Assembly (NCBI RefSeq): GCF_901827175.1
Contig: NZ_LR594662.1
Location: forward strand, 4,464,001-4,528,000
Direction of reading: 5' to 3'
Origin: Variovorax sp. RA8
GTDB taxonomy: Bacteria > Pseudomonadota > Gammaproteobacteria > Burkholderiales > Burkholderiaceae_C
DNA length: 64,000 bases
Shown: in pieces, positions 1-64,000 of the stretch
How positions within the stretch are numbered: the stretch's first letter is position 1
How the letters are laid out: each line of letters starts with the position of its first letter
The notes under the pieces: model-generated
Seen by the model: the letters and a program-made list of their open reading frames with translations, nothing else
What the model was told of the DNA's origin: nothing
Databases searched by the model: none
Position numbers and translations under genes: made by a program

Positions 1-220
1 GCTCGGCATCACGCGGGTGCTGCAGGAAGCCGACAACACGGTCAGTTCCCAGACGCCATTTATCTTGATGCAGACCCTTGTCGAAGGCCCATCCACGGTG
101 CACCTGTCGGGCACATACCACGACCGTTTCGTGCGCGAAGGTGACCGGCTTCTCATCGCCAGTCGCCAGGTGGTGCACGACACGGAAATTCTTGACACCG
201 CCTTGGCCTATCCAGTCTGA
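1..220 (+). CDS. Aromatic ring-hydroxylating dioxygenase, beta (small) subunit, C-terminal part
   Basis: Only the last 72 codons are in the window; the open frame runs in from the left edge (codons begin at base 2) and stops at 218-220. The C-terminal pattern, with a strand carrying SSQTPFIL, a VHLSGTYHDRF segment and a closing ARQVVHDTEILDT-like strand, is that of the SnoaL-fold beta subunit of Rieske non-heme iron oxygenases. These subunits hold the catalytic alpha subunits in an alpha3beta3 assembly. It ends 11 bases before the decarboxylase gene, so it is probably in the same operon. In the reported picolinate pathway a multicomponent monooxygenase makes 3,6-dihydroxypicolinate just ahead of the decarboxylase step; I infer a similar job here. 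The alpha subunit and electron-transfer parts would lie to the left. Family call is fairly firm, substrate is not. Confidence 0.6.
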   Translation, partial: LGITRVLQEADNTVSSQTPFILMQTLVEGPSTVHLSGTYHDRFVREGDRLLIASRQVVHDTEILDTALAYPV

Positions 221-231
221 GGCCACCTAGG

Positions 232-1233
232 ATGAGCATGAACAAAACCCCAAAGATCGCGCTGGAAGAGCACTTCTCCGCCCCAGGATTCGGCGAGTAC
301 TCCGCTAAATACACCCGAGCGCTCCCCGCCGATTTCGTCGCCAAGCTCGATTCCAAGCTGGCTGACTTCGATGATCAGCGCCTTCGAGAAATGGACGCGG
401 GGAACATCGAGTACGTCGTGCTGTCGCAAACAATGCCCGGCGTGCAGGCCGAGACAGATCGCGACAACGCCGTGCGCCGGGCGCGCGAGAACAACGAGTT
501 CCTGGTCGAGCGCGTGGCACGCCATCCGCGACGCTTCGGAGCCTTCGCCCACGTGGCTCTGCAGGATCCCACTGCCGCCGCCTGTGAGCTGGAACGCACC
601 GTCGTCGAGTATGGCTTCAAGGGCGCAATGATCAATGGCCACACCCTGGGGCGCTACTACGAAGGTGCGGAATTCGATGTGTTCTGGGAGCGCGCGCAGG
701 CGCTCGGCGTCCCCATCTACCTGCATCCCAACGCGTTCAGTCAGCCGCCAGCGTTGCTGGAAGGCATGCCGGTGCTTCAGGGCGCAGCCTGGGGTTGGGG
801 CGTGGAAACGGCAGGTCATGCGTTGCGCCTGTTGTTTGGAGGAGTGTTCGACCGGTTCCCACGCCTCAATCTTCTTCTGGGGCACATGGGGGAGGCTTTG
901 CCGTACCAGCGCTGGCGCCTCGACAGCCGTTTTTCCGCGTATCCGTCGGGCATCAGGCTGGCACGCAAGCCCAGCGAGTACATCGGCAGCAACATCCTCA
1001 TCACCACCTCCGGCGTGTGCTCTGCACCTGCCTTGATGGGCGCAATAGGCGAGCTTGGGGACCAGGCTGTTCTCTTTTCAGTGGACTACCCATACGAGTC
1101 GACCGCCGAGGCCTGCGCCTTCATCGAGGAAGCACCGCTCACCGACAGAACCCGTGCACTGGTGTGCCATGGCAATGCGCGCCGGCTCTTCAGGATGGGC
1201 AGCACGGAGGAGCTCGCGCTCCTGCAGATCTAA
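232..1233 (+). CDS. Amidohydrolase-2 family decarboxylase, gamma-resorcylate / 3,6-dihydroxypicolinate (PicC) type
   Basis: A 333-residue protein of the amidohydrolase superfamily branch that removes carboxyl groups from hydroxylated aromatic acids without a redox step. Visible metal-site residues are E12 and H14 (EEHF), H165 (YLHPN), H218 (LGHMGE) and D285 (SVDYPYES), and the segment WGWGVETAGHALRL is characteristic of gamma-resorcylate and 5-carboxyvanillate decarboxylases. The next genes encode 2,5-dihydroxypyridine dioxygenase and maleamate amidohydrolase. 3,6-Dihydroxypicolinate loses CO2 to give 2,5-dihydroxypyridine, so a PicC-like role is the best reading; this is inference from family plus context. 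ATG 232 is used; a second ATG at 238 is possible. A benzoate-type substrate (2,6-dihydroxybenzoate) is the alternative, but would not explain the neighbours. Confidence 0.8.
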   Translation: MSMNKTPKIALEEHFSAPGFGEYSAKYTRALPADFVAKLDSKLADFDDQRLREMDAGNIEYVVLSQTMPGVQAETDRDNAVRRARENNEFLVERVARHPRRFGAFAHVALQDPTAAACELERTVVEYGFKGAMINGHTLGRYYEGAEFDVFWERAQALGVPIYLHPNAFSQPPALLEGMPVLQGAAWGWGVETAGHALRLLFGGVFDRFPRLNLLLGHMGEALPYQRWRLDSRFSAYPSGIRLARKPSEYIGSNILITTSGVCSAPALMGAIGELGDQAVLFSVDYPYESTAEACAFIEEAPLTDRTRALVCHGNARRLFRMGSTEELALLQI

Positions 1234-1256
1234 CACTCCAAACCAAAGGACGAAAA

Positions 1257-2300
1257 ATGCCAGTCAGCGACTATCAGTTGGTCAAAGCGTGGGATGAGGT
1301 TCTGAAGCTCAGCAAGGTGGAGCGCGGACAGAAGGTCTCGATCCTGTGTGGCCCTCATACGCATCCGCAAACGCTGCAGACGGCGACGATTGCAGCGCAG
1401 GCAGCCGGCGCGATCGTCACCAAGATCGAGCTGCAGCCCATCAACGCGGAAAAAGCAACCAGCCGCGACCGGATGAACTACTTGGGTGAAACACCCCTCA
1501 CGAACAATCCAGTTGCACTCGCGGCAATGAAGAATAGCGATCTCGTCCTTGACTTGATGGTGCTGTTGTTCTCTCCTGAACAGCTCGAAATTCTCGAGTC
1601 CGGAACAAAGATCCTTTTGGTCGCGGAGCCACCCGAGGTACTGGTGCGGGCGATTCCGAATGAGGACGATCGCAAGCGCGTGCTGGCAGCATCGAAGCTC
1701 CTCAAGAAGGCGAGAAGGATGCACGTGACGTCGCCGGCTGGCACGGATGTGACCTTCCAGCTCGGAGATTTCCCGACCATCTGCGAGTACGGATTCTGCG
1801 AGGAACCCGGGCGCTGGGATCACTGGCCAAGCGGTTTCCTTTTTACCTTCGCCAACGAAGGCGGCAGCGACGGCACCATCGTGGTCGATCGTGGCGACAT
1901 CCTTCTGCCACAGAGGAACTACGTCTCGGACAAGATCACATTGAACTTGCGCGACGGTTTCGTGCGCAGCATTGAAGGTGATGTCGATGCCGCCATGCTG
2001 CGCGAGTTCATGGAGGCCTACAACGATCCCGAAGCCTACGCTATCGCGCACATCGGCTGGGGCATGCAGCCACGTTGCTACTGGCACACGCTGTCGCTGA
2101 TGGACCGCGAGGCGACAACAGGTCAGGATGCGCGCGCGTTCGAAGGCAACTTCTTGTTCTCGTTGGGTCCAAACAACGAGGCTGGTGGGCCTCGCACAAC
2201 GCCTTGTCACCTCGACATTCCCTTGCGCAACTGCACAGTGAAGCTCGATGACATCGTCGTGGTTCAAGATGGCAAAGTCATTGACGAGGCTTTTCAATGA
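1257..2300 (+). CDS. nicX: 2,5-dihydroxypyridine 5,6-dioxygenase (first copy)
   Basis: 347 residues, matching the length of NicX of Pseudomonas putida, and starting with the same MPVS. NicX is an Fe(II) extradiol-type dioxygenase with an aminopeptidase-M29-like fold that opens 2,5-dihydroxypyridine to N-formylmaleamate. Candidate iron ligands are E177 (CEYGF), H265 (AHIGWG), H318 and D320 (CHLDIP), at the positions I recall for the P. putida enzyme; the EPGRWDHWPSGF segment is also conserved. An AAAGGA ribosome site lies 6 bases before ATG 1257. The frame is open far upstream, but that part overlaps the decarboxylase gene and is not credible. The stop overlaps the next start (ATGA), so the two are translationally coupled. 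A second, more divergent nicX lies at 41667. Confidence 0.88.
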   Translation: MPVSDYQLVKAWDEVLKLSKVERGQKVSILCGPHTHPQTLQTATIAAQAAGAIVTKIELQPINAEKATSRDRMNYLGETPLTNNPVALAAMKNSDLVLDLMVLLFSPEQLEILESGTKILLVAEPPEVLVRAIPNEDDRKRVLAASKLLKKARRMHVTSPAGTDVTFQLGDFPTICEYGFCEEPGRWDHWPSGFLFTFANEGGSDGTIVVDRGDILLPQRNYVSDKITLNLRDGFVRSIEGDVDAAMLREFMEAYNDPEAYAIAHIGWGMQPRCYWHTLSLMDREATTGQDARAFEGNFLFSLGPNNEAGGPRTTPCHLDIPLRNCTVKLDDIVVVQDGKVIDEAFQ

Positions 2301-2938
2301 GCCCCGATCAGGACATCTATCAAAAGCAGGGCTTCGGCAATACGCTCGCGCCCAAGGCGCCGTTCGGTCTGCTGATCGTCGACTTCGTCAATGGATTTGC
2401 TGATCCGCTCACGTTCGGCGGCGGCAACATCGACCAGGCCATTGAATGCACACGCGGCCTTCTGGCGGCAGCACGACATCGCAACTGGCCGGTCGTGCAC
2501 ACGCGAGTTGTGTACCAAGACGATGGGACCGACGCAACCATCATGGCGCTCAAGGTCCCGTCCCTCCTAACCCTGCGCGAGCACGCACCAGAAAGCCATA
2601 TCGTCCCGCAGCTTCAACCTGTCGGCGGCGAACTGGTGCTGCGCAAAACCAATCCTTCGGCATTCTTCGGTACGTCGCTGGCAGCATGGCTGTCTCAACG
2701 CGGCGTGCAAACCTTGCTGATTGCGGGCTGTACGACCAGCGGCTGTGTTCGCGCCAGCGTGGTTGATGCCATGTGCCACGGGTTCCGCCCTCTCGTTGTC
2801 ACTGACTGCGTGGGCGATCGGTCGCTACAAGCGCACGAAGCCAATCTTTTCGACATGAAACAGAAGTATGCGACCTTGATGCCCTGCGACGTTGCACTGA
2901 AAGCAACTGCCGCTGAAGAACAAGGCGTCTCGCCCTGA
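2297..2938 (+). CDS. nicF: Maleamate amidohydrolase (isochorismatase fold, first copy)
   Basis: 213 residues of the cysteine-hydrolase (isochorismatase) superfamily. NicF hydrolyses maleamate to maleate and ammonia, the step after deformylation of N-formylmaleamate. The triad is visible as D29 (LLIVDF), K117 (VLRKTN) and C150 (TTSGCVRASVVDA). The C-terminal HEANLFDMKQKY stretch is typical of NicF. It overlaps nicX by 4 bases. The intermediate enzyme, N-formylmaleamate deformylase (NicD), is not in this cluster; the only copy in the window is at 40843. A second nicF-like gene lies at 50372. Other isochorismatase hydrolases are possible on sequence alone, but coupling to nicX makes the maleamate role likely. 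Confidence 0.82.
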   Translation: MSPDQDIYQKQGFGNTLAPKAPFGLLIVDFVNGFADPLTFGGGNIDQAIECTRGLLAAARHRNWPVVHTRVVYQDDGTDATIMALKVPSLLTLREHAPESHIVPQLQPVGGELVLRKTNPSAFFGTSLAAWLSQRGVQTLLIAGCTTSGCVRASVVDAMCHGFRPLVVTDCVGDRSLQAHEANLFDMKQKYATLMPCDVALKATAAEEQGVSP

Positions 2939-3014
2939 CATCTCAACTGAAATTGCCGCTCGTCACAACCGCGGAGCACTCCGTGCCAGCAACCCCCACT
3001 ATCTGGAGAAGCAA

Positions 3015-4193
3015 ATGACCATCAAACTCGTTGCCGCCCTTGCGGTATCCCTCGCGACCATCGCAGTCCCAAGCCGTGCCGACGTCATCAAAGTTGGTGT
3101 GATCGCACCCATGTCGGGCCCGTTCTCCGCAGTCGGTCAAACGTGGGAAGGTGGCACCAAGGCGTATCAAAAGCTCAATGGCACAACGGCGGGAGGGCAC
3201 ACGATCCAGGTCATCTTCCGCGATCTTCCGGATATCAACCCCGCGCAAGCCAAGGCACTGGCGCAGGAGCTCATCATCAAAGAGGGCGCCCAATACATCG
3301 GCGGCCTCTACTTCACGCCCGATACATTGGCTGTCGCTGCGCTCGCGCAAGAGGCCAAGGTGCCCGTCGTGATCTTCAACGCCTCGACGTCGTCGCTGCT
3401 CGAAAAGTCGGACTATCTGCTGCGCACCTCGTACACCTTGCCGCAGATGGCAGTCCCCGTCGCCAAGTACGCACTAGAGAAAAAGGTCAAGAACGTCGTC
3501 ACGCTGGTCAGCGACTTCGGCCCGGGTCTCGATGCAGAGAAAGCCTTCACCACCGAGTTCGTCAGCGGTGGCGGCAAGTTGCTCGAGGCCATCCGTGCGC
3601 CTCTGAAGACGACTGACTTCGGCCCTCTGATGCAGCGCGTGAAGGCGCTCAAGCCCGATGCCCTCTATGTCTTCGGCCCCGGCGGCCCGGCCACCTACGC
3701 AATGATCAAAGCCTACAACGAAGCAGGCTTGAGGGCTGCAGGCGTGCGCTTTCTCGGCACTGGCGAAACCGATGAAGATCAACTGCGCGCGATCGGCCCG
3801 GACCTGCTCGGCATCGAGACCGGCATGTTCTATTCGGCATCACACAACTCGCCTTTGAACAACGCTGTCATCAAGACCCTGGGCGAAGTGGCACCCAAGG
3901 CCATCCCGACCGTCCAGCTGGCGAACGCGTTTGACGGCCTGCATGTGATCTATCACATGGTCAAGGCAACGGACGGTAAGCGCGATGGTGCCAAGGCACT
4001 GGCTGCTGCCAAGGGCTTTTCGTGGGAGAGCCCTCGAGGCCCGGTGAAGATCGACTCGGTCTCTCGCGAGTTTGTGCAGAACGTCTACATGCGCGTGGTT
4101 GAGAAGGATGCTTCTGGTCAATACGTCAACCGGGAATTCCGGACTTTCGAGATGCAACCCGATTACGGACGCATCCAAAACACGTCCAAGTAA
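3015..4193 (+). CDS. Branched-chain-amino-acid-type ABC transporter, periplasmic substrate-binding protein
   Basis: 392 residues, with an N-terminal signal peptide of about 22 residues ending SRA, then the LivJ/LivK-type start VIKVGVIAPMSGPF. Two Rossmann-like lobes of periplasmic-binding-protein type 1 fold follow. It would capture the substrate for the LivH/M/G/F-like importer encoded next. It starts 76 bases after nicF on the same strand, so substrate uptake and ring degradation are probably transcribed together. In such catabolic operons the HAAT-family receptor usually binds the aromatic acid rather than an amino acid; picolinate or a hydroxypicolinate is the inferred ligand. The family is certain, the ligand is not. 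Confidence 0.88.
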   Translation: MTIKLVAALAVSLATIAVPSRADVIKVGVIAPMSGPFSAVGQTWEGGTKAYQKLNGTTAGGHTIQVIFRDLPDINPAQAKALAQELIIKEGAQYIGGLYFTPDTLAVAALAQEAKVPVVIFNASTSSLLEKSDYLLRTSYTLPQMAVPVAKYALEKKVKNVVTLVSDFGPGLDAEKAFTTEFVSGGGKLLEAIRAPLKTTDFGPLMQRVKALKPDALYVFGPGGPATYAMIKAYNEAGLRAAGVRFLGTGETDEDQLRAIGPDLLGIETGMFYSASHNSPLNNAVIKTLGEVAPKAIPTVQLANAFDGLHVIYHMVKATDGKRDGAKALAAAKGFSWESPRGPVKIDSVSREFVQNVYMRVVEKDASGQYVNREFRTFEMQPDYGRIQNTSK

Positions 4194-4208
4194 CGCCGGG
4201 ACAGCAGC

Positions 4209-5078
4209 ATGTCTGTCGCTCTTTTCAGCAGCATTCTGATCGACGGGATCACGTACGCGATGATCCTGTTCATGATCACCGTGGGTCTGTCGATGACCAT
4301 GGGTCTCATGCGGGTGGTGAATCTGGCCCATGGTGCATTTGCGATGCTGGGCGGGTTTCTTGCCGCCAGCCTCCCACAGCGCCTGGGCGTGCCCATTGGA
4401 GTGGGCTTCGTGCTGGCCATCGTTCTGGTCGGGCTCATCGCGGTGCTGTTCGAGCGCATCTTGTTACGCCGCTTCTACCGGCGCGACGACCTCGATCAAA
4501 TGCTGGTGACGATTGGGTTGATGTTTGTCGCGACGGCCGCAGTAAACCTGTTGTTCGGGTCCTCGGTGACATCCGTCGCGCTGCCCGAAGCATTCATCGG
4601 CTCGGTGGATCTTGGCTTTCGTTCGATCCCCCGGCATCGGCTCATCGTCGTTGCCTGCGGCCTGGTCGTCGTCACTATCCTTTGGCTGACAGTGGACCGA
4701 TCGTCCTTCGGCATCCGCGTGCGTGCTGCAGTGGACAACGCGCCGATCGCACGGGCCATCGGCATCGACACGACGAAGATCTACGCGGCCACCTTTGCAA
4801 TCGGCGCAACACTTGCGGCGTTGGGGGGGATCGCTGGCGCGGAGTTGTTGCCGATGGAGCCTACCTACGCCTCGAAGTATCTCGTGATCCTCCTGGCGGT
4901 CGTGGCCGTGGGGGGTAACGGAAATCTGTTCGGCTCCTTCTTTGCAGCGTTGCTGCTTGGCATTGTGGAGACTTCTATGAAGTACATGGTTCCGCAGCTC
5001 GCATCGGCTGCGTTTTTTCTGACGATGATCATCGTCTTGCTGGTGCGGCCGCAAGGTCTGTTCGGGAGGCAGGCATGA
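4209..5078 (+). CDS. ABC transporter permease, LivH type
   Basis: 289 residues, mostly hydrophobic, with the LivH-type N-terminal run (GLSMTMGLMRVVNLAHGAF) and the EAA-like loop around VRAAVDNAPIARAIGIDT. It is one of the two inner-membrane subunits of a HAAT-family importer. It lies 15 bases after the binding-protein gene and its last 4 bases overlap the livM-like gene, a tight translational coupling. Start ATG 4209. There is no sign of damage. Confidence 0.9.
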   Translation: MSVALFSSILIDGITYAMILFMITVGLSMTMGLMRVVNLAHGAFAMLGGFLAASLPQRLGVPIGVGFVLAIVLVGLIAVLFERILLRRFYRRDDLDQMLVTIGLMFVATAAVNLLFGSSVTSVALPEAFIGSVDLGFRSIPRHRLIVVACGLVVVTILWLTVDRSSFGIRVRAAVDNAPIARAIGIDTTKIYAATFAIGATLAALGGIAGAELLPMEPTYASKYLVILLAVVAVGGNGNLFGSFFAALLLGIVETSMKYMVPQLASAAFFLTMIIVLLVRPQGLFGRQA

Positions 5079-6088
5079 GCGCAGTGAATCCTTCCTTGGC
5101 GATGGTCGCTCCGTCCCCAACCCGCCCGTGGATGCAACTGCGTGTCGAGATCGTGCTGACGCTGGTGGGATTGCTGGCCTTCGTGCTGTTCCCTCAAGAC
5201 CTCGGGTTGCTGACCAACATGGCGACCATGTCCATTTTTGCGCTGTCGTTGAGCCTCGTGCTTGGCCAGGCAGGCATCGCGACCCTGGGTCAAGCCGCGC
5301 TGTACGGAAGCGGCGCCTACGTGGCGGGTTGGACGGCGCTGTACCTGACGGCCGATCCCATCGTTGGCCTGCTGCTGGGCGCACTGGGTGGTGGTTTGAT
5401 TGCGTTGCTGAGTGGTGCCGTGATGCTGCGGGCGACCAAGCTCACGCTCGTCATGCTGACCATTGCAGTGGCCCAGCTGCTACTCGAACTGGCCAACTGG
5501 GCCAGGTGGCTGACCGGTGGAGACGACGGACTGGCGGGATTCAACATTGGCCCGCTGTTCGGCATCTGGGAGTTCAATTTCCTCGGCCACACCGGCTACT
5601 TCTATGCGTTGAGCGCATTGGTCCTGGTGTACTTCCTGGTGCGCAATCTTGTGGAGTCGCCTTTCGGTCTGACGGCCAAAGCGATCCGGCAAGACCCGGG
5701 CCGGGTACAGGCGCTGGGGGGACGCGTCTACCTGCATCTGCTGGCGGTGTACACCGTAGGCGGCATTGTGGCCGGGCTCGCCGGCGCATTGACGGCGCAA
5801 ACCAGCAAAGTAGCCAATCTCTTCATGCTCGACTTCACGACATCGGCAGGTGTCGTGGTCATGATCGTACTGGGTGGCACCCGTCGTCTGTCGGGTGCGG
5901 TGCTCGGCACCGTCGCGTACATGACCATCCACCACATCGCATCAACTTTGAACCCCTATCACTGGCTGTTCTTCATCGGATCGATGCTGATCGTCGTACT
6001 CATCGTCCTGCCTGAAGGGCTGATCGGGCTTCTGGATCGCGCCATGGCGTACGCGAAGCGGCTGGGTGCGAGCGGGGGAGCCCAATGA
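5075..6088 (+). CDS. ABC transporter permease, LivM type
   Basis: 337 residues, a multi-pass inner-membrane protein of the LivM family. It shows the SLSLVLGQAGIATLGQAALYG motif near the first membrane segments and the cytoplasmic coupling loop around LTAKAIRQDPGRVQALGG. It pairs with the LivH-like subunit to form the channel. Its start overlaps the livH-like stop by 4 bases and its end overlaps the ATPase start by 4 bases. Confidence 0.9.
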   Translation: MSAVNPSLAMVAPSPTRPWMQLRVEIVLTLVGLLAFVLFPQDLGLLTNMATMSIFALSLSLVLGQAGIATLGQAALYGSGAYVAGWTALYLTADPIVGLLLGALGGGLIALLSGAVMLRATKLTLVMLTIAVAQLLLELANWARWLTGGDDGLAGFNIGPLFGIWEFNFLGHTGYFYALSALVLVYFLVRNLVESPFGLTAKAIRQDPGRVQALGGRVYLHLLAVYTVGGIVAGLAGALTAQTSKVANLFMLDFTTSAGVVVMIVLGGTRRLSGAVLGTVAYMTIHHIASTLNPYHWLFFIGSMLIVVLIVLPEGLIGLLDRAMAYAKRLGASGGAQ

Positions 6089-6837
6089 CTTACCGACTGC
6101 AAACTCAGAACCTCTGTCACTCCTTTGGTGGCCTGGCCGCCACGCAGCATGTCTCGCTCGCCCTCCCCAAGGGCGCCCGCACGGCATTGATCGGACCGAA
6201 TGGAGCAGGCAAGACAACCTTGGTGAACCTGCTGAGCGGATCGCTGCGCCCGCAGTCCGGTGACATCCTTCTTGATGGCCGCTCTATCGTCCAACTGCCC
6301 CAGTACGCACGTGTGCGCAGCGGCATCGTTCGCACGTTCCAGATCAGCCGGCTGTTCAAGGACCTCACCGTGGAAGAGAACGTCGAGATCGCCGTGCTGC
6401 AGCGGCACCGCGCATCCATGCAGTGGTGGCCTTCACGCACGCGTTCCGCAAAAGTTCGCGAAGAGGTCTACGAGACGCTCGGCATGCTGGGTCTGCAGTC
6501 GTTCGCGCATCGGCTGGTAGGGCAATTGGCCCTAGGCGAGCAGCGGCTGGCGGAAATCGCTCTGGCTCTCGCGATGAGGCCTGACGTGCTGCTCCTTGAC
6601 GAGCCAGGTGCAGGCGTACCGCAAGGCGAAGGCGGCCGCATCATGGACGCCGTTGAGAGTCTGCCGAAAGACCTGTCTGTTCTGCTGATCGAGCACGACA
6701 TGGACCTGGTCTTCCGGTTTGCTTCGCACATCGTCGTCCTGGTTGGAGGTGCGGTCATGGTCGAGGGCTCTCCGCAGGAAGTTGCCGCCAACGAACAAGT
6801 CAAACAAATTTACTTCGGACGGGACGGTCATGCCTAA
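6085..6837 (+). CDS. ABC transporter ATP-binding protein, LivG type
   Basis: 250 residues. Walker A is GPNGAGKTT, Walker B is LLLDEPGAGV and the switch histidine is in LLIEHDMDL, the LivG-type sequence. The signature motif reads LALGEQRLAEIA rather than the usual LSYGQQ or LSGGQ form, a mild departure that is common in this branch. It powers the importer together with the LivF-like ATPase, whose start overlaps its last 8 bases. Confidence 0.9.
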   Translation: MTYRLQTQNLCHSFGGLAATQHVSLALPKGARTALIGPNGAGKTTLVNLLSGSLRPQSGDILLDGRSIVQLPQYARVRSGIVRTFQISRLFKDLTVEENVEIAVLQRHRASMQWWPSRTRSAKVREEVYETLGMLGLQSFAHRLVGQLALGEQRLAEIALALAMRPDVLLLDEPGAGVPQGEGGRIMDAVESLPKDLSVLLIEHDMDLVFRFASHIVVLVGGAVMVEGSPQEVAANEQVKQIYFGRDGHA

Positions 6838-7552
6838 GCCCCGTACCGAACTTCGGTTCGACAACGTTACGGCAGGCTATGGCGGCGTTCCTGTCGTCGA
6901 GCATCTCAGCTTCAACGTCCGCGAAGGCGAACGTCTTGGGCTGATCGGGCGCAACGGCGCAGGCAAGACAACGACGCTGGCGACGGCGATGGGTCTGGCC
7001 GATCTGATGAAAGGACGCATCGAGTTTGGTGGAAACGACATCAGCGGCGCGAGTACGTATGCGCGCGCCCGCGCTGGCCTTGGCTACGTGCCACAAAGTC
7101 GCGACATCTTCCCTTCACTGACGGTGGAAGAAAACCTGCTGTCGGGCCTGCAGGGTCGCTCGGCGAGCGATGCCCTGCCTCCGATCTATGCCCTGTTCCC
7201 GCGCCTGAAGGAGCGGCGACGCAACGGTGGCACGCAGCTCTCGGGTGGCGAGCAGCAAATGCTGTCAGTGGCACGGGCCCTCGTCGGTCAACCCCGCATC
7301 CTGCTACTCGACGAGCCGCTGGAAGGTCTGGCCCCAATGGTGCGCGAGGAGTTGATGGATGCCATCGTTCGGATGAGCGATCAGTTCGGCGTCGGCTGCG
7401 TCCTCGTGGAGCAGCACGTGGACGTCGTTCTCGAGTTTTCCAAGAATGTCATCGTTCTGGAGCGCGGCATCGCCGCTTACGCTGGCTCAGCGACAGCACT
7501 GCGAAACGAAGAGGAGCTGCTCAACCGAACCATCGGTATCCAGAAGTGCTGA
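6830..7552 (+). CDS. ABC transporter ATP-binding protein, LivF type
   Basis: 240 residues from ATG 6830. A longer open frame exists upstream, but it would lie inside the livG-like gene, and the N-terminus MPKPRTELRFDNVTAGYG is typical for LivF. Walker A is GRNGAGKTT, the signature is LSGGEQQML, Walker B is LLLDEPLEGL and the switch histidine is in VEQHVDVVL. This is the second nucleotide-binding subunit and the last transporter gene. A LysR gene follows after 46 bases on the same strand. Confidence 0.9.
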   Translation: MPKPRTELRFDNVTAGYGGVPVVEHLSFNVREGERLGLIGRNGAGKTTTLATAMGLADLMKGRIEFGGNDISGASTYARARAGLGYVPQSRDIFPSLTVEENLLSGLQGRSASDALPPIYALFPRLKERRRNGGTQLSGGEQQMLSVARALVGQPRILLLDEPLEGLAPMVREELMDAIVRMSDQFGVGCVLVEQHVDVVLEFSKNVIVLERGIAAYAGSATALRNEEELLNRTIGIQKC

Positions 7553-7598
7553 GACCAGTGCCTGACTCTCAGCTTCGGCAACAGGCTCTCATCCTGTC

Positions 7599-8471
7599 AT
7601 GCAGAAGTTTCGCGCACTCCTAGGTTCATTGCGCGTGTTCGACGCGGTATGTCGAGCCAAGGGGGTTTCGCGTGCTGCTGACCTACTGCACGTCACGCCA
7701 GGCGCCGTGAGCCAGCAGATCAAGCATCTTGAGATCGGGCTTGGCGTACAGTTGTTTCAGAAGTCTGGTCGCGAAATCGAGCTTACTGCGGTGGGCGAAC
7801 GACTCGCTCACCGCGTCTCGGATGCATTTGATCGTCTGAACGATGCGTTGAACGAGGTGGTCGACGAGCAAGCGGAAAAACGGCTGCGCCTGAAAGTGAC
7901 ACCCAGTCTGGCGATTCGCTGGCTCGTTCCTCGCCTGCACGGTTTCTACGCGCACTATCCCGACATGGATCTGGAGATTGCCACGATTGCGATAGCTGAC
8001 GACATCCGGCTGGAGGGGGCTGACTGCGCGATCCGGCACGGCGTGGGCGATTGGGGCGATGTCGAACTGGATCATCTGTTTGATGACGAGTTTGTCCCTG
8101 TCTGTGCACCCAGCATGGCCGGGCAGGTGCAGACACCTCAGGATCTACTGCAGGCCAACCTGCTGCACTCCATGATGCGGCCGCAAGCATGGCCGCTATG
8201 GTTCAGCTCCGCGGGTTTGGCGGCCCCCCCGCGCCAACGAGGAATTACGTTGGCCAATGCGGCTCTGTGCTACCAGGCTGCGGCAGATGGCCTCGGCATC
8301 GCTATGGCCCAGCGAGCCTACGTGGAGGATGACCTGCGCATCGGGCGCCTCGTCATTGCCGTGGACCACGTGGCCAAGACAGAACTCGGTTACTACCTTG
8401 TCTGCGATCCCATGAAAGCGACCACGGTCCCCGTCCGGCTCTTTCGCGACTGGATCCGTTCGGTCCGGTAG
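7599..8471 (+). CDS. LysR-family transcriptional regulator (GcvA-like)
   Basis: 290 residues. The N-terminal winged helix-turn-helix (about residues 8-65) contains SRAADLLHVTPGAVSQQIKHLE, and the C-terminal domain is of the effector-binding type-2 periplasmic fold. The short N-terminus and the RWLVPRLHGFYAHYPD segment match GcvA-like LysR proteins. It sits 46 bases after the importer operon on the same strand, an unusual arrangement for LysR proteins, which tend to be divergent from their targets. It may respond to a pyridine intermediate and control the operon at 1-7.5 kb; this is inference from position only. Confidence 0.85.
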   Translation: MQKFRALLGSLRVFDAVCRAKGVSRAADLLHVTPGAVSQQIKHLEIGLGVQLFQKSGREIELTAVGERLAHRVSDAFDRLNDALNEVVDEQAEKRLRLKVTPSLAIRWLVPRLHGFYAHYPDMDLEIATIAIADDIRLEGADCAIRHGVGDWGDVELDHLFDDEFVPVCAPSMAGQVQTPQDLLQANLLHSMMRPQAWPLWFSSAGLAAPPRQRGITLANAALCYQAAADGLGIAMAQRAYVEDDLRIGRLVIAVDHVAKTELGYYLVCDPMKATTVPVRLFRDWIRSVR

Positions 8472-8537
8472 GGACGTTGCCAAGCCGGCGCGCATCCCCA
8501 TATAGCACGCCGGCCTCATGGGCTCGGTAGACAATCA

Positions 8538-9353
8538 TCACCCTTCGACCGCTGCCAAGAATCGATCGAAAGATGAATCCACCGCAGCCCTGCCGTCTCC
8601 GATGATGTTCAAACCCCACGTAAATCCGAACACGTCCGCAAAGTCATAGCCTTTCAACCGCTCGCGTATCGCACGAATGTCACTAGTTTTCATCGGTACG
8701 AAGTTCGGATAGCTGTACATGAACGAGACGTGCCGCCGGTCGTATACGACCTGAAACGCGTCACCCGGGAAAAGCGCACCACCCGCACGTGGCCCTTGCT
8801 TCCAGTGAAGCACGGCGCTTCCCGGAAAATGCCCTCCGACGCGAAGGAGTGTCACCTGATCGGAGACCCTATGCACATCCCCATCCCAGAACTCGATCTG
8901 TGGGGCCTGTCGCTGGATCCACACTTTGTCTGCAGCATTCAACAGGATCGGTACGCCGCCCAAAGCTTCGCTCCACTCGATCATGGATGCGTAGAAATGA
9001 GGATGCGAGATGATGATTTTTCTTACGCCCCCGCGCCCCTTGAGTTCGGCAACGGCATCGTCTGTCACCATGCTCACGCATTCCCAAAGAATATTTCCAG
9101 CGTCAGTCGGCAGGAGAAGCGCCCGCTGCGGAATGGCGAACCCATTCGGCATGCCAATACCCAGCAGACCACAGTCGTCCTCGACTCGAAGCTTGTGCTT
9201 CTCTATCAGAGCATCGTGCGTGGTCCACTTCTGACCTCCCCACCCGACATACTGGCGGTCATCCACACATACAGGGCACTGGAGCGGCGGCTTTTCGGAC
9301 TCTGCGTATTGCGTTCCGCAGGTCTCACAAATGTAGTTCGGCACCGTTTTCAT
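8538..9353 (-). CDS. Metallo-beta-lactamase-fold hydrolase with an N-terminal zinc-ribbon segment
   Basis: 271 residues. The N-terminus carries two Cys pairs (CETC and CPVC), a rubredoxin/zinc-ribbon-like knuckle, followed by a metallo-beta-lactamase fold. Metal-binding motifs are SHPHFYAS in place of the usual HxHxDH, GGHFPGS and the aspartate in FPGDAF. The first motif keeps two histidines but lacks the DH pair, so the site may be modified. The substrate is unknown. Lactonase, thioesterase or glyoxalase-like activity is possible. It is convergent with the LysR gene to its left and 146 bases downstream of a Bug gene on the same strand, so it may be the last gene of the minus-strand operon. 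Confidence 0.7.
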   Translation of the reverse strand: MKTVPNYICETCGTQYAESEKPPLQCPVCVDDRQYVGWGGQKWTTHDALIEKHKLRVEDDCGLLGIGMPNGFAIPQRALLLPTDAGNILWECVSMVTDDAVAELKGRGGVRKIIISHPHFYASMIEWSEALGGVPILLNAADKVWIQRQAPQIEFWDGDVHRVSDQVTLLRVGGHFPGSAVLHWKQGPRAGGALFPGDAFQVVYDRRHVSFMYSYPNFVPMKTSDIRAIRERLKGYDFADVFGFTWGLNIIGDGRAAVDSSFDRFLAAVEG

Positions 9354-9499
9354 TCCTGGACATGCGTGGTGAAGCCTATGGTTTCCTTCTGCGGAAACAC
9401 GCGACGGCTGGGATCAAACGCCAACCCCAACTTGCGTTCCATCCCTTCATGTCGTCGACAGAGATGGCGGAGCAAACAGTCCCTCGGCCATAGCGCTCC

Positions 9500-10486
9500 C
9501 TAGTCTGCCTTAAATCCCGACGCCTTGATCACGGGCTCCCAAAAACTGCGCAGTTCATTGAACTTGGTATGCGCCTCAGCCGGAGTGCTCCCTGCAGTCA
9601 CGAAGCCGAGCACGCGGATCTTGCTCGCGAACTTCTCCTCGGCCACGGCTTTGCGGATCGCCGTGCTCCATTGAGCCACGATGGGCTCGGGCGTCTGCGG
9701 AGACATGCATATCGCCAGTGTTCCGACCGCAGCCAGGTCCTTGTGGCCGAGTTCGGAGAAGGTCGGAACATCCGGCAGAAGCGGCGAGCGCTTCGCGGAT
9801 GTGACCGCCAGCACGCGGAGCTTGCCGGCATTGTGGTACTGCGCGAAGTCGCCCACGGTCGAACTTCCCGCCGCCACGTTGCCGCCGATGAGGCTCGTGA
9901 TCATTGGGGCAGCGCCCTGGTACGGAATGTCCTCCAGCGGCGTTCCAATGACCCTGCCGATCTGCAATCCGAGGATGTGTGTCGGCCCACCCGCTGCGGC
10001 GTGCCCGAAGTTGGCCTTGTCGGGATGTGCACGGACCCACTGTGCATATTCGGGGAAGGTCTTCACAGGCGAGGAAACCGGCACCGCGATCGCCATTGGA
10101 AACTCGACAACAGTGGACACGGGAAAGATGTCCCGCTCGGCCTCGTAGTTGAGCTTCCTGAAGACGAACGGGTACATGGTCCTGTAAGAGTCCGGACACA
10201 GCATCGCCACGCTTCCGTCCGCGGGCGCAGCGCGCAGCGCATCGATCCCGATCCGGCCGCCGGCACCGGGCTTGTTGTCCACCGTGACCACCCGGCCGAG
10301 CGGATCGTGGAGTTGCTCCGCAAGTGCGCGCGTCACGACATCCAGCGTCCCTCCCGGCGAAAAGCCCACGATGATCCTGGCAGGCGGAGCACCTGCCCGC
10401 TGCGCCCGCGCAGGGGATACGAGAACGCAGGCGCATAGGGCAAGCGCGGCAAGACGGTGAAGCTGGGAGAAGGTTGCTTTTTGCAA
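9500..10486 (-). CDS. Bug-family tripartite tricarboxylate receptor (1)
   Basis: 328 residues with an N-terminal signal peptide (ALALCACVLVSPARAQ), then the Bug-family start ARIIVGFSPGGTLDVVTRALA and the VDNKPGAGGRIG loop that holds the ligand carboxylate. Bug proteins are periplasmic receptors, some feeding TctAB transporters and others acting as sensors. No tctA or tctB gene is in the window. It is the last of three Bug genes in a row at the end of the minus-strand CoA operon. The spacing to the next Bug upstream is 44 bases. The ligand is probably a carboxylate linked to the neighbouring CoA genes. Confidence 0.88.
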   Translation of the reverse strand: MQKATFSQLHRLAALALCACVLVSPARAQRAGAPPARIIVGFSPGGTLDVVTRALAEQLHDPLGRVVTVDNKPGAGGRIGIDALRAAPADGSVAMLCPDSYRTMYPFVFRKLNYEAERDIFPVSTVVEFPMAIAVPVSSPVKTFPEYAQWVRAHPDKANFGHAAAGGPTHILGLQIGRVIGTPLEDIPYQGAAPMITSLIGGNVAAGSSTVGDFAQYHNAGKLRVLAVTSAKRSPLLPDVPTFSELGHKDLAAVGTLAICMSPQTPEPIVAQWSTAIRKAVAEEKFASKIRVLGFVTAGSTPAEAHTKFNELRSFWEPVIKASGFKAD

Positions 10487-10530
10487 GGTCTGTCCTGGTG
10501 GATTGACAACGCGATGCTGTGCGCGGTGGA

Positions 10531-11511
10531 TCAGTCAAGCGACTTGAAGGCGGAGTCTTCGACCACCTTGCGCCACTTCACGAAGTCGGCTTTCACGCGC
10601 TGCGAGAACTGCGCGGGATCGCCGCCGGCCGGCTTGAAGGTGAGTTGACGGAAGCTGTCCTGTACGCTCGGCTGCTGCAGGGCCACCTTCACGGCCGCCT
10701 GCAGCTGTTGCACGAATTCCGCAGGCGTCTCGGCGGGGTAGAAGAAGCCGGTGTAGTCATCGGTGGTTAGATCGGGGAATCCGGCTTCATTGGCCGTCGG
10801 GACATCCTGCATGGTGCGCTCCGTGCCGCTGGTGGCCAGCAGGCGGACGCGCCCGGTTCCGAGATGCGGCACGATCCCGGCTGTGACGTCGATGCCGAAA
10901 GGGATCTGCCCGCCGTTGAGCGCCTGCAGATGCGGCGCGGCTCCATTGAACGGGACGTGGTTCAGCTGCACACCACCGGCGCGGCCCAGCAAGAAGCCGA
11001 GGAAGTGCGGGATGGAGCCCGACCCGACTGCACCGTAGTTGCCGTTACTGGGATTGGACTTGACCCACTGCACGTACTCGCGCAGCGTCCTGACGCCCGG
11101 CGCCCCGGCCGTGCTGGCGGCATAGCCGAACTCCATGTTGACGACCGGTGTCACCGGAACGAAGTCGCGCAACGCGTCGTAGCCCAACTTGTTGAAGATG
11201 TGCGGATAGACCGCCATCAAGGAGGAAGAGGTGAGCAGCAGCGTATTGCCGTCCGGCTTGGCGCTCTTCACGTAGGTGTTGGCGATGCGCGCACCGGCGC
11301 CGGGCCTGTTGTCGACGATGACCCTCGCGTTCAGCGGCTTCTCCAGATGCACCGAAACGATGCGGGCGATGGCATCGGTCGATCCGCCCGGAGGAAACCC
11401 CACGACGATACGGATAGTCCGCTCCGATTTGCCGAGCAACTGGGCGCGCGCCACCTGCGTGCTGCCTAGGGCTCCAAGTGCGAGCGTGGTGAGGATTTTT
11501 CTACGTTGCAT
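10531..11511 (-). CDS. Bug-family tripartite tricarboxylate receptor (2)
   Basis: 326 residues, with a signal sequence (RRKILTTLALGALGSTQVARAQ) that may be a Tat type since it opens with MQRRK. The Bug hallmarks IRIVVGFPPGGSTDAIARI and VDNRPGAGARIA are present. It resembles the next gene (11617-12681) along most of its length, for example sharing SGSIPHFLG and HLQALNGGQIPFG, so the two look like a tandem duplication. It is 105 bases from that paralogue. Confidence 0.88.
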   Translation of the reverse strand: MQRRKILTTLALGALGSTQVARAQLLGKSERTIRIVVGFPPGGSTDAIARIVSVHLEKPLNARVIVDNRPGAGARIANTYVKSAKPDGNTLLLTSSSLMAVYPHIFNKLGYDALRDFVPVTPVVNMEFGYAASTAGAPGVRTLREYVQWVKSNPSNGNYGAVGSGSIPHFLGFLLGRAGGVQLNHVPFNGAAPHLQALNGGQIPFGIDVTAGIVPHLGTGRVRLLATSGTERTMQDVPTANEAGFPDLTTDDYTGFFYPAETPAEFVQQLQAAVKVALQQPSVQDSFRQLTFKPAGGDPAQFSQRVKADFVKWRKVVEDSAFKSLD

Positions 11512-11616
11512 GGCGCGATACCTTTGTGGATGGACTTGCTGCCGGTCTTCAGCAGGATGAGCGGAGAGAGATTCGTTGCATGGGACTAGACAGCGCGCGG
11601 GCGATCACCGGCCATC

Positions 11617-12681
11617 TCAGTCGAGCGGCCTGAAGCCGGAGTTCGCGACGACCTGGCGCCACTTGTCGTAGTCGGCACGCACCCGCTGCGCGAACTGCGC
11701 CGTTTCGGCGCCGCTAGGCCTGAACGTGAGGTGGCGAAGCCGCTCCTGCACGGCCGGTTGCCGCAGTGCATCCTTCACGGCCGCCTGGAGCTGCTGCACG
11801 CGGTCGCTGGGAGTGTGTGCCGGATAGAAGAATCCGGCGTAGTCCTCGGTCGTCAGGTCAGGGAAGCCCGCTTCGCCCACCGTCGGGACACCCTGCATGC
11901 TGCGTTGCGCACCGCTGGTGGCCAGAAGACGGACGCGCCCGCTGGCAAGGTGCGGCACGATGCCGGCAAGGATTTCGACGCCGAAGGGAATCTGCCCTCC
12001 ATTGAGCGCCTGCAGGTGCGGCGCACTGCCATTGAACGACACGTGGTTCAACTGGATCCCGGCGGACTGCGCGAGGATGGCGCCGAGGAAGTGCGGGATG
12101 GAACCCGACGCCGGCGACCCACAATTGCTGTGGCCTGGGTCCGACTTCACCCATTGCACATAGTCGCCCAAGGTCTTGACACCGGGCGCCGCGGCGGTGC
12201 TGGCCACGTAACCGAACTCCAGGTCGACGATGGAGGTCACAGGCACGAAATCGTGCAAGGGATCGTACGGCAGATGGTTGAACACGAACGGGTAGACCGC
12301 CATCAACGAGGACGTACACAGCACCAGCGTGTTCCCGTCCGGCTTCGCGGACTTCGCATGGGCGTTGGCGGTGCGGCCTCCGGCACCCGGCTTGTACTCC
12401 ACGACGATCCGCGCGCCGAGGGACTTCTCCAAGTGCGGGGTGATGATTCTGACGACGGCGTCTCCCGTGCCTCCTGCAGGAAATCCCTGGATGATCCGGA
12501 TGGTGCGCGGTGAGGCGCCGAAGACCTGGCCACGCGCGGCCGGCACGCTGCTGCCGGCGCCCAGCGCAAGCGCCATGAGCATTTGTCGGCGTCGGGGGGC
12601 ACCGCGTTCGGGCGCGGGCCGCGCCGGCAGATTTCCCGCGGCGTCGCTAGCCGCCCTCACAGGAACGGGAGGTTGAGGCAT
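11617..12681 (-). CDS. Bug-family tripartite tricarboxylate receptor (3), tandem paralogue
   Basis: 354 residues from ATG 12681. An upstream TTG at 12699 overlaps the enoyl-CoA hydratase stop, but the ATG is the more natural start. The N-terminus is long and has a run of basic residues (RGAPRRRQ) before a hydrophobic stretch ending PAARG, a Tat-like signal. The core shares IRIIQGFPAGG and EYKPGAGGRTAN with Bug proteins and is close to the gene at 10531. The GFPAGG and EYKPGAGG loops differ from that paralogue's GFPPGG and DNRPGAG, so ligand preference may have shifted. Confidence 0.87.
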   Translation of the reverse strand: MPQPPVPVRAASDAAGNLPARPAPERGAPRRRQMLMALALGAGSSVPAARGQVFGASPRTIRIIQGFPAGGTGDAVVRIITPHLEKSLGARIVVEYKPGAGGRTANAHAKSAKPDGNTLVLCTSSLMAVYPFVFNHLPYDPLHDFVPVTSIVDLEFGYVASTAAAPGVKTLGDYVQWVKSDPGHSNCGSPASGSIPHFLGAILAQSAGIQLNHVSFNGSAPHLQALNGGQIPFGVEILAGIVPHLASGRVRLLATSGAQRSMQGVPTVGEAGFPDLTTEDYAGFFYPAHTPSDRVQQLQAAVKDALRQPAVQERLRHLTFRPSGAETAQFAQRVRADYDKWRQVVANSGFRPLD

Positions 12682-12695
12682 CGTGCGTGCGCCGA

Positions 12696-13472
12696 TCAAC
12701 GGCCGCGGAACACCGGGGGGCGCTTTTCCGCGAACGCGCGCCGCCCCTCCAGGCGGTCCTCGGTATCGCGCAGCACGCCGAAGGCCTGCCGTTCCAGTTC
12801 CAGGCCAGCCGCCAGCGGCAATTCGCGCCCCGTCATGGCCAAGCGCTTGACTGCTGTCATCGCCAGCGGCGCATTGGCTGCCATGACGCGTGCGAGACCA
12901 AGCGCAGTCTCCAGCAAGTTAGGCAAGGACACCACGCTGCTGACAAGGCCGATCCTCATCGCCTCCACGGCGTCGATGCGTTCGCCCGTCAACAGCAGCC
13001 GCATCGCGTCCGATTGCCCCACGGCACGGATCAGGCGCTGCGTGCCGCCGGCGCCCGGGATGCTGCCCACACGCACTTCGGGCAGGCCGAACTGGGCGTT
13101 CTCAGAGCACACGCGAATATCCGCAAGCAAAGCCAGTTCCAGTCCGCCGCCGAGAGCATAGCCATTGATTGCTGCGATAACTGGCTTTTCGGTCTGCAGC
13201 GTGCCAAAGTTGAAATGCCTGGTGCCGCCACCAAAAACCTGCCGAGCTGGGCCGTTGGCGGGTGGCATCGTTTTCTTGAGGTCTGCACCTGTGCAGAACG
13301 CGCGCTCCCCCGCACCGGTGAGGACGAGCACGCGGATGTCCTCGTTGTTCGATACCTCATCCCAGATCCCGAGCAATTGCTCGTTGGACTCCGGATCGAT
13401 GGAGTTCATGGCTTCGGGCCGATTCAGGGTGACGATGGCGACGCCATCTTGGACTGTCTTGGTGATGGGCAT
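12696..13472 (-). CDS. Enoyl-CoA hydratase / isomerase family protein
   Basis: 258 residues of the crotonase superfamily. The oxyanion-hole segments are AFCTGADLK (about residues 58-66) and NGYALGGGLELALLADIR, and both glutamates of classical hydratases seem present (GGLELA and LPEVRVG). It would hydrate an enoyl-CoA to a 3-hydroxyacyl-CoA. Its neighbours are a CoA-transferase, an SDR and a thiolase, which together make a beta-oxidation-like set without an acyl-CoA dehydrogenase. It is 9 bases downstream of the CoA-transferase gene. Confidence 0.88.
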   Translation of the reverse strand: MPITKTVQDGVAIVTLNRPEAMNSIDPESNEQLLGIWDEVSNNEDIRVLVLTGAGERAFCTGADLKKTMPPANGPARQVFGGGTRHFNFGTLQTEKPVIAAINGYALGGGLELALLADIRVCSENAQFGLPEVRVGSIPGAGGTQRLIRAVGQSDAMRLLLTGERIDAVEAMRIGLVSSVVSLPNLLETALGLARVMAANAPLAMTAVKRLAMTGRELPLAAGLELERQAFGVLRDTEDRLEGRRAFAEKRPPVFRGR

Positions 13473-13481
13473 GGGATTGCT

Positions 13482-14672
13482 TTAGTTGTGTGTGGAGCAG
13501 GCGGCGATCACCGCCTCTATGTCTTCAGACGGCATGCCGAGTTCGACAAGCACCTCGCGCGTGTGCTGTCCGAGCGTTGGCGCAGCGCGTCGCGCCAGAG
13601 GACGCTCACCAACCGCACCCAACACGCTGCGTGGCATCGTCAACGCACCTGCGACCGGATGCTGCAAACTCTCCATGAGCACTGCTTCGGCAAAGGGCGA
13701 GGACTGCGTCACCTCGGCATAGTTGTTGATAGGGCCACAGATGATGTCCACGGCGGCGAACTTCTCGAGCCAAAAAGCGCGGGGATGGGCAAGCATGCGT
13801 GCTTCCAGCAAGCGCAGCAGCGCCTTGCGGTGTTGCAGCCGGCTCCTGTTCTCGGCGAAGCGCGGATCGGACGCCAGTTCCGGCGCGCCGATGGCGGCAC
13901 ACAACGCCTGCCATCGTGCAGGGTGATATGCCGCCACCATGATCCATCCATCGGCGCAACGCAGCGCTTCGTTCGGCGTTGAATAGGGCGCTGCATTGCC
14001 TTGTGGACCAGGCACTTCGCCATCCGCAAGATAGGACGCAAAACTAACGTGCTGCAGCGCGATGGCACTGGCAAACATGCTGGCTTCCACGTGCTGCCCC
14101 GAACCCGTCCGTTGCCGCTCAGCGAGGGCGGCCAGAACCGAGATGGTGGCGAGCGACCCCGTCATTAGGTCGACCACCGGCACCGGAACCTTGCACGGCT
14201 CTCCATCGCGTGTGCCGGTGACGCTCATGAGGCCGCTGACCGCTTGCAGTACGCCGTCCACGCCCGGTAGGTCTTTTCCGGTCCCGTGCTGGCCATAGGC
14301 CGAGACCGAGCAGTAGATCAGCCGATGGTTTTCAGCAGAGACCGAGGCGTAGTCCAGCCCGAACCGGGCCATCACGCCCGGGCGAAAGCTCTCCACCACG
14401 ACATCGGCTTCGGCGATCAGATCCAACGCCACCTGCCGGTGCAACGGCTGCTTGAGATCCAACACGATGCTGCGCTTGTTGCGATTGAGCGCAAGAAACG
14501 GAACGCCCTCGCCATGGACCCAGGGCGAGAGCGCACGCGAGAGATCGCCTGCAGGTGCCTCGACCTTCACGACATCAGCGCCGAGATCGGCCATGCACAG
14601 TGTGCAGGTCGGCCCGGCCATCACCTGGGTGAAGTCGATGACCCTCAAGCCCTCAAGAGAGTTTGCCAGCAT
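13482..14672 (-). CDS. CaiB/BaiF-family CoA-transferase (class III)
   Basis: 396 residues. The N-terminus LEGLRVIDFTQVMAGPTCT and the segment VKVEAPAGDLSR are typical for class III CoA-transferases. The catalytic aspartate is probably in VPVVDLMTG (about residue 168). It would move CoA from a donor thioester to the pathway acid, starting the CoA route without ATP. It is directly adjacent to the Bug gene upstream (1-base gap) and close to the hydratase downstream, all on the minus strand. Confidence 0.88.
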   Translation of the reverse strand: MLANSLEGLRVIDFTQVMAGPTCTLCMADLGADVVKVEAPAGDLSRALSPWVHGEGVPFLALNRNKRSIVLDLKQPLHRQVALDLIAEADVVVESFRPGVMARFGLDYASVSAENHRLIYCSVSAYGQHGTGKDLPGVDGVLQAVSGLMSVTGTRDGEPCKVPVPVVDLMTGSLATISVLAALAERQRTGSGQHVEASMFASAIALQHVSFASYLADGEVPGPQGNAAPYSTPNEALRCADGWIMVAAYHPARWQALCAAIGAPELASDPRFAENRSRLQHRKALLRLLEARMLAHPRAFWLEKFAAVDIICGPINNYAEVTQSSPFAEAVLMESLQHPVAGALTMPRSVLGAVGERPLARRAAPTLGQHTREVLVELGMPSEDIEAVIAACSTHN

Positions 14673-14673
14673 C

Positions 14674-15672
14674 CTACGAACCCATTTGGATATGGTTGGC
14701 GCGGATGATCGGCTCCCATTTGGCTCGTTCCGCTTGCAGCATCCGTTGGTACTCGTCCTGTGTGACGGCCATAGGTTCGAGCCCCGCCGCGGTGAGCGTT
14801 TTCCGAACCTCGGTGTCCTGCAGGGCCTGGGTGACCTCCGTATGCAGGCGTCTCACGACGGCCTTCGGGACACCCTTCGCAACACAAATGTCATACCAGT
14901 AGCTTGCGTCGTACCCCTTCACTCCGGCCTCTGCCAGCGTCGGGATCTCAGGTGCCAGTTCGGAGCGCTTTGCGCTGCCCACGCCCAAAACCTTCAACTG
15001 ACCGCTTCGGGCAAATTGGATTGCGGTCGACAACCCGATGATCGCAAGTGGTAGATGCCCACCGATGACGTCTTGAACGGCGGGAGCCGTGCCGCGATAG
15101 CCGACATGGGTCATTTGCAGTCCAGCCATTGAGGCGAGCAGCACTCCGGCCAAATGATGCGGAGTCGCAGGACCAGGCGTGCCATAACTCATACCCGGGT
15201 TCTGCTTGACATGGGAGACCAGTTCGGCCATGTCTTGCGCAGGAACCTTGTTGCTCGCGATCAGAACAATCGGCACGCTCGCCAGAGGGGCTACTTGCAC
15301 CAGGTCCGTGGCGGCATCGAATGGCAACTTGCTATTCAGGAGATTCAGTAGCGATGTAATACCGGAGCCTGTCGTCAACGTGTATCCGTCAGGCTTGCTA
15401 CGCAAGAGTTCGGTGTAGGCTAGTGCGGCTCCCGCTCCAGGCTTGTTCTCTACGACGATCGGCTGGCCCAACTGCGCACTTAACTTCTTCATCACGATTC
15501 GTGCTGCGAGATCAGTGCCCCCTCCAGCGGTGTAGGGGACGAGCAATCGGAGTTGCCGAGACGGATACTCCTGCGCGAACACTGATGCGGTCGATACTGG
15601 CCCCAGTGCCGCGACGAAGTTCATGAATGTCCTGCGTTTCACCACGGCTGTCACGTCGTTGGTTGGTATCAA
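14674..15672 (-). CDS. Bug-family tripartite tricarboxylate receptor (4)
   Basis: 332 residues. Signal peptide around MNFVAALGPVSTASVFAQ, followed by the Bug pattern RLLVPYTAGGGTDLAARI and VENKPGAGAALAYT. The start used is ATG 15672; MNFVAALG about 16 residues later is another possible start and would give a more standard leader. It overlaps the SDR stop by 4 bases and abuts the CoA-transferase start, so it is embedded inside the catabolic operon. This suggests the receptor binds the acid that the CoA-transferase activates. Confidence 0.87.
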   Translation of the reverse strand: MIPTNDVTAVVKRRTFMNFVAALGPVSTASVFAQEYPSRQLRLLVPYTAGGGTDLAARIVMKKLSAQLGQPIVVENKPGAGAALAYTELLRSKPDGYTLTTGSGITSLLNLLNSKLPFDAATDLVQVAPLASVPIVLIASNKVPAQDMAELVSHVKQNPGMSYGTPGPATPHHLAGVLLASMAGLQMTHVGYRGTAPAVQDVIGGHLPLAIIGLSTAIQFARSGQLKVLGVGSAKRSELAPEIPTLAEAGVKGYDASYWYDICVAKGVPKAVVRRLHTEVTQALQDTEVRKTLTAAGLEPMAVTQDEYQRMLQAERAKWEPIIRANHIQMGS

Positions 15673-16448
15673 ACAGACGGACTGCTCAGGCTGCGGCCAC
15701 CGCAGACGTAGAGAAGCTGTCCGGTGACGTAGCTCGAGCCGGGTTCCGCGAAGAAGCGGACGGCGCGACCAATGTCTTCCGGCTGACCGATCCGCTCCAT
15801 TGGAACGGTCTTGTGAAGGCCCTGCCGCACCTCTTCTGTCAGCGTTTCAAACAGGGGGGTCTCGACGATGCCGGGCGCGATGGCATTCACGGTGATGCCC
15901 TTGCGCGCGTATTCGAGCGCCAGCGAGCGGGTCAGGCTGACCACGGCGCCCTTGGATGCGGAGTAGGCCGCCTGGCCGCGATTGCCCAGCCAGGCGCGGG
16001 AGCCAATGTTGATGATGCGCCCGAAGCGGTTCTCCGCCATCTGCGCCAGCACTGCCTTGGCGCAGATGAACTGGGAATGCAGGTTGATCTCGATCACCCG
16101 GCTCCAGAATGCGAGATCCATCTTGGAGACCAGTTTGTCGCCGCCGATGCCGGCGTTGTTGACCAGGATGTCAATGCGCGCATGGGTTGCCAGCAGTTGG
16201 GCTACGGTCGCCTCCACCTGCTCCATGGAGCTGACGTCGACCTTGAAGGTCTTCACGTCCACTCCTTCACTGGTGAGGATGCGTTCGGCCCCCTGCAGCG
16301 CCCCTTCGTCGAAGTCCCAAAGCGCAATGCGGCAGCCGGCCGACGCCAGTTCGCGGGCGATGCCAAAGCCAATGCCTTTTGCACCGCCGGTGACGACGGC
16401 AACAAGGCCCCGCAGCGAGGCGGGCGCGGTCGTGCTTGTCTGGTTCAT
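15669..16448 (-). CDS. Short-chain dehydrogenase/reductase (FabG-like)
   Basis: 259 residues. The NAD(P)-binding GGAKGIGFG motif is near residue 21, NNAG is near residue 91 and the catalytic YSASK follows a SRAW serine segment. The likely role is oxidation of a 3-hydroxyacyl-CoA to the 3-ketoacyl-CoA, between the enoyl-CoA hydratase and thiolase of the same operon. The gene starts 11 bases after the thiolase and overlaps the following Bug gene by 4 bases. Confidence 0.87.
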   Translation of the reverse strand: MNQTSTTAPASLRGLVAVVTGGAKGIGFGIARELASAGCRIALWDFDEGALQGAERILTSEGVDVKTFKVDVSSMEQVEATVAQLLATHARIDILVNNAGIGGDKLVSKMDLAFWSRVIEINLHSQFICAKAVLAQMAENRFGRIINIGSRAWLGNRGQAAYSASKGAVVSLTRSLALEYARKGITVNAIAPGIVETPLFETLTEEVRQGLHKTVPMERIGQPEDIGRAVRFFAEPGSSYVTGQLLYVCGGRSLSSPSV

Positions 16449-16459
16449 GCTGCTTGCCT

Positions 16460-17596
16460 TCAGAGCGAAAGAATGTTGATCGAGCAGGCCGCGTGGTCCA
16501 CTCCCCAGATGCCGCCGCCGGTCACCTGCGTGAGGCCTATCCGCGCGCCCTGCACCTGCCGCGCTCCCGCACGGCCTTGCAGTTGTTCACACACCTCCAC
16601 GATTTGTGCAACGCCGGTCGCACCCGGGGGATGCCCCTTGGCGATGAGCCCACCACTCGGGTTGACGGGTACCCGCCCGCCCAGTGCAGGCGCGCCGCTT
16701 TGCAGGAAGCCTGCGGCGTCGCCACGGGCGCAAAGCCCCAGCGCTTCGTAATAGAGCAGCTCGGAAATGGTGAACGCGTCGTGGACCTCAAGAAGGCTCA
16801 GGTCCTGCGGCCCGATGCCGGCCTGCTCATAGGCGAGTCGGGCGGCGCGGGCCGTGATCTCGGCCTCGGTCATGTCCACCGGCGCGGTTTCGAACAGGCC
16901 GGACTGCACCACGGACGCCAGCACCCGCACCGGCTTTGCAACACCCTTCGGAGGTTGGGTGCTGAGCACGATCGCCGCCGCCCCGTCCACTACGGCGGGA
17001 CAGCACTGCAGCAGCGTGAGCGGATCGGCCACGGGGCGCGAAGCAAGTACCTCCTCGCGCGTGGCCTGTTTCGCAAACTTGGCGATGGGATTCAGCGCCC
17101 CGTGCTTTCGGTTCTTGACCGAGATATCCGCCAACGTCTCCAGCTTCAGGCCATGGTCGTGCATGTAGCGCTTCGCGCGCATGGCGTACAGAGCCGGCAT
17201 GATCATGCCGCGCCTGTTGTTCCAGTCCTTCTGGCTAAGCTGCAACGGCCCGCCGCCGAGGCTGCTCAGCTGGTCCATGCCGAACACCACCACGGTGTCG
17301 TACTGTCCGACCTTGAGCGCCTGCAAGGCGAGGTTGAGCGCGGTCGCACCGCTGGAGCAGGCGTTGTCCACGTTGTAGACCGCGCCGCCGTTGACATGCA
17401 GCTCACGCAATGCGCGCTGCCCCGGCAACGAGGCGCCGAGCGCGTTGCCGCAGTAGAACGCCTGCACCTCGGAGATCTGCGTGCCTGCGTCGGCCAGGGC
17501 GTCCAGAATGGCCGACTGCGCCATGGCCTCTTCGGTCAATTCCGGGAAGCGGCCGAAGTCGGTGATGCCCACGCCAGTGATCAGGGGTTGCTTCAT
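16460..17596 (-). CDS. Thiolase / SCP-x-type acyl transferase with the nucleophilic cysteine present
   Basis: 378 residues from ATG 17596; the frame is open further upstream, but that part overlaps the DUF35 gene. The thiolase nucleophile is visible as C80 in DNACSSGATAL. GGLIAKGHPPGATG carries the catalytic histidine and the C-terminus TGGGIWGVDHAAC is typical of the lipid-transfer/SCP-x thiolase branch. It probably cleaves a 3-ketoacyl-CoA. It is 4 bases from the DUF35 gene; such pairs usually form one complex. Compare the thiolase-like protein at 38468, which lacks this cysteine. Confidence 0.85.
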   Translation of the reverse strand: MKQPLITGVGITDFGRFPELTEEAMAQSAILDALADAGTQISEVQAFYCGNALGASLPGQRALRELHVNGGAVYNVDNACSSGATALNLALQALKVGQYDTVVVFGMDQLSSLGGGPLQLSQKDWNNRRGMIMPALYAMRAKRYMHDHGLKLETLADISVKNRKHGALNPIAKFAKQATREEVLASRPVADPLTLLQCCPAVVDGAAAIVLSTQPPKGVAKPVRVLASVVQSGLFETAPVDMTEAEITARAARLAYEQAGIGPQDLSLLEVHDAFTISELLYYEALGLCARGDAAGFLQSGAPALGGRVPVNPSGGLIAKGHPPGATGVAQIVEVCEQLQGRAGARQVQGARIGLTQVTGGGIWGVDHAACSINILSL

Positions 17597-17600
17597 GGCA

Positions 17601-17957
17601 TCACTCCTGGAAAGCGTAGTCGGGCGTGCCGTCGGGCAACGTGAAGGGCACCACACGCAGGTGGCTTCCGATGGCGGGCGGCACGGTGTCGAACAACAGC
17701 CTTCCGAACGCGCGCACGCCCGGCTCGAAGTCGACCATGGCCAAACCGTAGGGCGGCTTGTCCTTGCCGGGGTGAACGACGGTGTAGCTGTAGAGCGAGC
17801 CGGTCGGCCCGAGCTCGATGTCTTCGACCGGCTGATCGTTGTGAACGAATTCGACCGGTGGGAATTGCGAGGGCTGCCCGGCAACGTGTGCGGCGATCAG
17901 CACCATGCCGCCAGCGGCTTCACGGAAATGAGATCCCGTTCGCTTGATGATCTTCAA
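17601..17957 (-). CDS. DUF35 OB-fold protein, thiolase partner, without zinc-ribbon cysteines
   Basis: 118 residues. The OB-fold part (GSLYSYTVVH, YGLAMVDFEPGVRAFGRL) is that of DUF35 proteins, which bind acyl-CoA or stabilise thiolase-like partners. DUF35 proteins normally carry an N-terminal zinc ribbon with four cysteines; this one has no cysteine at all, and the matching segment is shortened. It is the first gene of the minus-strand operon and faces the prpF-like gene across a 173-base region with two palindromes. Confidence 0.75.
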   Translation of the reverse strand: MKIIKRTGSHFREAAGGMVLIAAHVAGQPSQFPPVEFVHNDQPVEDIELGPTGSLYSYTVVHPGKDKPPYGLAMVDFEPGVRAFGRLLFDTVPPAIGSHLRVVPFTLPDGTPDYAFQE

Positions 17958-18012
17958 AAGTTATCTCCTGTTCGCGCAGCGCTTGCTACGGCGACAGGAA
18001 GTATGGGTATTC

Positions 18013-18065
18013 ATGACCAGGTGGTCATTGGAGTTCTGTTCGAAAAGCTTTAGTCGGGCTAAAGC
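18013..18065. promoter_or_regulatory. Two perfect palindromes between divergent operons
   Basis: The region between the DUF35 gene (minus) and the prpF-like gene (plus) holds two inverted repeats. At 18013-18028, ATGACCA is followed after 2 bases by TGGTCAT. At 18047-18065, GCTTTAG is followed after 5 bases by CTAAAGC. A further ATGACCA half-site occurs near 18093. These are good candidates for binding sites of a regulator shared by the two divergent units. I cannot name the protein; no regulator gene is adjacent, the nearest being the AraC gene at 20203. Confidence 0.5.
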
Positions 18066-18130
18066 GTGCAAGGCGCGCAATTCCACTAAAGGATGACCAA
18101 CCAAACTGAAATGACGGCGGGCAGGTGGAT

Positions 18131-19288
18131 ATGCATACTGAGGCAATGAAAGAACAAATTCGCGTGCCGGTCACCATGATGCGCGGTGGCACCAGCAAGG
18201 CTGTTTTTCTCGCGCAACGCGACGTGCCCACTGACCCGCAGGCACGTCAGAGATTTCTTCTCGCACTGTTCGGTAGCCCGGATGTGCGCCAGATCGATGG
18301 ACTCGGTGGCGCCGATATCTTGACGAGCAAATGCGCCATCATTGGCCCGCCCTCGCGATCGGACGCCGACATCGACTACACCTTCGTGCAGATCGGCATC
18401 GACAAGCCCACCGTGAGCTTCGAGATCGTCTGCGGCAACATTTCATCGGCTACCGGGGTCTACGCCCTGCAGGAGCGCTTGATCCCCGTGCAGGAACCGG
18501 TCACCACCGTGCGCGTGCACAACACCAACACCGGGAAGATCCTGCGGATGGCGGTGCAGTGTGCCGACGGCGAGCCGCGCGTGGAAGGCGACAGCGAGGT
18601 GGATGGGGTGCCCGGCACGGGCGCGGAGGTCGCATTGGACTACTCGGGCACCAGCGGGGCCACCACAGGCAAGCTGTTGCCCACCGGCCAGGCACGGGAC
18701 TGGGTGCACGTGTCCAGGCTCGGTCGCGACATCCCCGTCTCGGTCGTGGACGTGGGCACAGCCTGTGTGTTCATCCGTGCGGCCGATCTGGGCGTCACCG
18801 GCAAGGAGTTGCCCGGCCAGCTCAGCCCTGACATTTACGAGATGGCCGAGGAGGTGAGGCGGTGGGCCGTCGACCGTTGCCATCTGCCCGCCGAAGGCAT
18901 TCTCACGCCCTACCAGGTCCTCATCGGCGAAGCGCAAGACTACCGGACCATCGCCGACCGCGCCGTCGCGTCGTCAGAGATCGACTTCGTCGCGCGCATG
19001 GTTCTTCATGGTGGAGCGATGCACAAGGCATTCCCGGGCGGCGGCTCCGTGTGCCTTTCCGTTGCGGCGCAGATCGCGGGGACGATCCCCGCCGAAGCAC
19101 GAGGGAGCCACGCGGGGCCGGCGCGCATCCGCATCGGCCATCCGAGTGGGGTGATCCAGATCTTCGCGAATGTGGAACACACCGCCCAAGACGATTGGAC
19201 AGTGCGCGAAGTGCACTTCACGCGCACGGCCCGGCGCCTTTTCGACGGCACCGCCTACGTGCGGCGGGTCCTGCTCGAAGCCACCTGA
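18131..19288 (+). CDS. PrpF-family isomerase (4-oxalomesaconate tautomerase / 2-methylaconitate isomerase type)
   Basis: 385 residues from ATG 18131 (GTG 18125 and ATG 18146 are alternatives). The diaminopimelate-epimerase-like PrpF fold is shown by MMRGGTSKAVF, the typical entry motif, by the later GTACVF (DVGTACVFIRA) and by HGGAMHKAFPGG. PrpF proteins move protons or double bonds in unsaturated tricarboxylates such as 4-oxalomesaconate or aconitate derivatives. The gene is followed by an SDR 67 bases on. The fold is clear but the substrate is open; GalD-like tautomerase in protocatechuate or gallate breakdown is one option. Confidence 0.8.
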   Translation: MHTEAMKEQIRVPVTMMRGGTSKAVFLAQRDVPTDPQARQRFLLALFGSPDVRQIDGLGGADILTSKCAIIGPPSRSDADIDYTFVQIGIDKPTVSFEIVCGNISSATGVYALQERLIPVQEPVTTVRVHNTNTGKILRMAVQCADGEPRVEGDSEVDGVPGTGAEVALDYSGTSGATTGKLLPTGQARDWVHVSRLGRDIPVSVVDVGTACVFIRAADLGVTGKELPGQLSPDIYEMAEEVRRWAVDRCHLPAEGILTPYQVLIGEAQDYRTIADRAVASSEIDFVARMVLHGGAMHKAFPGGGSVCLSVAAQIAGTIPAEARGSHAGPARIRIGHPSGVIQIFANVEHTAQDDWTVREVHFTRTARRLFDGTAYVRRVLLEAT

Positions 19289-19355
19289 TTCCGTAGATGG
19301 AAACGGGCCCGGGAAGCGCATTGATGCGGATGAACACCATGACGAAAGCTTTTCC

Positions 19356-20135
19356 ATGAACACCCAGGATCTCTTTTCCCTACAAGGTCGCACGGCGCTG
19401 ATCACCGGCGGCTCACGGGGCATCGGCCGCATGATCGCCGAAGGGTTTCTGGCCCAGGGTGCACGGGTGTACATCAGCGCCCGCAAGGCCGAGGCCTGTG
19501 ATCTGGCGGCGCAGGAGCTGGCCAAGAACGGCCACTGCGTCTCGCTTCCCTATGACGTGTCCACGATCGCCGGCTGCCAGGCCTTGGCCGCTGGCTACGC
19601 TCAGCACGAACCCACATTGGACATTCTGGTCAACAACGCCGGCGCAGCCTGGGGTGAAGACTTTGATGCCTTCCCCGAAAACGGCTGGGACAAGGTGGTG
19701 GACTTGAATCTGAAAACGCCCTTCTTTCTGACGAAGGCGCTGGCTGAACCGCTGCGCGCTGCGGCGCAAGCCCGTGTGGCGAAGGTCATCAACATCGCGT
19801 CAACCGATGGCATCGGGCTCAATCCCCAGGAAAACTATTCCTACGTCGCCAGCAAAGCGGGCCTGATACACCTTACGCGGCGCATGGCGCTGCGTCTGGC
19901 CCAGGACAACATTGCAGTCAGTGGCATCGCGCCCGGCGCGTTTCCCTCCGAGATGAACCGCAACGCGCGCGACCATGGGGACAAGTTGTCCGAGCACATT
20001 CCCGCCAGGCGCATCGGTACGGTGGAAGACATCGCGGGCGCGGCCATTTTTCTGGCCTCGCGCGCGGGCGACTATGTGATGGGCGCCACCGTGGTGGTGG
20101 ACGGCGGCGTGACCCACGCCCGCGCCTACAGATAA
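19356..20135 (+). CDS. Short-chain dehydrogenase/reductase
   Basis: 259 residues from ATG 19356; the frame is open upstream but runs into the prpF-like gene. The nucleotide-binding motif is TGGSRGIGRM (about residues 18-27), NNAGAAWG is near residue 90 and the active site is YVASK preceded by the serine in NIASTDG. The C-terminus VMGATVVVDGG is typical for classical SDRs. It probably works on an intermediate shared with the PrpF-type enzyme. The substrate is unknown. Confidence 0.83.
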   Translation: MNTQDLFSLQGRTALITGGSRGIGRMIAEGFLAQGARVYISARKAEACDLAAQELAKNGHCVSLPYDVSTIAGCQALAAGYAQHEPTLDILVNNAGAAWGEDFDAFPENGWDKVVDLNLKTPFFLTKALAEPLRAAAQARVAKVINIASTDGIGLNPQENYSYVASKAGLIHLTRRMALRLAQDNIAVSGIAPGAFPSEMNRNARDHGDKLSEHIPARRIGTVEDIAGAAIFLASRAGDYVMGATVVVDGGVTHARAYR

Positions 20136-20202
20136 CTGCGCCAACGAGGTTCACACCCACTCCGACGTCCAACCAACGCCCACCGCGCCTGGCGGGCGCT
20201 TC

Positions 20203-21039
20203 TCAAGCTCCAGCCTGCAGCCGGTCGTTGATGTAAGTCACAGGGGGCTTGCCAAACGCCTTTTTGAACATGGTGATGAACGCTGACGGCGATTCATAGC
20301 CCAGGGAGTAAGCGACCTGTTGAACCGTAGCGCCCGCGGACAACTCCCGGAGCGCCACGATCATGTACAGCTGGCGCCTCCAGCGCCCGAAGCTCAGACC
20401 CGTCTGCGAAGTGCACAACCGGTTCAAGGTTCGCTCGCTGACACCCAGAGTGCGAGCCCAGCTCTGCAGCGTTCCCCGTTCCGCAGGATCCAGTGTGATG
20501 GCCCGCGAGATCCGGCGCAGCCGTGCATCCTTCGGCATCGGCAGCGACAGTTCTTCTCTCGGCATCAAGCTCAACTGCTCCAGCAGCACGCGGGCCAGCC
20601 GGTCCGTGGGATCTCCGGGCGCATAGCAGGCACCCAGCATGGCAAGGTGCTGGATCATTTCGCTGACCATCGGGCTCAGACGCAGCGTGCAACACTGTGT
20701 CGGCAAGGCGCCGCCATCGGCGCCAGGAGCCACCATCAGGTAGTAGATGACGGCATTGGCCGTGCTGTAGTTGCTGTGCGGCGTGCCGCCAGGTATCCAC
20801 ACTCCGGCCTGTGGCGGGACCATCCAGAGAGCGCCGGGGACGTCACAAGAGACAGCGCCGCGCAGCGCTATGACGAGTTGCGCCATCTCATGTTGGTGGA
20901 CCGGAATTTCGCGTTCGCGCTCCTCCACATCGACACGTAACGCCAGTACCGGCACTGGAAGCTGGTAGTCCAGCCCTTTCGGCTCGGCCTCTGCATTACG
21001 AAGAATTTCCGCGATCGATTCTGGTTGTACGGGAGCCAT
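20203..21039 (-). CDS. AraC-family transcriptional regulator with N-terminal cupin
   Basis: 278 residues. An N-terminal cupin (HQHEMAQLVIALRG, WIPGGTPHSN) is followed by two C-terminal helix-turn-helix motifs, the second around QQVAYSLGYESPSAFITMFKKAFG. It lies divergently from the FUSC efflux operon that starts at 21260, the usual place for the local activator or repressor of such a pump. Close homologues include regulators of drug and aromatic-acid efflux. The ligand is unknown. Confidence 0.85.
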   Translation of the reverse strand: MAPVQPESIAEILRNAEAEPKGLDYQLPVPVLALRVDVEEREREIPVHQHEMAQLVIALRGAVSCDVPGALWMVPPQAGVWIPGGTPHSNYSTANAVIYYLMVAPGADGGALPTQCCTLRLSPMVSEMIQHLAMLGACYAPGDPTDRLARVLLEQLSLMPREELSLPMPKDARLRRISRAITLDPAERGTLQSWARTLGVSERTLNRLCTSQTGLSFGRWRRQLYMIVALRELSAGATVQQVAYSLGYESPSAFITMFKKAFGKPPVTYINDRLQAGA

Positions 21040-21259
21040 TCGCAGCGCGATCCAAGTTCTGCGGCACGGCCGCGTGGACCGTCATGATGACCGAAAAAAG
21101 AAATCATTCGACCAAATATGTGATTTCCGGCGTGGCGCCAACCCCATACGATGAAGTCATGGAAATGATTCTTAACTGCAGCATCGCACGACGCAGGAGC
21201 ATCCGCCACCGACGCATCGACAGAGCAAGGCACCGGCAGGTGCCGCAAGGGCTTCCGGC

Positions 21260-23290
21260 ATGACAGGCCTGCCCCGCTTCACGCGCCCGGAACTATTGTT
21301 CTCCGCCAAGTGCTTCGCAGCAGCCACCCTGGCCCTGTACCTTGCCAGCAGTGCAGGCCTTTCCCGCCCCGTCTGGGCGTTGATGACGACCTACATCGTG
21401 GCCCATCCGCTCGCGAGCAACGTCCGGTCCAAGGCATTTTTTCGTCTGATCGGCACCCTGCTGGGCTGTGCGGCCACCATCGTCCTGATCCCGCCTTTGT
21501 CAGGTGCGCCGGAACTGTTGTCGTTGGCCCTGGCACTGTGGACCGGTCTGTGCTTGTACCTGTCGCTGCTGGATCGAAGCGCACGCTCCTACGTCTTCAT
21601 GCTTGCAGGCTACTCGGCAGCGCTGATTGGCTTCCCCCTGGTGGAGGCTCCTGCGTCGATGTTCGACACGGCCATCGCGCGTGTCGAGGAAATCGGACTG
21701 GGGATCCTGTGCGCGAGTCTGGTGCACAGCATCGTGCTGCCGGTCGGCCTGGCGCCATCGCTGCTTGGCGTCATGGACCGTGCTCTCGGCGACGCCCGGC
21801 GGTGGATGGACGACCTGCTCGCTACATGCGAACGCAGTGCAAAAGGTTCTGGCGCAGAACGCGTTGCAGCGGATCGCCTCCGCCTCGCGCTGGACATTAC
21901 CCAACTGCGGCTGCTGTCCACCCACGTGCCCTTCGACACCATTCACGTGCGCTGGACGGCCGGAGCCATCGGGACCATGCAGGACCGCATTTCGGCGCTG
22001 ACGCCAACCTTGATGGCAGCGGAGGATCGGCTCTGCGCACTCGAGGATGCCGAAGGCAAGCTGGCAGACGATATCTGCTCAGCACTGGCTCAGTTTCCCA
22101 GAGGGCTGGATGCCGACGCCTCCGAAGCCGCGCTGGACGAGGTCAGGCTCGCACTCCAGGCCATCGCCCGAGGCCCTTGCGCAACCCCCTGGATTCGGGC
22201 ATTGCGTATAGACCTCACCGCACGGTTGGAGGAGCTGCACACGCAATGGCGCGCCTGCGCCGCACTGCGCAGTGAGATCGGTGCCGGGCTGACCACGGGA
22301 ACGTCGCGCCTGCGGCACACCTCCGCACTCGGACAACGGGTGCTACATCGCGACAGAGGGCTGGCGTTGCGCTCTGCAGCCACGGCCGTACTGGCTACCT
22401 GTGTCGCGTGCGCAATTTGGATCTCTACCGGCTGGCCTGGCGGATCGGCCGCAGCCATGTCAGCCGCCGTCTTCTGCAGCTTCTTCGCGACCATGGACGA
22501 TCCGGTTCCCGCCATGCACAAGTTCGTTGCCGCCCTGCTGTGGTCGATCCCGGTGTCCATCTTCTACGTCCTCGTGGCGATCCCGTGGGCACGGAATTTC
22601 GAGATGCTGATGTTCAGCGTAGCCCCGCTTCTGCTTCTGGTCGGCTGCTATCTGGCGCGGCCCGCCAGTGCACTTGCGGCGCTGGGCATGTTCTTCGGCG
22701 TCGTGGGGACGCTTGCCCTGCACGACACGGCGAATGCCGACCTGGTGACCTTCATCCAGTCGAACGTTGCCCTACTCATGGGTGCGGTCGTCGCCACCCG
22801 CACGACCGCACTAGTGCGCAGCGTCAGCGCGGAATGGAGTGCACAGCGCCTGCGGCGAGCGACCTTGCTCGATCTGGCCGGACTGGTGTCACACCCCCGC
22901 CATGCGTCGGTGCGCGATGCCTTTGCCGGCCGCATGCTGGATCGCATCGCGCTCCTGATTCCACGAGCGGCTTCGCTTGGTGGACAGGCTGGTGAGACGG
23001 CTGCACGACAGGCGCTCCGCGAGCTGAGCATGGGTAGCGACATCGCGGCCCTCCAGCGGCAGCACGCAGGCCTTGCATCCAAGCACGTCACACGGCTGTT
23101 CGGCAGCCTGGACCGCGTACTGCGCGCGGAGCTTCCGGGTACGTCCATCGACCATGCGCCGTTGCTCAGCCAGATCGACGGCCTGCTGCTGGAAGCATTG
23201 CGCGCAGGTGGGTCCTTACCAGGCACATCCGCACTGGTCGGTCTGCGACGCAATCTATTTCCGACCGCGCCGGCCGCACTGCAGCCATGA
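21260..23290 (+). CDS. FUSC-family inner-membrane efflux protein (AaeB-like)
   Basis: 676 residues with two hydrophobic blocks of several membrane helices (about residues 15-180 and 370-520) split by a cytoplasmic region, the organisation of AaeB/FUSC proteins. The early segment SSAGLSRPVWALMTTYIVAHP is characteristic. With the DUF1656, HlyD and NodT-type genes that follow it would form a tripartite pump that exports aromatic carboxylic acids. The stop overlaps the DUF1656 start by 4 bases. Such a pump fits a strain that metabolises toxic aromatic or pyridine acids. Confidence 0.87.
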   Translation: MTGLPRFTRPELLFSAKCFAAATLALYLASSAGLSRPVWALMTTYIVAHPLASNVRSKAFFRLIGTLLGCAATIVLIPPLSGAPELLSLALALWTGLCLYLSLLDRSARSYVFMLAGYSAALIGFPLVEAPASMFDTAIARVEEIGLGILCASLVHSIVLPVGLAPSLLGVMDRALGDARRWMDDLLATCERSAKGSGAERVAADRLRLALDITQLRLLSTHVPFDTIHVRWTAGAIGTMQDRISALTPTLMAAEDRLCALEDAEGKLADDICSALAQFPRGLDADASEAALDEVRLALQAIARGPCATPWIRALRIDLTARLEELHTQWRACAALRSEIGAGLTTGTSRLRHTSALGQRVLHRDRGLALRSAATAVLATCVACAIWISTGWPGGSAAAMSAAVFCSFFATMDDPVPAMHKFVAALLWSIPVSIFYVLVAIPWARNFEMLMFSVAPLLLLVGCYLARPASALAALGMFFGVVGTLALHDTANADLVTFIQSNVALLMGAVVATRTTALVRSVSAEWSAQRLRRATLLDLAGLVSHPRHASVRDAFAGRMLDRIALLIPRAASLGGQAGETAARQALRELSMGSDIAALQRQHAGLASKHVTRLFGSLDRVLRAELPGTSIDHAPLLSQIDGLLLEALRAGGSLPGTSALVGLRRNLFPTAPAALQP

Positions 23291-23493
23291 TGCAAACGAG
23301 CTTTCTGGGGCTGTCCCTGCCATGGCTGTTGTTGCCGGCCATCGGCGCGCTGTCGCTCTCCAGGCTGAGCCGGCACCTGCTGGCCTTGGCTGGTGTCTAT
23401 CGGTGGGTCTGGCACCCACCACTCTTCGACCTGGCACTCGATGTCTTGACGCTCTATGCGTTGGCAAGACTCATCCAGATCTTCACTCGATGA
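23287..23493 (+). CDS. DUF1656 small membrane protein (AaeX-like)
   Basis: 68 residues with two hydrophobic segments (LPWLLLPAIGALSL and LDVLTLYALARL) and a short RHLLALAGVYRWVWHPP loop between them, typical of DUF1656/AaeX proteins. These small membrane proteins accompany FUSC pumps; their mechanistic role is not settled. It overlaps the FUSC gene by 4 bases and precedes the membrane-fusion gene by 41 bases. Confidence 0.85.
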   Translation: MMQTSFLGLSLPWLLLPAIGALSLSRLSRHLLALAGVYRWVWHPPLFDLALDVLTLYALARLIQIFTR

Positions 23494-23534
23494 CCACTTC
23501 TTGATGCCAGCCTCCCGCTGCTCGAGCCCGTTCC

Positions 23535-24518
23535 ATGAAACCTGATGTTCCCGCACTACCTTCCCGAGCGTCCCGTCTTGCACGCGCCGCCATCCGCCTG
23601 ACCGTGACGCTGCTCATGGCGGCAGCTGCCGGCTTAGCCGGCTGGCAGCTGTGGAGCTACTATGAGCTGTCCCCCTGGACCCGCAACGGACGTGTTCGGG
23701 CCGACGTCGTGCAACTGGCGCCCGATGTGTCCGGCATCGTTTCCGAGGTGGCAGTCAAGGACAATCAGTTGGTGGCCGCAGGCACGCTGCTCTTCTCGGT
23801 GGAGAAAGCCCGCTTCAATCTGGCCGCGCAGCAGGCTGAGGCCGCTGTGGCCGCACAGGTCATTGCCATTGGCAACCTGCAGATCACGCTCGCACAGGCG
23901 CAACGTGAAAGCGCTCGCAACGCGGAACTCGGCGACCTGGTATCGCAAGAGGCCCGAGAGCAATCACGCCTGCGTGTCGACCAAGCAAAGGGCGCGCTGC
24001 GCTCGGCCGAAGCGGCACTGCGGCAGGTTCGGATCGCCTTGAACACTGCGCGCCTGAATCTTCAGCGGACTGAAGTGCGCGCGCCGGTCTCGGGGCTGGT
24101 GACCAACCTGGATCTGCGGCCAGGCACACACACGAATGCAGGCCACCCCGTCATGGCTTTGGTGGAGAGCGGGGCGCTCTACGTCGAAGGCTACTTCGAG
24201 GAGGACAAGCTGCCGCGCATCCGGGTCGGCGATCGGGTCCATGTGCGTCCTCTGGGCGGTGGCTTGGTTGAAGGCACGGTGGAAAGCATCGCCGCCGGCA
24301 TTGCGGACCGGGACCGCAGTACCAGTGCAAACCTGCTGCCCAGTGTCAACCCGACCTTCAACTGGGTGCGATTGGCGCAACGCGTCCCCGTGCGGGTTCG
24401 GCTGGATCCGCTTCCTGCGGACACCCGGCTGGTCGCTGGCCAGACGGTCACGGTGGAAGTACTCGGAGAAGCGGGAACTGCGGCCGTAACGGTCTGTCCA
24501 TGGAGGAGCCGCGGATGA
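23535..24518 (+). CDS. HlyD-family membrane-fusion protein (AaeA-like)
   Basis: 327 residues. One N-terminal membrane helix (LTVTLLMAAAAGLAG) is followed by the lipoyl/barrel-sandwich half WTRNGRVRADVVQLAPDVSGIV, a coiled-coil hairpin (about residues 100-190, rich in AQQAEAAV and QSRLRVDQAKG) and a second half VRAPVSGLVTNLDLRPG. It bridges the inner-membrane FUSC protein and the outer-membrane channel. Its last 4 bases overlap the next gene. Confidence 0.88.
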   Translation: MKPDVPALPSRASRLARAAIRLTVTLLMAAAAGLAGWQLWSYYELSPWTRNGRVRADVVQLAPDVSGIVSEVAVKDNQLVAAGTLLFSVEKARFNLAAQQAEAAVAAQVIAIGNLQITLAQAQRESARNAELGDLVSQEAREQSRLRVDQAKGALRSAEAALRQVRIALNTARLNLQRTEVRAPVSGLVTNLDLRPGTHTNAGHPVMALVESGALYVEGYFEEDKLPRIRVGDRVHVRPLGGGLVEGTVESIAAGIADRDRSTSANLLPSVNPTFNWVRLAQRVPVRVRLDPLPADTRLVAGQTVTVEVLGEAGTAAVTVCPWRSRG

Positions 24519-25975
24519 GGGCCCAACCCCTTTCTATCGTCATCGTTGCTGCGGCGATTGTGTTGGTGGCTGGCTGTGCCCGCATGCCCGTTGGCCCGGA
24601 CTACGCTGCCCCTGAGCCGCTGTCAGCGATGCAGACAGCGTCTGCAGGCCCGTTCCAATCGGGCGCTGGCGTGGCCGCCGATATCGCTCTCCCATCGGAT
24701 TGGTGGCGGCTGTACCAGGAGCCGCAACTTGATGCCTTGGTCGAGGAGGCGTTCAAGCACAACACAGACCTTCGCCAGGCGGTGGCGAACCTGGAGCGGG
24801 ACCAGGCGTTGGAGGCCGAGGTTCATGGGGCCGAACGTCCAACGGTGACGGTCAACAGCGGCCCGGGCTTCGGGCATGCCTCAGGTCTCGCGTTGCTGCA
24901 GAAGGACCACGAGCCACCCGGCCGTTTCACGTACAGCGCGGGCGTGAGTGTGTCCTACCAGCTCGATCTACTGGGACAGCTGCGACGGGCCATCGAGGCC
25001 GCCGAGGCCGGTACGGACGCCGCCCAGGCAGCCGTCGACCTGGTCCGAGTGCATGTCGCTGCCGGTACGGCGAAGGCCTATGCGCAGGTGTGTTCGAGCG
25101 GCTTGCGCCTTCGTAGCGCGCACACATCGGTGCGACTACAGGAAGAGGCCGTTCGCCTTGCTGACAGGCTGCAGCATGCAGGCAAGGTCGGGGACATCGA
25201 CAGCGCACGTGCACGGGGACAGCTGGAGCAGCTTCGCGCCGCCATACCTCCGCTGCTGGCGCTACGCCAGGCTGCGCTGTACCAGTTGGCTACATTGACT
25301 GGAAAGGCTCCTCGGGACTTCCCAACTGCTGTCGCCGACTGCGAGCAACCGCCTCGGCTTGCTGGACTGCTTCCAGCGGGAGATGGCGCGGCCCTGCTGC
25401 GCCGCCGGCCAGACGTGCGGCAAGCAGAACATCGCCTCGCTTCAGCAACGGCCCGCATTGGCATGGCAACGGCCGAACTCTATCCCAAGGTGACTCTGGG
25501 ACTGTCCGCAGATTCGGCGGGTTTTGCCGCGGGTTTCGGCAACCGCGAGACCTTCAGCTACAGCCTGGGTCCGCTCATCAGCTGGACCTTGCCAAACACC
25601 GGGGTGGGCCGTGCGCGCATCGCGCAGGCTGAAGCCGCGACGCGGGCCGCAGCAGCGCATTTCGACGGCACGGTGCTGACCGCGCTGCGCGAAGTGGAAA
25701 CAGCCCTCAATGCGTACGCCCGTGCTCTCGACCGCCACACTGCACTGACGGCTGCTCGCGACCATCGCGCGACCGTGGCACGACAAACACGCGCGCTTTA
25801 TGTCCATGGCAAGACGGCACAGCTCGCGGCGTTGGATGCAGAACGGACGCTTGCGGCCAGCGAAGCAGCGTTGGCCGCCTCTCAGGCACAGCTGGCGGAC
25901 GACCAGTGCGCCGTCTTCCTGGGGTTGGGAGGGGGCTGGGAAGTCCAAGAAGCGTTGTCAGCAAGAACGCCCTGA
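24515..25975 (+). CDS. Outer-membrane efflux lipoprotein, NodT family
   Basis: 486 residues from ATG 24515, chosen because GGAGGAG lies 6 bases before it and because it couples to the HlyD stop (ATGA); ATG 24500 is the alternative. A lipoprotein signal ends LVAGC. The mature start has the typical VGPDYAAPEP, and two TolC-like repeats of long helices follow. This is the outer-membrane channel of the pump. It is the last gene of the four-gene efflux operon. Confidence 0.88.
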   Translation: MRAQPLSIVIVAAAIVLVAGCARMPVGPDYAAPEPLSAMQTASAGPFQSGAGVAADIALPSDWWRLYQEPQLDALVEEAFKHNTDLRQAVANLERDQALEAEVHGAERPTVTVNSGPGFGHASGLALLQKDHEPPGRFTYSAGVSVSYQLDLLGQLRRAIEAAEAGTDAAQAAVDLVRVHVAAGTAKAYAQVCSSGLRLRSAHTSVRLQEEAVRLADRLQHAGKVGDIDSARARGQLEQLRAAIPPLLALRQAALYQLATLTGKAPRDFPTAVADCEQPPRLAGLLPAGDGAALLRRRPDVRQAEHRLASATARIGMATAELYPKVTLGLSADSAGFAAGFGNRETFSYSLGPLISWTLPNTGVGRARIAQAEAATRAAAAHFDGTVLTALREVETALNAYARALDRHTALTAARDHRATVARQTRALYVHGKTAQLAALDAERTLAASEAALAASQAQLADDQCAVFLGLGGGWEVQEALSARTP

Positions 25976-26039
25976 CCCGAACAAGCGGCACAGCCCAGGC
26001 AACGTTGGCCACGCACGTCGAAGTGGCGAAGGAAGATCT

Positions 26040-27016
26040 TTGGACCGTCTGCTGTCGATGAGGGTGTTTCAACGCGTTGTCGACGAAGGCGGGTTCGCGC
26101 TCGCAGCGCGATCGCTCAACATTTCGCCAACTACAGTCACGCGACTGATCGGCGACCTTGAGCAACATCTAGGTGCCCGCCTCCTGCAACGTACGACCCG
26201 GCGGATGGCCCTGACAGAGGCGGGAGAGAACTACCTAGAGCGGCTGCGGTTGGCTCTTCAGGAATGGTCAATGCCGAGGCTGCTGTGGCAGCCGACGTTA
26301 CGGACCTGTCCGGTGTGCTTCGCGTCGTGTCGACGTCGACTCTCGCCACCAATCTGCTCGCGCCTGCCGTGCCGGCGTGGAGAAAGCAGCATCCACGGGT
26401 GAGCATGGAGATCATCGTGGACGATGCACCACTGAATCGGGCGGAGGAATTCGACGTGACATTCCTGGTTGGGGACGCCAACTTCAATGCCGACATCGTC
26501 GTGCGCCGGCTCTGGGAAAGCGATCGGATCCTATGCGCCTCCCCCCAATACCTGCGCGAGGCGGGAACGCCGAACGAAGCTCGAGATCTGGAGAACCATG
26601 TCTTCCTGCGCAATCCGTTCCGTCAGTCAGGTATGCATGGCGCAAGGCGCCTGCGTCTTCTGCCTGCAGGCCTTGCGCTGAAGGGCGGTCTGGTTGAAGT
26701 GGCGATCCAGGTTGGGCTTCCATCACCGAGTGTGGAGGTGCTGCAAAGAGCCGCGCTGAATGGCGCGGGCATTGCTCTGTTGCCACGGGTCCTGGTTGCT
26801 ACGGAGTTGAGAGACGGCAATCTGATTCATGTGCTGCCAGACTGGGTTGGTCCCGGCTACACCCTGCAAAATCGGCACCTCGTGCCGGTACGTACCCGCG
26901 CGTTTCTGGATTTCATTCAGCGTCTGGAGAAGCCATCCCCTCGTGGCATGGCGAGCGATCTGTTTGCAACAGGAGCGACGGCACCCAGCACGCTCTCGGA
27001 ATCCGTCCGTCCATGA
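26040..27016 (+). pseudogene. LysR-family regulator, broken by a frameshift
   Basis: The first part (TTG 26040 to about 26262) encodes the helix-turn-helix half: LDRLLSMRVFQRVVDEGG, ARSLNISPTTVTRLIGDLE. The second part, in another frame to the stop at 27014-27016, encodes the effector domain, with GVLRVVSTSTLATNLLAP and GAGIALLPRVL. The frames join at GCTCTTCAGGA/ATGGTC near 26263; one missing base restores a normal LysR protein of about 325 residues. The second half alone lacks a DNA-binding domain. The lesion may be real decay or a sequencing error. It follows the efflux operon by 64 bases and might once have regulated it. Confidence 0.8.
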
Positions 27017-27029
27017 TCGAAATGGAGCG

Positions 27030-27180
27030 GGTGGCGTCACCGATCGATGCGACCAGCGCACTGGCGGTGATGGAGCCAATGCCCGGCCCCATGGCCAGCT
27101 TGCGCCTGAGATCGCTGCTGCGGTGCCAGGCGTCAATCTTGTCTTCGAGCTCCTCGACCTGGCGATCAAGATCTTGAGAT
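27030..27180 (-). mobile_element. IS110-family transposase remnant (C-terminal fragment)
   Basis: On the minus strand a short stretch encodes LEDKIDAWHRSSDLRRKLA followed by MGPGIGSITASALVASIGDA. The second part is the helix-hairpin-helix typical of the C-terminal transposase-20 domain of IS110/IS1111 elements. No start, no catalytic DEDD domain and no element ends are visible, so it is a fragment of about 50 codons. It directly abuts the broken LysR gene and an IS5 fragment in the opposite orientation, marking a rearranged junction. Confidence 0.65.
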
Positions 27181-27221
27181 GATCGAGCAGCCGCTGGACG
27201 AGCAGACGGAATCTGTAGCCT

Positions 27222-27400
27222 AAGAGGACGCGCAAGCGCGAGTTTTTGGAGGAGATGGTGCGCGTGGTGCCTTGGGACGCGCTGGTGCAGATCGTGGCAC
27301 CGTACTACCCGAGCGCGAAGACCGGCCGCCCGCCGCTCGGCCTCGAGACGATGCTGCGCATCCACTACCTGCAGCAGTGGTTCCCCAATGCTCTGGATCG
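27222..27400 (+). mobile_element. IS5-family transposase remnant (N-terminal fragment)
   Basis: The plus strand encodes KRTRKREFLEEM, VVPWDALVQIVAPYYP and RPPLGLETMLRIHYLQQWF, the typical N-terminal domain of IS5-group transposases. The similarity stops at about 27385 and the DDE catalytic domain is missing. The stretch from about 27400 to 27550 contains no feature I can recognise. Together with the IS110 fragment this shows at least two old insertions between the LysR pseudogene and the DMT transporter. Confidence 0.7.
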
Positions 27401-27550
27401 TTCGTCGCCTGGATGCGGGATGAGCGCGGCTTGCCGCAGTGCACAGTTGAGCAGCGGCAATATCGAACGGCGAATAGTGCAAAGTCGTAGCGCATCGGGT
27501 TGTCCGCTGCCGCCAGTGTCGCGAGGAGGCAGAACGTGGCAACGAGAGCA

Positions 27551-28411
27551 TCAAAGACTGATCGCCGCGATTCCGGTCAGCACGACCACGGCACCAACGA
27601 TGCGGCGCGCGAGATGGCTCTCCCGAAAGAGTATGTACGCGAAGAGGGAACCGATGATGATTGACGACTCGCGCAGGGGGGCGACAAGCGCAAGCGGTGC
27701 CGTCAGCATGGCGTTCAGCACGAGGATGTAGGCCAATGGGGAGAAGATGGCCACGACGAGAATAGGCACGGCATTGGTACGGAGTGCCGTGTAGATATGC
27801 AGTCGCTGTCGCAGTGCGCCCGGCGTCAGAATCAGGCTTTGCAGCAGAAGTGTTCCCGCGTAATAGCTAGCTGGCGTCAAATGCAGCGACGTGACCGCGT
27901 AACTGTCCCAGACGGTATAGCTGGCTATGGTGGCGCCTGTAGCGCCCCCCCAAAGCATGCCCTGGAGCGGGCGGCTACTTCCGCTTCTGAACGGGTTGCC
28001 AGCGACGACGAGGACGCCTGCGACGAACAGGAGCGCCCCGAAAAGCGCCACGAAATTAAGCCGCTCCCCCAGAAGAAGAATCGCAAACAGCATCGTGAGC
28101 ACCGGCCCTGTGCCACGGGCGATCGGATAAACCACCCCAAGGTCGGCGCGATCGTAGCCAGCCTGCAAGGTCAGAGAGTACGCAATGTGCAATGCAGCCG
28201 AAACGGCGGCTGCCACCCCGAGCCGCCAATCCATCACCTGCTGTCCTTGCACCATGAGACCGATACCGATCGGAACCCACAGGAGCGTCGAAGCGCAACT
28301 GTAGGCCCAGACGAACAGCAAAGTGTTTCCCCGCTTGTACTTCGAGGCCAGGTTCCACACCGCATGCGCTACCGCTGCGGCAAGAACCATTGCGATGGTG
28401 CCGGGCTGCAT
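27551..28411 (-). CDS. DMT-superfamily transporter (EamA domains)
   Basis: 286 residues from ATG 28411; the frame is open upstream but overlaps the RpiR gene. About ten hydrophobic segments form two EamA repeats, starting AMVLAAAVAHAVWNLASK and with ERLNFVALFGALLFVAGVL ending the first repeat. It is an inner-membrane metabolite exporter or importer with unknown substrate. It lies 7 bases downstream of the RpiR-type regulator on the same strand, and the pair are probably co-transcribed. Confidence 0.83.
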   Translation of the reverse strand: MQPGTIAMVLAAAVAHAVWNLASKYKRGNTLLFVWAYSCASTLLWVPIGIGLMVQGQQVMDWRLGVAAAVSAALHIAYSLTLQAGYDRADLGVVYPIARGTGPVLTMLFAILLLGERLNFVALFGALLFVAGVLVVAGNPFRSGSSRPLQGMLWGGATGATIASYTVWDSYAVTSLHLTPASYYAGTLLLQSLILTPGALRQRLHIYTALRTNAVPILVVAIFSPLAYILVLNAMLTAPLALVAPLRESSIIIGSLFAYILFRESHLARRIVGAVVVLTGIAAISL

Positions 28412-28418
28412 CAGGGCA

Positions 28419-29303
28419 TCAGGAAATGTCAGGCAGATCAATTCCCGCCCGCTCTGCCCAGCGGCTGCGCTCTTGATCGCGTAGAGCGAGGGCGGCGACC
28501 AACGCATCAAGAACGACGAGCTGGGCCAAACGACTCCCCGCAGCGGCCATCTGTGCCGGTAGTGGCGCGCCGCCGACGACAAGCGCGACGTCCGCGAGGG
28601 TTGCCAAAGGCGTGTCGTACTGATTGGTGACTGCGATCAGCGAGGCGCCGGCCGAGGATGCTGCATCGGCGACGGCTAGCGTTGAAGAGGTGCGACCAGT
28701 CGAGCTGACCGCAATGACGACGTCTTCTGCGCCTAGAAGCCGCGCCGCGATCATGGCCGACAAATGATCCGAGATGCCCACGGTCATCACGCCGATCGCA
28801 CGCAGACGGAAGACCGCATCGGCGGCAACCGTCGAGGAAGGGCCAGCACCGAATGCAAATACCTGCCGCGCATGCTGGATCAAGCCGACGGCCTTGTCCA
28901 GCGCAGAGAGTTCGATGGCCCCACTGAGCGCAGTCAGTGCATCGGTACCGGCACGAATGGATGTTTCCAGCACGGAGCCCGACATCGCGCCCGCAGTGAG
29001 TACTTCAGGCAGAGAGAAGAACCGGGCTGTGCCGCGAGCACGAGCGATCTCGATCTTCAGTTCGGTAAAACCGCTGAACCCGAGCGCACGCGCGGCGCGG
29101 ATCACGGTCGGCGGCGAAACGCCGGCCCGGGCGGCAACCTGTGCGGTCGTGTTCGCGCCGACAAACAAGGGATCGGCGAGCAAGAGATCGACAACTTTCG
29201 CCTCACTTGCGGCGAGATCGCCGCTTCGAGCTTGAATGCTGCCGATCCACTGCTGTAACCGACGCTCGCCTTCGGAAACTCCGTTACCTACATCGCATTT
29301 CAT
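28419..29303 (-). CDS. RpiR/MurR-family transcriptional regulator (HTH + SIS)
   Basis: 294 residues from ATG 29303. The N-terminal HTH_6 domain (SEAKVVDLLLADPLFV, AARAGVSPPTVIRAARALGFSGF) is followed by a C-terminal SIS sugar-phosphate domain, with VFAFGAGPSSTVAADAVFRLRAIG and VIAVSSTGRTSSTL. It is divergent from the ketopantoate-reductase-like gene, with a 14-bp palindrome next to its start codon. No clear ribosome site precedes ATG 29303; a TTG at 29339 would add 12 residues, and leaderless translation is another option. Confidence 0.83.
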   Translation of the reverse strand: MKCDVGNGVSEGERRLQQWIGSIQARSGDLAASEAKVVDLLLADPLFVGANTTAQVAARAGVSPPTVIRAARALGFSGFTELKIEIARARGTARFFSLPEVLTAGAMSGSVLETSIRAGTDALTALSGAIELSALDKAVGLIQHARQVFAFGAGPSSTVAADAVFRLRAIGVMTVGISDHLSAMIAARLLGAEDVVIAVSSTGRTSSTLAVADAASSAGASLIAVTNQYDTPLATLADVALVVGGAPLPAQMAAAGSRLAQLVVLDALVAALALRDQERSRWAERAGIDLPDIS

Positions 29304-29304
29304 G

Positions 29305-29318
29305 TGTAATATATTACA
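29305..29318. promoter_or_regulatory. Perfect 14-bp palindrome, probable RpiR operator
   Basis: TGTAATATATTACA is a perfect palindrome located one base upstream of the RpiR ATG and 60 bases before the divergent ketopantoate-reductase-like gene. It lies in a strongly AT-rich patch in GC-rich surroundings. RpiR proteins often bind short AT-rich palindromes, so autoregulation and control of both divergent units is the simplest reading. Confidence 0.6.
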
Positions 29319-29378
29319 TTCCCCGCATGAGGGTCGCAACCGGCCCGTGGATAGATGCCGTTAAAGGAATCCACTTTC

Positions 29379-30275
29379 ATGAACACTGAAATCAATGCAG
29401 CTGTCGCTGTCGTGGGTCCCGGTGCGATCGGCACCACGGTCGCGGCGATGCTGCATGAGGTTGGCCGCACGCCATCGCTGTGTGGACGGACTCTCCGCGA
29501 TCACCTGACGTTGCTAGAGGGCAGCCACTCCATGACCGTTCCCGGCCCGGTTCGGACGAGCCCTAAGCAGATCACTCGCACGGCTGATCTTGTCTTTCTC
29601 GCGGTCAAGGCCACGCAGATCGAGGCGGCAGCAGAATGGCTCGCCGTGCTGGTCGGTCCAGAAACCGTCGTGTGCGTTCTGCAGAACGGGATCGAACAGG
29701 TGCAGAGGGTTGGCCCACACGCTCCACGCGGGCGCATCATTCCCGCTGTCGTGTGGTTTCCTGCACAGGCGCAATCCGATGCCTCGGTACGCCTGCGCGG
29801 GGACGTTCGCCTAACCCTGCCAGACACTGCAGCTTCCCGCGTCGTGGCCGAAGCGCTGCAAGGCACACGGTGCGCCGTGGACTTGGCCGCAGACTTCAGC
29901 GCTTTGGCTTGGCGCAAGTTGGTGCAGAACGCGGTAGCTGGGCTCATGGCGCTCACGCACCGTCGTTCGGGCATGTTCAGCCGCGCTGACATCGCTGAGC
30001 TAACCCTTGCCTATGCGCGGGAATGTCTGGCCGTGGCCCGGGCTGAAGGTGCCGAACTCGGCGACGAAGTGCCGCAGGAGATCCTCGAAAAATTCCAGGC
30101 GGCGCCGACGGACATGAGCACCTCCATCCTCACGGATCGAGAAGCTGGTCGGCCCCTCGAATGGGATATCCGCAACGGTGTCGTCGCACGTCGCGGACGG
30201 GCTCACGGCATTTCAACGCCGATAAGCGACGTTTTGTTGCCGCTCCTCGCGGCTGCAAGCGACGGTCCAGGCTGA
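29379..30275 (+). CDS. Ketopantoate reductase (PanE/ApbA) family protein
   Basis: 298 residues from ATG 29379, which has AAAGGAA 10 bases before it; ATG 29355 is a weaker alternative. The N-terminal NAD(P)-binding motif is VVGPGAIGTTVA. The C-terminal domain has the catalytic lysine in WRKLVQNAVAG and EWDIRNGVVARRGRAHGISTP. Catabolic PanE-like proteins reduce or oxidise other 2-oxo or 2-hydroxy acids, so the substrate need not be ketopantoate. It is divergent from the RpiR gene and followed 11 bases later by a broken TauE-like gene. Confidence 0.82.
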   Translation: MNTEINAAVAVVGPGAIGTTVAAMLHEVGRTPSLCGRTLRDHLTLLEGSHSMTVPGPVRTSPKQITRTADLVFLAVKATQIEAAAEWLAVLVGPETVVCVLQNGIEQVQRVGPHAPRGRIIPAVVWFPAQAQSDASVRLRGDVRLTLPDTAASRVVAEALQGTRCAVDLAADFSALAWRKLVQNAVAGLMALTHRRSGMFSRADIAELTLAYARECLAVARAEGAELGDEVPQEILEKFQAAPTDMSTSILTDREAGRPLEWDIRNGVVARRGRAHGISTPISDVLLPLLAAASDGPG

Positions 30276-30286
30276 CCCTGCGGCCT

Positions 30287-31003
30287 ATGCCCTCGCTATC
30301 GCTTATTTTCCTCCTCGCTCTTGGCGCAGGAGTCCTCAGCGGTGTTGTTGGTACAGGCTCGTCGTTGATCATGCTGCCAGCCCTTGTGACCTTGTACGGG
30401 CCACGAAGCGCGGTGCCCATCATGGCGATCGCCTCCCTGTTCGGCAATATCGGGCGTGTGATCGTCTGGTAGCACGAAATTCGCTGGCGGCCCGTGCTGG
30501 CCTACTCGCTGACTGGGGTCCCACCGCCGTGTTGGGCGCCCACACGCTGCTGACAATTCCACCCGCCATCCTGGACGTATTCCTGGCCGCCTTCTTCCTC
30601 GCGATGATCCCGCTGCGCCGCATCATCAGGCGCGCTCATATCCACCTGCGCATCTGGCATATGGCCTTCGCCGGGGCGCTGGCCGGATTTCTTACCGGAT
30701 TAGTACTGTTCACCGGCCCGCTCAGCGTGCCGGTATTCTCCGGTTCCGGCATGAGCGGCGGAGCATTCCTCGGATCGGAGGCGGCAAGCGCAATCTTGCT
30801 CTACGCGGGCAAGCTCTGCACCTTCGGCGCATCCGGCGTGCTCATCCCCCGTTGTTTCGCGAGGACTCACGATCGGCCTTGCGTTGCTCGCTGGTTCGAT
30901 GATCGCGAAGCGTCTCGTCAAGCGGCTCCAAACGCATACCTTCGAGCTTCTCATTGATGCCGCGCTCGTCGCGGGAGCGGCAGGAATGATCCTCGCCTGT
31001 TGA
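30287..31003 (+). pseudogene. TauE/SafE-family membrane exporter, multiply broken
   Basis: Starts normally at ATG 30287 with LLALGAGVLSGVVGTGSSLIMLPAL. It is then hit by an in-frame TAG at 30470-30472 (VIVW, stop, HEIRW), a frame change near 30530 (before the AHTLLTIPPAIL part) and another near 30850, after SGVLIPRC. The final part, GLTIGLALLAGSMIAKRL, runs to a TGA at 31001-31003. Three independent lesions make a sequencing error unlikely; this is a decayed gene. It probably formed one unit with the ketopantoate-reductase-like gene. Confidence 0.8.
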
Positions 31004-31051
31004 CGCTCGCTGAAAACTGACCCACCGGGGTCAGTTCACCGCAAGCGTCAA
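31000..31051. repeat. 52-bp bipartite inverted repeat
   Basis: An inner perfect 9-bp stem (AACTGACCC at 31015-31023 with GGGTCAGTT at 31028-31036, 4-base loop) sits inside an outer 8-bp stem (TTGACGCT at 31000-31007 with AGCGTCAA at 31044-31051). It overlaps the end of the TauE pseudogene and precedes the end of the convergent CoA-ligase gene. There is no T-run on either side, so it is not a classical terminator. The sequence resembles ends of insertion sequences placed head to head, which would fit the scar zone to its left. Confidence 0.55.
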
Positions 31052-31114
31052 CACAGTGATGATCGACCGGACGCTCAAGGGCACGTCAGAAAGGGCGATC
31101 ACAAACTATCTGGA

Positions 31115-32773
31115 CTAGGGACTTGAGCGTGAGTTGGTTGCGGATGTCGCGCGCTCCTTGACTCGCTCGGCTTCCTGCAACTGGCGCCATGCGACCTTTC
31201 CTGTGGCCAGTTTAGGAAGCTGCTCCACGAAGTCCACCATCCGTGGATATTTGTAAGCCGCCATCCTGGCCTTGCACCAGTCGATGATGTCCTGAGCATG
31301 CACCCGTGCTTCGGCCGCGTCGTTCAGCACGATCACAGCCTTCACGGTTTCTCCGCGGTAGGGGTCGTTGGCGGCGATCACACAAGCCTCTCGGACGTCG
31401 GGGTGCTCATGCAGCAGTGCTTCGATCTCGGAGGGCCATACCTTGTAGCCCGAAGCGTTGACCATGCGCTTGATCCGGTCGACGATGAAGAAGTACCCTT
31501 CATGGTCCACATACCCAAGATCGCCACTGCGAAAGAACCGGTTGCCGTCCAGCTCGATGAACGCCTCGCGGGTCGCCTGCTCGTTGCGCCAATAGCCTTC
31601 GAACAGCTTGTCGCTGGAAATGGCGATCTCCCCCACCTCGCCCTGCGGCAACTCTTGCAGACTCTGTGTGTCAACAATGCGGACATCCGTGTCGAACAGG
31701 GGTACGCCTAGGCATTGGCGCTTGAAGTGCGCGGCGGGATTGCCAGTGAAGAGCATGCCTTCGGACAGTCCATAGCTTTCGAGATAGTCAAGCCCGAGGC
31801 GGGCCTTGGCGCGCTCGCCCACCGCCTGCGGCAGGCCGGCACCGCCGCCGCCGAGGCGCCGCAATGCGCTCAGATCGTGGCTTTCCAACTGTGGGCTGGC
31901 CAGAAAGTCGATCAGCATGGTGGGCGTCGTGTTCCAGTGCGTGACCCCGTACCGCGCCATCAGTTCGGCGGCCGCATTTCGATTCCACCGCGGAAGCAGA
32001 ACGAGCGCCCCGCCGACGTAGATCGGCGTGTTCATCATGTTTTGCATTCCCGAGATGTGAAAGAACGGCATCACCGCGAGCACGACTGTCTTCGACTGCA
32101 TTCCCATCCAGTGCGCAACCGTGTTGATGCTCGCCATCATCGAGCGATGCGTGTGCATGCAGCCCTTGGGACTTCCGGTCGTCCCCGAGCTGTAGAGGAT
32201 CACAGCCAACTGTGAGGGATCGTGATCGACGGGCCGATTGGGTACGCGACCAGCGGCCGTCGCGGCAGCGAAATCATGCACCTTCTGTGGGTGGTCCTCT
32301 CCCCTGCCGCGGGCTGCTGAAGCGCCCGTCACGATCACCGCCGATAATTCGGAGAACTCCTCCATGGTCAGCAGCTCCCCTAGATTTTCGGCGCTGCAGA
32401 ACGCCACCCGCGCCTCGCTGTCCCTGCGGTAGTGCCCGAGCTCGCCGTGCTTGTTCATCGGATTTACCGGGACCAGCACCGCGCCGAGTCGCAAGATCGC
32501 GTAGTACGCGATCACGAACTCCCGGCAGTTCTGCATGTACACCATGACCCGGTCGGCCGCCTTCACGCCCAGGTCCTGCTCCAGGTAGCCGGCCAGCCGG
32601 TCCACCTCTTCAAGCAAGCCGCTGTAGGTCAGGGAACCATGCAGGTCGAACAGTACCGCCTTGTCGGGAAAGCGTGTCGCCGAAACGAACAGATTGAAGT
32701 AGAGGTTCGTGGCCGGCGTGGTCAGCTGATGAGGAAGATGCTGAGGCCATGTGCGGACTTGGTACGGCGTCAT
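31115..32773 (-). CDS. AMP-forming acyl-CoA ligase
   Basis: 552 residues of the ANL superfamily. The P-loop-like motif is ILYSSGTTGSPKG, the A8 hinge is IKRMVNASGYKVWPSEIE and the catalytic lysine is in LPKLATGKVAWR. It would activate a carboxylic acid with ATP and CoA. It is the last gene of the minus-strand operon that begins with the thiolase-like gene at 39634, 12 bases downstream of a Bug gene. The proximity of a dedicated receptor suggests the acid comes from outside the cell. Substrate class (aliphatic, aromatic or pyridyl-alkanoic) cannot be read from sequence. Confidence 0.88.
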   Translation of the reverse strand: MTPYQVRTWPQHLPHQLTTPATNLYFNLFVSATRFPDKAVLFDLHGSLTYSGLLEEVDRLAGYLEQDLGVKAADRVMVYMQNCREFVIAYYAILRLGAVLVPVNPMNKHGELGHYRRDSEARVAFCSAENLGELLTMEEFSELSAVIVTGASAARGRGEDHPQKVHDFAAATAAGRVPNRPVDHDPSQLAVILYSSGTTGSPKGCMHTHRSMMASINTVAHWMGMQSKTVVLAVMPFFHISGMQNMMNTPIYVGGALVLLPRWNRNAAAELMARYGVTHWNTTPTMLIDFLASPQLESHDLSALRRLGGGGAGLPQAVGERAKARLGLDYLESYGLSEGMLFTGNPAAHFKRQCLGVPLFDTDVRIVDTQSLQELPQGEVGEIAISSDKLFEGYWRNEQATREAFIELDGNRFFRSGDLGYVDHEGYFFIVDRIKRMVNASGYKVWPSEIEALLHEHPDVREACVIAANDPYRGETVKAVIVLNDAAEARVHAQDIIDWCKARMAAYKYPRMVDFVEQLPKLATGKVAWRQLQEAERVKERATSATNSRSSP

Positions 32774-32785
32774 TGAACCCTCACC

Positions 32786-33769
32786 TCAATCGACGGTGAT
32801 GTTGAAATCCGTGATGGCCTTTGCCCATGTCTTCCGATCGCGGGCCACCCTCTGACCGAAGGCCGCTTCATCGCCGCCGGTGGGCTCCTGCCCCGTTGCC
32901 AGGATGCGCGCCGCGATGTCCTGACGCTGGACTGCCTTGACGATCAGTTGGGACAGCTGCTCTACGATCGCCTTGGGTGTCCCGGCAGGCGCGAAGATGC
33001 CGCAGAATCCGCTAGCGTTCATCTCGGGAAAGCCTGCCTCGATGAAGGTCGGCACGTCCGGCAACAGCACGGAGCGAATGGGATTCGCCACCGCGAGGAT
33101 CCGGATCTTGCGGGTGTCCGCCTGCTGCTTGTACGTGCCGACCGCGCCCCACCCGCTGGTGATGTGACCCGCAAGAACGTCCTGCATCGCGGGCATCTCG
33201 CCGCCGTAGGGCACATGGACCAGCTTGATGCCGGCATGCTGCGAGAACTGCTCGGCCCAGATGTGTGCCGATGTCCCTTTCCCGTAGGAGCCATAGCTCA
33301 GCTTGCCCGGCTCGGCCTTGGCCAGCGCGACGAAGGACTTCAGGTCGGTGACCGGCACGTTGGCTCCCACCCCGAAGACCACCGGCGTGTTCGACACTTC
33401 GGCCACCGGCGCGAGGTCGCTCAGCCGGTAAGACGAGCTCTTGCGCAGCAGGTCGGCTTGCAGGACGCCCGTGTGCGTGATGAGCAGCGTGTGCCCGTCC
33501 GGCGCGGATTGCGAAACCGCCGTGGCCGCGATCATGCCGCCCGCCCCGGTCTTGTTCTCCACGATGACGGGTTGCTTCAGTTCCCTGGTGAGCTCCTCAC
33601 TGAGAACCCGCGCGATCGTGTCGATGCTGCCACCCGGGTTGGTCGGCACGATGAGCTTGATGGGCCTGTTGGGGAAAGCAGGCTGGGCCGAGGCCAGCGT
33701 TCCTGCGGTTGCCATGACGGCAGCAAGAGCGAGGCCCTTGCAACTTGAGAAAAAGACGCGACGCTTCAT
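32786..33769 (-). CDS. Bug-family tripartite tricarboxylate receptor (5)
   Basis: 327 residues. Signal peptide (LALAAVMATAGTLASAQ), Bug motifs IKLIVPTNPGGSIDTIARVL and VENKTGAGGMIAAT. It lies inside the second CoA operon between an acyl-CoA dehydrogenase (74 bases upstream) and the CoA ligase (12 bases downstream). It is probably the periplasmic receptor for the acid handled by the ligase. No TctAB membrane partners are nearby. Confidence 0.88.
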   Translation of the reverse strand: MKRRVFFSSCKGLALAAVMATAGTLASAQPAFPNRPIKLIVPTNPGGSIDTIARVLSEELTRELKQPVIVENKTGAGGMIAATAVSQSAPDGHTLLITHTGVLQADLLRKSSSYRLSDLAPVAEVSNTPVVFGVGANVPVTDLKSFVALAKAEPGKLSYGSYGKGTSAHIWAEQFSQHAGIKLVHVPYGGEMPAMQDVLAGHITSGWGAVGTYKQQADTRKIRILAVANPIRSVLLPDVPTFIEAGFPEMNASGFCGIFAPAGTPKAIVEQLSQLIVKAVQRQDIAARILATGQEPTGGDEAAFGQRVARDRKTWAKAITDFNITVD

Positions 33770-33843
33770 GGAGATTCCTTTGCTGCTTCAGGTGGGGGAA
33801 ATCAGTCGAAACCGTGAGGTGCGATAACAATCCGTACGCCACA

Positions 33844-34995
33844 TCAGGGCGCGGGGCCGTCGCCGGCAAAAGCGGGTTGCTCGGCGAACCGGGCCAAGTG
33901 ATGGTCGGTGTCGCCCAGCATCGACTCGATGACCGTGAGCCGCTTGACATGGTGGGAGACCGGCAGTTCGTCCATGAGCCCCATGCCGCCATGCAGTTGC
34001 ACGGCCTGCTGCGCAATGAACTTCATGGCCTGGCCGACGCGAACCTTCGCTGCCGAAGCCATGCGTCTGCGCTCCTGCGGATCGATGTCGGCCGACAGCG
34101 TGGCCGCCGCCAGCATCGCCACGGCGCGCGCCTGGGCAAGGTGGATGACCATGTCGACCATGCGATGCTGGAGAGCCTGAAAGCTGCCGATGGCAACGCC
34201 GAACTGCTGGCGGGTCTTGAGATACGCCAGAGTCTCTGTGTTCAGCATCTCCATGGCACCGACGGCTTCGCCGCACAGCAGCGCGATGCCGTAGTCTGTT
34301 GCCGCCTCCAGCATCTCCCAGCCGGCGCCCTCGGCGCACAGCAGGGACGATGCCGGGAGCTGGACGTTCGACAGCTCGACATGGGCCGCGCGAAGACCGT
34401 CGATGGTGCGATAGTCCCGAACATTCAGGCCCGGGGCGTCGCGAGGCACCAGACAGAGGGAAATGCCGCCGGTGTCGCGCCGCGCACCCGACGAGCGGGC
34501 GGACACGACGAGCTGGTGCGCCTGCGCGCCGTGCGTCACGACCGTCTTCACCCCGTTCAGCAGATAGCCGCCGTCGCTCGCTTTGGCCGTCGTCGCGATG
34601 TCGAAGAGATCGTGCCGGGATTGCCGCTCCCCCAGGGCACAAGCCAGCTTGAGCCGACCGGCGGCGATCTCCTCGAGCCGTGCCTCGTGCCGGCCGGACA
34701 GCATGAGAAACTGCGCGCCCATGGCGGTGGCGAAGCACGGCTCGACCACCAGGCCGCGCCCCAGTTCCTCCATCACGATGAACATGTCGAGGGCGCTCCC
34801 GTCGAAGCCGCCAACCGACGCCGGCATCGCCAGCGCCGTCACGCCCAGTTCGGCCAGGGCGTCCCAGGCTTTGCCGGACACGCCTTCGTCGCCGTGCACG
34901 ATCGCGCGGCGCTGCTCGAAGCCGTAGTCCTTTGCGATCCAGCGGCGCAGTGCATCGGCGAACTGCTGCTGTTCCTGTGTGTAGTCGAAGTTCAT
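33844..34995 (-). CDS. Acyl-CoA dehydrogenase (alpha type of a two-subunit pair)
   Basis: 383 residues with the acyl-CoA dehydrogenase fold: FAD-binding middle domain (ACALGERQSRHD region) and C-terminal helices with VQLHGGMGLMDELPVSHHVKR. The usual glutamate base at the C-terminal active-site position is not obvious, as in many members of heteromeric pairs. The adjacent gene at 35009 encodes a second dehydrogenase 13 bases upstream. Two such genes side by side, next to MaoC, DUF35 and thiolase genes, recall the heterotetrameric enzymes of steroid side-chain degradation. Confidence 0.87.
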   Translation of the reverse strand: MNFDYTQEQQQFADALRRWIAKDYGFEQRRAIVHGDEGVSGKAWDALAELGVTALAMPASVGGFDGSALDMFIVMEELGRGLVVEPCFATAMGAQFLMLSGRHEARLEEIAAGRLKLACALGERQSRHDLFDIATTAKASDGGYLLNGVKTVVTHGAQAHQLVVSARSSGARRDTGGISLCLVPRDAPGLNVRDYRTIDGLRAAHVELSNVQLPASSLLCAEGAGWEMLEAATDYGIALLCGEAVGAMEMLNTETLAYLKTRQQFGVAIGSFQALQHRMVDMVIHLAQARAVAMLAAATLSADIDPQERRRMASAAKVRVGQAMKFIAQQAVQLHGGMGLMDELPVSHHVKRLTVIESMLGDTDHHLARFAEQPAFAGDGPAP

Positions 34996-35008
34996 GTCGG
35001 CACGCTCC

Positions 35009-36205
35009 TCACAAGCCCAGCACCAGCTTGGCCACGACGTTCTTCTGGATCTCGTTCGAACCGCCGTAGATCGCGATCTTTCGATGGTTCAGGTACAGCG
35101 AGGCCAACGGGGCCGCGTCATCGTTGTCGGCGGCGCTGTGCATCCGCTCCCCGGTAAGAAACGCCGGGTCGAAAGGGGCGCCGTAGGGCCCCACTGCCTC
35201 GAGCATCAGCTCGGTGATGCCCAGTTGGATCTCGCTGCCCTTGATCTTCAGCATGGAGGCCTCCGGCGGGGGCGCCTTTCCGTGGCTCGTCTGGGCGATG
35301 GTCTTGCGCACGAGCATTTCGAGCCCCATGAGCTCGATCTCCAGCGAGGCCACCTTCGCGGCGAACACCGGATCGTTCAGCAGCGACTTGCCGCTCTTGT
35401 GCTGCTTGCGAGCGAGCTGCTTGAGAAGACCCAGCTCCCGCTTGGACCGGCCCACCGCAGCGATGTTCGTGCGCTCGTGGCTCAGCAGGTACTTGGCATA
35501 GGTCCAGCCCCTGTTCTCCTCGCCGATCAGGTTCTCGACGGGAACCTTGACGTTGTCGAAGAACACTTCGTTCACCTCGTGTTCCTCATCGAGCATGATG
35601 ATGGGCCGCACGGTGATTCCGGGGCTGTCCATGTCGATGAGCAGGAAGGAGATGCCCTCCTGCTTGCGCGCCTGCGCGTCGGTGCGCACGAGGCAGAAGA
35701 TCATGTTGGCGTACTGCGCCCAGGTGGTCCAGGTCTTCTGACCGTTCACGACGTAGTGGTCGCCCACGCGCTCGGCGCGCGTCTTGAGCGCGGCCAAGTC
35801 GGAGCCCGCGCCAGGTTCGGAGTAGCCCTGGCACCACCAGTCGTCGCAATTCAGGATGCGCGGCAGGTAGTGGCGCTTCTGCGCCTCGTTGCCGAAGGCC
35901 ATGATGACCGGCGCCACCATGTTGACTCCGAAGGGCATGATGATCGGCGCCCCAGCGGCGGCGCATGCCTCGTCCCAGATGTGGCGCTGCACCGCCGTCC
36001 AGCCCGTCCCCCCGTGCTCGACCGGCCAGTTGGCGCCGACCCAGCCCTGCGCGGCTACGATGCGATGCCAGCGCACGAAGTCCTCGCGGCCGAGCCGTTT
36101 GTGATGGCGCACCTTGGCTTGCAGGTCTGCGGGCAGGTTCTGGCGCAGCCAGGCGGCCACGGTCTCGCGGAAGGCAAGGTCCTGCGGGCTGTAGTTCAGA
36201 TCCAC
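35009..36205 (-). CDS. Acyl-CoA dehydrogenase (partner subunit)
   Basis: 398 residues. Clear motifs include WCQGYSEPGAGSDLAALKTRA (FAD-binding loop), GQKTWTTWAQYANMIF and IYGGSNEIQKNVVAKLVLGL at the C-terminus, where the flavin and the partner meet. It would introduce the alpha-beta double bond in the side-chain acyl-CoA together with the neighbouring dehydrogenase. It lies 46 bases after the SDR gene on the minus strand. Confidence 0.9.
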   Translation of the reverse strand: MDLNYSPQDLAFRETVAAWLRQNLPADLQAKVRHHKRLGREDFVRWHRIVAAQGWVGANWPVEHGGTGWTAVQRHIWDEACAAAGAPIIMPFGVNMVAPVIMAFGNEAQKRHYLPRILNCDDWWCQGYSEPGAGSDLAALKTRAERVGDHYVVNGQKTWTTWAQYANMIFCLVRTDAQARKQEGISFLLIDMDSPGITVRPIIMLDEEHEVNEVFFDNVKVPVENLIGEENRGWTYAKYLLSHERTNIAAVGRSKRELGLLKQLARKQHKSGKSLLNDPVFAAKVASLEIELMGLEMLVRKTIAQTSHGKAPPPEASMLKIKGSEIQLGITELMLEAVGPYGAPFDPAFLTGERMHSAADNDDAAPLASLYLNHRKIAIYGGSNEIQKNVVAKLVLGL

Positions 36206-36251
36206 GTTTTCTCCGTCGGTTCGGTTCTTTTTGAGGGCGCGGCGCGACTGG

Positions 36252-37169
36252 CTAGATGGGCGGCCAGTTGAAGACGTCCGCCGTCTCTTCCAGCGGCGTC
36301 AGCGCACCGCGCATGGCAGGCAGCGCGTGCTCGGCGATGTCCCGCGGCGTCCAGCCGTCGGACCGGTGCACGGACTTCACGGCACGCGGCTGGCTCATGA
36401 GCATGATCTCGTTGCCGCGCACGGCGAATACTTGGCCGTTGACATCCGCGGCCAGGTCGCTGGCCAGGAAGACTGCCAGCGGCGCGACCTTGGCCGGCGT
36501 CATCAGTTGTTGCTTTCGCTCGGCCGCCAGACGCTGGGCCTCGGTGGTGATGGGCACGGAGGCGACCATGCGCCCCCAGGCAAAAGGCGCGATGCAATTG
36601 GAGCGGACGCCCGAGCGCTGCATGTCGATGGCAATGGTGCGCGACAGGCCGACGATGCCCATCTTGGCGGCCGCGTAGTTGGCCTGCGCACGGTTGCCGA
36701 CCAGGCCGGAAGTGGAGGTCATATGGACGAAGGCACCACCTCCCTGCTCCTTGAAGAAGCCGGCCGCTGCGCTGCTGGTGTAGAAGGAGCCGTACAGGTG
36801 CACCTTCACCACGGCATCCCACTCTTCCTCGCTCATCTTGTGGAAGAAGCGATCCCGCAGGATGCCGGCGTTGTTCACGACGCAGTCGATCCGGCCGAAG
36901 GTGTCGACTGCCTGCTGAATCAGACGCTGTGCGCATTCGCGGGTGGCGATGGAGTCGGTGTTGGGCGCTGCTTCGCCGCCCGCTGCGCGGATTTCGGCGG
37001 CCACGGCTGCGGCCGGCCCGGTGTCGTTGCCCTCGCCGCTAAGCGATGCACCGATGTCATTGACGACAACGCGGGCGCCCGCCTGCGCGAGCTGCAGGGC
37101 GGTGTCGCGGCCGATGCCGCCACCGGCGCCGGTGACCACGGCCACCTTGCCAGACATGGATTCGTTCAT
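36252..37169 (-). CDS. Short-chain dehydrogenase (3-hydroxyacyl-CoA dehydrogenase-like, extended C-terminus)
   Basis: 305 residues from ATG 37169, which has GAGGA 7 bases upstream; the frame is open further but overlaps the MaoC gene. Motifs: TGAGGGIGRDTA, NNAGILRD, YAAAK. The NDIGASLSGEG loop and the longer C-terminal tail match the SDR domain of multifunctional peroxisomal-type beta-oxidation enzymes, usually linked to a MaoC hydratase. It is thus a probable 3-hydroxyacyl-CoA dehydrogenase working with the MaoC protein encoded 14 bases upstream. Confidence 0.87.
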   Translation of the reverse strand: MNESMSGKVAVVTGAGGGIGRDTALQLAQAGARVVVNDIGASLSGEGNDTGPAAAVAAEIRAAGGEAAPNTDSIATRECAQRLIQQAVDTFGRIDCVVNNAGILRDRFFHKMSEEEWDAVVKVHLYGSFYTSSAAAGFFKEQGGGAFVHMTSTSGLVGNRAQANYAAAKMGIVGLSRTIAIDMQRSGVRSNCIAPFAWGRMVASVPITTEAQRLAAERKQQLMTPAKVAPLAVFLASDLAADVNGQVFAVRGNEIMLMSQPRAVKSVHRSDGWTPRDIAEHALPAMRGALTPLEETADVFNWPPI

Positions 37170-37183
37170 GAATTCATCCTCGA

Positions 37184-38056
37184 TCATTGAAAACGTGCCC
37201 GCCCATGGCTGATCACCACGGCGTTGCGTGCGACAACATGGCCTTCGAGCGCCACGTGAGCGCCCTCGTCCCACATCCGGAATTCGACCTCCTCGCCCGG
37301 GTACAGGGGCAAAGAGAAGCGGGCGTCCAGCCCGACCAGCCGCTCGGCGTCGCCATTGGCGAACGCGCGGATGGCTGCGATGGCGGCAAAGCCGTAGGTC
37401 GCCAGGCCGTGCAGGATCGGCCGCGAAAAGCCCGCGCGCTGTGCAACCCGGGGGTCGATGTGCAACCTGTTCCTGTCGCCGCACAGGCGGTAGAGCAATG
37501 CTGCATCGGCGCGCACGCTGCAGCGTTCGTGCCGGTCAGGCGCGCGGGTGGGCATGGCCTCCAGCGCGGGCATTGGCGCATCGTCCAGCGCCAGGTCATC
37601 CGCACCACTCGCAGAGAAGCCACCGTCGCCGCGGCAGAAGAACGCTTGCCACGCATGGCCATAGCGCTCGCCGCCTTCGGACTGGAGGGTCTTGCACACC
37701 GTGATCAATGCGCCCTTGCCCGCCCCTTTGTCGACGACGCGGGTCACGCGAGAACTGCCGACCACCCGGCCCTGCGCGGGCAGCGGCCGTTCCAGCGCAA
37801 CGCGCTGTTCTGCGTGGACCAGGCGCGCGGAATCGATCTCCATCGACTTCTCGTCGCGCGCCCAGAAGCCGGGTGAGGCGATCACGCTCGCTATCGACGG
37901 CACGGCCACCTGGCCGACCTCGTCCACGAGCCGCAGCTGGCGCGCATCGAGCGGGTCTGACACGGCGCCGATAGCCAGCGCGTAGAGCGCGGCATCGTGG
38001 AGCGTGTAGTCATGAACAACGGTCCGGCTCCAAGCGCTGACTGCGTCGAGGTTCAT
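37184..38056 (-). CDS. MaoC-family enoyl-CoA hydratase (double hot-dog)
   Basis: 290 residues from ATG 38056, whose start overlaps the DUF35 stop (ATGA). The second hot-dog half carries the hydratase-2 motif GDRNRLHIDPRVAQRAGF, with the D and H dyad, followed by PILHGLATYG. The first half is the degenerate N-terminal hot-dog. It would add water across the enoyl-CoA double bond. In steroid side-chain systems MaoC and DUF35 proteins form one hydratase/aldolase complex with a thiolase-like protein; the gene order here is the same. Confidence 0.87.
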   Translation of the reverse strand: MNLDAVSAWSRTVVHDYTLHDAALYALAIGAVSDPLDARQLRLVDEVGQVAVPSIASVIASPGFWARDEKSMEIDSARLVHAEQRVALERPLPAQGRVVGSSRVTRVVDKGAGKGALITVCKTLQSEGGERYGHAWQAFFCRGDGGFSASGADDLALDDAPMPALEAMPTRAPDRHERCSVRADAALLYRLCGDRNRLHIDPRVAQRAGFSRPILHGLATYGFAAIAAIRAFANGDAERLVGLDARFSLPLYPGEEVEFRMWDEGAHVALEGHVVARNAVVISHGRARFQ

Positions 38057-38463
38057 GCGGCCGCGCCCGCGTCTTGCAGCACGAAGACTGGCACCCTGAC
38101 CTCGCCGGCGCGCCCGAACGCCACCCGCACGGCAGCGCCGACGGTCAGCCGCCCGGGTGCCGCGTCCACGATGTTGCTGAGGACGCGGAACCCCTCCTCC
38201 AGCTCGACGAACGCCAGCACCTGGCGGTCCGAGGCTGGCCCGGTCACGGTGTAGGAGTAGATGCGGCCTTGGCCGCTTGCCTCGGCCCAATCCACCTCGA
38301 CCGTGAAGCAGTGCGGGCAGCTGCGGCGCGGGTAGTAGTGGACCTTGCCGCAGTCGCGGCAGCAGCCGTAGAGCAGCCGGCCCTGGGCCGCTGCCGCAAA
38401 GAAGGCTTCGTTTTCGGGATTGGTGGCGGGCGCCGGCCACTGGCGGTCGTCAGAGAGAAACAT
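38053..38463 (-). CDS. DUF35 OB-fold protein with zinc ribbon
   Basis: 136 residues from ATG 38463. The N-terminal zinc ribbon is intact, with the pairs CRDC and CPHC about 14 residues apart. The OB-fold follows: GRIYSYTVTG, VLAFVELEEGFRVLSNI. DUF35 proteins sit on thiolase-like partners and are required for their activity in aldolase complexes. It is 4 bases downstream of the thiolase-like gene and overlaps the MaoC gene by 4 bases, so all three are translationally linked. Confidence 0.85.
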   Translation of the reverse strand: MFLSDDRQWPAPATNPENEAFFAAAAQGRLLYGCCRDCGKVHYYPRRSCPHCFTVEVDWAEASGQGRIYSYTVTGPASDRQVLAFVELEEGFRVLSNIVDAAPGRLTVGAAVRVAFGRAGEVRVPVFVLQDAGAAA

Positions 38464-38467
38464 GGGA

Positions 38468-39634
38468 TCAATTCCGTCCGAGGATGAGCGTGGCGCTGCC
38501 ATGGCGGGCACCTAGGTTGCCACCCGTGCCTTGCGCGAGGGCGATCTCGCAGCCGGGAACCTGCACCTTCGGATGCGCTTCGCCGCGCAACTGGCGCACC
38601 GCCTCGATCACCTTGGTGATGCCGCCGCGGTTGGCCGGGTGGTTGTTGCACAACCCGCCGCCGTCGGTGTTGAAGGGCAGGCGGCCGACGCCGGAGATCA
38701 GGTTCCCGTCCTGCACGAAGCGCCCGCCCTCTCCTTTGCGGCAGAAACCGAGGTCTTCGAGTTGGAGCAGCACGGTGATGGTGAAGCTGTCGTAGATGGA
38801 TGCGTACTGGATGTCCGCCGGCGCCACCCGGGCCTCGGCAAAGGCTTGCGGGCCCGATTGCGCCGCGCCGGTGACCAGCAGGCCTTCGTCCCATCCGCCA
38901 TATGCGCCGCGCACCGCTTCGCCGGCGCCCAGCACGTTGATCACGGGGCGCGCGAGGGTGCGGGCGATCTCGGGCCGGGTCACGACCAGTGCCCCGCCGC
39001 CATCGCTGACCACACAGCAGTCCAGGCGATGCAGAGGGTCTGCAACCAGCGGTGAATTGACGACTTCTTCGACGGTGACCGGCTGGCGCAACATGGCGTG
39101 GGGGTTGTACTGCGCATGGGTGGAGGCCGCGACCTTGATCCAGGCCAGCTGCTCTGGCGTGGTGCCGTATTCATGCATATGGCGACGCGCCACCAGCGCG
39201 TAGCCGGCCAGCGTGTTCATGCCGAAGGGTTGCTCGAAGGCCACGTCGGGCGAAGTCGCGCCGTATTCGCGCGGCTTGGCGGTGGAAGGGTCGGTGCGCG
39301 GCTTGCCGGCCAGCGTGATCAGCGCCACATTGCACTTGCCTGCCTCGATGGCCTGGGCGGCGTGCGCCACGTGGATGAGGTAGGAAGACCCACCCGTTTC
39401 CGTGGTGTCCAGGTGCTTCACCCGCAGGCCCATGTAGTCCAGCATGGACAGCGGCCCCAGGCCCGGCGCGTCGCCCGCGCAGAAATACGCGTCCACGTCC
39501 CGCATGGAAAGCCCCGCGTCGGCCAGCGCCCCGCGCGCGCACTCGGCGTGCAACTGGGCAACCGAATGATGCTCGGCCTTGCGCAAAGGATGCTCGAAGG
39601 CGCCGGCGATGCAGGCTTTTCTCTTGATCGTCAT
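38468..39634 (-). CDS. Thiolase-like protein (SCP-x/Ltp2 type) lacking the nucleophilic cysteine
   Basis: 388 residues from ATG 39634; a longer frame exists, but its added part is basic and low-complexity. The fold is that of SCP-x thiolases, for example VASIYDSFTITVLLQLEDLGF-like segments and NTDGGGLCNNHPANRGG. At the position of the nucleophile (CSSG in the paralogue at 16460) it reads TETGGSSYL, around residues 79-86, with glycines where the cysteine should be. Proteins of this kind paired with DUF35 act as retro-aldolases in steroid side-chain cleavage; I infer the same chemistry here. It is the first gene of the operon, 158 bases from the operator element at 39792. Confidence 0.82.
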   Translation of the reverse strand: MTIKRKACIAGAFEHPLRKAEHHSVAQLHAECARGALADAGLSMRDVDAYFCAGDAPGLGPLSMLDYMGLRVKHLDTTETGGSSYLIHVAHAAQAIEAGKCNVALITLAGKPRTDPSTAKPREYGATSPDVAFEQPFGMNTLAGYALVARRHMHEYGTTPEQLAWIKVAASTHAQYNPHAMLRQPVTVEEVVNSPLVADPLHRLDCCVVSDGGGALVVTRPEIARTLARPVINVLGAGEAVRGAYGGWDEGLLVTGAAQSGPQAFAEARVAPADIQYASIYDSFTITVLLQLEDLGFCRKGEGGRFVQDGNLISGVGRLPFNTDGGGLCNNHPANRGGITKVIEAVRQLRGEAHPKVQVPGCEIALAQGTGGNLGARHGSATLILGRN

Positions 39635-39791
39635 CGGCAGGCCCCCGAACGGTTGCCGCAAGCGTCCGGAACGCGAGCGCGCGCGTGCCCGGCCGGATGG
39701 CTGCGGAATGTCGGAGCCGCAAACACGGCGGCGCCAGGGAATGGCGAAGGCCAGGGTGAACCCATTTTTCGTTCTCGCATCAAAGTTCAAA

Positions 39792-39816
39792 GTTCTGCCT
39801 GAAAGAATGACGTTCT
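39792..39816 (-). promoter_or_regulatory. Three-half-site operator element, copy A
   Basis: Read on the minus strand: AGAAC, 3 bases, ATTCTT, 5 bases, CAGAAC. The layout is identical to the copies at 40725 and 43539. It lies in the 328-base region between the thiolase-like gene (minus) and gntR (plus), 158 and 147 bases from their starts. No good -35 box is evident at the spacing seen in the other copies, so it may act on either promoter. The rest of this region is AT-rich and has no gene. Confidence 0.6.
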
Positions 39817-39962
39817 GTATTCAGGTTGTTATTCTGATCTGAACTCAGAGAAAAATGCAATAGGGTTAAGATCTAAAAGTCGTCACACAGGCCCCACACC
39901 GCCGCAGCGCGGGTGCTTGCCCTTCCGTTGCGCCGAGCCGTTGCCGTCCCACCCAAGTGAAC

Positions 39963-40673
39963 ATGTCCATCTCCGCCGCCCAAGATCGCCCGTCCGCCAC
40001 CGAGAAGGTCAGCACCGCCGTCTACGATGCGCTTCGCTCCAAAGCCATCACGCACGCCTTCCTGCCCGGCGAGCGTCTGAACGAAGGCGAATTGGCCACG
40101 GAACTTCATGTCTCGCGAACACCGCTTCGCGAAGCGCTCAATCGGTTGACAACCGAAGGCTTTCTCCGCGCCGTGCCAGGAAAAGGCTTCTATTTCAAGG
40201 AACTCGACCCGAAAGAACTCTTTGATCTGTACGAACTGCGCGCGATGCTTGAACTCACCGCGGCGCGACTGGCAACCGAGCGGGCAAGCACGGAACAGAT
40301 CGATTCGCTGATGGCGAGCACCGATGAAGCAGCCAACGGGATGGAGTGCTCAAAGACTGAACTGATCGCACAGGATGAGCAGTTCCACGAACGCCTTGTC
40401 GCACTGGCGGGCAACACGGAAATGTCGCGGGTCCTGCACAACATCAATGCGCGCATCCAATTCGTGCGCTGGATCGAGGTCGGCGAACCCACCCGCAGGG
40501 CCGCGCACCACTCCCACAAAGCCATCGCCCAAGCCTTGCAGAGGCGCGATGCCGAAGCCTGCGAGGCGCTGTTGGGCAAACACATTCGGCGACGGCAAGA
40601 CGACATCATCGAAGCAGCCCACGCACGCATGGCCCAGTTGTTCACGGAGCGTGCGGCGCTTCACAGGCGCTGA
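39963..40673 (+). CDS. GntR-family regulator (FCD subfamily)
   Basis: 236 residues from ATG 39963 (GTG 39957 possible). The N-terminal winged helix has LNEGELATELHVSRTPLREALNRLTTEGFL. The all-helical C-terminal FCD domain begins DLYELRAMLELTAARLA and has metal-site-type histidines in QFHERLVALAGN and HHSHKAIAQAL. FCD regulators often respond to carboxylic-acid effectors. It is the first gene of the plus-strand cluster, upstream of nicD by 169 bases, and divergent from the CoA operon. It may regulate that operon, itself or the ring genes. Confidence 0.87.
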   Translation: MSISAAQDRPSATEKVSTAVYDALRSKAITHAFLPGERLNEGELATELHVSRTPLREALNRLTTEGFLRAVPGKGFYFKELDPKELFDLYELRAMLELTAARLATERASTEQIDSLMASTDEAANGMECSKTELIAQDEQFHERLVALAGNTEMSRVLHNINARIQFVRWIEVGEPTRRAAHHSHKAIAQALQRRDAEACEALLGKHIRRRQDDIIEAAHARMAQLFTERAALHRR

Positions 40674-40699
40674 CGCTCAAAGCTGCGCCCGCCGAACCA

Positions 40700-40729
40700 T
40701 TGACAATGAGAGCTGCATTGGAATAGAAT
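40700..40729 (+). promoter_or_regulatory. Promoter in front of nicD-nicX
   Basis: TTGACA at 40700-40705, an 18-base spacer, then TAGAAT at 40724-40729, a sigma-70 type promoter with five of six -10 matches. The -10 box contains the first half-site (AGAAT) of operator copy C, so a bound regulator would block polymerase. The nicD start is about 110 bases downstream. Confidence 0.6.
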
Positions 40730-40749
40730 TCAATTCTTCCAGAAAGAAT
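40725..40749 (+). promoter_or_regulatory. Three-half-site operator element, copy C
   Basis: AGAAT, 3 bases, ATTCTT, 5 bases, AAGAAT. The last two half-sites form a perfect 6-bp inverted repeat with a 5-base centre, and the first pair an AGAAT/ATTCT repeat with a 3-base centre. AGAAT recurs after exactly 20 bp, about two helical turns. It overlaps the -10 box of the nicD promoter. Confidence 0.65.
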
Positions 40750-40842
40750 ATTGAGCTCAGTTCTTGCGCAGGCGTCGACCGAACCGTTCGCATGGTCGAT
40801 GCAGCGCACGCGGCGCATCGTTGTTGGCTGTCAGGAAAAGCT

Positions 40843-41670
40843 TTGACTCTTACTTTGGGCGCCCACATCAGGGCCAATGGCATCCGCCAGCATTACCTGC
40901 ATTGCCCGGGGGCCGGCCCGCGCGTGCTGATCGTTCCAGGCATCGTGAGCCCCGCCATCCTTTGGCGACATGTGGGTGAGTGGCTTCAAGCCACTCACGA
41001 CTGCTTTGCGCTGGATGTACGCGGCCGGGGCCTGTCGGAGACGGGCGTGCACCTCGATTACGGCCTGGACGCCTGCGCGGCTGATCTGGTGGGATTCGTT
41101 CGCACCATGGATCTTGCCCCGCTGACCCTCGTCGGGCACTCGATGGGGGCGCGCATTGCGGCGAAAGCGGCTATCACCGCCCCGGAGTTGTTCGATTCAC
41201 TGGTGCTGCTGGACCCCCCGACGAGCGGGCCTGGCCGCCGACCGTACCCAGTGCCCAAATCCCGCACGCTCGGGTTGCTGCGATCCGCGCAGCGTGCAGA
41301 AGCCCCCCCCGCCGTCCATGCCCCGGAATCACAGCCGTGGCCAGACGAACTGCTGCGGCTGCGCAGAGAGTGGCTTCCGACGTGTGACGAGCGGGCCGTG
41401 CATGCCGCCTATGACGATTTCCATGCCCAGGATCTGTTCGCCGACTTGGCCGGGACGCAGATGCCCGTGTCGCTGATTGCGGCGGGCACCGGCGACGTTG
41501 TGTCTGATGCGGACATCGAGGAGATGCGCCGCGTGCACGCTGGCCTGCGGGCCGTTCGGCTGGCCGGCGTCGGCCATCAGATGCAGGCAGAGAACTTTGC
41601 CGCGTTCAGGCAAGCGCTGGGCGCGATGTTGAACAAGCAGGAACCCGAAACCGAAAGAGGCGATTCATGA
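40843..41670 (+). CDS. nicD: N-formylmaleamate deformylase (alpha/beta hydrolase)
   Basis: 275 residues if started at TTG 40843, which has AGGA 6 bases before it. ATG 40792 would add 17 residues with no ribosome site. With the TTG start the triad falls at S100 (VGHSMGAR), D124 (LLDPPTSGPGRR) and H245 (GVGHQM), practically the numbering of P. putida NicD. The segments NGIRQHYL, DVRGRGLSETG, LDYGLDACAADL and EWLPTC are also shared with it. NicD removes formate from N-formylmaleamate, the product of NicX. It overlaps nicX by 4 bases. It is the only deformylase gene in the window. Confidence 0.85.
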   Translation: MTLTLGAHIRANGIRQHYLHCPGAGPRVLIVPGIVSPAILWRHVGEWLQATHDCFALDVRGRGLSETGVHLDYGLDACAADLVGFVRTMDLAPLTLVGHSMGARIAAKAAITAPELFDSLVLLDPPTSGPGRRPYPVPKSRTLGLLRSAQRAEAPPAVHAPESQPWPDELLRLRREWLPTCDERAVHAAYDDFHAQDLFADLAGTQMPVSLIAAGTGDVVSDADIEEMRRVHAGLRAVRLAGVGHQMQAENFAAFRQALGAMLNKQEPETERGDS

Positions 41671-42716
41671 AAGTGGATGCGGAAATCTTGGAACTTTTCA
41701 CGCGCGAGCTAGCACTGTGCGGCGTGAAGGCAGGCGAGTCGGTGGTCGTGCTCACCGCCGACGATGAGTGGGCTGAGAACGCGCACGCCTTCATGGCGGC
41801 GGCAGGGCAATTGGGCGCGACGACCTTCAACCTCAACGTGCGCCGCGGCCAATCCAATGCGGTGGGCGTACAGGGCCGCCATCCGCTCGTGGGCAACGCG
41901 CTAGCGATGCAAACGCTCAAGTCGGCGACCATGGTGATCGACATGGTCGGCCTGCTCTTTTCGCGCGAGCAGGCGGAGATTCAGGCCGCCGGCGTGCGCA
42001 TCCTGCGCGTGATGGAGCCCTTCCACGTGCTCAAGCAGATGTTCCCGACCGAGGACCTGCGCCGCCGCGTGGAGTATGCCAAGGGCCTGCTCGAGCGCGC
42101 CCGCCAGCTACGTTTTACCTCGGCCGCGGGGACCGACATCGTCTACCGGCTCGGCCAGTACCCGGTGATCTCCGAGTACGGCTACACCAACGAGCCGGGA
42201 CGCTGGGACCATTTCCCCTCGGGCTTCTCGTTCACGCAGGGCGACGACGGGGCGGTGGACGGGGTGGTGGTGCTGCAGCCAGGCGACATCCTCTGCGCGT
42301 TCAAGCAATACGTGCAGTCGCCGGTGACGCTGCGCGTGGAAAAAGGGATGGTGGTCGACATCTCCGGCGACGGCCTGGACGCGCAACTCATCGAGAGCTA
42401 CATCGACAGCTTCCACGATCCCCGCGCCTACGCGATCTCGCACATCGGCTGGGGACTCAACGAAAAGGCGCGCTGGTATCAGTTCTCGGTCACGCGCCAG
42501 CTCCCGGCCGAGCACGTCATGAATGCGCTGTCGTTCTACGGGAACGTCCTGTTCTCGCTCGGGCCCAATCTCGAACTCGGTGGTACCAACGACACCGCTT
42601 GCCACCTCGACTTGCCGATGCGCGGTTGCAGCCTCTGGCTTGACGACACGCAGATCCTGCGCGACGGGGATGTGATCCATCCCGAAATGCAAGTTCAGGC
42701 TTCGACGCAGCCCTAA
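41667..42716 (+). CDS. nicX: 2,5-dihydroxypyridine 5,6-dioxygenase (second copy)
   Basis: 349 residues. Iron-ligand candidates line up with those of the first copy: E170 (ISEYGY), H259 (SHIGWG), H313 and D315 (CHLDLP). NEPGRWDHFPSGF is conserved, but the N-terminal 90 residues differ strongly from the copy at 1257, so the two are not a recent duplication. It is translationally coupled to nicD. It may prefer a substituted dihydroxypyridine; the sequence does not settle this. It is convergent with the iclR gene, only 4 bases away. Confidence 0.85.
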   Translation: MKVDAEILELFTRELALCGVKAGESVVVLTADDEWAENAHAFMAAAGQLGATTFNLNVRRGQSNAVGVQGRHPLVGNALAMQTLKSATMVIDMVGLLFSREQAEIQAAGVRILRVMEPFHVLKQMFPTEDLRRRVEYAKGLLERARQLRFTSAAGTDIVYRLGQYPVISEYGYTNEPGRWDHFPSGFSFTQGDDGAVDGVVVLQPGDILCAFKQYVQSPVTLRVEKGMVVDISGDGLDAQLIESYIDSFHDPRAYAISHIGWGLNEKARWYQFSVTRQLPAEHVMNALSFYGNVLFSLGPNLELGGTNDTACHLDLPMRGCSLWLDDTQILRDGDVIHPEMQVQASTQP

Positions 42717-42720
42717 GCCG

Positions 42721-43485
42721 TCATGGCGGCGATCCAGCTGCCTGGTGCTCGAGCCGTGCTGGATCGCCTCCAAGGCGACGCGTCAGGTCGGCTGCTGCAC
42801 GCAACACGGCTTGCTTCATGCCGGGTAGATGATCATTCGAAAAACGCGCCGCAGGCCCTGATATTGCCAGCGCACCGCGCAGGCTGTCTCGCGGGCCGAA
42901 AACCGGTGCTGAGATCGCGCCGATGTCGGGCTCACGCTCTCCCACAGTCACGATGCAGGGGTTGGTCGGAAAGCTTTCCGGCGGCGTGACGGTGCGATCA
43001 AAGCCTGCAAGCACGCGGCCGGCGGCACCCCGGTCGAGCGGCAGCAGGTCACCTGTGCGGATGTGATCGCGGATCGAACGTGGCGAATCCACGCGGAAAA
43101 GGCAAACGCGAAGATTGCCTTCGCGGGTGAAGAAGGAAGCGCCCTCCTCCGTTTCCTGCACCAGGCGGCGCAGGATCGGCGGCACATGGTCATCCAGCCT
43201 CAAGGACGCCTGGTAGAGCCCGCCCCAATGCAACAGCATTGAGCCGAGTTGGTAGCTGCCGTCGTCCAGCCGCACGATGCAGTGTTCTTGCACCAGCGTG
43301 CTAATGAGCCGAAGGATCGTGCTCTTGTACATCCCCGTGCGCAATGCGATCTCGTTGAGGCTCAACGAAGTGTCGCTCGTATGGAACGCGTTGAGGATGG
43401 CAAACGCTCGCTCCACAGCAGCGACGCCGCTGGCCTTATCGGACGGCAAACCAGACTTTCGTTCTGTTTTTGATCCTGGCGACAT
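42721..43485 (-). CDS. IclR-family transcriptional regulator
   Basis: 254 residues. The winged helix-turn-helix (about residues 20-80) has ERAFAILNAFH and LNEIALRTGMYKSTILRLISTL, and the C-terminal IclR effector domain has SVVERAPDIGA-like sheets around DRGAAGRVLAGF and EPDIGAISAPVFG. IclR proteins commonly control aromatic catabolism (PcaR, PobR), and PcaU is known to bind a site built of three repeats. It is divergent from the Bug-hydroxylase operon with operator copy B between them. It is the most likely protein to bind the three-half-site element; this is inference. Confidence 0.87.
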   Translation of the reverse strand: MSPGSKTERKSGLPSDKASGVAAVERAFAILNAFHTSDTSLSLNEIALRTGMYKSTILRLISTLVQEHCIVRLDDGSYQLGSMLLHWGGLYQASLRLDDHVPPILRRLVQETEEGASFFTREGNLRVCLFRVDSPRSIRDHIRTGDLLPLDRGAAGRVLAGFDRTVTPPESFPTNPCIVTVGEREPDIGAISAPVFGPRDSLRGALAISGPAARFSNDHLPGMKQAVLRAAADLTRRLGGDPARLEHQAAGSPP

Positions 43486-43513
43486 GAATGGCTCAGTTAG
43501 GCAAAGAAAGTTC

Positions 43514-43543
43514 TTGACATTATATCGTACTCTCTAACAGAAT
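43514..43543 (+). promoter_or_regulatory. Promoter in front of the Bug-hydroxylase operon
   Basis: TTGACA at 43514-43519, an 18-base spacer and CAGAAT at 43538-43543. The spacing and the overlap of the -10 box with an AGAAT half-site are the same as at nicD. The Bug start codon is about 88 bases downstream. Confidence 0.55.
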
Positions 43544-43563
43544 ATCATTCTTCTAGACAGAAC
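43539..43563 (+). promoter_or_regulatory. Three-half-site operator element, copy B
   Basis: AGAAT, 3 bases, ATTCTT, 5 bases, CAGAAC. The spacing equals that of copies A and C, and ATTCTT is identical in all three. It sits between iclR (minus, start 43485) and the Bug gene (plus, start 43631), so it could mediate autoregulation of iclR as well as control of the hydroxylase operon. Confidence 0.65.
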
Positions 43564-43630
43564 TTGTTGCCAGTTTGCAGCGGTGTGAGAGCACCTTTAC
43601 TTTCACCTTTCCTTCAAGGAGTCGAGCCCC

Positions 43631-44596
43631 ATGCGTCTATGGAAAAAGTGGTTGGCGGCCTTTTGCGCCATTGGTCTTGCAACTGCCGTGCATGCACAGA
43701 CCTTTCCGAACAAGACGATCACGATCGTCGCGCCGTATCCGCCGGGAGGAGCGACTGACCTCTATGCACGGGCTGTCGCTAATGGCCTCGCAGAGTGGGG
43801 GCAGGCGACTGTGGTTGAGAACCGCGCAGGAGCCTCCGGAATCATCGGCGCTGAACATGCATCGCGCCAGCCCGCCGATGGCCACACGCTGCTCATCGGT
43901 GCCTCGTCGATGTTCTCGGTTCTGCCCTTGCTGAGCGAGCGCATGAAGACGGTCTACAAGCACATCGAACCGGTCTCGCTGCTGGGCCTGAATCCCTCCT
44001 ACGTGGTGGTGCCGCAGACGTTGCCGGTCAACACGATCCAAGAACTGATCGCCTATCTCAAGGCCAACCCCGGAAAGTTCGGCTATGCCTCCGCCGGCAT
44101 CGGCACCTCGCAGCACGTCTTCATGGAACTGTTCAAGCAACGCGCCGGTGTGGATGTGTTTTCCGTCCAGTACAAGGGCAGCGGCCCGATGGTGGTGGAT
44201 CTGATCGCCGGCCGCACGGTCATGGCGATCGAGCAGGGTCCCGCCGTTCTCACCCACATCAAGTCCGGAAAGCTCAAGGCGCTGGCCGTGACGACCGCGA
44301 AGCGGTCCATCGCCCTGCCCGATGTGCCCACACTGTCCGAAACGGTGCTGCCTGGCTTCGAGGCGGTGACCTGGTTCGCGCTCTATGCGCCTGCGGGAGT
44401 GCCGAAGAACGTGACCGACAAACTGGCCTCGCAGGTCGCCAAGACCATGGCATCGGCCGCGGTGAAGACCAGTCTCGGCGCAGTGGGGGTGGAGCCGGCA
44501 TCGAGCACGCCCGCCGAACTCGTCAAGCGGCAGGCCACCGAGACAACTATGTGGCAGGAAGTGATCACGCGCTCCAACATCAAGCTCGAAGACTGA
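43631..44596 (+). CDS. Bug-family tripartite tricarboxylate receptor (6)
   Basis: 321 residues. Signal peptide ends VHAQ; the Bug motifs are ITIVAPYPPGGATDLYARA and VENRAGASGIIGAE. AGGAG precedes ATG 43631. It is the first gene of the operon that continues with the molybdenum hydroxylase, so it may bind the pyridine carboxylate that the hydroxylase attacks. Only 19 bases separate it from the large-subunit gene. Confidence 0.88.
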   Translation: MRLWKKWLAAFCAIGLATAVHAQTFPNKTITIVAPYPPGGATDLYARAVANGLAEWGQATVVENRAGASGIIGAEHASRQPADGHTLLIGASSMFSVLPLLSERMKTVYKHIEPVSLLGLNPSYVVVPQTLPVNTIQELIAYLKANPGKFGYASAGIGTSQHVFMELFKQRAGVDVFSVQYKGSGPMVVDLIAGRTVMAIEQGPAVLTHIKSGKLKALAVTTAKRSIALPDVPTLSETVLPGFEAVTWFALYAPAGVPKNVTDKLASQVAKTMASAAVKTSLGAVGVEPASSTPAELVKRQATETTMWQEVITRSNIKLED

Positions 44597-44615
44597 GACA
44601 GGCTCATTGGTGCCC

Positions 44616-46925
44616 ATGAATACCGCGATGCAAGAACCGCTGCTGCCGCTCCAACAGGAACCGCGTGCCGACTACCTGCAGAAGGTGACCGGCACGGCAA
44701 CCTATGCCAGCGATGTGGAGGTCACGGGCATGCTGCACGGCAAGATTCTGCGCAGCACGGTACCTCATGCGTTCATCCGGAGCATCGATGCGAGCGCTGC
44801 GCTGGCCATGCCAGGCGTGGTGGCCGTACTCACCGGAGACGACCTGAAAGACCTGCCCGGGACCGCGATCCGATGGGGGCTGTCGATGCGAGACCGACCG
44901 GTGATTGCCATCGGCAAGGTGCGCTACGTGGGCGACCCAGTGGCGGCGGTCGCGGCGGTCGACGAAGCGACCGCCGAAGAAGCGCTCGATGCCATTCTGG
45001 TCGACTACGATGCGCTGCCCTTCGCCACCACGGCCGAGGAGGCGATGGCGCCGGGCGCCGCTCTGGTCCACGAGGACATGGAAACCCTCAAGGATTTCTA
45101 CTTCCGCGGCGAGGCGACGCCCGTGGCGGGGACCAACCTGTTCCAGCAGTACCACTACGAGAGCGGAGACGTCGAGCAAGCCTACGCGCAGGCACACCGC
45201 GTCTTCGAGGACAGCTTCAAGTTCCCGATGGTGTTCCATTTCGCGATGGAGCCGCACGTGTGCATCGCGCACTGGAAGCCCGGCTCGCTGGAGATCTGGA
45301 GCGGCGGACAGACGCCCACGGCCATCCAGCGCGTGTGCTCCGAGATTCTTGGGGTTCCTCTGGCCTGCGTGCGCGTGCACTCGCCTTACGTCGGCGGCGG
45401 ATTCGGCGGCAAGGCATCCGTCAAGATCGACCCGCTGGTCGCTGCGCTCTCCTGGAAGGCGAAAGCGCCTGTGCGCGTGTGCCTTTCCATCTCCGAGTCC
45501 ATGCTGACCTGCCGGCGCCTGGACGCCGAGGTGTCACTGAAGACGGCGGTGGACAGTCAGGGGCGCATTACCGCCAAGTCGGTACGCGCGGTGCTCAACG
45601 GCGGCGCATACGCAGACACGGGACCGGCCATCGCGATCAAGGCGGCCATCCGGGCGATCGGCCCGTACCACATCCCAAACCTGAAGCTGGAGGCCATCGG
45701 CGTCTATTCCAACACCGTGCCCGGCGCGGCCTTCCGTTCCATCGGCGGCCCACAAGCCGTGTGGGCGACCGAGTCGCAGATGGACATCATGGCCGCTGCG
45801 TTGGACCTCGATCCGGTCGCCTTCCGCATGGCCAACATGGCCGACAAAGGCCAGACCATCAAGCCGGATCTGCGGCCGCTCGACGTCGACATGCGCAACT
45901 CCCTGCGCCAGGCGCTGCGGGCGCTCGAAGAACTCCCCGAGCCCAAGCACTCCGGCCGCCGCGGACTGGGCGTCGCCGTGGGCGCCACCGATCCCGGCAT
46001 CATGCCCATCGGCGGTGCCATCGTGCGCTTGCGTGCCGATGGGTCGGTCAATGTTTCGGCCAATACCGTGGAGATTGGCCAGGGCAGCCGGGGCGTCCTG
46101 CGCATCATTGCAGCCAAGGCCCTCAAGCAGCCGCTGCGAATGATCGCCGTGGCCGAGCCGGACACGCTGCAGGCACCCTACGACTGGGGCACGGGTGCGA
46201 GCCGCTCCACCGTGATCATCGGCCTGGCCGTCCAGATGGCCTGCGACGAGGTGATCGGCCAAGTCGTTGAGACTGCGGCCGCGGTCTTGGGCGGGTCGCC
46301 GGAGGACTACCGGCTCGAGGAGGGCCGCGTCGAAGGGCCGGGGGGCGGCGTTCCTTTTATCGAACTCCTGCGCCAGTTCAATGGCATGGCCGCAGGTGAA
46401 TTCCTCGGCGTAGGGCGCGTCAATTCCACCACCAAGAACGGCGCCTTCAAGCAGGCGCCGCTGTTCTGGGAAACGGGCGCGGGCGCCTGCGAGATCGAAG
46501 TCGACGAAGGCACCGGCGCCATCAAGGTGCTGCGTGTGGGCGGCGCTGCCGACCTGGGTTACGTGGTGAACCGCAAAGCTGCGGAAGGCCAGGACGAAGG
46601 CGCCATGGTCATGGGGCTCGGCCACACGCTCTCCGAAGAGTACGTTTACGAAGATGGTCAGGTCGTCAACGGCACGATGTTCGACTACAAGGTTCCGATG
46701 TTCGAGGACGTGCCTCAGCACATGGGCACCGCGCTCATCGAAAGCGGCGATGGCCCGGGGCCTTTCGGCGCGCGCGGCGGCGGCGAAGGCGCCATCCTTC
46801 CTGTGGCACCCGCCGTGGCGAACGCGCTCTACCAAGGCTGGGGCGTGCGGATCAAGGAGTTGCCGCTGACTCCCGAACGCGTCTGGCGCGCGCTTCAGGC
46901 CGCCAAGATCGAAAAGCAAGACTGA
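44616..46925 (+). CDS. Molybdenum hydroxylase large subunit (xanthine dehydrogenase / CoxL family)
   Basis: 769 residues from ATG 44616 (ATG 44628 possible). Molybdopterin-cytosine-dinucleotide binding motifs include SPYVGGGFGGKAS and FRSIGGPQAVWATESQMD, and the catalytic glutamate is in GARGGGEGAILPVAPA near the C-terminus. The AYxCSFR loop of CO dehydrogenase is absent, so this is not CoxL proper. With the FAD and 2Fe-2S subunits it would hydroxylate a carbon next to the ring nitrogen, as nicotinate or picolinate dehydrogenases do, taking oxygen from water. Oxidation of an aldehyde is a second possibility in this family. Confidence 0.88.
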   Translation: MNTAMQEPLLPLQQEPRADYLQKVTGTATYASDVEVTGMLHGKILRSTVPHAFIRSIDASAALAMPGVVAVLTGDDLKDLPGTAIRWGLSMRDRPVIAIGKVRYVGDPVAAVAAVDEATAEEALDAILVDYDALPFATTAEEAMAPGAALVHEDMETLKDFYFRGEATPVAGTNLFQQYHYESGDVEQAYAQAHRVFEDSFKFPMVFHFAMEPHVCIAHWKPGSLEIWSGGQTPTAIQRVCSEILGVPLACVRVHSPYVGGGFGGKASVKIDPLVAALSWKAKAPVRVCLSISESMLTCRRLDAEVSLKTAVDSQGRITAKSVRAVLNGGAYADTGPAIAIKAAIRAIGPYHIPNLKLEAIGVYSNTVPGAAFRSIGGPQAVWATESQMDIMAAALDLDPVAFRMANMADKGQTIKPDLRPLDVDMRNSLRQALRALEELPEPKHSGRRGLGVAVGATDPGIMPIGGAIVRLRADGSVNVSANTVEIGQGSRGVLRIIAAKALKQPLRMIAVAEPDTLQAPYDWGTGASRSTVIIGLAVQMACDEVIGQVVETAAAVLGGSPEDYRLEEGRVEGPGGGVPFIELLRQFNGMAAGEFLGVGRVNSTTKNGAFKQAPLFWETGAGACEIEVDEGTGAIKVLRVGGAADLGYVVNRKAAEGQDEGAMVMGLGHTLSEEYVYEDGQVVNGTMFDYKVPMFEDVPQHMGTALIESGDGPGPFGARGGGEGAILPVAPAVANALYQGWGVRIKELPLTPERVWRALQAAKIEKQD

Positions 46926-46935
46926 GAAACACACC

Positions 46936-47778
46936 ATGGACTTTCGAATCGACACCACGCTCCCGGCCACTGCGGCTCAGCTGTGGGCCATCTTCTTCGA
47001 TGTGCAGCGTGTCGCGGCACTCATTCCCGGTTGCGAGAACGTCACCGAAGTCGAGCCGCTCAAGGAGTTTTCTGCGGTACTCAAGCAGAAAATCGGACCG
47101 TTCAAGCTGGAAGTGCCGACGCGCATCGTGCTGGAGTCACACACGCTGGAGCGGCAGGTGGTGCTTGCCGCCGCCGGCCGCGACAAGTTCACGGGGACGA
47201 CCATCGACGTTCGCATGAAGGTGGACCTCGATGAGCAGAACACGAGAGACACGCCCTCGTGCCGCCTGGGGATCGATGCGCAGATGCAGGTGGCGGGCCG
47301 CCTGGCATCGCTGGGCTACCCGGTCGTCAAGAAGCGTTCCGAAGAACTCTTCTCGGAGTTCGAGAAGCGCCTGCGCAATGAGTTGGTTCAATTCGACCCG
47401 GCCCGAGTGCTCGAATCGGCAGCCCCCGTCGATGCGGCAACGGGCCAGGAGCGTCCTGCAGCCGCAACGCCGGCCCCCGCCGCCCAGGTACCGGCCCCAG
47501 TGGCGGGCTCTGCCGGCGTGCCGCCGGCCTCGCAGGTCGCGGCTGCTCCCTACGCCCCGCCCACCCAGATGCCGCCATGGCAGCCGGCGCCGCCAACGCC
47601 TGCCCCCTATCGGCCGCGGCGCGTCGAGCTGGTGCTGGTGTGGCCGCGCGTGGGCATCAGCCTGGCGGTCGGCTTCACGGTGGCGTTCGTTGCGGCCGCG
47701 CACGGTCAATCCGACTGGTGGTGGATCGTGGCTCCGGCACTTGGCGCAGCCGCAGGACTGGCACCGAGACAAGACTGA
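46936..47778 (+). CDS. CoxG-like SRPBCC protein with C-terminal membrane segment
   Basis: 280 residues. The first 150 residues form the CoxG/SRPBCC fold, with FFDVQRVAALIPGCENV. A Pro/Ala-rich linker follows, and then a hydrophobic C-terminus (about residues 235-278, around ISLAVGFTVAFVAAA) that would anchor the protein to the membrane. CoxG recruits CO dehydrogenase to the membrane in Oligotropha; here it probably does the same for the pyridine hydroxylase, connecting it to the respiratory chain. Its stop overlaps the next ATG. Confidence 0.83.
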   Translation: MDFRIDTTLPATAAQLWAIFFDVQRVAALIPGCENVTEVEPLKEFSAVLKQKIGPFKLEVPTRIVLESHTLERQVVLAAAGRDKFTGTTIDVRMKVDLDEQNTRDTPSCRLGIDAQMQVAGRLASLGYPVVKKRSEELFSEFEKRLRNELVQFDPARVLESAAPVDAATGQERPAAATPAPAAQVPAPVAGSAGVPPASQVAAAPYAPPTQMPPWQPAPPTPAPYRPRRVELVLVWPRVGISLAVGFTVAFVAAAHGQSDWWWIVAPALGAAAGLAPRQD

Positions 47779-48641
47779 TGCGCCCGCCCCGTTTCGAATT
47801 GCACCGGCCAACTGCGTTGGCACAGGCGATCGCGCTGAAGGCCGAGTTCGGCGATGCCGCGGCTTTCCATGCCGGCGGCACCGAACTGCTCATCGCACTG
47901 AAGGCGCGCGTCCTGAGCTACGAGCACGTGATCGACATCAAGCGCGTGGACGAGCTGCGCGGCATCCGGTTGCGAAGCGATGGCACCTTGTCGATCGGCG
48001 CGCTCTGCACGCACCACGCCATCGCCAACGATCCGCTGGTGCGCGAGCTGCTGCCGGGATACGCGCACCTCAGCGACCATGTTGCGAACATCCGCGTGCG
48101 CATGGCCGGCACGATCGGCGGCGTCTTGTGCTTCGGCGAGCCGCATGCCGACGCGCCCACGATGCTCTGCGCGCTCGACGCCTGGGTGGTGTTGGCCGGC
48201 CCGCAGGGCCAGCGGGAAGTCCCGTCGCGCGAGTTCCAGGAGGGCGAGTTCGCCACCGTGCGGCAGGACGACGAGATTCTGGTCTCGATCGAGATCGCGC
48301 CGCAGTCGCCCGGCACGCGCAGCGCCTATCGCTGCTTCGGACACACGGAACGGCCCGCCGTCGGCGTGGCCGCGGTCTGGTCGAGCGACGGATGGCAGCG
48401 GCTGAGTCTGTGGGCGGGTGCGATCACCGCGTCGCCCACCCGGCTGGCGCAGGCCGAAGAGGCTGCGGCCCGGCTCGCGCCGGACCTGCCGCCCGAGGAA
48501 ATCTGGCGCGCGCTGGCACCTGCGGTGACAGCCGATGCGGCGGGCATCGATGCCCATGACGATCTGCACGGCGGGGCCGATTACAAGCGCCACCTCGTCA
48601 CCGTGCTGGCCCAACGCGCCATCGAGGCTTGCCTGCCATGA
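47778..48641 (+). CDS. Molybdenum hydroxylase FAD-binding (medium) subunit
   Basis: 287 residues. Two FAD-contact motifs are visible: AGGTELLIALK (about residues 36-46) and the TIGG of RMAGTIGGVLCFGEPHAD. A CO-dehydrogenase-type C-terminal domain follows. It passes electrons from the iron-sulphur subunit to the acceptor. It begins inside the coxG stop codon and overlaps the 2Fe-2S gene by 4 bases, so the three are made in fixed ratio. Confidence 0.88.
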   Translation: MRPPRFELHRPTALAQAIALKAEFGDAAAFHAGGTELLIALKARVLSYEHVIDIKRVDELRGIRLRSDGTLSIGALCTHHAIANDPLVRELLPGYAHLSDHVANIRVRMAGTIGGVLCFGEPHADAPTMLCALDAWVVLAGPQGQREVPSREFQEGEFATVRQDDEILVSIEIAPQSPGTRSAYRCFGHTERPAVGVAAVWSSDGWQRLSLWAGAITASPTRLAQAEEAAARLAPDLPPEEIWRALAPAVTADAAGIDAHDDLHGGADYKRHLVTVLAQRAIEACLP

Positions 48642-49150
48642 ACCCGGAACGAAAAGCCATCCCGATCACGCGCGTGGACATGGTGGTCAACGGAGCCGCA
48701 GTGTCCATCGACGTGGAGCCGCGCGAGATGCTGGTCGACGTCCTGCGCGACCAACTTCACCTCAAGGGCACGAAGCGCTCCTGCGACGTGCAGGTCTGCG
48801 GCGCCTGCACCGTGCTGGTGGACGGCATGCCCACCTCCAGTTGCACGACGCTGTGCGCAGATGCGCACGAACGCAAGGTCACGACGATCGAAGGCCTGGC
48901 CCGGGGCAAGGTGCTCGACCCGGTGCAACGGGCCTTCATCGCACACGGCGCACTGCAATGCGGCTTCTGCACGCCGGGAATGATCCTAGCCGTCAAGTCG
49001 CTCCTCGCGGCCGACCCGAGCCCGTCGGACAAGACCCTGCGCCACTACCTGCGCGGCAACATCTGCCGGTGCACGGGCTACGTCAAGATCATTGAGGCCA
49101 TTCATGACCTCGTTCATCACCCTGAGAAATACCAATCGGAGAACGCATGA
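48638..49150 (+). CDS. Molybdenum hydroxylase 2Fe-2S (small) subunit
   Basis: 170 residues from ATG 48638. The plant-ferredoxin-type cluster motif is CDVQVCGACTVLVDG followed by a further Cys in SSC, and the second cluster is in CGFCTPGM and CRCTGY. Both clusters are complete. The stop overlaps the monooxygenase start by 4 bases. Confidence 0.9.
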   Translation: MNPERKAIPITRVDMVVNGAAVSIDVEPREMLVDVLRDQLHLKGTKRSCDVQVCGACTVLVDGMPTSSCTTLCADAHERKVTTIEGLARGKVLDPVQRAFIAHGALQCGFCTPGMILAVKSLLAADPSPSDKTLRHYLRGNICRCTGYVKIIEAIHDLVHHPEKYQSENA

Positions 49151-50367
49151 CAGATAGCAAGCCAGGGGCACGCAAGCCCCATGTGATCATCGCCGGCGCC
49201 GGCATGGGCGGGCTCACGCTTGCCGCCGCGCTGCTGCAAAAAGGATTCGACGTCGACGTGTACGAGCAGTCGACGGAACTGCGCGAGGTCGGCGCGGGAC
49301 TCTGGATCTCGGCCAACGGCAGCAAGGTGCTCGAGAAGCTCGGCCTGAAGCAGGCCATCGAAGCCATCAACCTGCCGCCGAAGGACCGTGTTGTGCGCTT
49401 TTGGAAGACAGGGGAGGCGCACTCGGTCTACAACCGAGACGCGGCCGACTCCAAGGCCGACCACACCCTCGTGCAGGTCCTGCGGGCCGAACTGCAGCGG
49501 GTGCTCTACGAGAACGTGATCCGGCTGAAGCCCGATGCCGTGCACTTCGGCGTGCGCTCCATAGGCGCGGAAACCGTGGACGGCCGCGCGCGCTTGCTGC
49601 TCGACGGAGGCGGCGCCGCCGAAGGCGACGTGGTCGTGGGCTGCGACGGCGCGCACTCGCGCGTGCGCCAGTCCCTCTTCGGCCCCGCGCCGGCCCGCTA
49701 CACGGGCGCCAATGCGTGGCGCGGCCTCGCGCCCATGAGCAAGCTCAAGCCCCAGCACCGCCAACCGCTGGCGTCCACGTGGATCGGCCCCACGGCGCAC
49801 GTGACGACCTACCCCGTGCAACGCAACGGCGAGGAGTTCGTGAGCTTCTCCGCGCAGGTGGACAGCCCAGACTGGCAGACCGAATCGTGGTCGGAACGTG
49901 GTGAGCTTTCCGACGCGCTGAAGGACTTCGAGGGCTGGCACCAGGATATCCTTGACCTGTTCATCGAATCGGAAAATCTGTTCCGATGGGGCCTGTTCGT
50001 GCGCGACCCGCTAGACGCTTGGTCCAAGGGCCGGGTCACGCTGGTGGGCGACGCCTGCCATTCGATGACGCCGTACCTGGGCATGGGAGTCAACATGACC
50101 ATGGAGGATGCTTACGTCCTCGCACGCAGCCTGGAGGCGTCGCCCGACGACATCGAAGCGGCATTGAAACGCTACGACGCCGCGCGCGTCGTACGCACGA
50201 ACAAGACGAAGGCGAGTTCGCTGGACATGCTCGGCATCTTCCACAGCCCGGATCTGGAGCGCATCGAGACCGCGCGCCCGTATATCGAAAAACAATGGTC
50301 TCCGCAGGCTGTTCGCGAGCGATATGACTGGCTGCTGACCTACGACGCCACGGCCGTGGAGATCTGA
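49147..50367 (+). CDS. FAD-dependent monooxygenase (6-hydroxynicotinate 3-monooxygenase / salicylate hydroxylase type)
   Basis: 406 residues of the group A flavin monooxygenases. Motifs: IIAGAGMGGLTLA for FAD, the DG motif GCDGAHSRVR and the GD motif GDACHSMTPYLGMG. NicC of P. putida belongs to this family and turns 6-hydroxynicotinate into 2,5-dihydroxypyridine by decarboxylative hydroxylation. Coupled to a molybdenum hydroxylase and to nicF, such a role is the natural reading. Sequence similarity to NicC looks moderate, and hydroxylation of another hydroxypyridine is possible, so I do not assign nicC. Confidence 0.8.
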   Translation: MTDSKPGARKPHVIIAGAGMGGLTLAAALLQKGFDVDVYEQSTELREVGAGLWISANGSKVLEKLGLKQAIEAINLPPKDRVVRFWKTGEAHSVYNRDAADSKADHTLVQVLRAELQRVLYENVIRLKPDAVHFGVRSIGAETVDGRARLLLDGGGAAEGDVVVGCDGAHSRVRQSLFGPAPARYTGANAWRGLAPMSKLKPQHRQPLASTWIGPTAHVTTYPVQRNGEEFVSFSAQVDSPDWQTESWSERGELSDALKDFEGWHQDILDLFIESENLFRWGLFVRDPLDAWSKGRVTLVGDACHSMTPYLGMGVNMTMEDAYVLARSLEASPDDIEAALKRYDAARVVRTNKTKASSLDMLGIFHSPDLERIETARPYIEKQWSPQAVRERYDWLLTYDATAVEI

Positions 50368-50371
50368 CGCC

Positions 50372-51088
50372 ATGACAGACTGCACCAAGAATTCGCCTCG
50401 CCCATGGGACGGCATCATCCCTGAGGAAGAGCAGGCCATCTATCGCCAAGCCGGCTGGGGTGCGCCCAGCGGCATTGGCCGCCGGCCGGCGCTGCTCGTC
50501 ATCGACGTGCAGTACCGTTCCATGGGCGACGCACCGATGCCGATCCATCAAGCCATCGACCACATGTCTACGAGCTGCGGCGAGTACGGCTGGCGTGCCG
50601 TACCTCACATCGCCCAGCTGATCACGGTGTTCAGAGATCTGCAGGCGCCAGTGCTCTACCCCTACGTTGCCCCCAAGGGCGAACACAACCGCGGTCAGTT
50701 CGAAGCGAAGGTGCCGGGCGTGATGGACGTGCCCGAGCGTGGCTACGATTTCGTCGCGGAAGTCCAGCCGCGCCCCGGAGACATCAAGATCCCAAAGTTC
50801 CAGGCCAGCGCCTTCCATGGAACGGCGCTCACCAGCTACCTCATCGGCCTGGGCGTTGACACGCTCGTGGTCACCGGTTGCACCACGAGCGGCTGCGTGC
50901 GTGCAACCGTAGTCGATGCCTGTGCGCTCAACTTCAAGGTCGTGGTCCCGCAGGACGCCGTCTACGACCGCTCGCAGACATCGCATGCCGTGAACTTGTT
51001 CGACATGGCGAGCAAGTATGCCGACGTCATGCCAACGGACGAGCTCGCGCAGCGGCTGTGCGCCGAGCTCGACCCGCGCCAGACCTGA
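50372..51088 (+). CDS. nicF: Maleamate amidohydrolase-like cysteine hydrolase (second copy)
   Basis: 238 residues, with an N-terminal extension of about 35 residues over the copy at 2297. The triad is D45 (LLVIDV), K142 (IPKFQAS) and C175 (TTSGCVRATVVDA). It ends the ring operon 4 bases after the monooxygenase. With NicX and NicD it completes conversion of 2,5-dihydroxypyridine to maleate and ammonia. Maleate isomerase (NicE) is not in the window. N-carbamoylsarcosine-type amidohydrolases are close relatives and cannot be excluded. Confidence 0.78.
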   Translation: MTDCTKNSPRPWDGIIPEEEQAIYRQAGWGAPSGIGRRPALLVIDVQYRSMGDAPMPIHQAIDHMSTSCGEYGWRAVPHIAQLITVFRDLQAPVLYPYVAPKGEHNRGQFEAKVPGVMDVPERGYDFVAEVQPRPGDIKIPKFQASAFHGTALTSYLIGLGVDTLVVTGCTTSGCVRATVVDACALNFKVVVPQDAVYDRSQTSHAVNLFDMASKYADVMPTDELAQRLCAELDPRQT

Positions 51089-51131
51089 GGGCGTTCGGGT
51101 CGCCACGCGCCGAACCATCGGCCGCGCCACC

Positions 51132-51928
51132 ATGCACCGTCGCCATTTCATCTCACACGTTACCGCGGCCGTCCGCGCTAGCAGTGGCGCTGCGCGCGTT
51201 CGCCCAGTCTCGATGCCCCACGCAACCGATTCGCCGGATCGTCCCCTACCCTGCGGGCGATGGCCCCGACACCATTGCCAGAGCCCTGGCGGAGAGCATG
51301 CGGGAGGGGCTGACCCAGCAAGTGATCGTCGACAACCGCCCCGGCGCGGCGACCAACATCGGTGCCAGCGCGACCGCCAATGCCAAGCCGGACGGCTACA
51401 CCATCATGTCTGCCGACAACGCCCTGCTGGCGTTCAACGAGCATCTTTTTAAGGCGCTGCCCTTTAGTCCCGAGAAGGACTTCACGTACATGGACGGCAT
51501 CGGCCGCTTTCCGATCGCGCTGGTCGTGCACCCGGGCTTTCCGGCCAAAGACTTTGAGGAGTTCCTTTCGTTTCTGAAGGCCAATCCGGGGAAGGTGAAC
51601 TTTGCGTCTGCGGGCCTTGGCTCGCCCCACCATCTCGCTATGGAACTCTTCAAGAACCGCACGGGCACGACGATCACCCATGTGCCCTACAAGGGCACCG
51701 CGCCGGCGTGATGGGCGGCCAGGTTCCGGTGATGTTCACCGACCTGGCAGCCGGCCTGCCGGTCATCCAATCAGGCAAGGTGCGTGCCCTGGCCCTGGCG
51801 GCGACCCGACCCGCCGCTCGCTGCCGAAGTTGCCGACGGGAGCGCCCGAGGAATTCCGCAAGCGGTCGCGCGCGGAGTGGGCACGTTGGGCCCGGGTGAT
51901 TCGGGCCAACCATGTGGTCCTCATCTGA
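51132..51928 (+). pseudogene. Bug-family receptor, degenerate
   Basis: Starts at ATG 51132 with a possible Tat-like leader (MHRRHFISH), then changes frame before IRRIVPYPAGDGPDTIARALA and VDNRPGAATNIGA. It hits a stop at 51709-51711 after VPYKGTAPA and continues in another frame with GGQVPVMFTDLAAGLPVI. It then loses about 60 codons and changes frame again before the remnant tail WARVIRANHV. The total is too short for a Bug protein. Frameshifts and an internal deletion show true decay. It lies directly after the ring operon, so it may once have been its receptor. Confidence 0.8.
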
Positions 51929-52307
51929 GCCGGGGAACTGCGGTCGACACGACATCGCGGCTGACGCACAGCATCGCTATGGCCGCAGAGAAGGCGCGCG
52001 CCCGACGCCGCGAGACGCGAGCGAATCAGTTGCCTCGCGCCATCGCGGTTGGCCAATCCCTGGCGAGCTATCACAGGGCCCTGGATGTGCTGTCGTGCCG
52101 GAAGGAATGTCCAGCGGTCAACCTGAGGACGACGCATTGCGCACATGGATCGCACTCGTGCGAAGCAGCCTAGAGGACCCTGTGCATGAACTGGCCGACG
52201 CGTTGCGCGCCGAAGCGGCGCAGCCGGAGCGGCCACTTTGGTGGCCGGAGTAAGGCACGTATCCAGACCACATCACCCCACACTCGCAGAAACGATCGGA
52301 ACCGAAC
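51929..52307. other. 379-base stretch without a confident gene
   Basis: I see no recognisable gene here. The best open frame is 52107-52253 on the plus strand (48 codons, starting MSSGQPEDDALRTW and rich in Glu and Ala). AAGGA lies immediately against its ATG, too close for a normal ribosome site, so I rate it below a call. No insertion-sequence ends or palindromes stood out. Confidence 0.4.
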
Positions 52308-52817
52308 ATGGCCGAAAACTCCCGAATCCTTGCGCACGTTCTCATCGAAATGAACCCACTCGCGAGCCAGAGCGCGGGGGCCACCAAGGCCGCACTGCGA
52401 TCGGCAATTCAGGTGGGATTGAATGCCCAGGTTCTGGAGCTGAGCGTCTACCCGATCGCCGCGGAAGATGGTGCGCGCCCTGTGCAGACAATCCCGCACT
52501 CGGAACCTTCCGATCATGATCAGGTTGTGGAAGAGTATGTGCACAGCGGCATGCAAGTGCGGATCTATCGCCATGCAGGGCGCAAATCGCCGCCCAGCCA
52601 CAACGCCGTGGTCTTGAACCCGAGCGTCAAGAATCCCAGTGGAGCGTTTATCGAGGCGAAGTCCTACGGCGAGCTGAAGCAAGCCGCCGAAGCACGAGCC
52701 GAGCGCAAGGCAAAGGTCGTTGAGAGGGCATGGGCCATACACCCGCTTCGGGCAGAGAGCTCGAACGCCCGCTATGCACTAAAACACCCATCTCCGGCTT
52801 CCACGCCTACGCTGTAG
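52308..52817 (+). CDS. Hypothetical protein
   Basis: 169 residues. I do not recognise a family. The middle region (KSPPSHNAVVLNPSVKNPSGAFIEAKSYGELKQAAEARAERKAKVV) looks like a real protein with a basic, helical segment, while the last 30 residues are less convincing. It precedes the AlpA-like gene by about 110 bases, in the part of the region that looks like mobile-element cargo. No signal peptide or membrane segment is seen. Confidence 0.45.
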   Translation: MAENSRILAHVLIEMNPLASQSAGATKAALRSAIQVGLNAQVLELSVYPIAAEDGARPVQTIPHSEPSDHDQVVEEYVHSGMQVRIYRHAGRKSPPSHNAVVLNPSVKNPSGAFIEAKSYGELKQAAEARAERKAKVVERAWAIHPLRAESSNARYALKHPSPASTPTL

Positions 52818-52926
52818 TGCGCCTCGCATCGCCATGGCGAGTTGGTGCCAGCAGACATCCCTGGCAACCTATGGACGTCCCGCAACGGCATTGGATGCGC
52901 TGCGGACGTACCGAAAGGCAATGCCC

Positions 52927-53265
52927 ATGCGATCCCATACCGACAACGAACCGAGCGCGCGCGTCGCCGCTGACCATGGCGCTCAACGAGCCCTCCAGGC
53001 GGCTCATCTGCTGCAGGAGGCGCTCACGCTCCTTCGCGGTGGCGCAACGATGCCGCCGATGCAGACGGCAAAGCGCGCCTCCGACAGGCTTCTGCGGCTG
53101 CCCGATGTCGAGCGCCTCACCGGGCTGCGCAGGTCGGCCATCTACGAACAGATGCGCAAGGGCATCTTTCCGCAGTCGGTGAAGGTCGGACAGCGCACCG
53201 CGGCATGTCCGGAGAGCACCGTTCAATCGTGGATCGCGGAGCGGATCAACGGGCGCACGACTTGA
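52927..53265 (+). CDS. AlpA-family phage/island regulator
   Basis: 112 residues from ATG 52927, which has AAAGG 8 bases upstream; ATG 53050 would give a 71-residue core protein closer to standard AlpA size. The C-terminal part is a MerR-like winged helix: LLRLPDVERLTGLRRSAIYEQMRKGIFP followed by GQRTAACPESTVQSWIAERI, where AlpA proteins normally read RAVGWxxxEVxxWI. The ACPES in place of this tryptophan turn is unusual. AlpA proteins activate integrase expression or excision in P4-like elements; the decayed integrase at 61682 is a possible former partner. Confidence 0.72.
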   Translation: MRSHTDNEPSARVAADHGAQRALQAAHLLQEALTLLRGGATMPPMQTAKRASDRLLRLPDVERLTGLRRSAIYEQMRKGIFPQSVKVGQRTAACPESTVQSWIAERINGRTT

Positions 53266-53498
53266 CTCGATAACCCGGAGCGAGCCGTCCGGACGGCGCA
53301 AACTGCTCTTGGCAAGCTGTCAGGACAGCGCATTCTTCACACCAGCGGACAGGCCTCTCCCGGCGACTGCTACTCCTCGCACGGAACTGGTGCTGCCGAC
53401 CCCAAGCAGGCCTTCATCACGGCAGCTTGAATGTCAGCACTGCAGCGCAGCTGCCGGATTTCTTCGGTAGAGGCGACCTGAGAGGACTCGGCCTGCGT

Positions 53499-54338
53499 CT
53501 ACCTGTAACAACGAGCCAACACCTTTCGTGCTTGCAGCACCACGGGCGCATCTACCATCCGTCCGAAGAGGCGAAACGGCTTGCCGCCGGCCGCGCGATC
53601 GCCGTCCAGGACGCGGCTCGCCCAATCCGCGAGTTCGGCGCTGGGCGCAAGCACCGCATGCACACTGCCCACTTGACGGGGATGGATGCACAGTTTGCCG
53701 CCGAAGCCGAAGGCAACCGCGCGCCTGACGTCGCGCGCGAGCCGCTCTTCGTTGTCCAGGTCTGTCGTCACGCCGTCGACGGCTGGCGCGAGGCCCGCGC
53801 GCGCAGTCGCCATCGCAATGGCAAAGCGCATGGGCGCGAGCTCATGTTCGTCCTCGCCGGCCGCGATGCCCGTGTCGGCCATGAAATCCAGGTGACCGAA
53901 GGCAAGGCGCAGGACGCCTGGCGCGCGCGCCATCTCATCCAGCGTCGCATGGCCGGCCGCGCTTTCCACCAGGGGCACGAGCCCGACATCGGGCGCAACC
54001 GCGCGCACTTGCGCGAGGTCGTGCGCAGATTCTGCTTTCGGTACGATCAGGGTGGCAGGCCGATGCGCGAGGCTCGCGAGCCAGGCAAGATCTTCGCGAC
54101 CGGCGTCCACTGCGGGCGAGTTCAGCCGGACGGCCACCGCGTCGAGCCCCGGCACCTGCGCGAGCCATTCGCCGGCAGCGGCGCGGGCCAACGGCTTGTC
54201 CTCCAGTGGCACGGCGTCTTCCAGGTCGACGACGACGAGGTCGGTGCCGCTCTTGAGGGCCTTGTGGAAGAGGTCGCTCTGATGCCCGGGCACGAAGAGA
54301 AGACTGCGCGCAAGAGCAGCCGGATGTCTGGCGTCCAT
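53499..54338 (-). CDS. HpcH/HpaI aldolase / CitE-like lyase
   Basis: 279 residues with the CitE-like TIM barrel: RSLLFVPGHQSDLFHKAL at the start, DLEDAVPLEDK for substrate and metal, the metal-binding glutamate in PLVESAAG and KLCIHPRQV near the end. Relatives cleave citryl-CoA or malyl-CoA type thioesters, or hydrolyse malyl-CoA. It is the last gene of the minus-strand module and abuts the CoA-transferase start. The 234 bases between it and the AlpA gene contain no gene I can support. Confidence 0.84.
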   Translation of the reverse strand: MDARHPAALARSLLFVPGHQSDLFHKALKSGTDLVVVDLEDAVPLEDKPLARAAAGEWLAQVPGLDAVAVRLNSPAVDAGREDLAWLASLAHRPATLIVPKAESAHDLAQVRAVAPDVGLVPLVESAAGHATLDEMARAPGVLRLAFGHLDFMADTGIAAGEDEHELAPMRFAIAMATARAGLAPAVDGVTTDLDNEERLARDVRRAVAFGFGGKLCIHPRQVGSVHAVLAPSAELADWASRVLDGDRAAGGKPFRLFGRMVDAPVVLQARKVLARCYR

Positions 54339-55526
54339 TCAGACGACTTTCTCGGCATGCATCGCCGCAATGCGTGTGTCGTCCCACCCCATCTCGCGCA
54401 AGATCGAGTCGGTGTGCTGGCCCAGCGCGGGCACATCGTCCATGCGTGGCTCGAAGGCGTCGGTGCGGCCCGGCGGCAGCAACGCGGGGATCGGGCCGAC
54501 TGGCGTACCCACTTCGCGCCAGCGGTTGCGCGCCCTGAGCTGCGGATGGGCCCACAGGTCGGCGAGCGTGTTCATGCGTGCGTTGGCGATCTGCGCGTCG
54601 TCGAGGCGGCGGGAGACTTCGTCGGCGCTGAGCACCGAGAAGGCCCGAAGAATCACCAGCTTGAGCGGGTCGCGTTCGGCGTGGCGGCGCGAATTAGAGG
54701 CGAAGCGCTCGTCCTGGGCAAGGTCGGGCTGGCGCAGTACCGTCTCGCAGAATTGCACCCACTCGCGCTCGTTCTGCAGGCCCAGCATGACCGTGCGTCC
54801 GTCTCCAGCTTCAAACGGTCCGTAGGGGTAGATCGTGGCGTGCGAGGCGCCCGCGCGCGGCGGCGGCGGGGCGCCATCGAAAGCGTAGTAGAGCGGGTAA
54901 CTCATCCACTCGGCCATGCTCTCGAGCATCGACACGTCGATGCGAATGCCCTGGCCGGTGTGCGAGCGCTGGAGAAGGGCCGCGAGGATCGAGCTGTAGG
55001 CATACATGCCCGCCGCGATGTCCGCCACCGAGCAACCTGCCTTTGCGGGCTCGTCCGGGGTACCGGTCACACTGAGAAAGCCGGCTTCGCTCTGGATCAG
55101 GAGGTCGTAGGCCTTGCGGTCGCGATAGGGCCCGTCGTCGCCGTACCCCGAGATGTCGCACACGACAAGGCCAGGGTGCTTCGGGTGCAGGGTTTCGTAC
55201 GAGAGGCCGAGCCGCGCTGCGGCGCCAGGGGCGACGTTCTGCACCAGCACATCGGCACGCTCGAGAAGCCTCGCAAGCACCTCCTGCGCGGCCGGGTGCT
55301 TGAGGTCGAGCGTGAGGCTTTCCTTGGAACGGTTGGTCCACACGAAGTGCGATGCCAGCCCCTTGACGCGCTCGTCGTAGACGCGCGCAAAGTCGCCGGT
55401 TCCCGGTCGCTCGATCTTGATCACGCGCGCGCCCAGATCGGCCAACTGGCGAGTGCAGAACGGCGCGGCGATTGCGTGCTCGAGCGCGACGACGGTTATT
55501 CCATCGAGAGGGCGTTGCATGGTCAT
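54339..55526 (-). CDS. CaiB/BaiF-family CoA-transferase (class III)
   Basis: 395 residues from ATG 55526. Start LDGITVVALEHAIAAPFCTRQL and VIKIERPGTGDFAR are typical, and the catalytic aspartate is probably in GCSVADIAAG. Together with the CitE-like protein it fits a pathway of the succinyl-CoA:acid transferase plus lyase type, as in itaconate or citramalate use. It is separated from the CoA ligase gene upstream by 265 bases without a recognised gene. Confidence 0.87.
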   Translation of the reverse strand: MTMQRPLDGITVVALEHAIAAPFCTRQLADLGARVIKIERPGTGDFARVYDERVKGLASHFVWTNRSKESLTLDLKHPAAQEVLARLLERADVLVQNVAPGAAARLGLSYETLHPKHPGLVVCDISGYGDDGPYRDRKAYDLLIQSEAGFLSVTGTPDEPAKAGCSVADIAAGMYAYSSILAALLQRSHTGQGIRIDVSMLESMAEWMSYPLYYAFDGAPPPPRAGASHATIYPYGPFEAGDGRTVMLGLQNEREWVQFCETVLRQPDLAQDERFASNSRRHAERDPLKLVILRAFSVLSADEVSRRLDDAQIANARMNTLADLWAHPQLRARNRWREVGTPVGPIPALLPPGRTDAFEPRMDDVPALGQHTDSILREMGWDDTRIAAMHAEKVV

Positions 55527-55791
55527 TTCTGGGGCGTCGGATGCGCGCTGCGCCAGGGGCGGGCTGGGCAACATGCGCGCGGATGGGAGAGGCGAAGCTG
55601 CGCCGCCCGCTACAAGCGCCGGCTCGCGCAGTTTGCGGTGCGTGGCGTCGTTCCCGATCGGACTTCTCGCGCGCGCCGCGAAACGCCCTCAAGCAGGTCA
55701 CTCTTGGGCAAGTCTTTGAAGGAGCGGCGGGAGCGGCCGCCTGGGCCAGTTCCGGTGCACCCAGGGTCACGGAATGCCTGGCCACGACGTG

Positions 55792-57339
55792 TCAGATCAG
55801 CCTTGTCTCCCGCTCCCAATAGGGCGCACGCAACTTCTTCTTGTCGATCTTCCCGAATGGCGTCGTGGGCAGTGCGTCCGCAAAGATGATTTTCTTCGGC
55901 GCGATCAACGATCCCTTGCGCTCCCGGACATAGGCGATCAAGTCAGCGGCCTCGGCTTCGGCGCCGGCCCGCAGCACGACAAACGCTGCGACGGCTTCAC
56001 CCCACGTCGCATGGGGCACGCCGATCACCGCGGCCGAAGCGACTGCTGCATGGGCGGCCAGAACGTCCTCGACCTCTCGCGGATAGACGTTCGAGCCTCC
56101 GGACACGATCATGTCCTTCTTCCGGTCCACGATCGACAGGCGGCCACGCGGATCGACAAAACCTATGTCCCCCGTGTGCAACCATTCACCCGCCAGGGCC
56201 TCCTGGGTGGCTTCAGCCTGCTCAAGGTAGCCTTGCATCACCGACGGGCTTCGCACGCAGATCTCACCGATGTCGCCAGCGGCGACCGGCTCGTTGCTGT
56301 CGCCAAGAATCGCGATCTCGGCCGTCGCCATGGGGTAGCCGCATGCTGACAGCGACAACGGGTCGTCGAGATCATGGTCGCCGCGCCGCAGAACCGCGAT
56401 GGGGGTGCATTCCGTCTGCGCGTAGACTTGAGAGAAGACCGGGCCAATGCGTTGAATGGCTTGTCGCAGACGGTCCGGCGCAATGACGGATCCCGCGTAG
56501 ACGACCAGTTCGAGACTGCCAAGGTCAAACGCCTCGAGGGGGGCCTCCAGAAGCTTGTAGATCATCGTGGGCACCATCAAGGTCGCACTGATGCGTTCGC
56601 GCTGGATGGTCTCCAGGACCTGCCCTGCGTCGAACTTCTTCATCAGATGGACGGTGCCTCCGCGCATCAGCGTCGGTGCGATCAACTGCCCTGTGACATG
56701 GCTGATCAGCGCGATGGCCAGGTACTGCACGCCGTCCGGCAGCTCCAGTTCGCTGTTCATGGCGATGGCCATGAGCGCGACCTGACCCGCCTCTCGCACG
56801 ATGGCTTTCTGGCGGCCGGTCGTGCCTCCGGTGAAGTTCAGCGTGCCGATGTCGGTGGCGCTGGCTCGCTCCATGGGTTCGGGGTGGTCGTGTGCGGCAA
56901 TGAGCGACAGCAGGTCGGCACCGGGGCCTCCTTTTCCGACGCAGAAAACGGAAACGTCAGGAAGCGCCAGGGCGATTTCATGGGCCCGGGCTTCGAATGC
57001 GTCGCTGTCGATGATCAAGACCGACGCGCCCACGTCGGTGATCTGGGAGATCTGAGAGTCCAGCGAACTGAGCGGATGCAGCCAGCTGGTAGCAGCGCCG
57101 AGCCCCTGGACCGCGACGGACGCACACCAGGTTTCGTACCGGTTTTCCGTCAGCAACGCGACGCGCGTGCCCCCGCGAACCCCCTGGGAACTCAGCACCG
57201 CCTGAACTTTCCCCATGAAGCCGATGACGTCTTGGTAGCGGACCGCCACTTCACCTTGGCGAAAGGCGATGCGGTCCGGGTACCTGCGCAGGGCACGCAG
57301 TACCAAAGAGAAGAAGGTGGGAGGTTGATGCAGCTTCAT
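55792..57339 (-). CDS. AMP-forming acyl-CoA ligase
   Basis: 515 residues of the ANL superfamily. The phosphate-binding loop reads LNFTGGTTGRQKAI, with GGTTG instead of the common SSGTTG. The hinge is RKKDMIVSGGSNVYPREVE and the catalytic lysine is in TPFGKIDKKKLR. It would activate the acid captured by the Bug receptor encoded 24 bases upstream. The substrate is unknown. Confidence 0.87.
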   Translation of the reverse strand: MKLHQPPTFFSLVLRALRRYPDRIAFRQGEVAVRYQDVIGFMGKVQAVLSSQGVRGGTRVALLTENRYETWCASVAVQGLGAATSWLHPLSSLDSQISQITDVGASVLIIDSDAFEARAHEIALALPDVSVFCVGKGGPGADLLSLIAAHDHPEPMERASATDIGTLNFTGGTTGRQKAIVREAGQVALMAIAMNSELELPDGVQYLAIALISHVTGQLIAPTLMRGGTVHLMKKFDAGQVLETIQRERISATLMVPTMIYKLLEAPLEAFDLGSLELVVYAGSVIAPDRLRQAIQRIGPVFSQVYAQTECTPIAVLRRGDHDLDDPLSLSACGYPMATAEIAILGDSNEPVAAGDIGEICVRSPSVMQGYLEQAEATQEALAGEWLHTGDIGFVDPRGRLSIVDRKKDMIVSGGSNVYPREVEDVLAAHAAVASAAVIGVPHATWGEAVAAFVVLRAGAEAEAADLIAYVRERKGSLIAPKKIIFADALPTTPFGKIDKKKLRAPYWERETRLI

Positions 57340-57363
57340 ACGACCGGAAATCTCGATCAGTTC

Positions 57364-58338
57364 TCAGTCCAGCCTGATCTTGCTGTGCGAGATCAGATCT
57401 GACCAAAGTGCCTGCTCGCGTCCCAGATATTGCGCGAAGGAATCCCTCGAGCCGCCCACGGGTTCGAGGCCCAATGCCTCCAGACTGCGCTTGCGGAATG
57501 CGGCATCGGCCAGGATCTTGTTGACCGCGGCATTGACGCGGTCCAGGACCGCGGCCGGCGTGCCCGCCGGGGCCGTCATACCGATCCAGTTCTCGCCGGA
57601 AAAGTCGAACTTCTGTTCGCTGATGGTCGGGACGCCAGGGAAGAAGTCGGAGCGCTTTTCGCCCATCACGGCGATGGCCCGTAGCTTGCCGGAATCGAGG
57701 TATTGCGCCACGGCGACGTGCGCCAGCATCGCGGACTGCACATCACCCGCCAGCAGGGCCTGCATCAGGGGCGCCGACCCGTTGTACGGCACGTGGGTCA
57801 GGTGGGTTCCGAACACACGGTTGTATTCGGTCAGGAACACGTGCGAGGTACTGCCGGTGCCGAAGGTCCCCCAGTTGATCTTGCCGGGGCTCGCCTTGTC
57901 CAAGGCAGCCAGTTCGGTGAGGTTCTTCGCACCGACACTGGAGGAGACGACGATCGCCGCCACCATGTTCGCCATGCGGACCACGGGAACGAGATCGGCC
58001 TTCGGGTTGTATGAAAGCTTCGAATACAGCTGTGGATTAAGCGACATGATGTCGCCATTGCTGATGCACAGCGTGTAGCCGTCGGCCGGGGCTTTGGCAC
58101 ACCGGGTGGTCCCGATGATCCCATTCGCTCCAGCCCTGTTGTCGATCACGACGGGCTGCCCGAGCTCCTTGCTCAGAGCCTCGGCCATGGGGCGGGCGAA
58201 GTTGTCCAGCACGCCGCCAGGTGGATACGGAACGACCAGCTGCACCGGCCGCGAGGGCCACGCCTGGGCGAACCCGGTTTGCAGCGTCACAGCGAGGGCC
58301 GCCGCCATGGCGACCTTTGCGCCCAATCTGAAATTCAT
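57364..58338 (-). CDS. Bug-family tripartite tricarboxylate receptor (7)
   Basis: 324 residues. Signal peptide ending TGFAQA, Bug motifs VQLVVPYPPGGVLDNFARP and IDNRAGANGIIGTT. It is the first gene of the third CoA module (Bug, ligase, CoA-transferase, lyase) and starts 130 bases downstream of a LysR gene on the same strand. Confidence 0.88.
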   Translation of the reverse strand: MNFRLGAKVAMAAALAVTLQTGFAQAWPSRPVQLVVPYPPGGVLDNFARPMAEALSKELGQPVVIDNRAGANGIIGTTRCAKAPADGYTLCISNGDIMSLNPQLYSKLSYNPKADLVPVVRMANMVAAIVVSSSVGAKNLTELAALDKASPGKINWGTFGTGSTSHVFLTEYNRVFGTHLTHVPYNGSAPLMQALLAGDVQSAMLAHVAVAQYLDSGKLRAIAVMGEKRSDFFPGVPTISEQKFDFSGENWIGMTAPAGTPAAVLDRVNAAVNKILADAAFRKRSLEALGLEPVGGSRDSFAQYLGREQALWSDLISHSKIRLD

Positions 58339-58468
58339 TGTCGTCTCCAGTTCTTGAAGTTGTCAGCAGGCGCACGTCGCCTTCAGGCCCGAATAATCGC
58401 GAGGGGCCGGCTTCCTGGCAATTCACGATTGGAAAAGAGCAGTTTCGCCCTGCTTAATCCGCCACCTG

Positions 58469-59428
58469 TCAGCTGGCAGCGCTTTGGCTATCGCGCGCGT
58501 CTGCGCGCAGCATCTCGACGAAGTCACGGACGAAGGGGGGCAGTTCTTCCGAATTCCGGATGCAGATGTACTGCGGCCGGATGGACCACTCGTCCTCCAG
58601 CTCGACGATGCGGATGTTCATGGACTTCGCATGGCGCACGGCCGGCAGGTGGGTGAGCACACCGACGCCGATTCGTGCCTGTACCATCCGGCACAAGGCC
58701 TCGAAATTCCCTACCTGGGCGCGAAGACTGATGTGTCGCCTGAGCATTTCGGCCTGCTGCTGCAAGAACGCGTGCAGGGTGCTCGTCTGGGATAGTCCGA
58801 CGTGATCGAAGTCCAGCGTCTCCTCAAACGACACGGCCCGCCTGTCGGCCAGTGGGTGTCCAGAGGGAACGGCGAGCACCATGTGGTCCGTGCGGTAGGG
58901 ATAGATCTCCAGCCCCGAAGTGCCGACGTTTTCCAGGATCACGCCGACATCGACCACGCCCTCCGCAACCGCGCGGACGATGTCGCTCGACAGGCGCTCG
59001 CGCAGGTCGATGCTGGTTCGAGGCCGGGTTGCAAGAAAGCGTTCGATCACCGAGGGCAGAAACTCGCTGATGGCCGTCGTGCTGGCCATGATGCGCAAGC
59101 GTCCGTCGACGCCCTCGGAGATATCGAGCATCTCGCCGCGCAGCTGTTCGATCTGCTCCAGGATCAGCCGCGAGTGCTTGATCATCGTCTGGCCCGCGCT
59201 GGTCAGCGTCAGACCCTTGCTGGTGCGGTTGATCAGGCGCGTGCCGACCGATTGTTCCAGCTGCTTGATCCGATTGCTCGCAGCCGGCAGGGAGGTGTGG
59301 ACCTGTTCGGCCGCACGCGTGAGGCTGTTCGTGTCAGCGATGCGCACCATCAGGCGCAGGTCGGCCAGATCGAAGTGGACCGAGCGCCTGGGGCCGACCT
59401 GCTGTCGGGGTGGGGTGCTGTCTACCAT
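58469..59428 (-). CDS. LysR-family transcriptional regulator
   Basis: 319 residues. The helix-turn-helix domain lies near residues 20-80, with DLRLMVRIADTNSLTRAAEQVHTSLPAASNRIKQLE, and a LysR effector domain follows. It is divergent from the deacetylase gene (start 59572), the usual layout for a LysR target, and is also upstream of the Bug-ligase module on its own strand. It could regulate either. Confidence 0.86.
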   Translation of the reverse strand: MVDSTPPRQQVGPRRSVHFDLADLRLMVRIADTNSLTRAAEQVHTSLPAASNRIKQLEQSVGTRLINRTSKGLTLTSAGQTMIKHSRLILEQIEQLRGEMLDISEGVDGRLRIMASTTAISEFLPSVIERFLATRPRTSIDLRERLSSDIVRAVAEGVVDVGVILENVGTSGLEIYPYRTDHMVLAVPSGHPLADRRAVSFEETLDFDHVGLSQTSTLHAFLQQQAEMLRRHISLRAQVGNFEALCRMVQARIGVGVLTHLPAVRHAKSMNIRIVELEDEWSIRPQYICIRNSEELPPFVRDFVEMLRADARDSQSAAS

Positions 59429-59571
59429 CGAAATGACGAAATTCCGGCTGCGTCTTCACCGTTCGACTGCCGCCGCTTTTCCATGATGAAAGTCATCTTT
59501 CGGTTTGTTGAATAGACCTGCGAAGCCGCAACAACGATGCTCGGCGATCGTCAACCAACTCGCCGCGAATC

Positions 59572-60588
59572 ATGCAAAGCACCCCCGGCATCCGCGAGCC
59601 ACATGTGCCCGTCTCACCCCTTGGCAGACTGAAGATCGCCATCACGATCGACGACATGCTGCTGCTCCGAGGCGTCCCGATGGCTCCCGGGCACAGTGTG
59701 CCATCAAACATTCGAGCCATGATCGCGGCCCTGAAGGCGCATCGCGTGGCCGGGGTGTACCAGTTCTCCAATACCGCCCCCTTGGAAGATGACGAGAGCC
59801 TGCTCAAGGTTTTCGACCTGTGGGTCGAGAGTGGCCACCATGTCGCCAATCACACGCACAACCATCCACCGCTCAACTGGTTGGACGCGGACACCTACGC
59901 GCGCGACATCGAACAGGCTGAGAAATACCTGGGCCGCTACATCAACCAGGCGCCGCGACGCTGCTTCCGGTTCTGCATGGATCTCTGGGGCGACACGGCG
60001 TGCAAATGCGATGCGATCCTGGACAAGCTCGAAGGCATGGGCTACACGCCGATCCCGGTGAGCATCGGCTTTCACGACATTCGCTGGAACGCGGCGTACT
60101 GCCGCGTTCTGAAGCGCGGATCAGCCGAGGACGTGGCCCAGATCCGCGGCGCCTACGTCGAGAGCGCGCTGCACGAGCTGCGCACCCATGCAGCGAATGC
60201 GAGAGCGGTCTTCGGTCGGGATCCGATCCACATCTGGCTGATCCATGGCACGTCCATCGCCGCTGACTGCCTGGAGCAGATTCTGGATGGCTTTCGGGCG
60301 GCGGAGGTCGACTTCGTGTCACTCGATGAAGCCATGGGCGACCGCATGAACGCCGAAATTCCTCCGCGTGTGAGCCCCGAATTCATCTTTCAGGTCGAGA
60401 AGTGGGCGTTGGCGCTGGGTGTTCCGGTCACGGACCGGATGCCGTCGATCCTGGAAGACATCGAGAAGTTGTATCCCGCCCCCGGCGAAATGCAGGCGGA
60501 GATCACTTCGCGCATGCGAGAGCACATCGCATCCGCCACGGGAGCCGAGATCCGGCCCATACCTCTTTATCCCGACCATCAGCGTTGA
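59572..60588 (+). CDS. Polysaccharide-deacetylase (NodB) family protein
   Basis: 338 residues. The NodB motifs are AITIDDM (the first metal aspartate pair) and VANHTHNHPPL (HxxxH metal ligands), then a later WLIHGTSI histidine segment. It has no signal peptide, so it is cytoplasmic, unlike cell-wall deacetylases. Cytoplasmic members include allantoinase PuuE and other cyclic-amide or N-acyl hydrolases, so it may act on a small amide. It is 16 bases from the hydratase gene that follows and divergent from a LysR gene. Confidence 0.8.
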   Translation: MQSTPGIREPHVPVSPLGRLKIAITIDDMLLLRGVPMAPGHSVPSNIRAMIAALKAHRVAGVYQFSNTAPLEDDESLLKVFDLWVESGHHVANHTHNHPPLNWLDADTYARDIEQAEKYLGRYINQAPRRCFRFCMDLWGDTACKCDAILDKLEGMGYTPIPVSIGFHDIRWNAAYCRVLKRGSAEDVAQIRGAYVESALHELRTHAANARAVFGRDPIHIWLIHGTSIAADCLEQILDGFRAAEVDFVSLDEAMGDRMNAEIPPRVSPEFIFQVEKWALALGVPVTDRMPSILEDIEKLYPAPGEMQAEITSRMREHIASATGAEIRPIPLYPDHQR

Positions 60589-60604
60589 ACCAGCAAAGAC
60601 TTCC

Positions 60605-61519
60605 ATGCAGTCCACATCCTTCGACTCCAACACCTACGACGGCGTGCGCTATGAGCACCTCACGCCGGACATCGTGAACATCGCGATGTCGCGACCGGCC
60701 GTGCGCAACGCGCAGAACATGGAGATGACCTATGCGCTGAACGCAGCGTTCGACCGCGCTGCGCAGGACGACACAGTCAAGGTCATCATCCTCTCAGGCG
60801 ACGGCGATCACTTTTCGGCCGGGCACGACATGGGGGGCGACCACCACAGAACCTGGCGTGACTTCCGCACGGTGGGTACCTGGGCTGCTTTCGACGGGCC
60901 CGGCGTCGAAGGTCTCTATGGACGCGAAAAGGAGATCTACCTGGAAATGTGTGAACGCTGGAGAAACCTGGCCAAGCCGACGATTGCGGCGGTGCAGGGC
61001 TCCTGCGTGGCAGGCGGACTGATGCTTGCCTGGTGCTGCGACCTGATCGTCGCGGCTGAAAATGCCCGGTTCCGCGATCCCACGCTCGAGTTCGGCGTGG
61101 CAGGCGTGGAATTCTTCATGCATCCCTGGGAACTGGGCGCCCGCAAGGCCAAGGAATGGCTGATGACCGGAGATTGGCTGGGCGCTCAGGATGCGAAGCA
61201 GTGCGGCATGGTCAACCAGGTGTTCCCGACAGAGGCTTTGATGGAAAGCGCGCTGGACCTCGCCAAGCGAATCGCCAACAAGGGTAGCTTCGTGCTTAAG
61301 GCCGTCAAGGAGTCCGTGAACCACGCGCAGGATGTCGGCGCGCGTCGCAACGCCATGATGCACGCCTTCGGCCTGCACCAGCTTTCGCACCATCACAACA
61401 AACAGCAGTGGGGATTGCTGGTCGATCCAAAGGGGATCCATCCAGCACTTCGCGAAAAGATCCGCGTCCGGTTCAATTTGCCGGCATTGCTCGGGACGGG
61501 GGACCGGACAACCTCTTGA
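60605..61519 (+). CDS. Enoyl-CoA hydratase family protein (long form)
   Basis: 304 residues from ATG 60605. Crotonase-fold motifs are HFSAGHDMGG and GSCVAGGLMLAWCCDLIVAAENARF. The insert around HHRTWRDFRTVGTWAAFDGPGVEG, about 30 residues, is longer than in standard hydratases, and the second catalytic glutamate is not evident (the segment reads GVEFFMHPWELG). Hydratase, isomerase or lyase chemistry is possible. It forms a pair with the NodB-like gene, an uncommon combination. Confidence 0.84.
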   Translation: MQSTSFDSNTYDGVRYEHLTPDIVNIAMSRPAVRNAQNMEMTYALNAAFDRAAQDDTVKVIILSGDGDHFSAGHDMGGDHHRTWRDFRTVGTWAAFDGPGVEGLYGREKEIYLEMCERWRNLAKPTIAAVQGSCVAGGLMLAWCCDLIVAAENARFRDPTLEFGVAGVEFFMHPWELGARKAKEWLMTGDWLGAQDAKQCGMVNQVFPTEALMESALDLAKRIANKGSFVLKAVKESVNHAQDVGARRNAMMHAFGLHQLSHHHNKQQWGLLVDPKGIHPALREKIRVRFNLPALLGTGDRTTS

Positions 61520-61681
61520 CCGGCTGATGTCGAAGCGCACTTTATGCAGCGTCACGCCAACGCGCGACGTCTGGGCTCGAAAATGCGCTAGAGCAGATCG
61601 GGAGGGCCGTACTTATAGCTGACGGAGGCCGTTCTCATGCGGCCACTTTCAACGCAACCGCTGGAGAACCTGCTTTGGTAG

Positions 61682-62873
61682 CTAGTACGTCCAGATAGCT
61701 GCCCACCGCTGGAGCATCACAGCGCGCTGCTTGAGGTATTGGGTACGGTTATTGGCGCGCCCATTGGCATCTTTGACGGCATGCGCTAACTGGGCTTCGA
61801 TCACCAATGGATCAATCTCCAGCACTTCCGCCAACAGGGTCCGGGCTGTCGCTCGGAAGCCATGAACCGTCTGCACGGTCGGGCCGTACCCCAAGGTCAG
61901 GAGCGCTGCACGCAGGGCCCGAGATCGGCCGCTCATGGCTAACGTTCGCCCGGGAAGACCAGCGCACTGTGGCCCATAATCGGGTGCAGTATGCGCAGCA
62001 ATCCACAGCCTGCCTGAGGCACCATGTGCGGATCACCATGTTGCTTACCATCGATGCGCCGCTTCATCCGCGCAGCGGGCACGGTCCAGAGCGCCCCGTC
62101 GAGATCGATCTCGGCCCAGGCCGCCGCTCGCAGTTCGTTCGGGCGCTGAAAAGCATGGGCGCCAGTTGAAGCGCCGTACGCACGATGACTCCGCCCTGGT
62201 AGCCCCGGATGACGCGAATCAGCGTTCCCAATTGGGCCGGATCGGTGATCGCCGCGAAGTGCCGCTTCTTGTGGGGCGTGAGGGCCCCCTTGAGATCTGC
62301 TGTGATATCGCGCGGCGCTCGCGCAGTCGCCACCGCGTAGCGCCACACCGCGCGTGCCGTCATCAGTACGCGCCCGGCAACGTCGAGAGCGCCACGCTCC
62401 TCGACACGGCGCAGGGCCGCTAACAGCTCGCTGGCCTCGATTTCGCTGATGCGACGAGCAGCGAAGTACGGAAACAGATCCTTTTCCAGGTTGCGCTTCT
62501 CGCGCTTGGCGTAGTGGCCGCTCCAGCGCTCATGGTGCTTGTCGAACCACTCGAGCGCCGTCTCTCGAAAGGTATCGCCGGTGTTCACGCCCGCCTTGAG
62601 CTTGACCACCTGGCGCGCCTGTATGGCATTGATTCCGGAAGCCTGCTGGGCTTTGGCAGCGTCGCGGGCCTTCCTCGCCGCCGCAAGGCTCACGTCGGGA
62701 TAGGAGCCCAAGGCGAATTTTTTCTCGACCCCCGCGATCCTGAACTTCCAGAACCACCGACGAGAACCCGAGGCCGAAACCTCCAGATAGAGGCCGCCTG
62801 CGTCGGCGTAGCGTGCCTGCTTTCGGTCAGGCGGACAGGAGGCATTGCGGCATGCGGCATCGGTCAACGGCAT
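61682..62873 (-). pseudogene. P4-type tyrosine integrase, broken
   Basis: The N-terminal part (62873 down to about 62155) is intact: ADAGGLYLEVSASGSRRWFWKFR, an arm-binding DUF4102 domain and a SAM-like core domain. After LQLAPMLF the frame changes; the catalytic arginine region RPNELRAAAWAEIDL lies in another frame, followed by a garbled stretch and a stop. The final part with HGFRATARTLLAEVL and the NRTQYLKQR tail lies in a third segment ending at 61682. The catalytic tyrosine site is not preserved in one reading frame. It faces away from tRNA-Pro, the classical place for a P4-like island integrase. Confidence 0.85.
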
Positions 62874-62954
62874 GGGGTACCCCCATGGGAGTGGGGGTAC
62901 AAAACCGCCATCCCAGGGGGGTCAGGCGGTTTGTACCCCCTTTTGTACCCCCAC
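62871..62954. repeat. Clustered GGGGTAC / GTACCCC repeats upstream of the integrase
   Basis: A perfect CATGGGG/CCCCATG palindrome with a 3-base centre (62871-62887) overlaps the integrase start. GTGGGGGTACAAAA (62891-62904) recurs as its exact reverse complement at 62941-62954, and TTTGTACCCCC occurs twice as a direct repeat (62930-62940 and 62942-62952), 12 bases apart. Such repeat clusters next to an integrase are usually arm-type integrase or excisionase sites. Confidence 0.6.
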
Positions 62955-63020
62955 TTGGCGCTGGCAGTCACTGGATTTCAGTGTATGCCTCCGGACGCCG
63001 CTTGCCCTGTTTCCCCAATG

Positions 63021-63056
63021 AAAAAGGGCGTCCGGTGGATGAAACCGGACGCCCTT
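63021..63056 (-). terminator. Rho-independent terminator after tRNA-Pro
   Basis: A 13-bp perfect stem (63024-63036 with 63044-63056, 7-base loop), with the core GGGCGTCCGG, is followed on the minus strand by a T5 run. It lies 12 bases downstream of the tRNA 3' end and points in the tRNA direction. Confidence 0.85.
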
Positions 63057-63067
63057 GGACGTTTTGT

Positions 63068-63144
63068 TGGTCGGTGTGAAAGGATTCGAACCTTCGACCC
63101 CTTGCACCCCATGCAAGTGCGCTACCAGGCTGCGCCACACACCG
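63068..63144 (-). tRNA. tRNA-Pro (anticodon GGG)
   Basis: 77 bases on the minus strand with a genome-encoded CCA end. The acceptor arms CGGTGTG and CACACCG pair, the D-loop is typical, the anticodon stem CTTGC/GCAAG encloses a loop with GGG, and the T-loop contains GGTTCGAATCC. It follows the MerR-type gene, as in many Burkholderiales. Its 3' end is the likely attachment site for the integrase-bearing element on its left. Confidence 0.95.
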
Positions 63145-63170
63145 AAGCTCGCGATTATAGCCTGCAGCTT

Positions 63171-63635
63171 TCAGTGGTTCGGACCCAGCAGCTCGCGAAT
63201 TTCATAGAGCTCGCGCTTAAGGCGCAGCAGCTGCGACAGCTCGACGGCCGGGCCGGCGCTGCGGGACGCATCGAAGTCTTCCTGGAGCGCGGCGTCGAAC
63301 TCCTCCTGGTCGATCTCGACCGCCTCCACGCCTTCGAGCGGCACCTCGCCGGCCTTACGGCGATCGCGCTCCGACTGCACCATCTCCTGCAGCTTGTTGC
63401 GCGCCCCGCTGATGGTGAAGCCCTGGTCGTAGAGCAGGTCGCGGATGCGGCGGATCATCAGCACCTCGTGGTGCTGGTAGTAGCGGCGGTTGCCGCGCCG
63501 CTTCATCGGACGCAACTGGGTGAACTCCTGCTCCCAGTAGCGCAGCACATGCGGTTTGACCCCACACAGTTCGCCCACCTCACCGATCGTGAAGTAACGT
63601 TTGACGGGGATGGGCGGCAGGAGCGTTTTCTCCAT
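63171..63635 (-). CDS. MerR-family transcriptional regulator, ihfA-linked
   Basis: 154 residues from ATG 63635. The N-terminal MerR helix-turn-helix reads YFTIGEVGELCGVKPHVLRYWEQEF, followed by RRGNRRYYQHHEVLMIRRIRDLLY and a helical C-terminus of about 70 residues. It has no cysteine cluster for metals. It belongs to the conserved pheT-ihfA-merR-tRNA-Pro neighbourhood of betaproteobacteria; its regulon is not known to me. The start is 64 bases after ihfA on the same strand. Confidence 0.9.
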   Translation of the reverse strand: MEKTLLPPIPVKRYFTIGEVGELCGVKPHVLRYWEQEFTQLRPMKRRGNRRYYQHHEVLMIRRIRDLLYDQGFTISGARNKLQEMVQSERDRRKAGEVPLEGVEAVEIDQEEFDAALQEDFDASRSAGPAVELSQLLRLKRELYEIRELLGPNH

Positions 63636-63699
63636 TGAAATCAAGGCGGTGCGAGAACAACCTTAGAGATTACTCCACGGCAGGCACAAGGGCCAAGCA

Positions 63700-64000
63700 C
63701 TATTCGGTGCCGAGGCTCCATTCCACGTCCTGCGAGCCCTCGTCGCCGGCGCTGCCCTGGATCTGCTCCTTGAGCTTGGCGCTGGCATGGAAGGTGGCGA
63801 CGCGGCGCTCGCCGATCGGAATGGCCTCGCCGGTGCGCGGGTTGCGCCCGGGGCGCGGCGCCTTGACCCGGATCTGGAAGTTGCCGAAGCCCGAGATCTT
63901 CACATCCGTGCCCTCGATCAGGCTGCGCGCGATCAGGTCGAAGAAGGCCTCGACCATGTCCTTGGACTCGCGCTTGTTGAGGCCGATCTGCTCGAACAGG
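63700..64000 (-). CDS. ihfA: Integration host factor alpha subunit, C-terminal part
   Basis: About 100 C-terminal residues; the gene runs off the right edge, with the frame open there (LFEQIGLNKRESKDMVE). The DNA-bending beta-arm motif RPGRNPRTGEAIPI is intact, with ISGFGNF before it. IHF binds and sharply bends DNA. The tail after KLKEQIQ is somewhat longer (about 17 residues, acidic) than in E. coli, as is usual in this group. This is core genome. Confidence 0.93.
   Translation of the reverse strand, partial: LFEQIGLNKRESKDMVEAFFDLIARSLIEGTDVKISGFGNFQIRVKAPRPGRNPRTGEAIPIGERRVATFHASAKLKEQIQGSAGDEGSQDVEWSLGTE

Follow-up and report, generated by a model that had tools for sequence, protein, structure and literature searches.

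Described IclR operators and regulators of pyridine catabolism

NicR and NicS, BpsR and PicR are regulators of pyridine-acid catabolism that belong to the MarR or TetR family and have operators other than the one described here. Our literature search found one earlier IclR-family gene in a nicotinate cluster, that of Bacillus niacini, which the 2014 genome note presents as a possible repressor with an operator to be expected, though it names none (PMC4256190). This organism is a Firmicute, and the note calls the regulator's effect on its cluster unclear.

IclR sites with three alternating boxes are a published class (Suvorova & Gelfand 2021, PMC8222616). In these sites one pair of boxes has group 2 spacing (about N3) and the other group 1 spacing (about N7), and the tandem centres lie 18-22 nt apart. 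The element found in the window, the 64-kb stretch of Variovorax sp. RA8 DNA analysed here, agrees in all these respects. We regard it as a further case of this class, so the element type itself is already known. It differs in its half-site AGAAY, the letters of which deviate by eye from the consensuses printed in that paper, in the fourth box frequent in relatives and in the pyridine genes that it accompanies. The main text of the paper contains neither "nicotin" nor "pyridin". Its authors also proposed alternative dimer pairings for the IclR family and called for their experimental validation.

The operators of PcaU, PobR and HmgR likewise combine a palindrome with an external third half-site, which PcaU needs for binding (PMC8222616). 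The likeness to PcaU suggested in the first-pass annotation held for the layout of the boxes, but not for their letters (AGAAY/RTTCT as opposed to GTNCG/CGNAC) nor for the protein. Membership of the local IclR in the PcaR/PcaU/PobR subfamily was rejected, TIGR02431 scoring 79.4 bits against a curated cut-off of 284.75. TtgV (2xrn, 2xro), a relative by sequence, has a DNA-bound structure and binds as a tetramer (PMC8222616), but it is an efflux regulator with another operator. PheR resembles the regulator proposed here in being an IclR repressor with a 44-bp footprint over the start site, and differs in its core (GCAACG) and its target, a phenanthrene operon (PMC13273656).

Genes of the locus

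The region (Table 1) encodes an IclR-type protein with both family domains above their cut-offs (HTH_IclR 47.3 bits, cut-off 22; IclR_C 52 bits, cut-off 24). The NicX dioxygenase of the 2,5-dihydroxypyridine pathway was present. With regard to a nicotinate pathway in particular, the monooxygenase matched 6-hydroxynicotinate 3-monooxygenase (8uiq/5eow, E 1.2e-44), while tropone 2-monooxygenase was the higher-scoring match (7.8e-67). In the CoA operon, the OB-fold, SDR and Bug names were taken from the annotated counterpart L096. The OB-fold, MaoC and TctC/Bug proteins of this operon presumably correspond to COG1545, COG2030 and COG3181. These three COGs were tied to aromatic catabolism by Suvorova & Gelfand (PMC8222616). 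The CoA operon probably strips a side chain.

Table 1. Genes, operator copies and promoters of the locus (window positions)
Feature	Position	Strand	Remarks
CoA operon, remainder: OB-fold protein, MaoC hydratase, SDR, two acyl-CoA dehydrogenases, Bug protein, acyl-CoA ligase	31115-38470	-	
Thiolase/lipid-transfer-type protein, first gene of CoA operon	38468-39634	-	NCBIfam PRK08142, 707.8 bits (cut-off 462); 4u4e
Operator copy A	39792-39816	-	AGAACGTCATTCTTTCAGGCAGAAC; all three boxes perfect; thiolase start about 160 bp downstream
Conserved stretch beside copy A	39817-39872	.	common to the two gntR-bearing clusters; candidate gntR promoter or GntR site
Candidate thiolase promoter, weak	39831-39860	-	TTGCAT, 18 bp, CAGAAT; by eye
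gntR, GntR + FCD domains	39963-40673	+	judged not to read the element
Predicted nicD promoter	40700-40729	+	TTGACA, 18 bp, TAGAAT
Operator copy B	40725-40749	+	AGAATTCAATTCTTCCAGAAAGAAT; nicD-nicX promoter
nicD-like alpha/beta hydrolase	40792-41670	+	start ATG 40792 or TTG 40843
nicX, 2,5-dihydroxypyridine 5,6-dioxygenase	41667-42716	+	7cn3, E 2.5e-82
iclR, predicted element reader	42721-43485	-	Pfam HTH_IclR + IclR_C; recognition helix MYKSTILRL from residue 52
Predicted promoter of Bug-Mo-hydroxylase operon	43514-43543	+	TTGACA, 18 bp, CAGAAT
Operator copy C	43527-43563	+	25-bp core 43539-43563, AGAATATCATTCTTCTAGACAGAAC; between iclR and Bug gene
Predicted single operon: Bug protein, Mo-hydroxylase subunits, SRPBCC (CoxG-like) protein, FAD monooxygenase, NicF-like amidohydrolase	43631-51088	+	annotated counterpart L096

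Architecture of the proposed operator element

The element consists of alternating half-sites AGAAY and RTTCT with spacers of exactly 3 and 7 bp, giving the array a 20-bp period equal to two helical turns. The first-pass annotation had placed three 25-bp copies correctly in position and strand, with the outer half-sites 20 bp apart as we also found. It set iclR beside "copy B"; the gene adjoins the third copy (43539), and the statement fits only if the copies were labelled in a different order. The ATTCTT core was identical in the three window copies, as that annotation stated, but in relatives its last T varied and its first A could be G.

The claim of three half-sites also needed revision. 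Three boxes were present, but in relatives the array was often a four-box, 37-bp palindrome with alternating N3 and N7 spacers. Of 50 rows, 25 had a left fourth box with at most one mismatch, corresponding to 17 of 42 distinct sites; such a box was seen at 3% of other flank offsets and, on the right side, in a single row of the 50. This count covered 37 loci together with the window. Another eleven loci from Thalassospira did not enter it, nor did L045, L058, L059 or the plasmid loci. Since the fourth box was enriched, the strict three half-site definition was dropped. In the window, copy C has a fourth box, GTACT, with one mismatch at 43527-43531, and copy A a further box with two mismatches at 39784-39788.

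Occurrence of the element in the genome

The strict pattern AGAAY-N3-ATTCTT-N6-AGAAY had three perfect matches in the 7.42-Mb genome, namely the three window copies, all inside 3.8 kb. Permitting up to three mismatches, the window held six matches where 0.31 were expected, and none of 100 shuffles reached six. A weight matrix built from 16 sites of eight orthologous clusters, with the window excluded, gave its three highest scores in the 64 kb to copy C (38.1 bits), copy A (34.8 bits) and copy B (32.0 bits; top score over 20 simulated windows 18.4 bits), though its sites had been picked as near matches to the window consensus and the scan is therefore not fully independent. Chance recurrence of the element is contradicted by the shuffles, the simulated windows, the genome scan and the conservation described below, and we consider it refuted.

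The generalised pattern AGAAY-N3-RTTCT-N7-AGAAY had a fourth perfect match in the genome (C1:5957585-5957609), adjoining another IclR gene of the same clade, at C1:5957697-5958389. The idea that the element is unique to this regulon was therefore rejected. A looser scan with RGAAY boxes returned a four-box array (C1:2115944-2115980) near yet another IclR gene (match 2115196-2115702). It also returned four further single places, three outside the window and one at its left end (C1:4465590).

Association with one IclR clade

Outside the window, 26 generalised sites were found in 25 of 349 family genomes. IclR genes lay within 1.5 kb of 24 of these sites, against an expectation of 0.32, calculated from the 450 PF01614 matches that these 25 genomes contain, and all 24 site-linked proteins belonged to the clade of the window IclR. 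No IclR was found in the 19 kb surrounding the match in G220, and in G327 one lay about 11 kb from the match. In a sample of the class outside the family, the pattern stayed at background (5 of 271 genomes; the reversed control also gave 5), and none of these five loci held an IclR.

All 41 IclRs with a perfect element and all ten with a near element formed one clade with the window IclR, with moderate SH-aLRT support (82; 96 with L063 added). The 18 distinct other IclRs of Variovorax sp. RA8 (out of its 44 PF01614 matches), which supplied every outside row of the tree, fell outside it. Duplicate loci and the IclR-less loci L012 and L022 were omitted from the tree, and one IclR match of the own genome, L083, was replaced by the protein of its neighbour. 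The YKST recognition helix was present in 49 of the 51 element-linked IclRs and in none of the 18 outside. For five clade members no element (up to two mismatches) lay at a distance of 450 bp or less from the gene. L063, the IclR placed just outside the clade, has no element.

Orthologous clusters and the probable reader of the element

Eight orthologous clusters were found with the window IclR as query. The element was kept beside iclR in all eight (three perfect, five with one mismatch), and at nicD in all seven holding that region (six perfect, one with two mismatches). L043 was without the Bug gene, its operator lying between iclR and the Mo-hydroxylase gene. A plasmid search matched 148 records, six regions of which were examined. 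Both Variovorax plasmid clusters had a degraded site next to iclR, without a match at up to two mismatches to the AGAAY boxes.

Counterparts of copy A were one perfect site, in L041 (Bordetella genomosp. 13), which kept all three copies, and one degraded site at the CoA operon of L102. A gntR-less Variovorax plasmid retained the CoA operon with degraded arrays. At the 29 other thiolase-orthologue loci scanned (30 of 49 matches, including the window's own) the element was absent. With copies at the promoters of the pyridine-ring genes and of the CoA operon, both appear to be switched together, and the joint regulon proposed earlier is supported.

The GntR protein, whose gene is flanked by copies A and B, might be thought to read them. 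We rejected this as very improbable. Among the seven orthologous clusters reaching beyond nicD (L043 ends in nicD and was excluded), six lack gntR and still keep the sites, L041 being the one that bears the gene. Over 30.5 kb the V. boronicumulans cluster is also without gntR and has sites or degraded arrays. Moreover, the family-wide matches sit at IclR genes, and the element occurred at none of 11 GntR-homologue loci, none of them above 48% identity. The local IclR, already favoured by the first-pass annotation, is supported by the element's tracking of one IclR clade and its persistence in gntR-less clusters; judged from sequence, it is almost certainly the reader of the three copies.

The second same-clade IclR, with its YKST helix and perfect generalised operator, could share or take over these operators and so cross-wire the regulon. 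This seems improbable, as its site has the core GTTCT as opposed to ATTCT in the window, and each of the eight clusters, found though they were by the window IclR, holds an orthologue of that protein.

Promoter overlap and predicted mode of action

At the nicD and Bug promoters an operator box coincides with the -10 hexamer; in copy B the first box is part of TAGAAT. Beside iclR, TTGACA-N18-nAGAAT was found in 11 of 11 clusters. The TTGACA-N18 geometry of the nicD promoter recurred in L037 and was absent at the nicD sites of the other clusters; a consensus -35 was missing at most nicD sites of relatives. The candidate thiolase promoter had a similar counterpart in L041 with a 17-bp spacer. Across the clade operators no common -35 distance was found, TTGACA (up to one mismatch) standing at 25 bp in five rows and at 39 bp in ten, out of 48.

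Because a box lies inside the -10 hexamer behind TTGACA in all 11 clusters, the predicted mode is most likely repression by occlusion of the promoter. The same IclR might instead bind in the manner of PcaU or PobR, as a ligand-dependent activator or a dual regulator, and activators and dual regulators do occur among named IclR proteins (PMC8222616; BhcR). We think this unlikely, given the box within the -10 hexamer behind TTGACA at copies B and C and the protection of +23 to -21 by the IclR repressor PheR (PMC13273656).

The element is probably the operator through which the neighbouring IclR represses three operons until an inducer binds. In the predicted scheme, a tetramer of inducer-free IclR, made up of two dimers, would occupy one face of the helix and cover the -10 and the start site. 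IclR would silence the Bug-Mo-hydroxylase-monooxygenase-amidohydrolase operon, nicD-nicX and the thiolase-OB-MaoC-SDR-ACAD-Bug-ligase operon. Copy C, 42-78 bp before the iclR start codon, would also mediate autorepression. A pyridine substrate or pathway intermediate on the C-terminal domain would release IclR, so that ring cleavage and CoA-dependent side-chain removal may be induced together.

More tentatively, one IclR might read a modular two-register array of half-sites (three-box in A and B, near four-box in C) by alternative dimer pairings. Occupancy and the order of induction would then differ among the ring-attack, ring-opening and side-chain operons, and the genes under its control would form a mobile unit dedicated to an undescribed pyridine compound whose side chain is activated with CoA. 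Combining three-box with near four-box operators, the regulon provides a natural series for directly testing the alternative dimerisation proposed for the family (PMC8222616).

For an IclR regulator of pyridine-ring catabolism, both the site that it reads and the way in which it acts can now be predicted. Since the CoA side-chain operon is tied to ring cleavage, the search for the substrate may be narrowed to a pyridine bearing an acyl-type side chain.

The conserved stretch next to copy A was not found in the gntR-less L102 (scores 12 and 14 on its two strands). Compared with L041, and with copy A itself excluded, it gave a local score of 24, the maximum of 200 shuffles being 15.

Occurrence and architecture of the element

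The first-pass annotation described a 25-bp operator with three half-sites at three promoters, and all three copies were found exactly so. The element's general form, AGAAY-N3-RTTCT-N7-AGAAY, consists of three half-sites whose direction alternates. With up to three mismatches allowed, the 64-kb window held six matches against 0.31 expected, a number reached in none of 100 shuffles. The strict form was not scattered elsewhere: its three perfect matches in the 7.42-Mb genome all lay inside one 3.8-kb stretch. The general form added one perfect match, adjoining a second IclR gene. A weight matrix, built from 16 sites in eight orthologous clusters (sites selected because they closely resemble the window's consensus), gave its three highest scores in the window to the three copies, the weakest scoring 32.0 bits against a maximum of 18.4 bits over 20 simulated windows.

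The boxes alternate with spacers of 3 and 7 bp, giving a 20-bp period. A left fourth box (RTTCT, seven bases ahead, at most one mismatch) was present at 17 of 42 distinct sites (25 of 50 rows), compared with 3% at other flank offsets, and there was no excess of a right-hand one (1 of 50 rows). Complete four-box 37-bp palindromes occurred at eight of the 42 sites; a single genus contributed three of the eight, and loci as distant as those of Thalassospira and Stutzerimonas are represented. Of the window's copies, C shows this extra box, with one mismatch; A and B lack it, their left flanks differing at 4 and 3 positions and their right flanks at 2 each.

The main text of Suvorova & Gelfand 2021 (PMC8222616) predicts alternating three-box sites in 32 orthologous groups and, in 94 groups, tandem sites 18–22 nt apart. 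The present element belongs to that three-box class in layout, with AGAAY half-sites, and its 20-bp period matches the tandem spacing published there. The window's IclR group may be among the paper's 181 orthologous groups; the strings “nicotin” and “pyridin” are absent from its main text, as distinct from its supplementary tables. Searching the literature for IclR-type control of nicotinate or 2,5-dihydroxypyridine genes yielded a single relevant item: a genome note on Bacillus niacini (PMC4256190), whose account of the nicotinate cluster mentions an IclR-family gene and an expected operator, with none identified. A likeness to the three-repeat sites of PcaU had been proposed. The layout agrees, but the window's IclR falls below the curated cut-off for the PcaU subfamily and is not assigned to it. 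By sequence comparison, then, the element is real, well supported and of a kind already known; of greatest use are the identification of its probable reader, the overlap with the -10 box, the additional box and the regulon that the CoA operon and pyridine genes appear to share.

Features of the window and related loci (C1, own genome; L, fetched locus; G, family genome)
Feature	Position	Description
CoA operon	38468-39634(-), 31115-38470(-)	Leftward from 39634: thiolase-type protein, OB-fold protein, MaoC hydratase, SDR, two acyl-CoA dehydrogenases, Bug protein, acyl-CoA ligase (order per annotation of L096)
Copy A	39792-39816(-)	thiolase-operon/gntR gap
Shared stretch	39817-39872	~56 bp adjoining copy A
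gntR	39963-40673(+)	
Copy B	40725-40749(+)	nicD promoter
nicD	40792-41670(+)	nicD-like hydrolase
nicX	41667-42716(+)	
iclR	42721-43485(-)	points leftward
Copy C	43539-43563(+)	iclR/Bug gap
Right-hand genes	43631-51088(+)	Bug, Mo-hydroxylase subunits, FAD monooxygenase, isochorismatase-family NicF-like amidohydrolase
Second clade IclR, element	C1:5957585-5957609 (L007; L103 9586-9610)	perfect; between IclR gene and HMGL-like gene
Four-box array	C1:2115944-2115980 (L141, L142)	same layout, mostly GGAAC-type boxes; ~250 bp from another IclR match
Second thiolase	C1:5727524-5728687	same family, 76% identical to window's
G220 element	L104 9439-9463	perfect; ~50 bp past 3′ end of acyl-CoA ligase-like open frame
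G327 elements	L105 8944-8968 and 11895-11919	perfect and one mismatch; precede two similar genes, Rieske-type by eye
V. boronicumulans plasmid cluster	NZ_CP138497.1 74000-104500 (L102)	938-kb plasmid; pyridine genes, IclR and CoA operon together, order rearranged, no gntR

Association with IclR genes

The general pattern was found in 25 of 349 family genomes and a reversed-pattern control in 2 of 349. With the window's copies excluded and overlapping matches merged, 26 sites were counted, and 24 had an IclR gene within 1.5 kb (0.32 expected, based on 450 PF01614 matches across the 25 genomes). The two exceptions were G220, where no IclR was found in the 19 kb fetched around the match, and G327, whose closest listed IclR shares the contig at a distance of ~11 kb; the element pair of G327 lies near Bug and TctA-like transporter genes. 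In a class sample beyond the family, pattern and reversed control each occurred in 5 of 271 genomes and IclR was absent from all five pattern loci; outside the family the pattern by itself is therefore uninformative.

In a tree of 76 rows, the clade of the window's IclR comprised 56 rows (SH-aLRT 82, or 96 with L063, an own-genome IclR just outside it, added). It took in every element-linked IclR of the tree, 41 having a perfect element and 10 a near one; the 24 from the family scan, retrieved via the DNA pattern rather than protein likeness, all fell inside. Five clade members had no element within 450 bp. The tree's other own-genome IclRs all lay outside; they are 18 distinct proteins, L063 among them, and only part of the genome's 44 PF01614 matches. 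The recognition helix starts with YKST in 49 of 51 element-linked IclRs and HKST in two; none of those 18 has YKST.

At the second own-genome locus of this clade a CoA-transferase III gene is next in line, and cross-talk with the pyridine regulon is possible. The GGAAC-type array suggests that the box layout is common to a further IclR, with differing box letters.

Orthologous clusters and the probable joint regulon

In eight orthologous clusters (IclR identity 73–81% to the window's) the upstream regions retained the element. All eight had it in the gap separating iclR from the divergent gene (three perfect, five with one mismatch), and all seven that include the nicD region had it at nicD (six perfect, one with two mismatches). 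The divergent gene was Bug in seven and the Mo-hydroxylase gene in L043, where the match beside iclR, one of those with one mismatch, has the opposite orientation. Among seven clusters extending past nicD, only L041 (Bordetella genomosp. 13) had gntR and the CoA operon, with a perfect third copy placed at its thiolase gene. A distant homologue of GntR (76.6 bits) occurs ~3 kb further along in L040.

The element was found in 0 of 29 other thiolase-orthologue loci scanned, and the genome scan gave no perfect element near the second own-genome thiolase. GntR was rejected as the reader, as sites are kept in gntR-less clusters and 0 of 11 fetched GntR-homologue loci, at most 48% identical, contained the element. 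The family scan, the protein clade, the orthologous clusters and the thiolase and GntR locus scans together point to the local IclR, already the prime candidate, as the best-supported predicted reader.

On a Variovorax boronicumulans plasmid (L096/L102) the CoA operon sits next to the same set of pyridine genes and IclR; its thiolase is 92% identical, and no gntR was found in the 30.5 kb of the cluster. This co-occurrence suggests that pyridine genes, IclR and CoA operon were transferred as a unit. Degraded arrays, best fitted by RGAAY, occupy the three places; the array beside iclR on a second Variovorax plasmid (L097) is degraded as well. The earlier proposal of one regulon for the CoA operon and pyridine genes is supported by these arrays and the perfect Bordetella copy: the CoA operon has apparently become part of the IclR's regulon.

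The case for a 2,5-dihydroxypyridine route encoded by these genes is strong, with nicotinate a possible source. The closest solved relative of nicX is 7cn3 (E 2.5e-82), and for the FAD monooxygenase tropone 2-monooxygenase (7.8e-67) outscores 6-hydroxynicotinate 3-monooxygenase (E 1.2e-44).

Promoters and proposed mechanism

Beside iclR, TTGACA followed by 18 bp and nAGAAT was kept in 11 of 11 clusters, and the nicD copy shows the same geometry in the window (copy B) and in locus L037. Other nicD sites have a box at the likely -10, with -35 matches that are weaker by eye. Because the box falls at -10 behind TTGACA, the array covers the predicted -10 and start site, a repressor layout. The operator of the own-genome paralogue begins immediately after TTGACA. 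At the window's promoters, bound IclR would repress transcription until relieved by an inducer, and two dimers on one DNA face, binding as a tetramer, would suit the 20-bp period. Copy C lies 42–78 bp ahead of the iclR start codon, making autorepression through it likely.

Copy A lies ~160 bp ahead of the thiolase start, and TTGCAT-N18-CAGAAT nearby is a weak candidate for the thiolase promoter. The stretch adjoining copy A is common to two gntR-bearing clusters (score 24 excluding copy A, 200-shuffle maximum 15) and was not found in a gntR-less cluster (scores 12 and 14); it is a candidate site for GntR or the gntR promoter.
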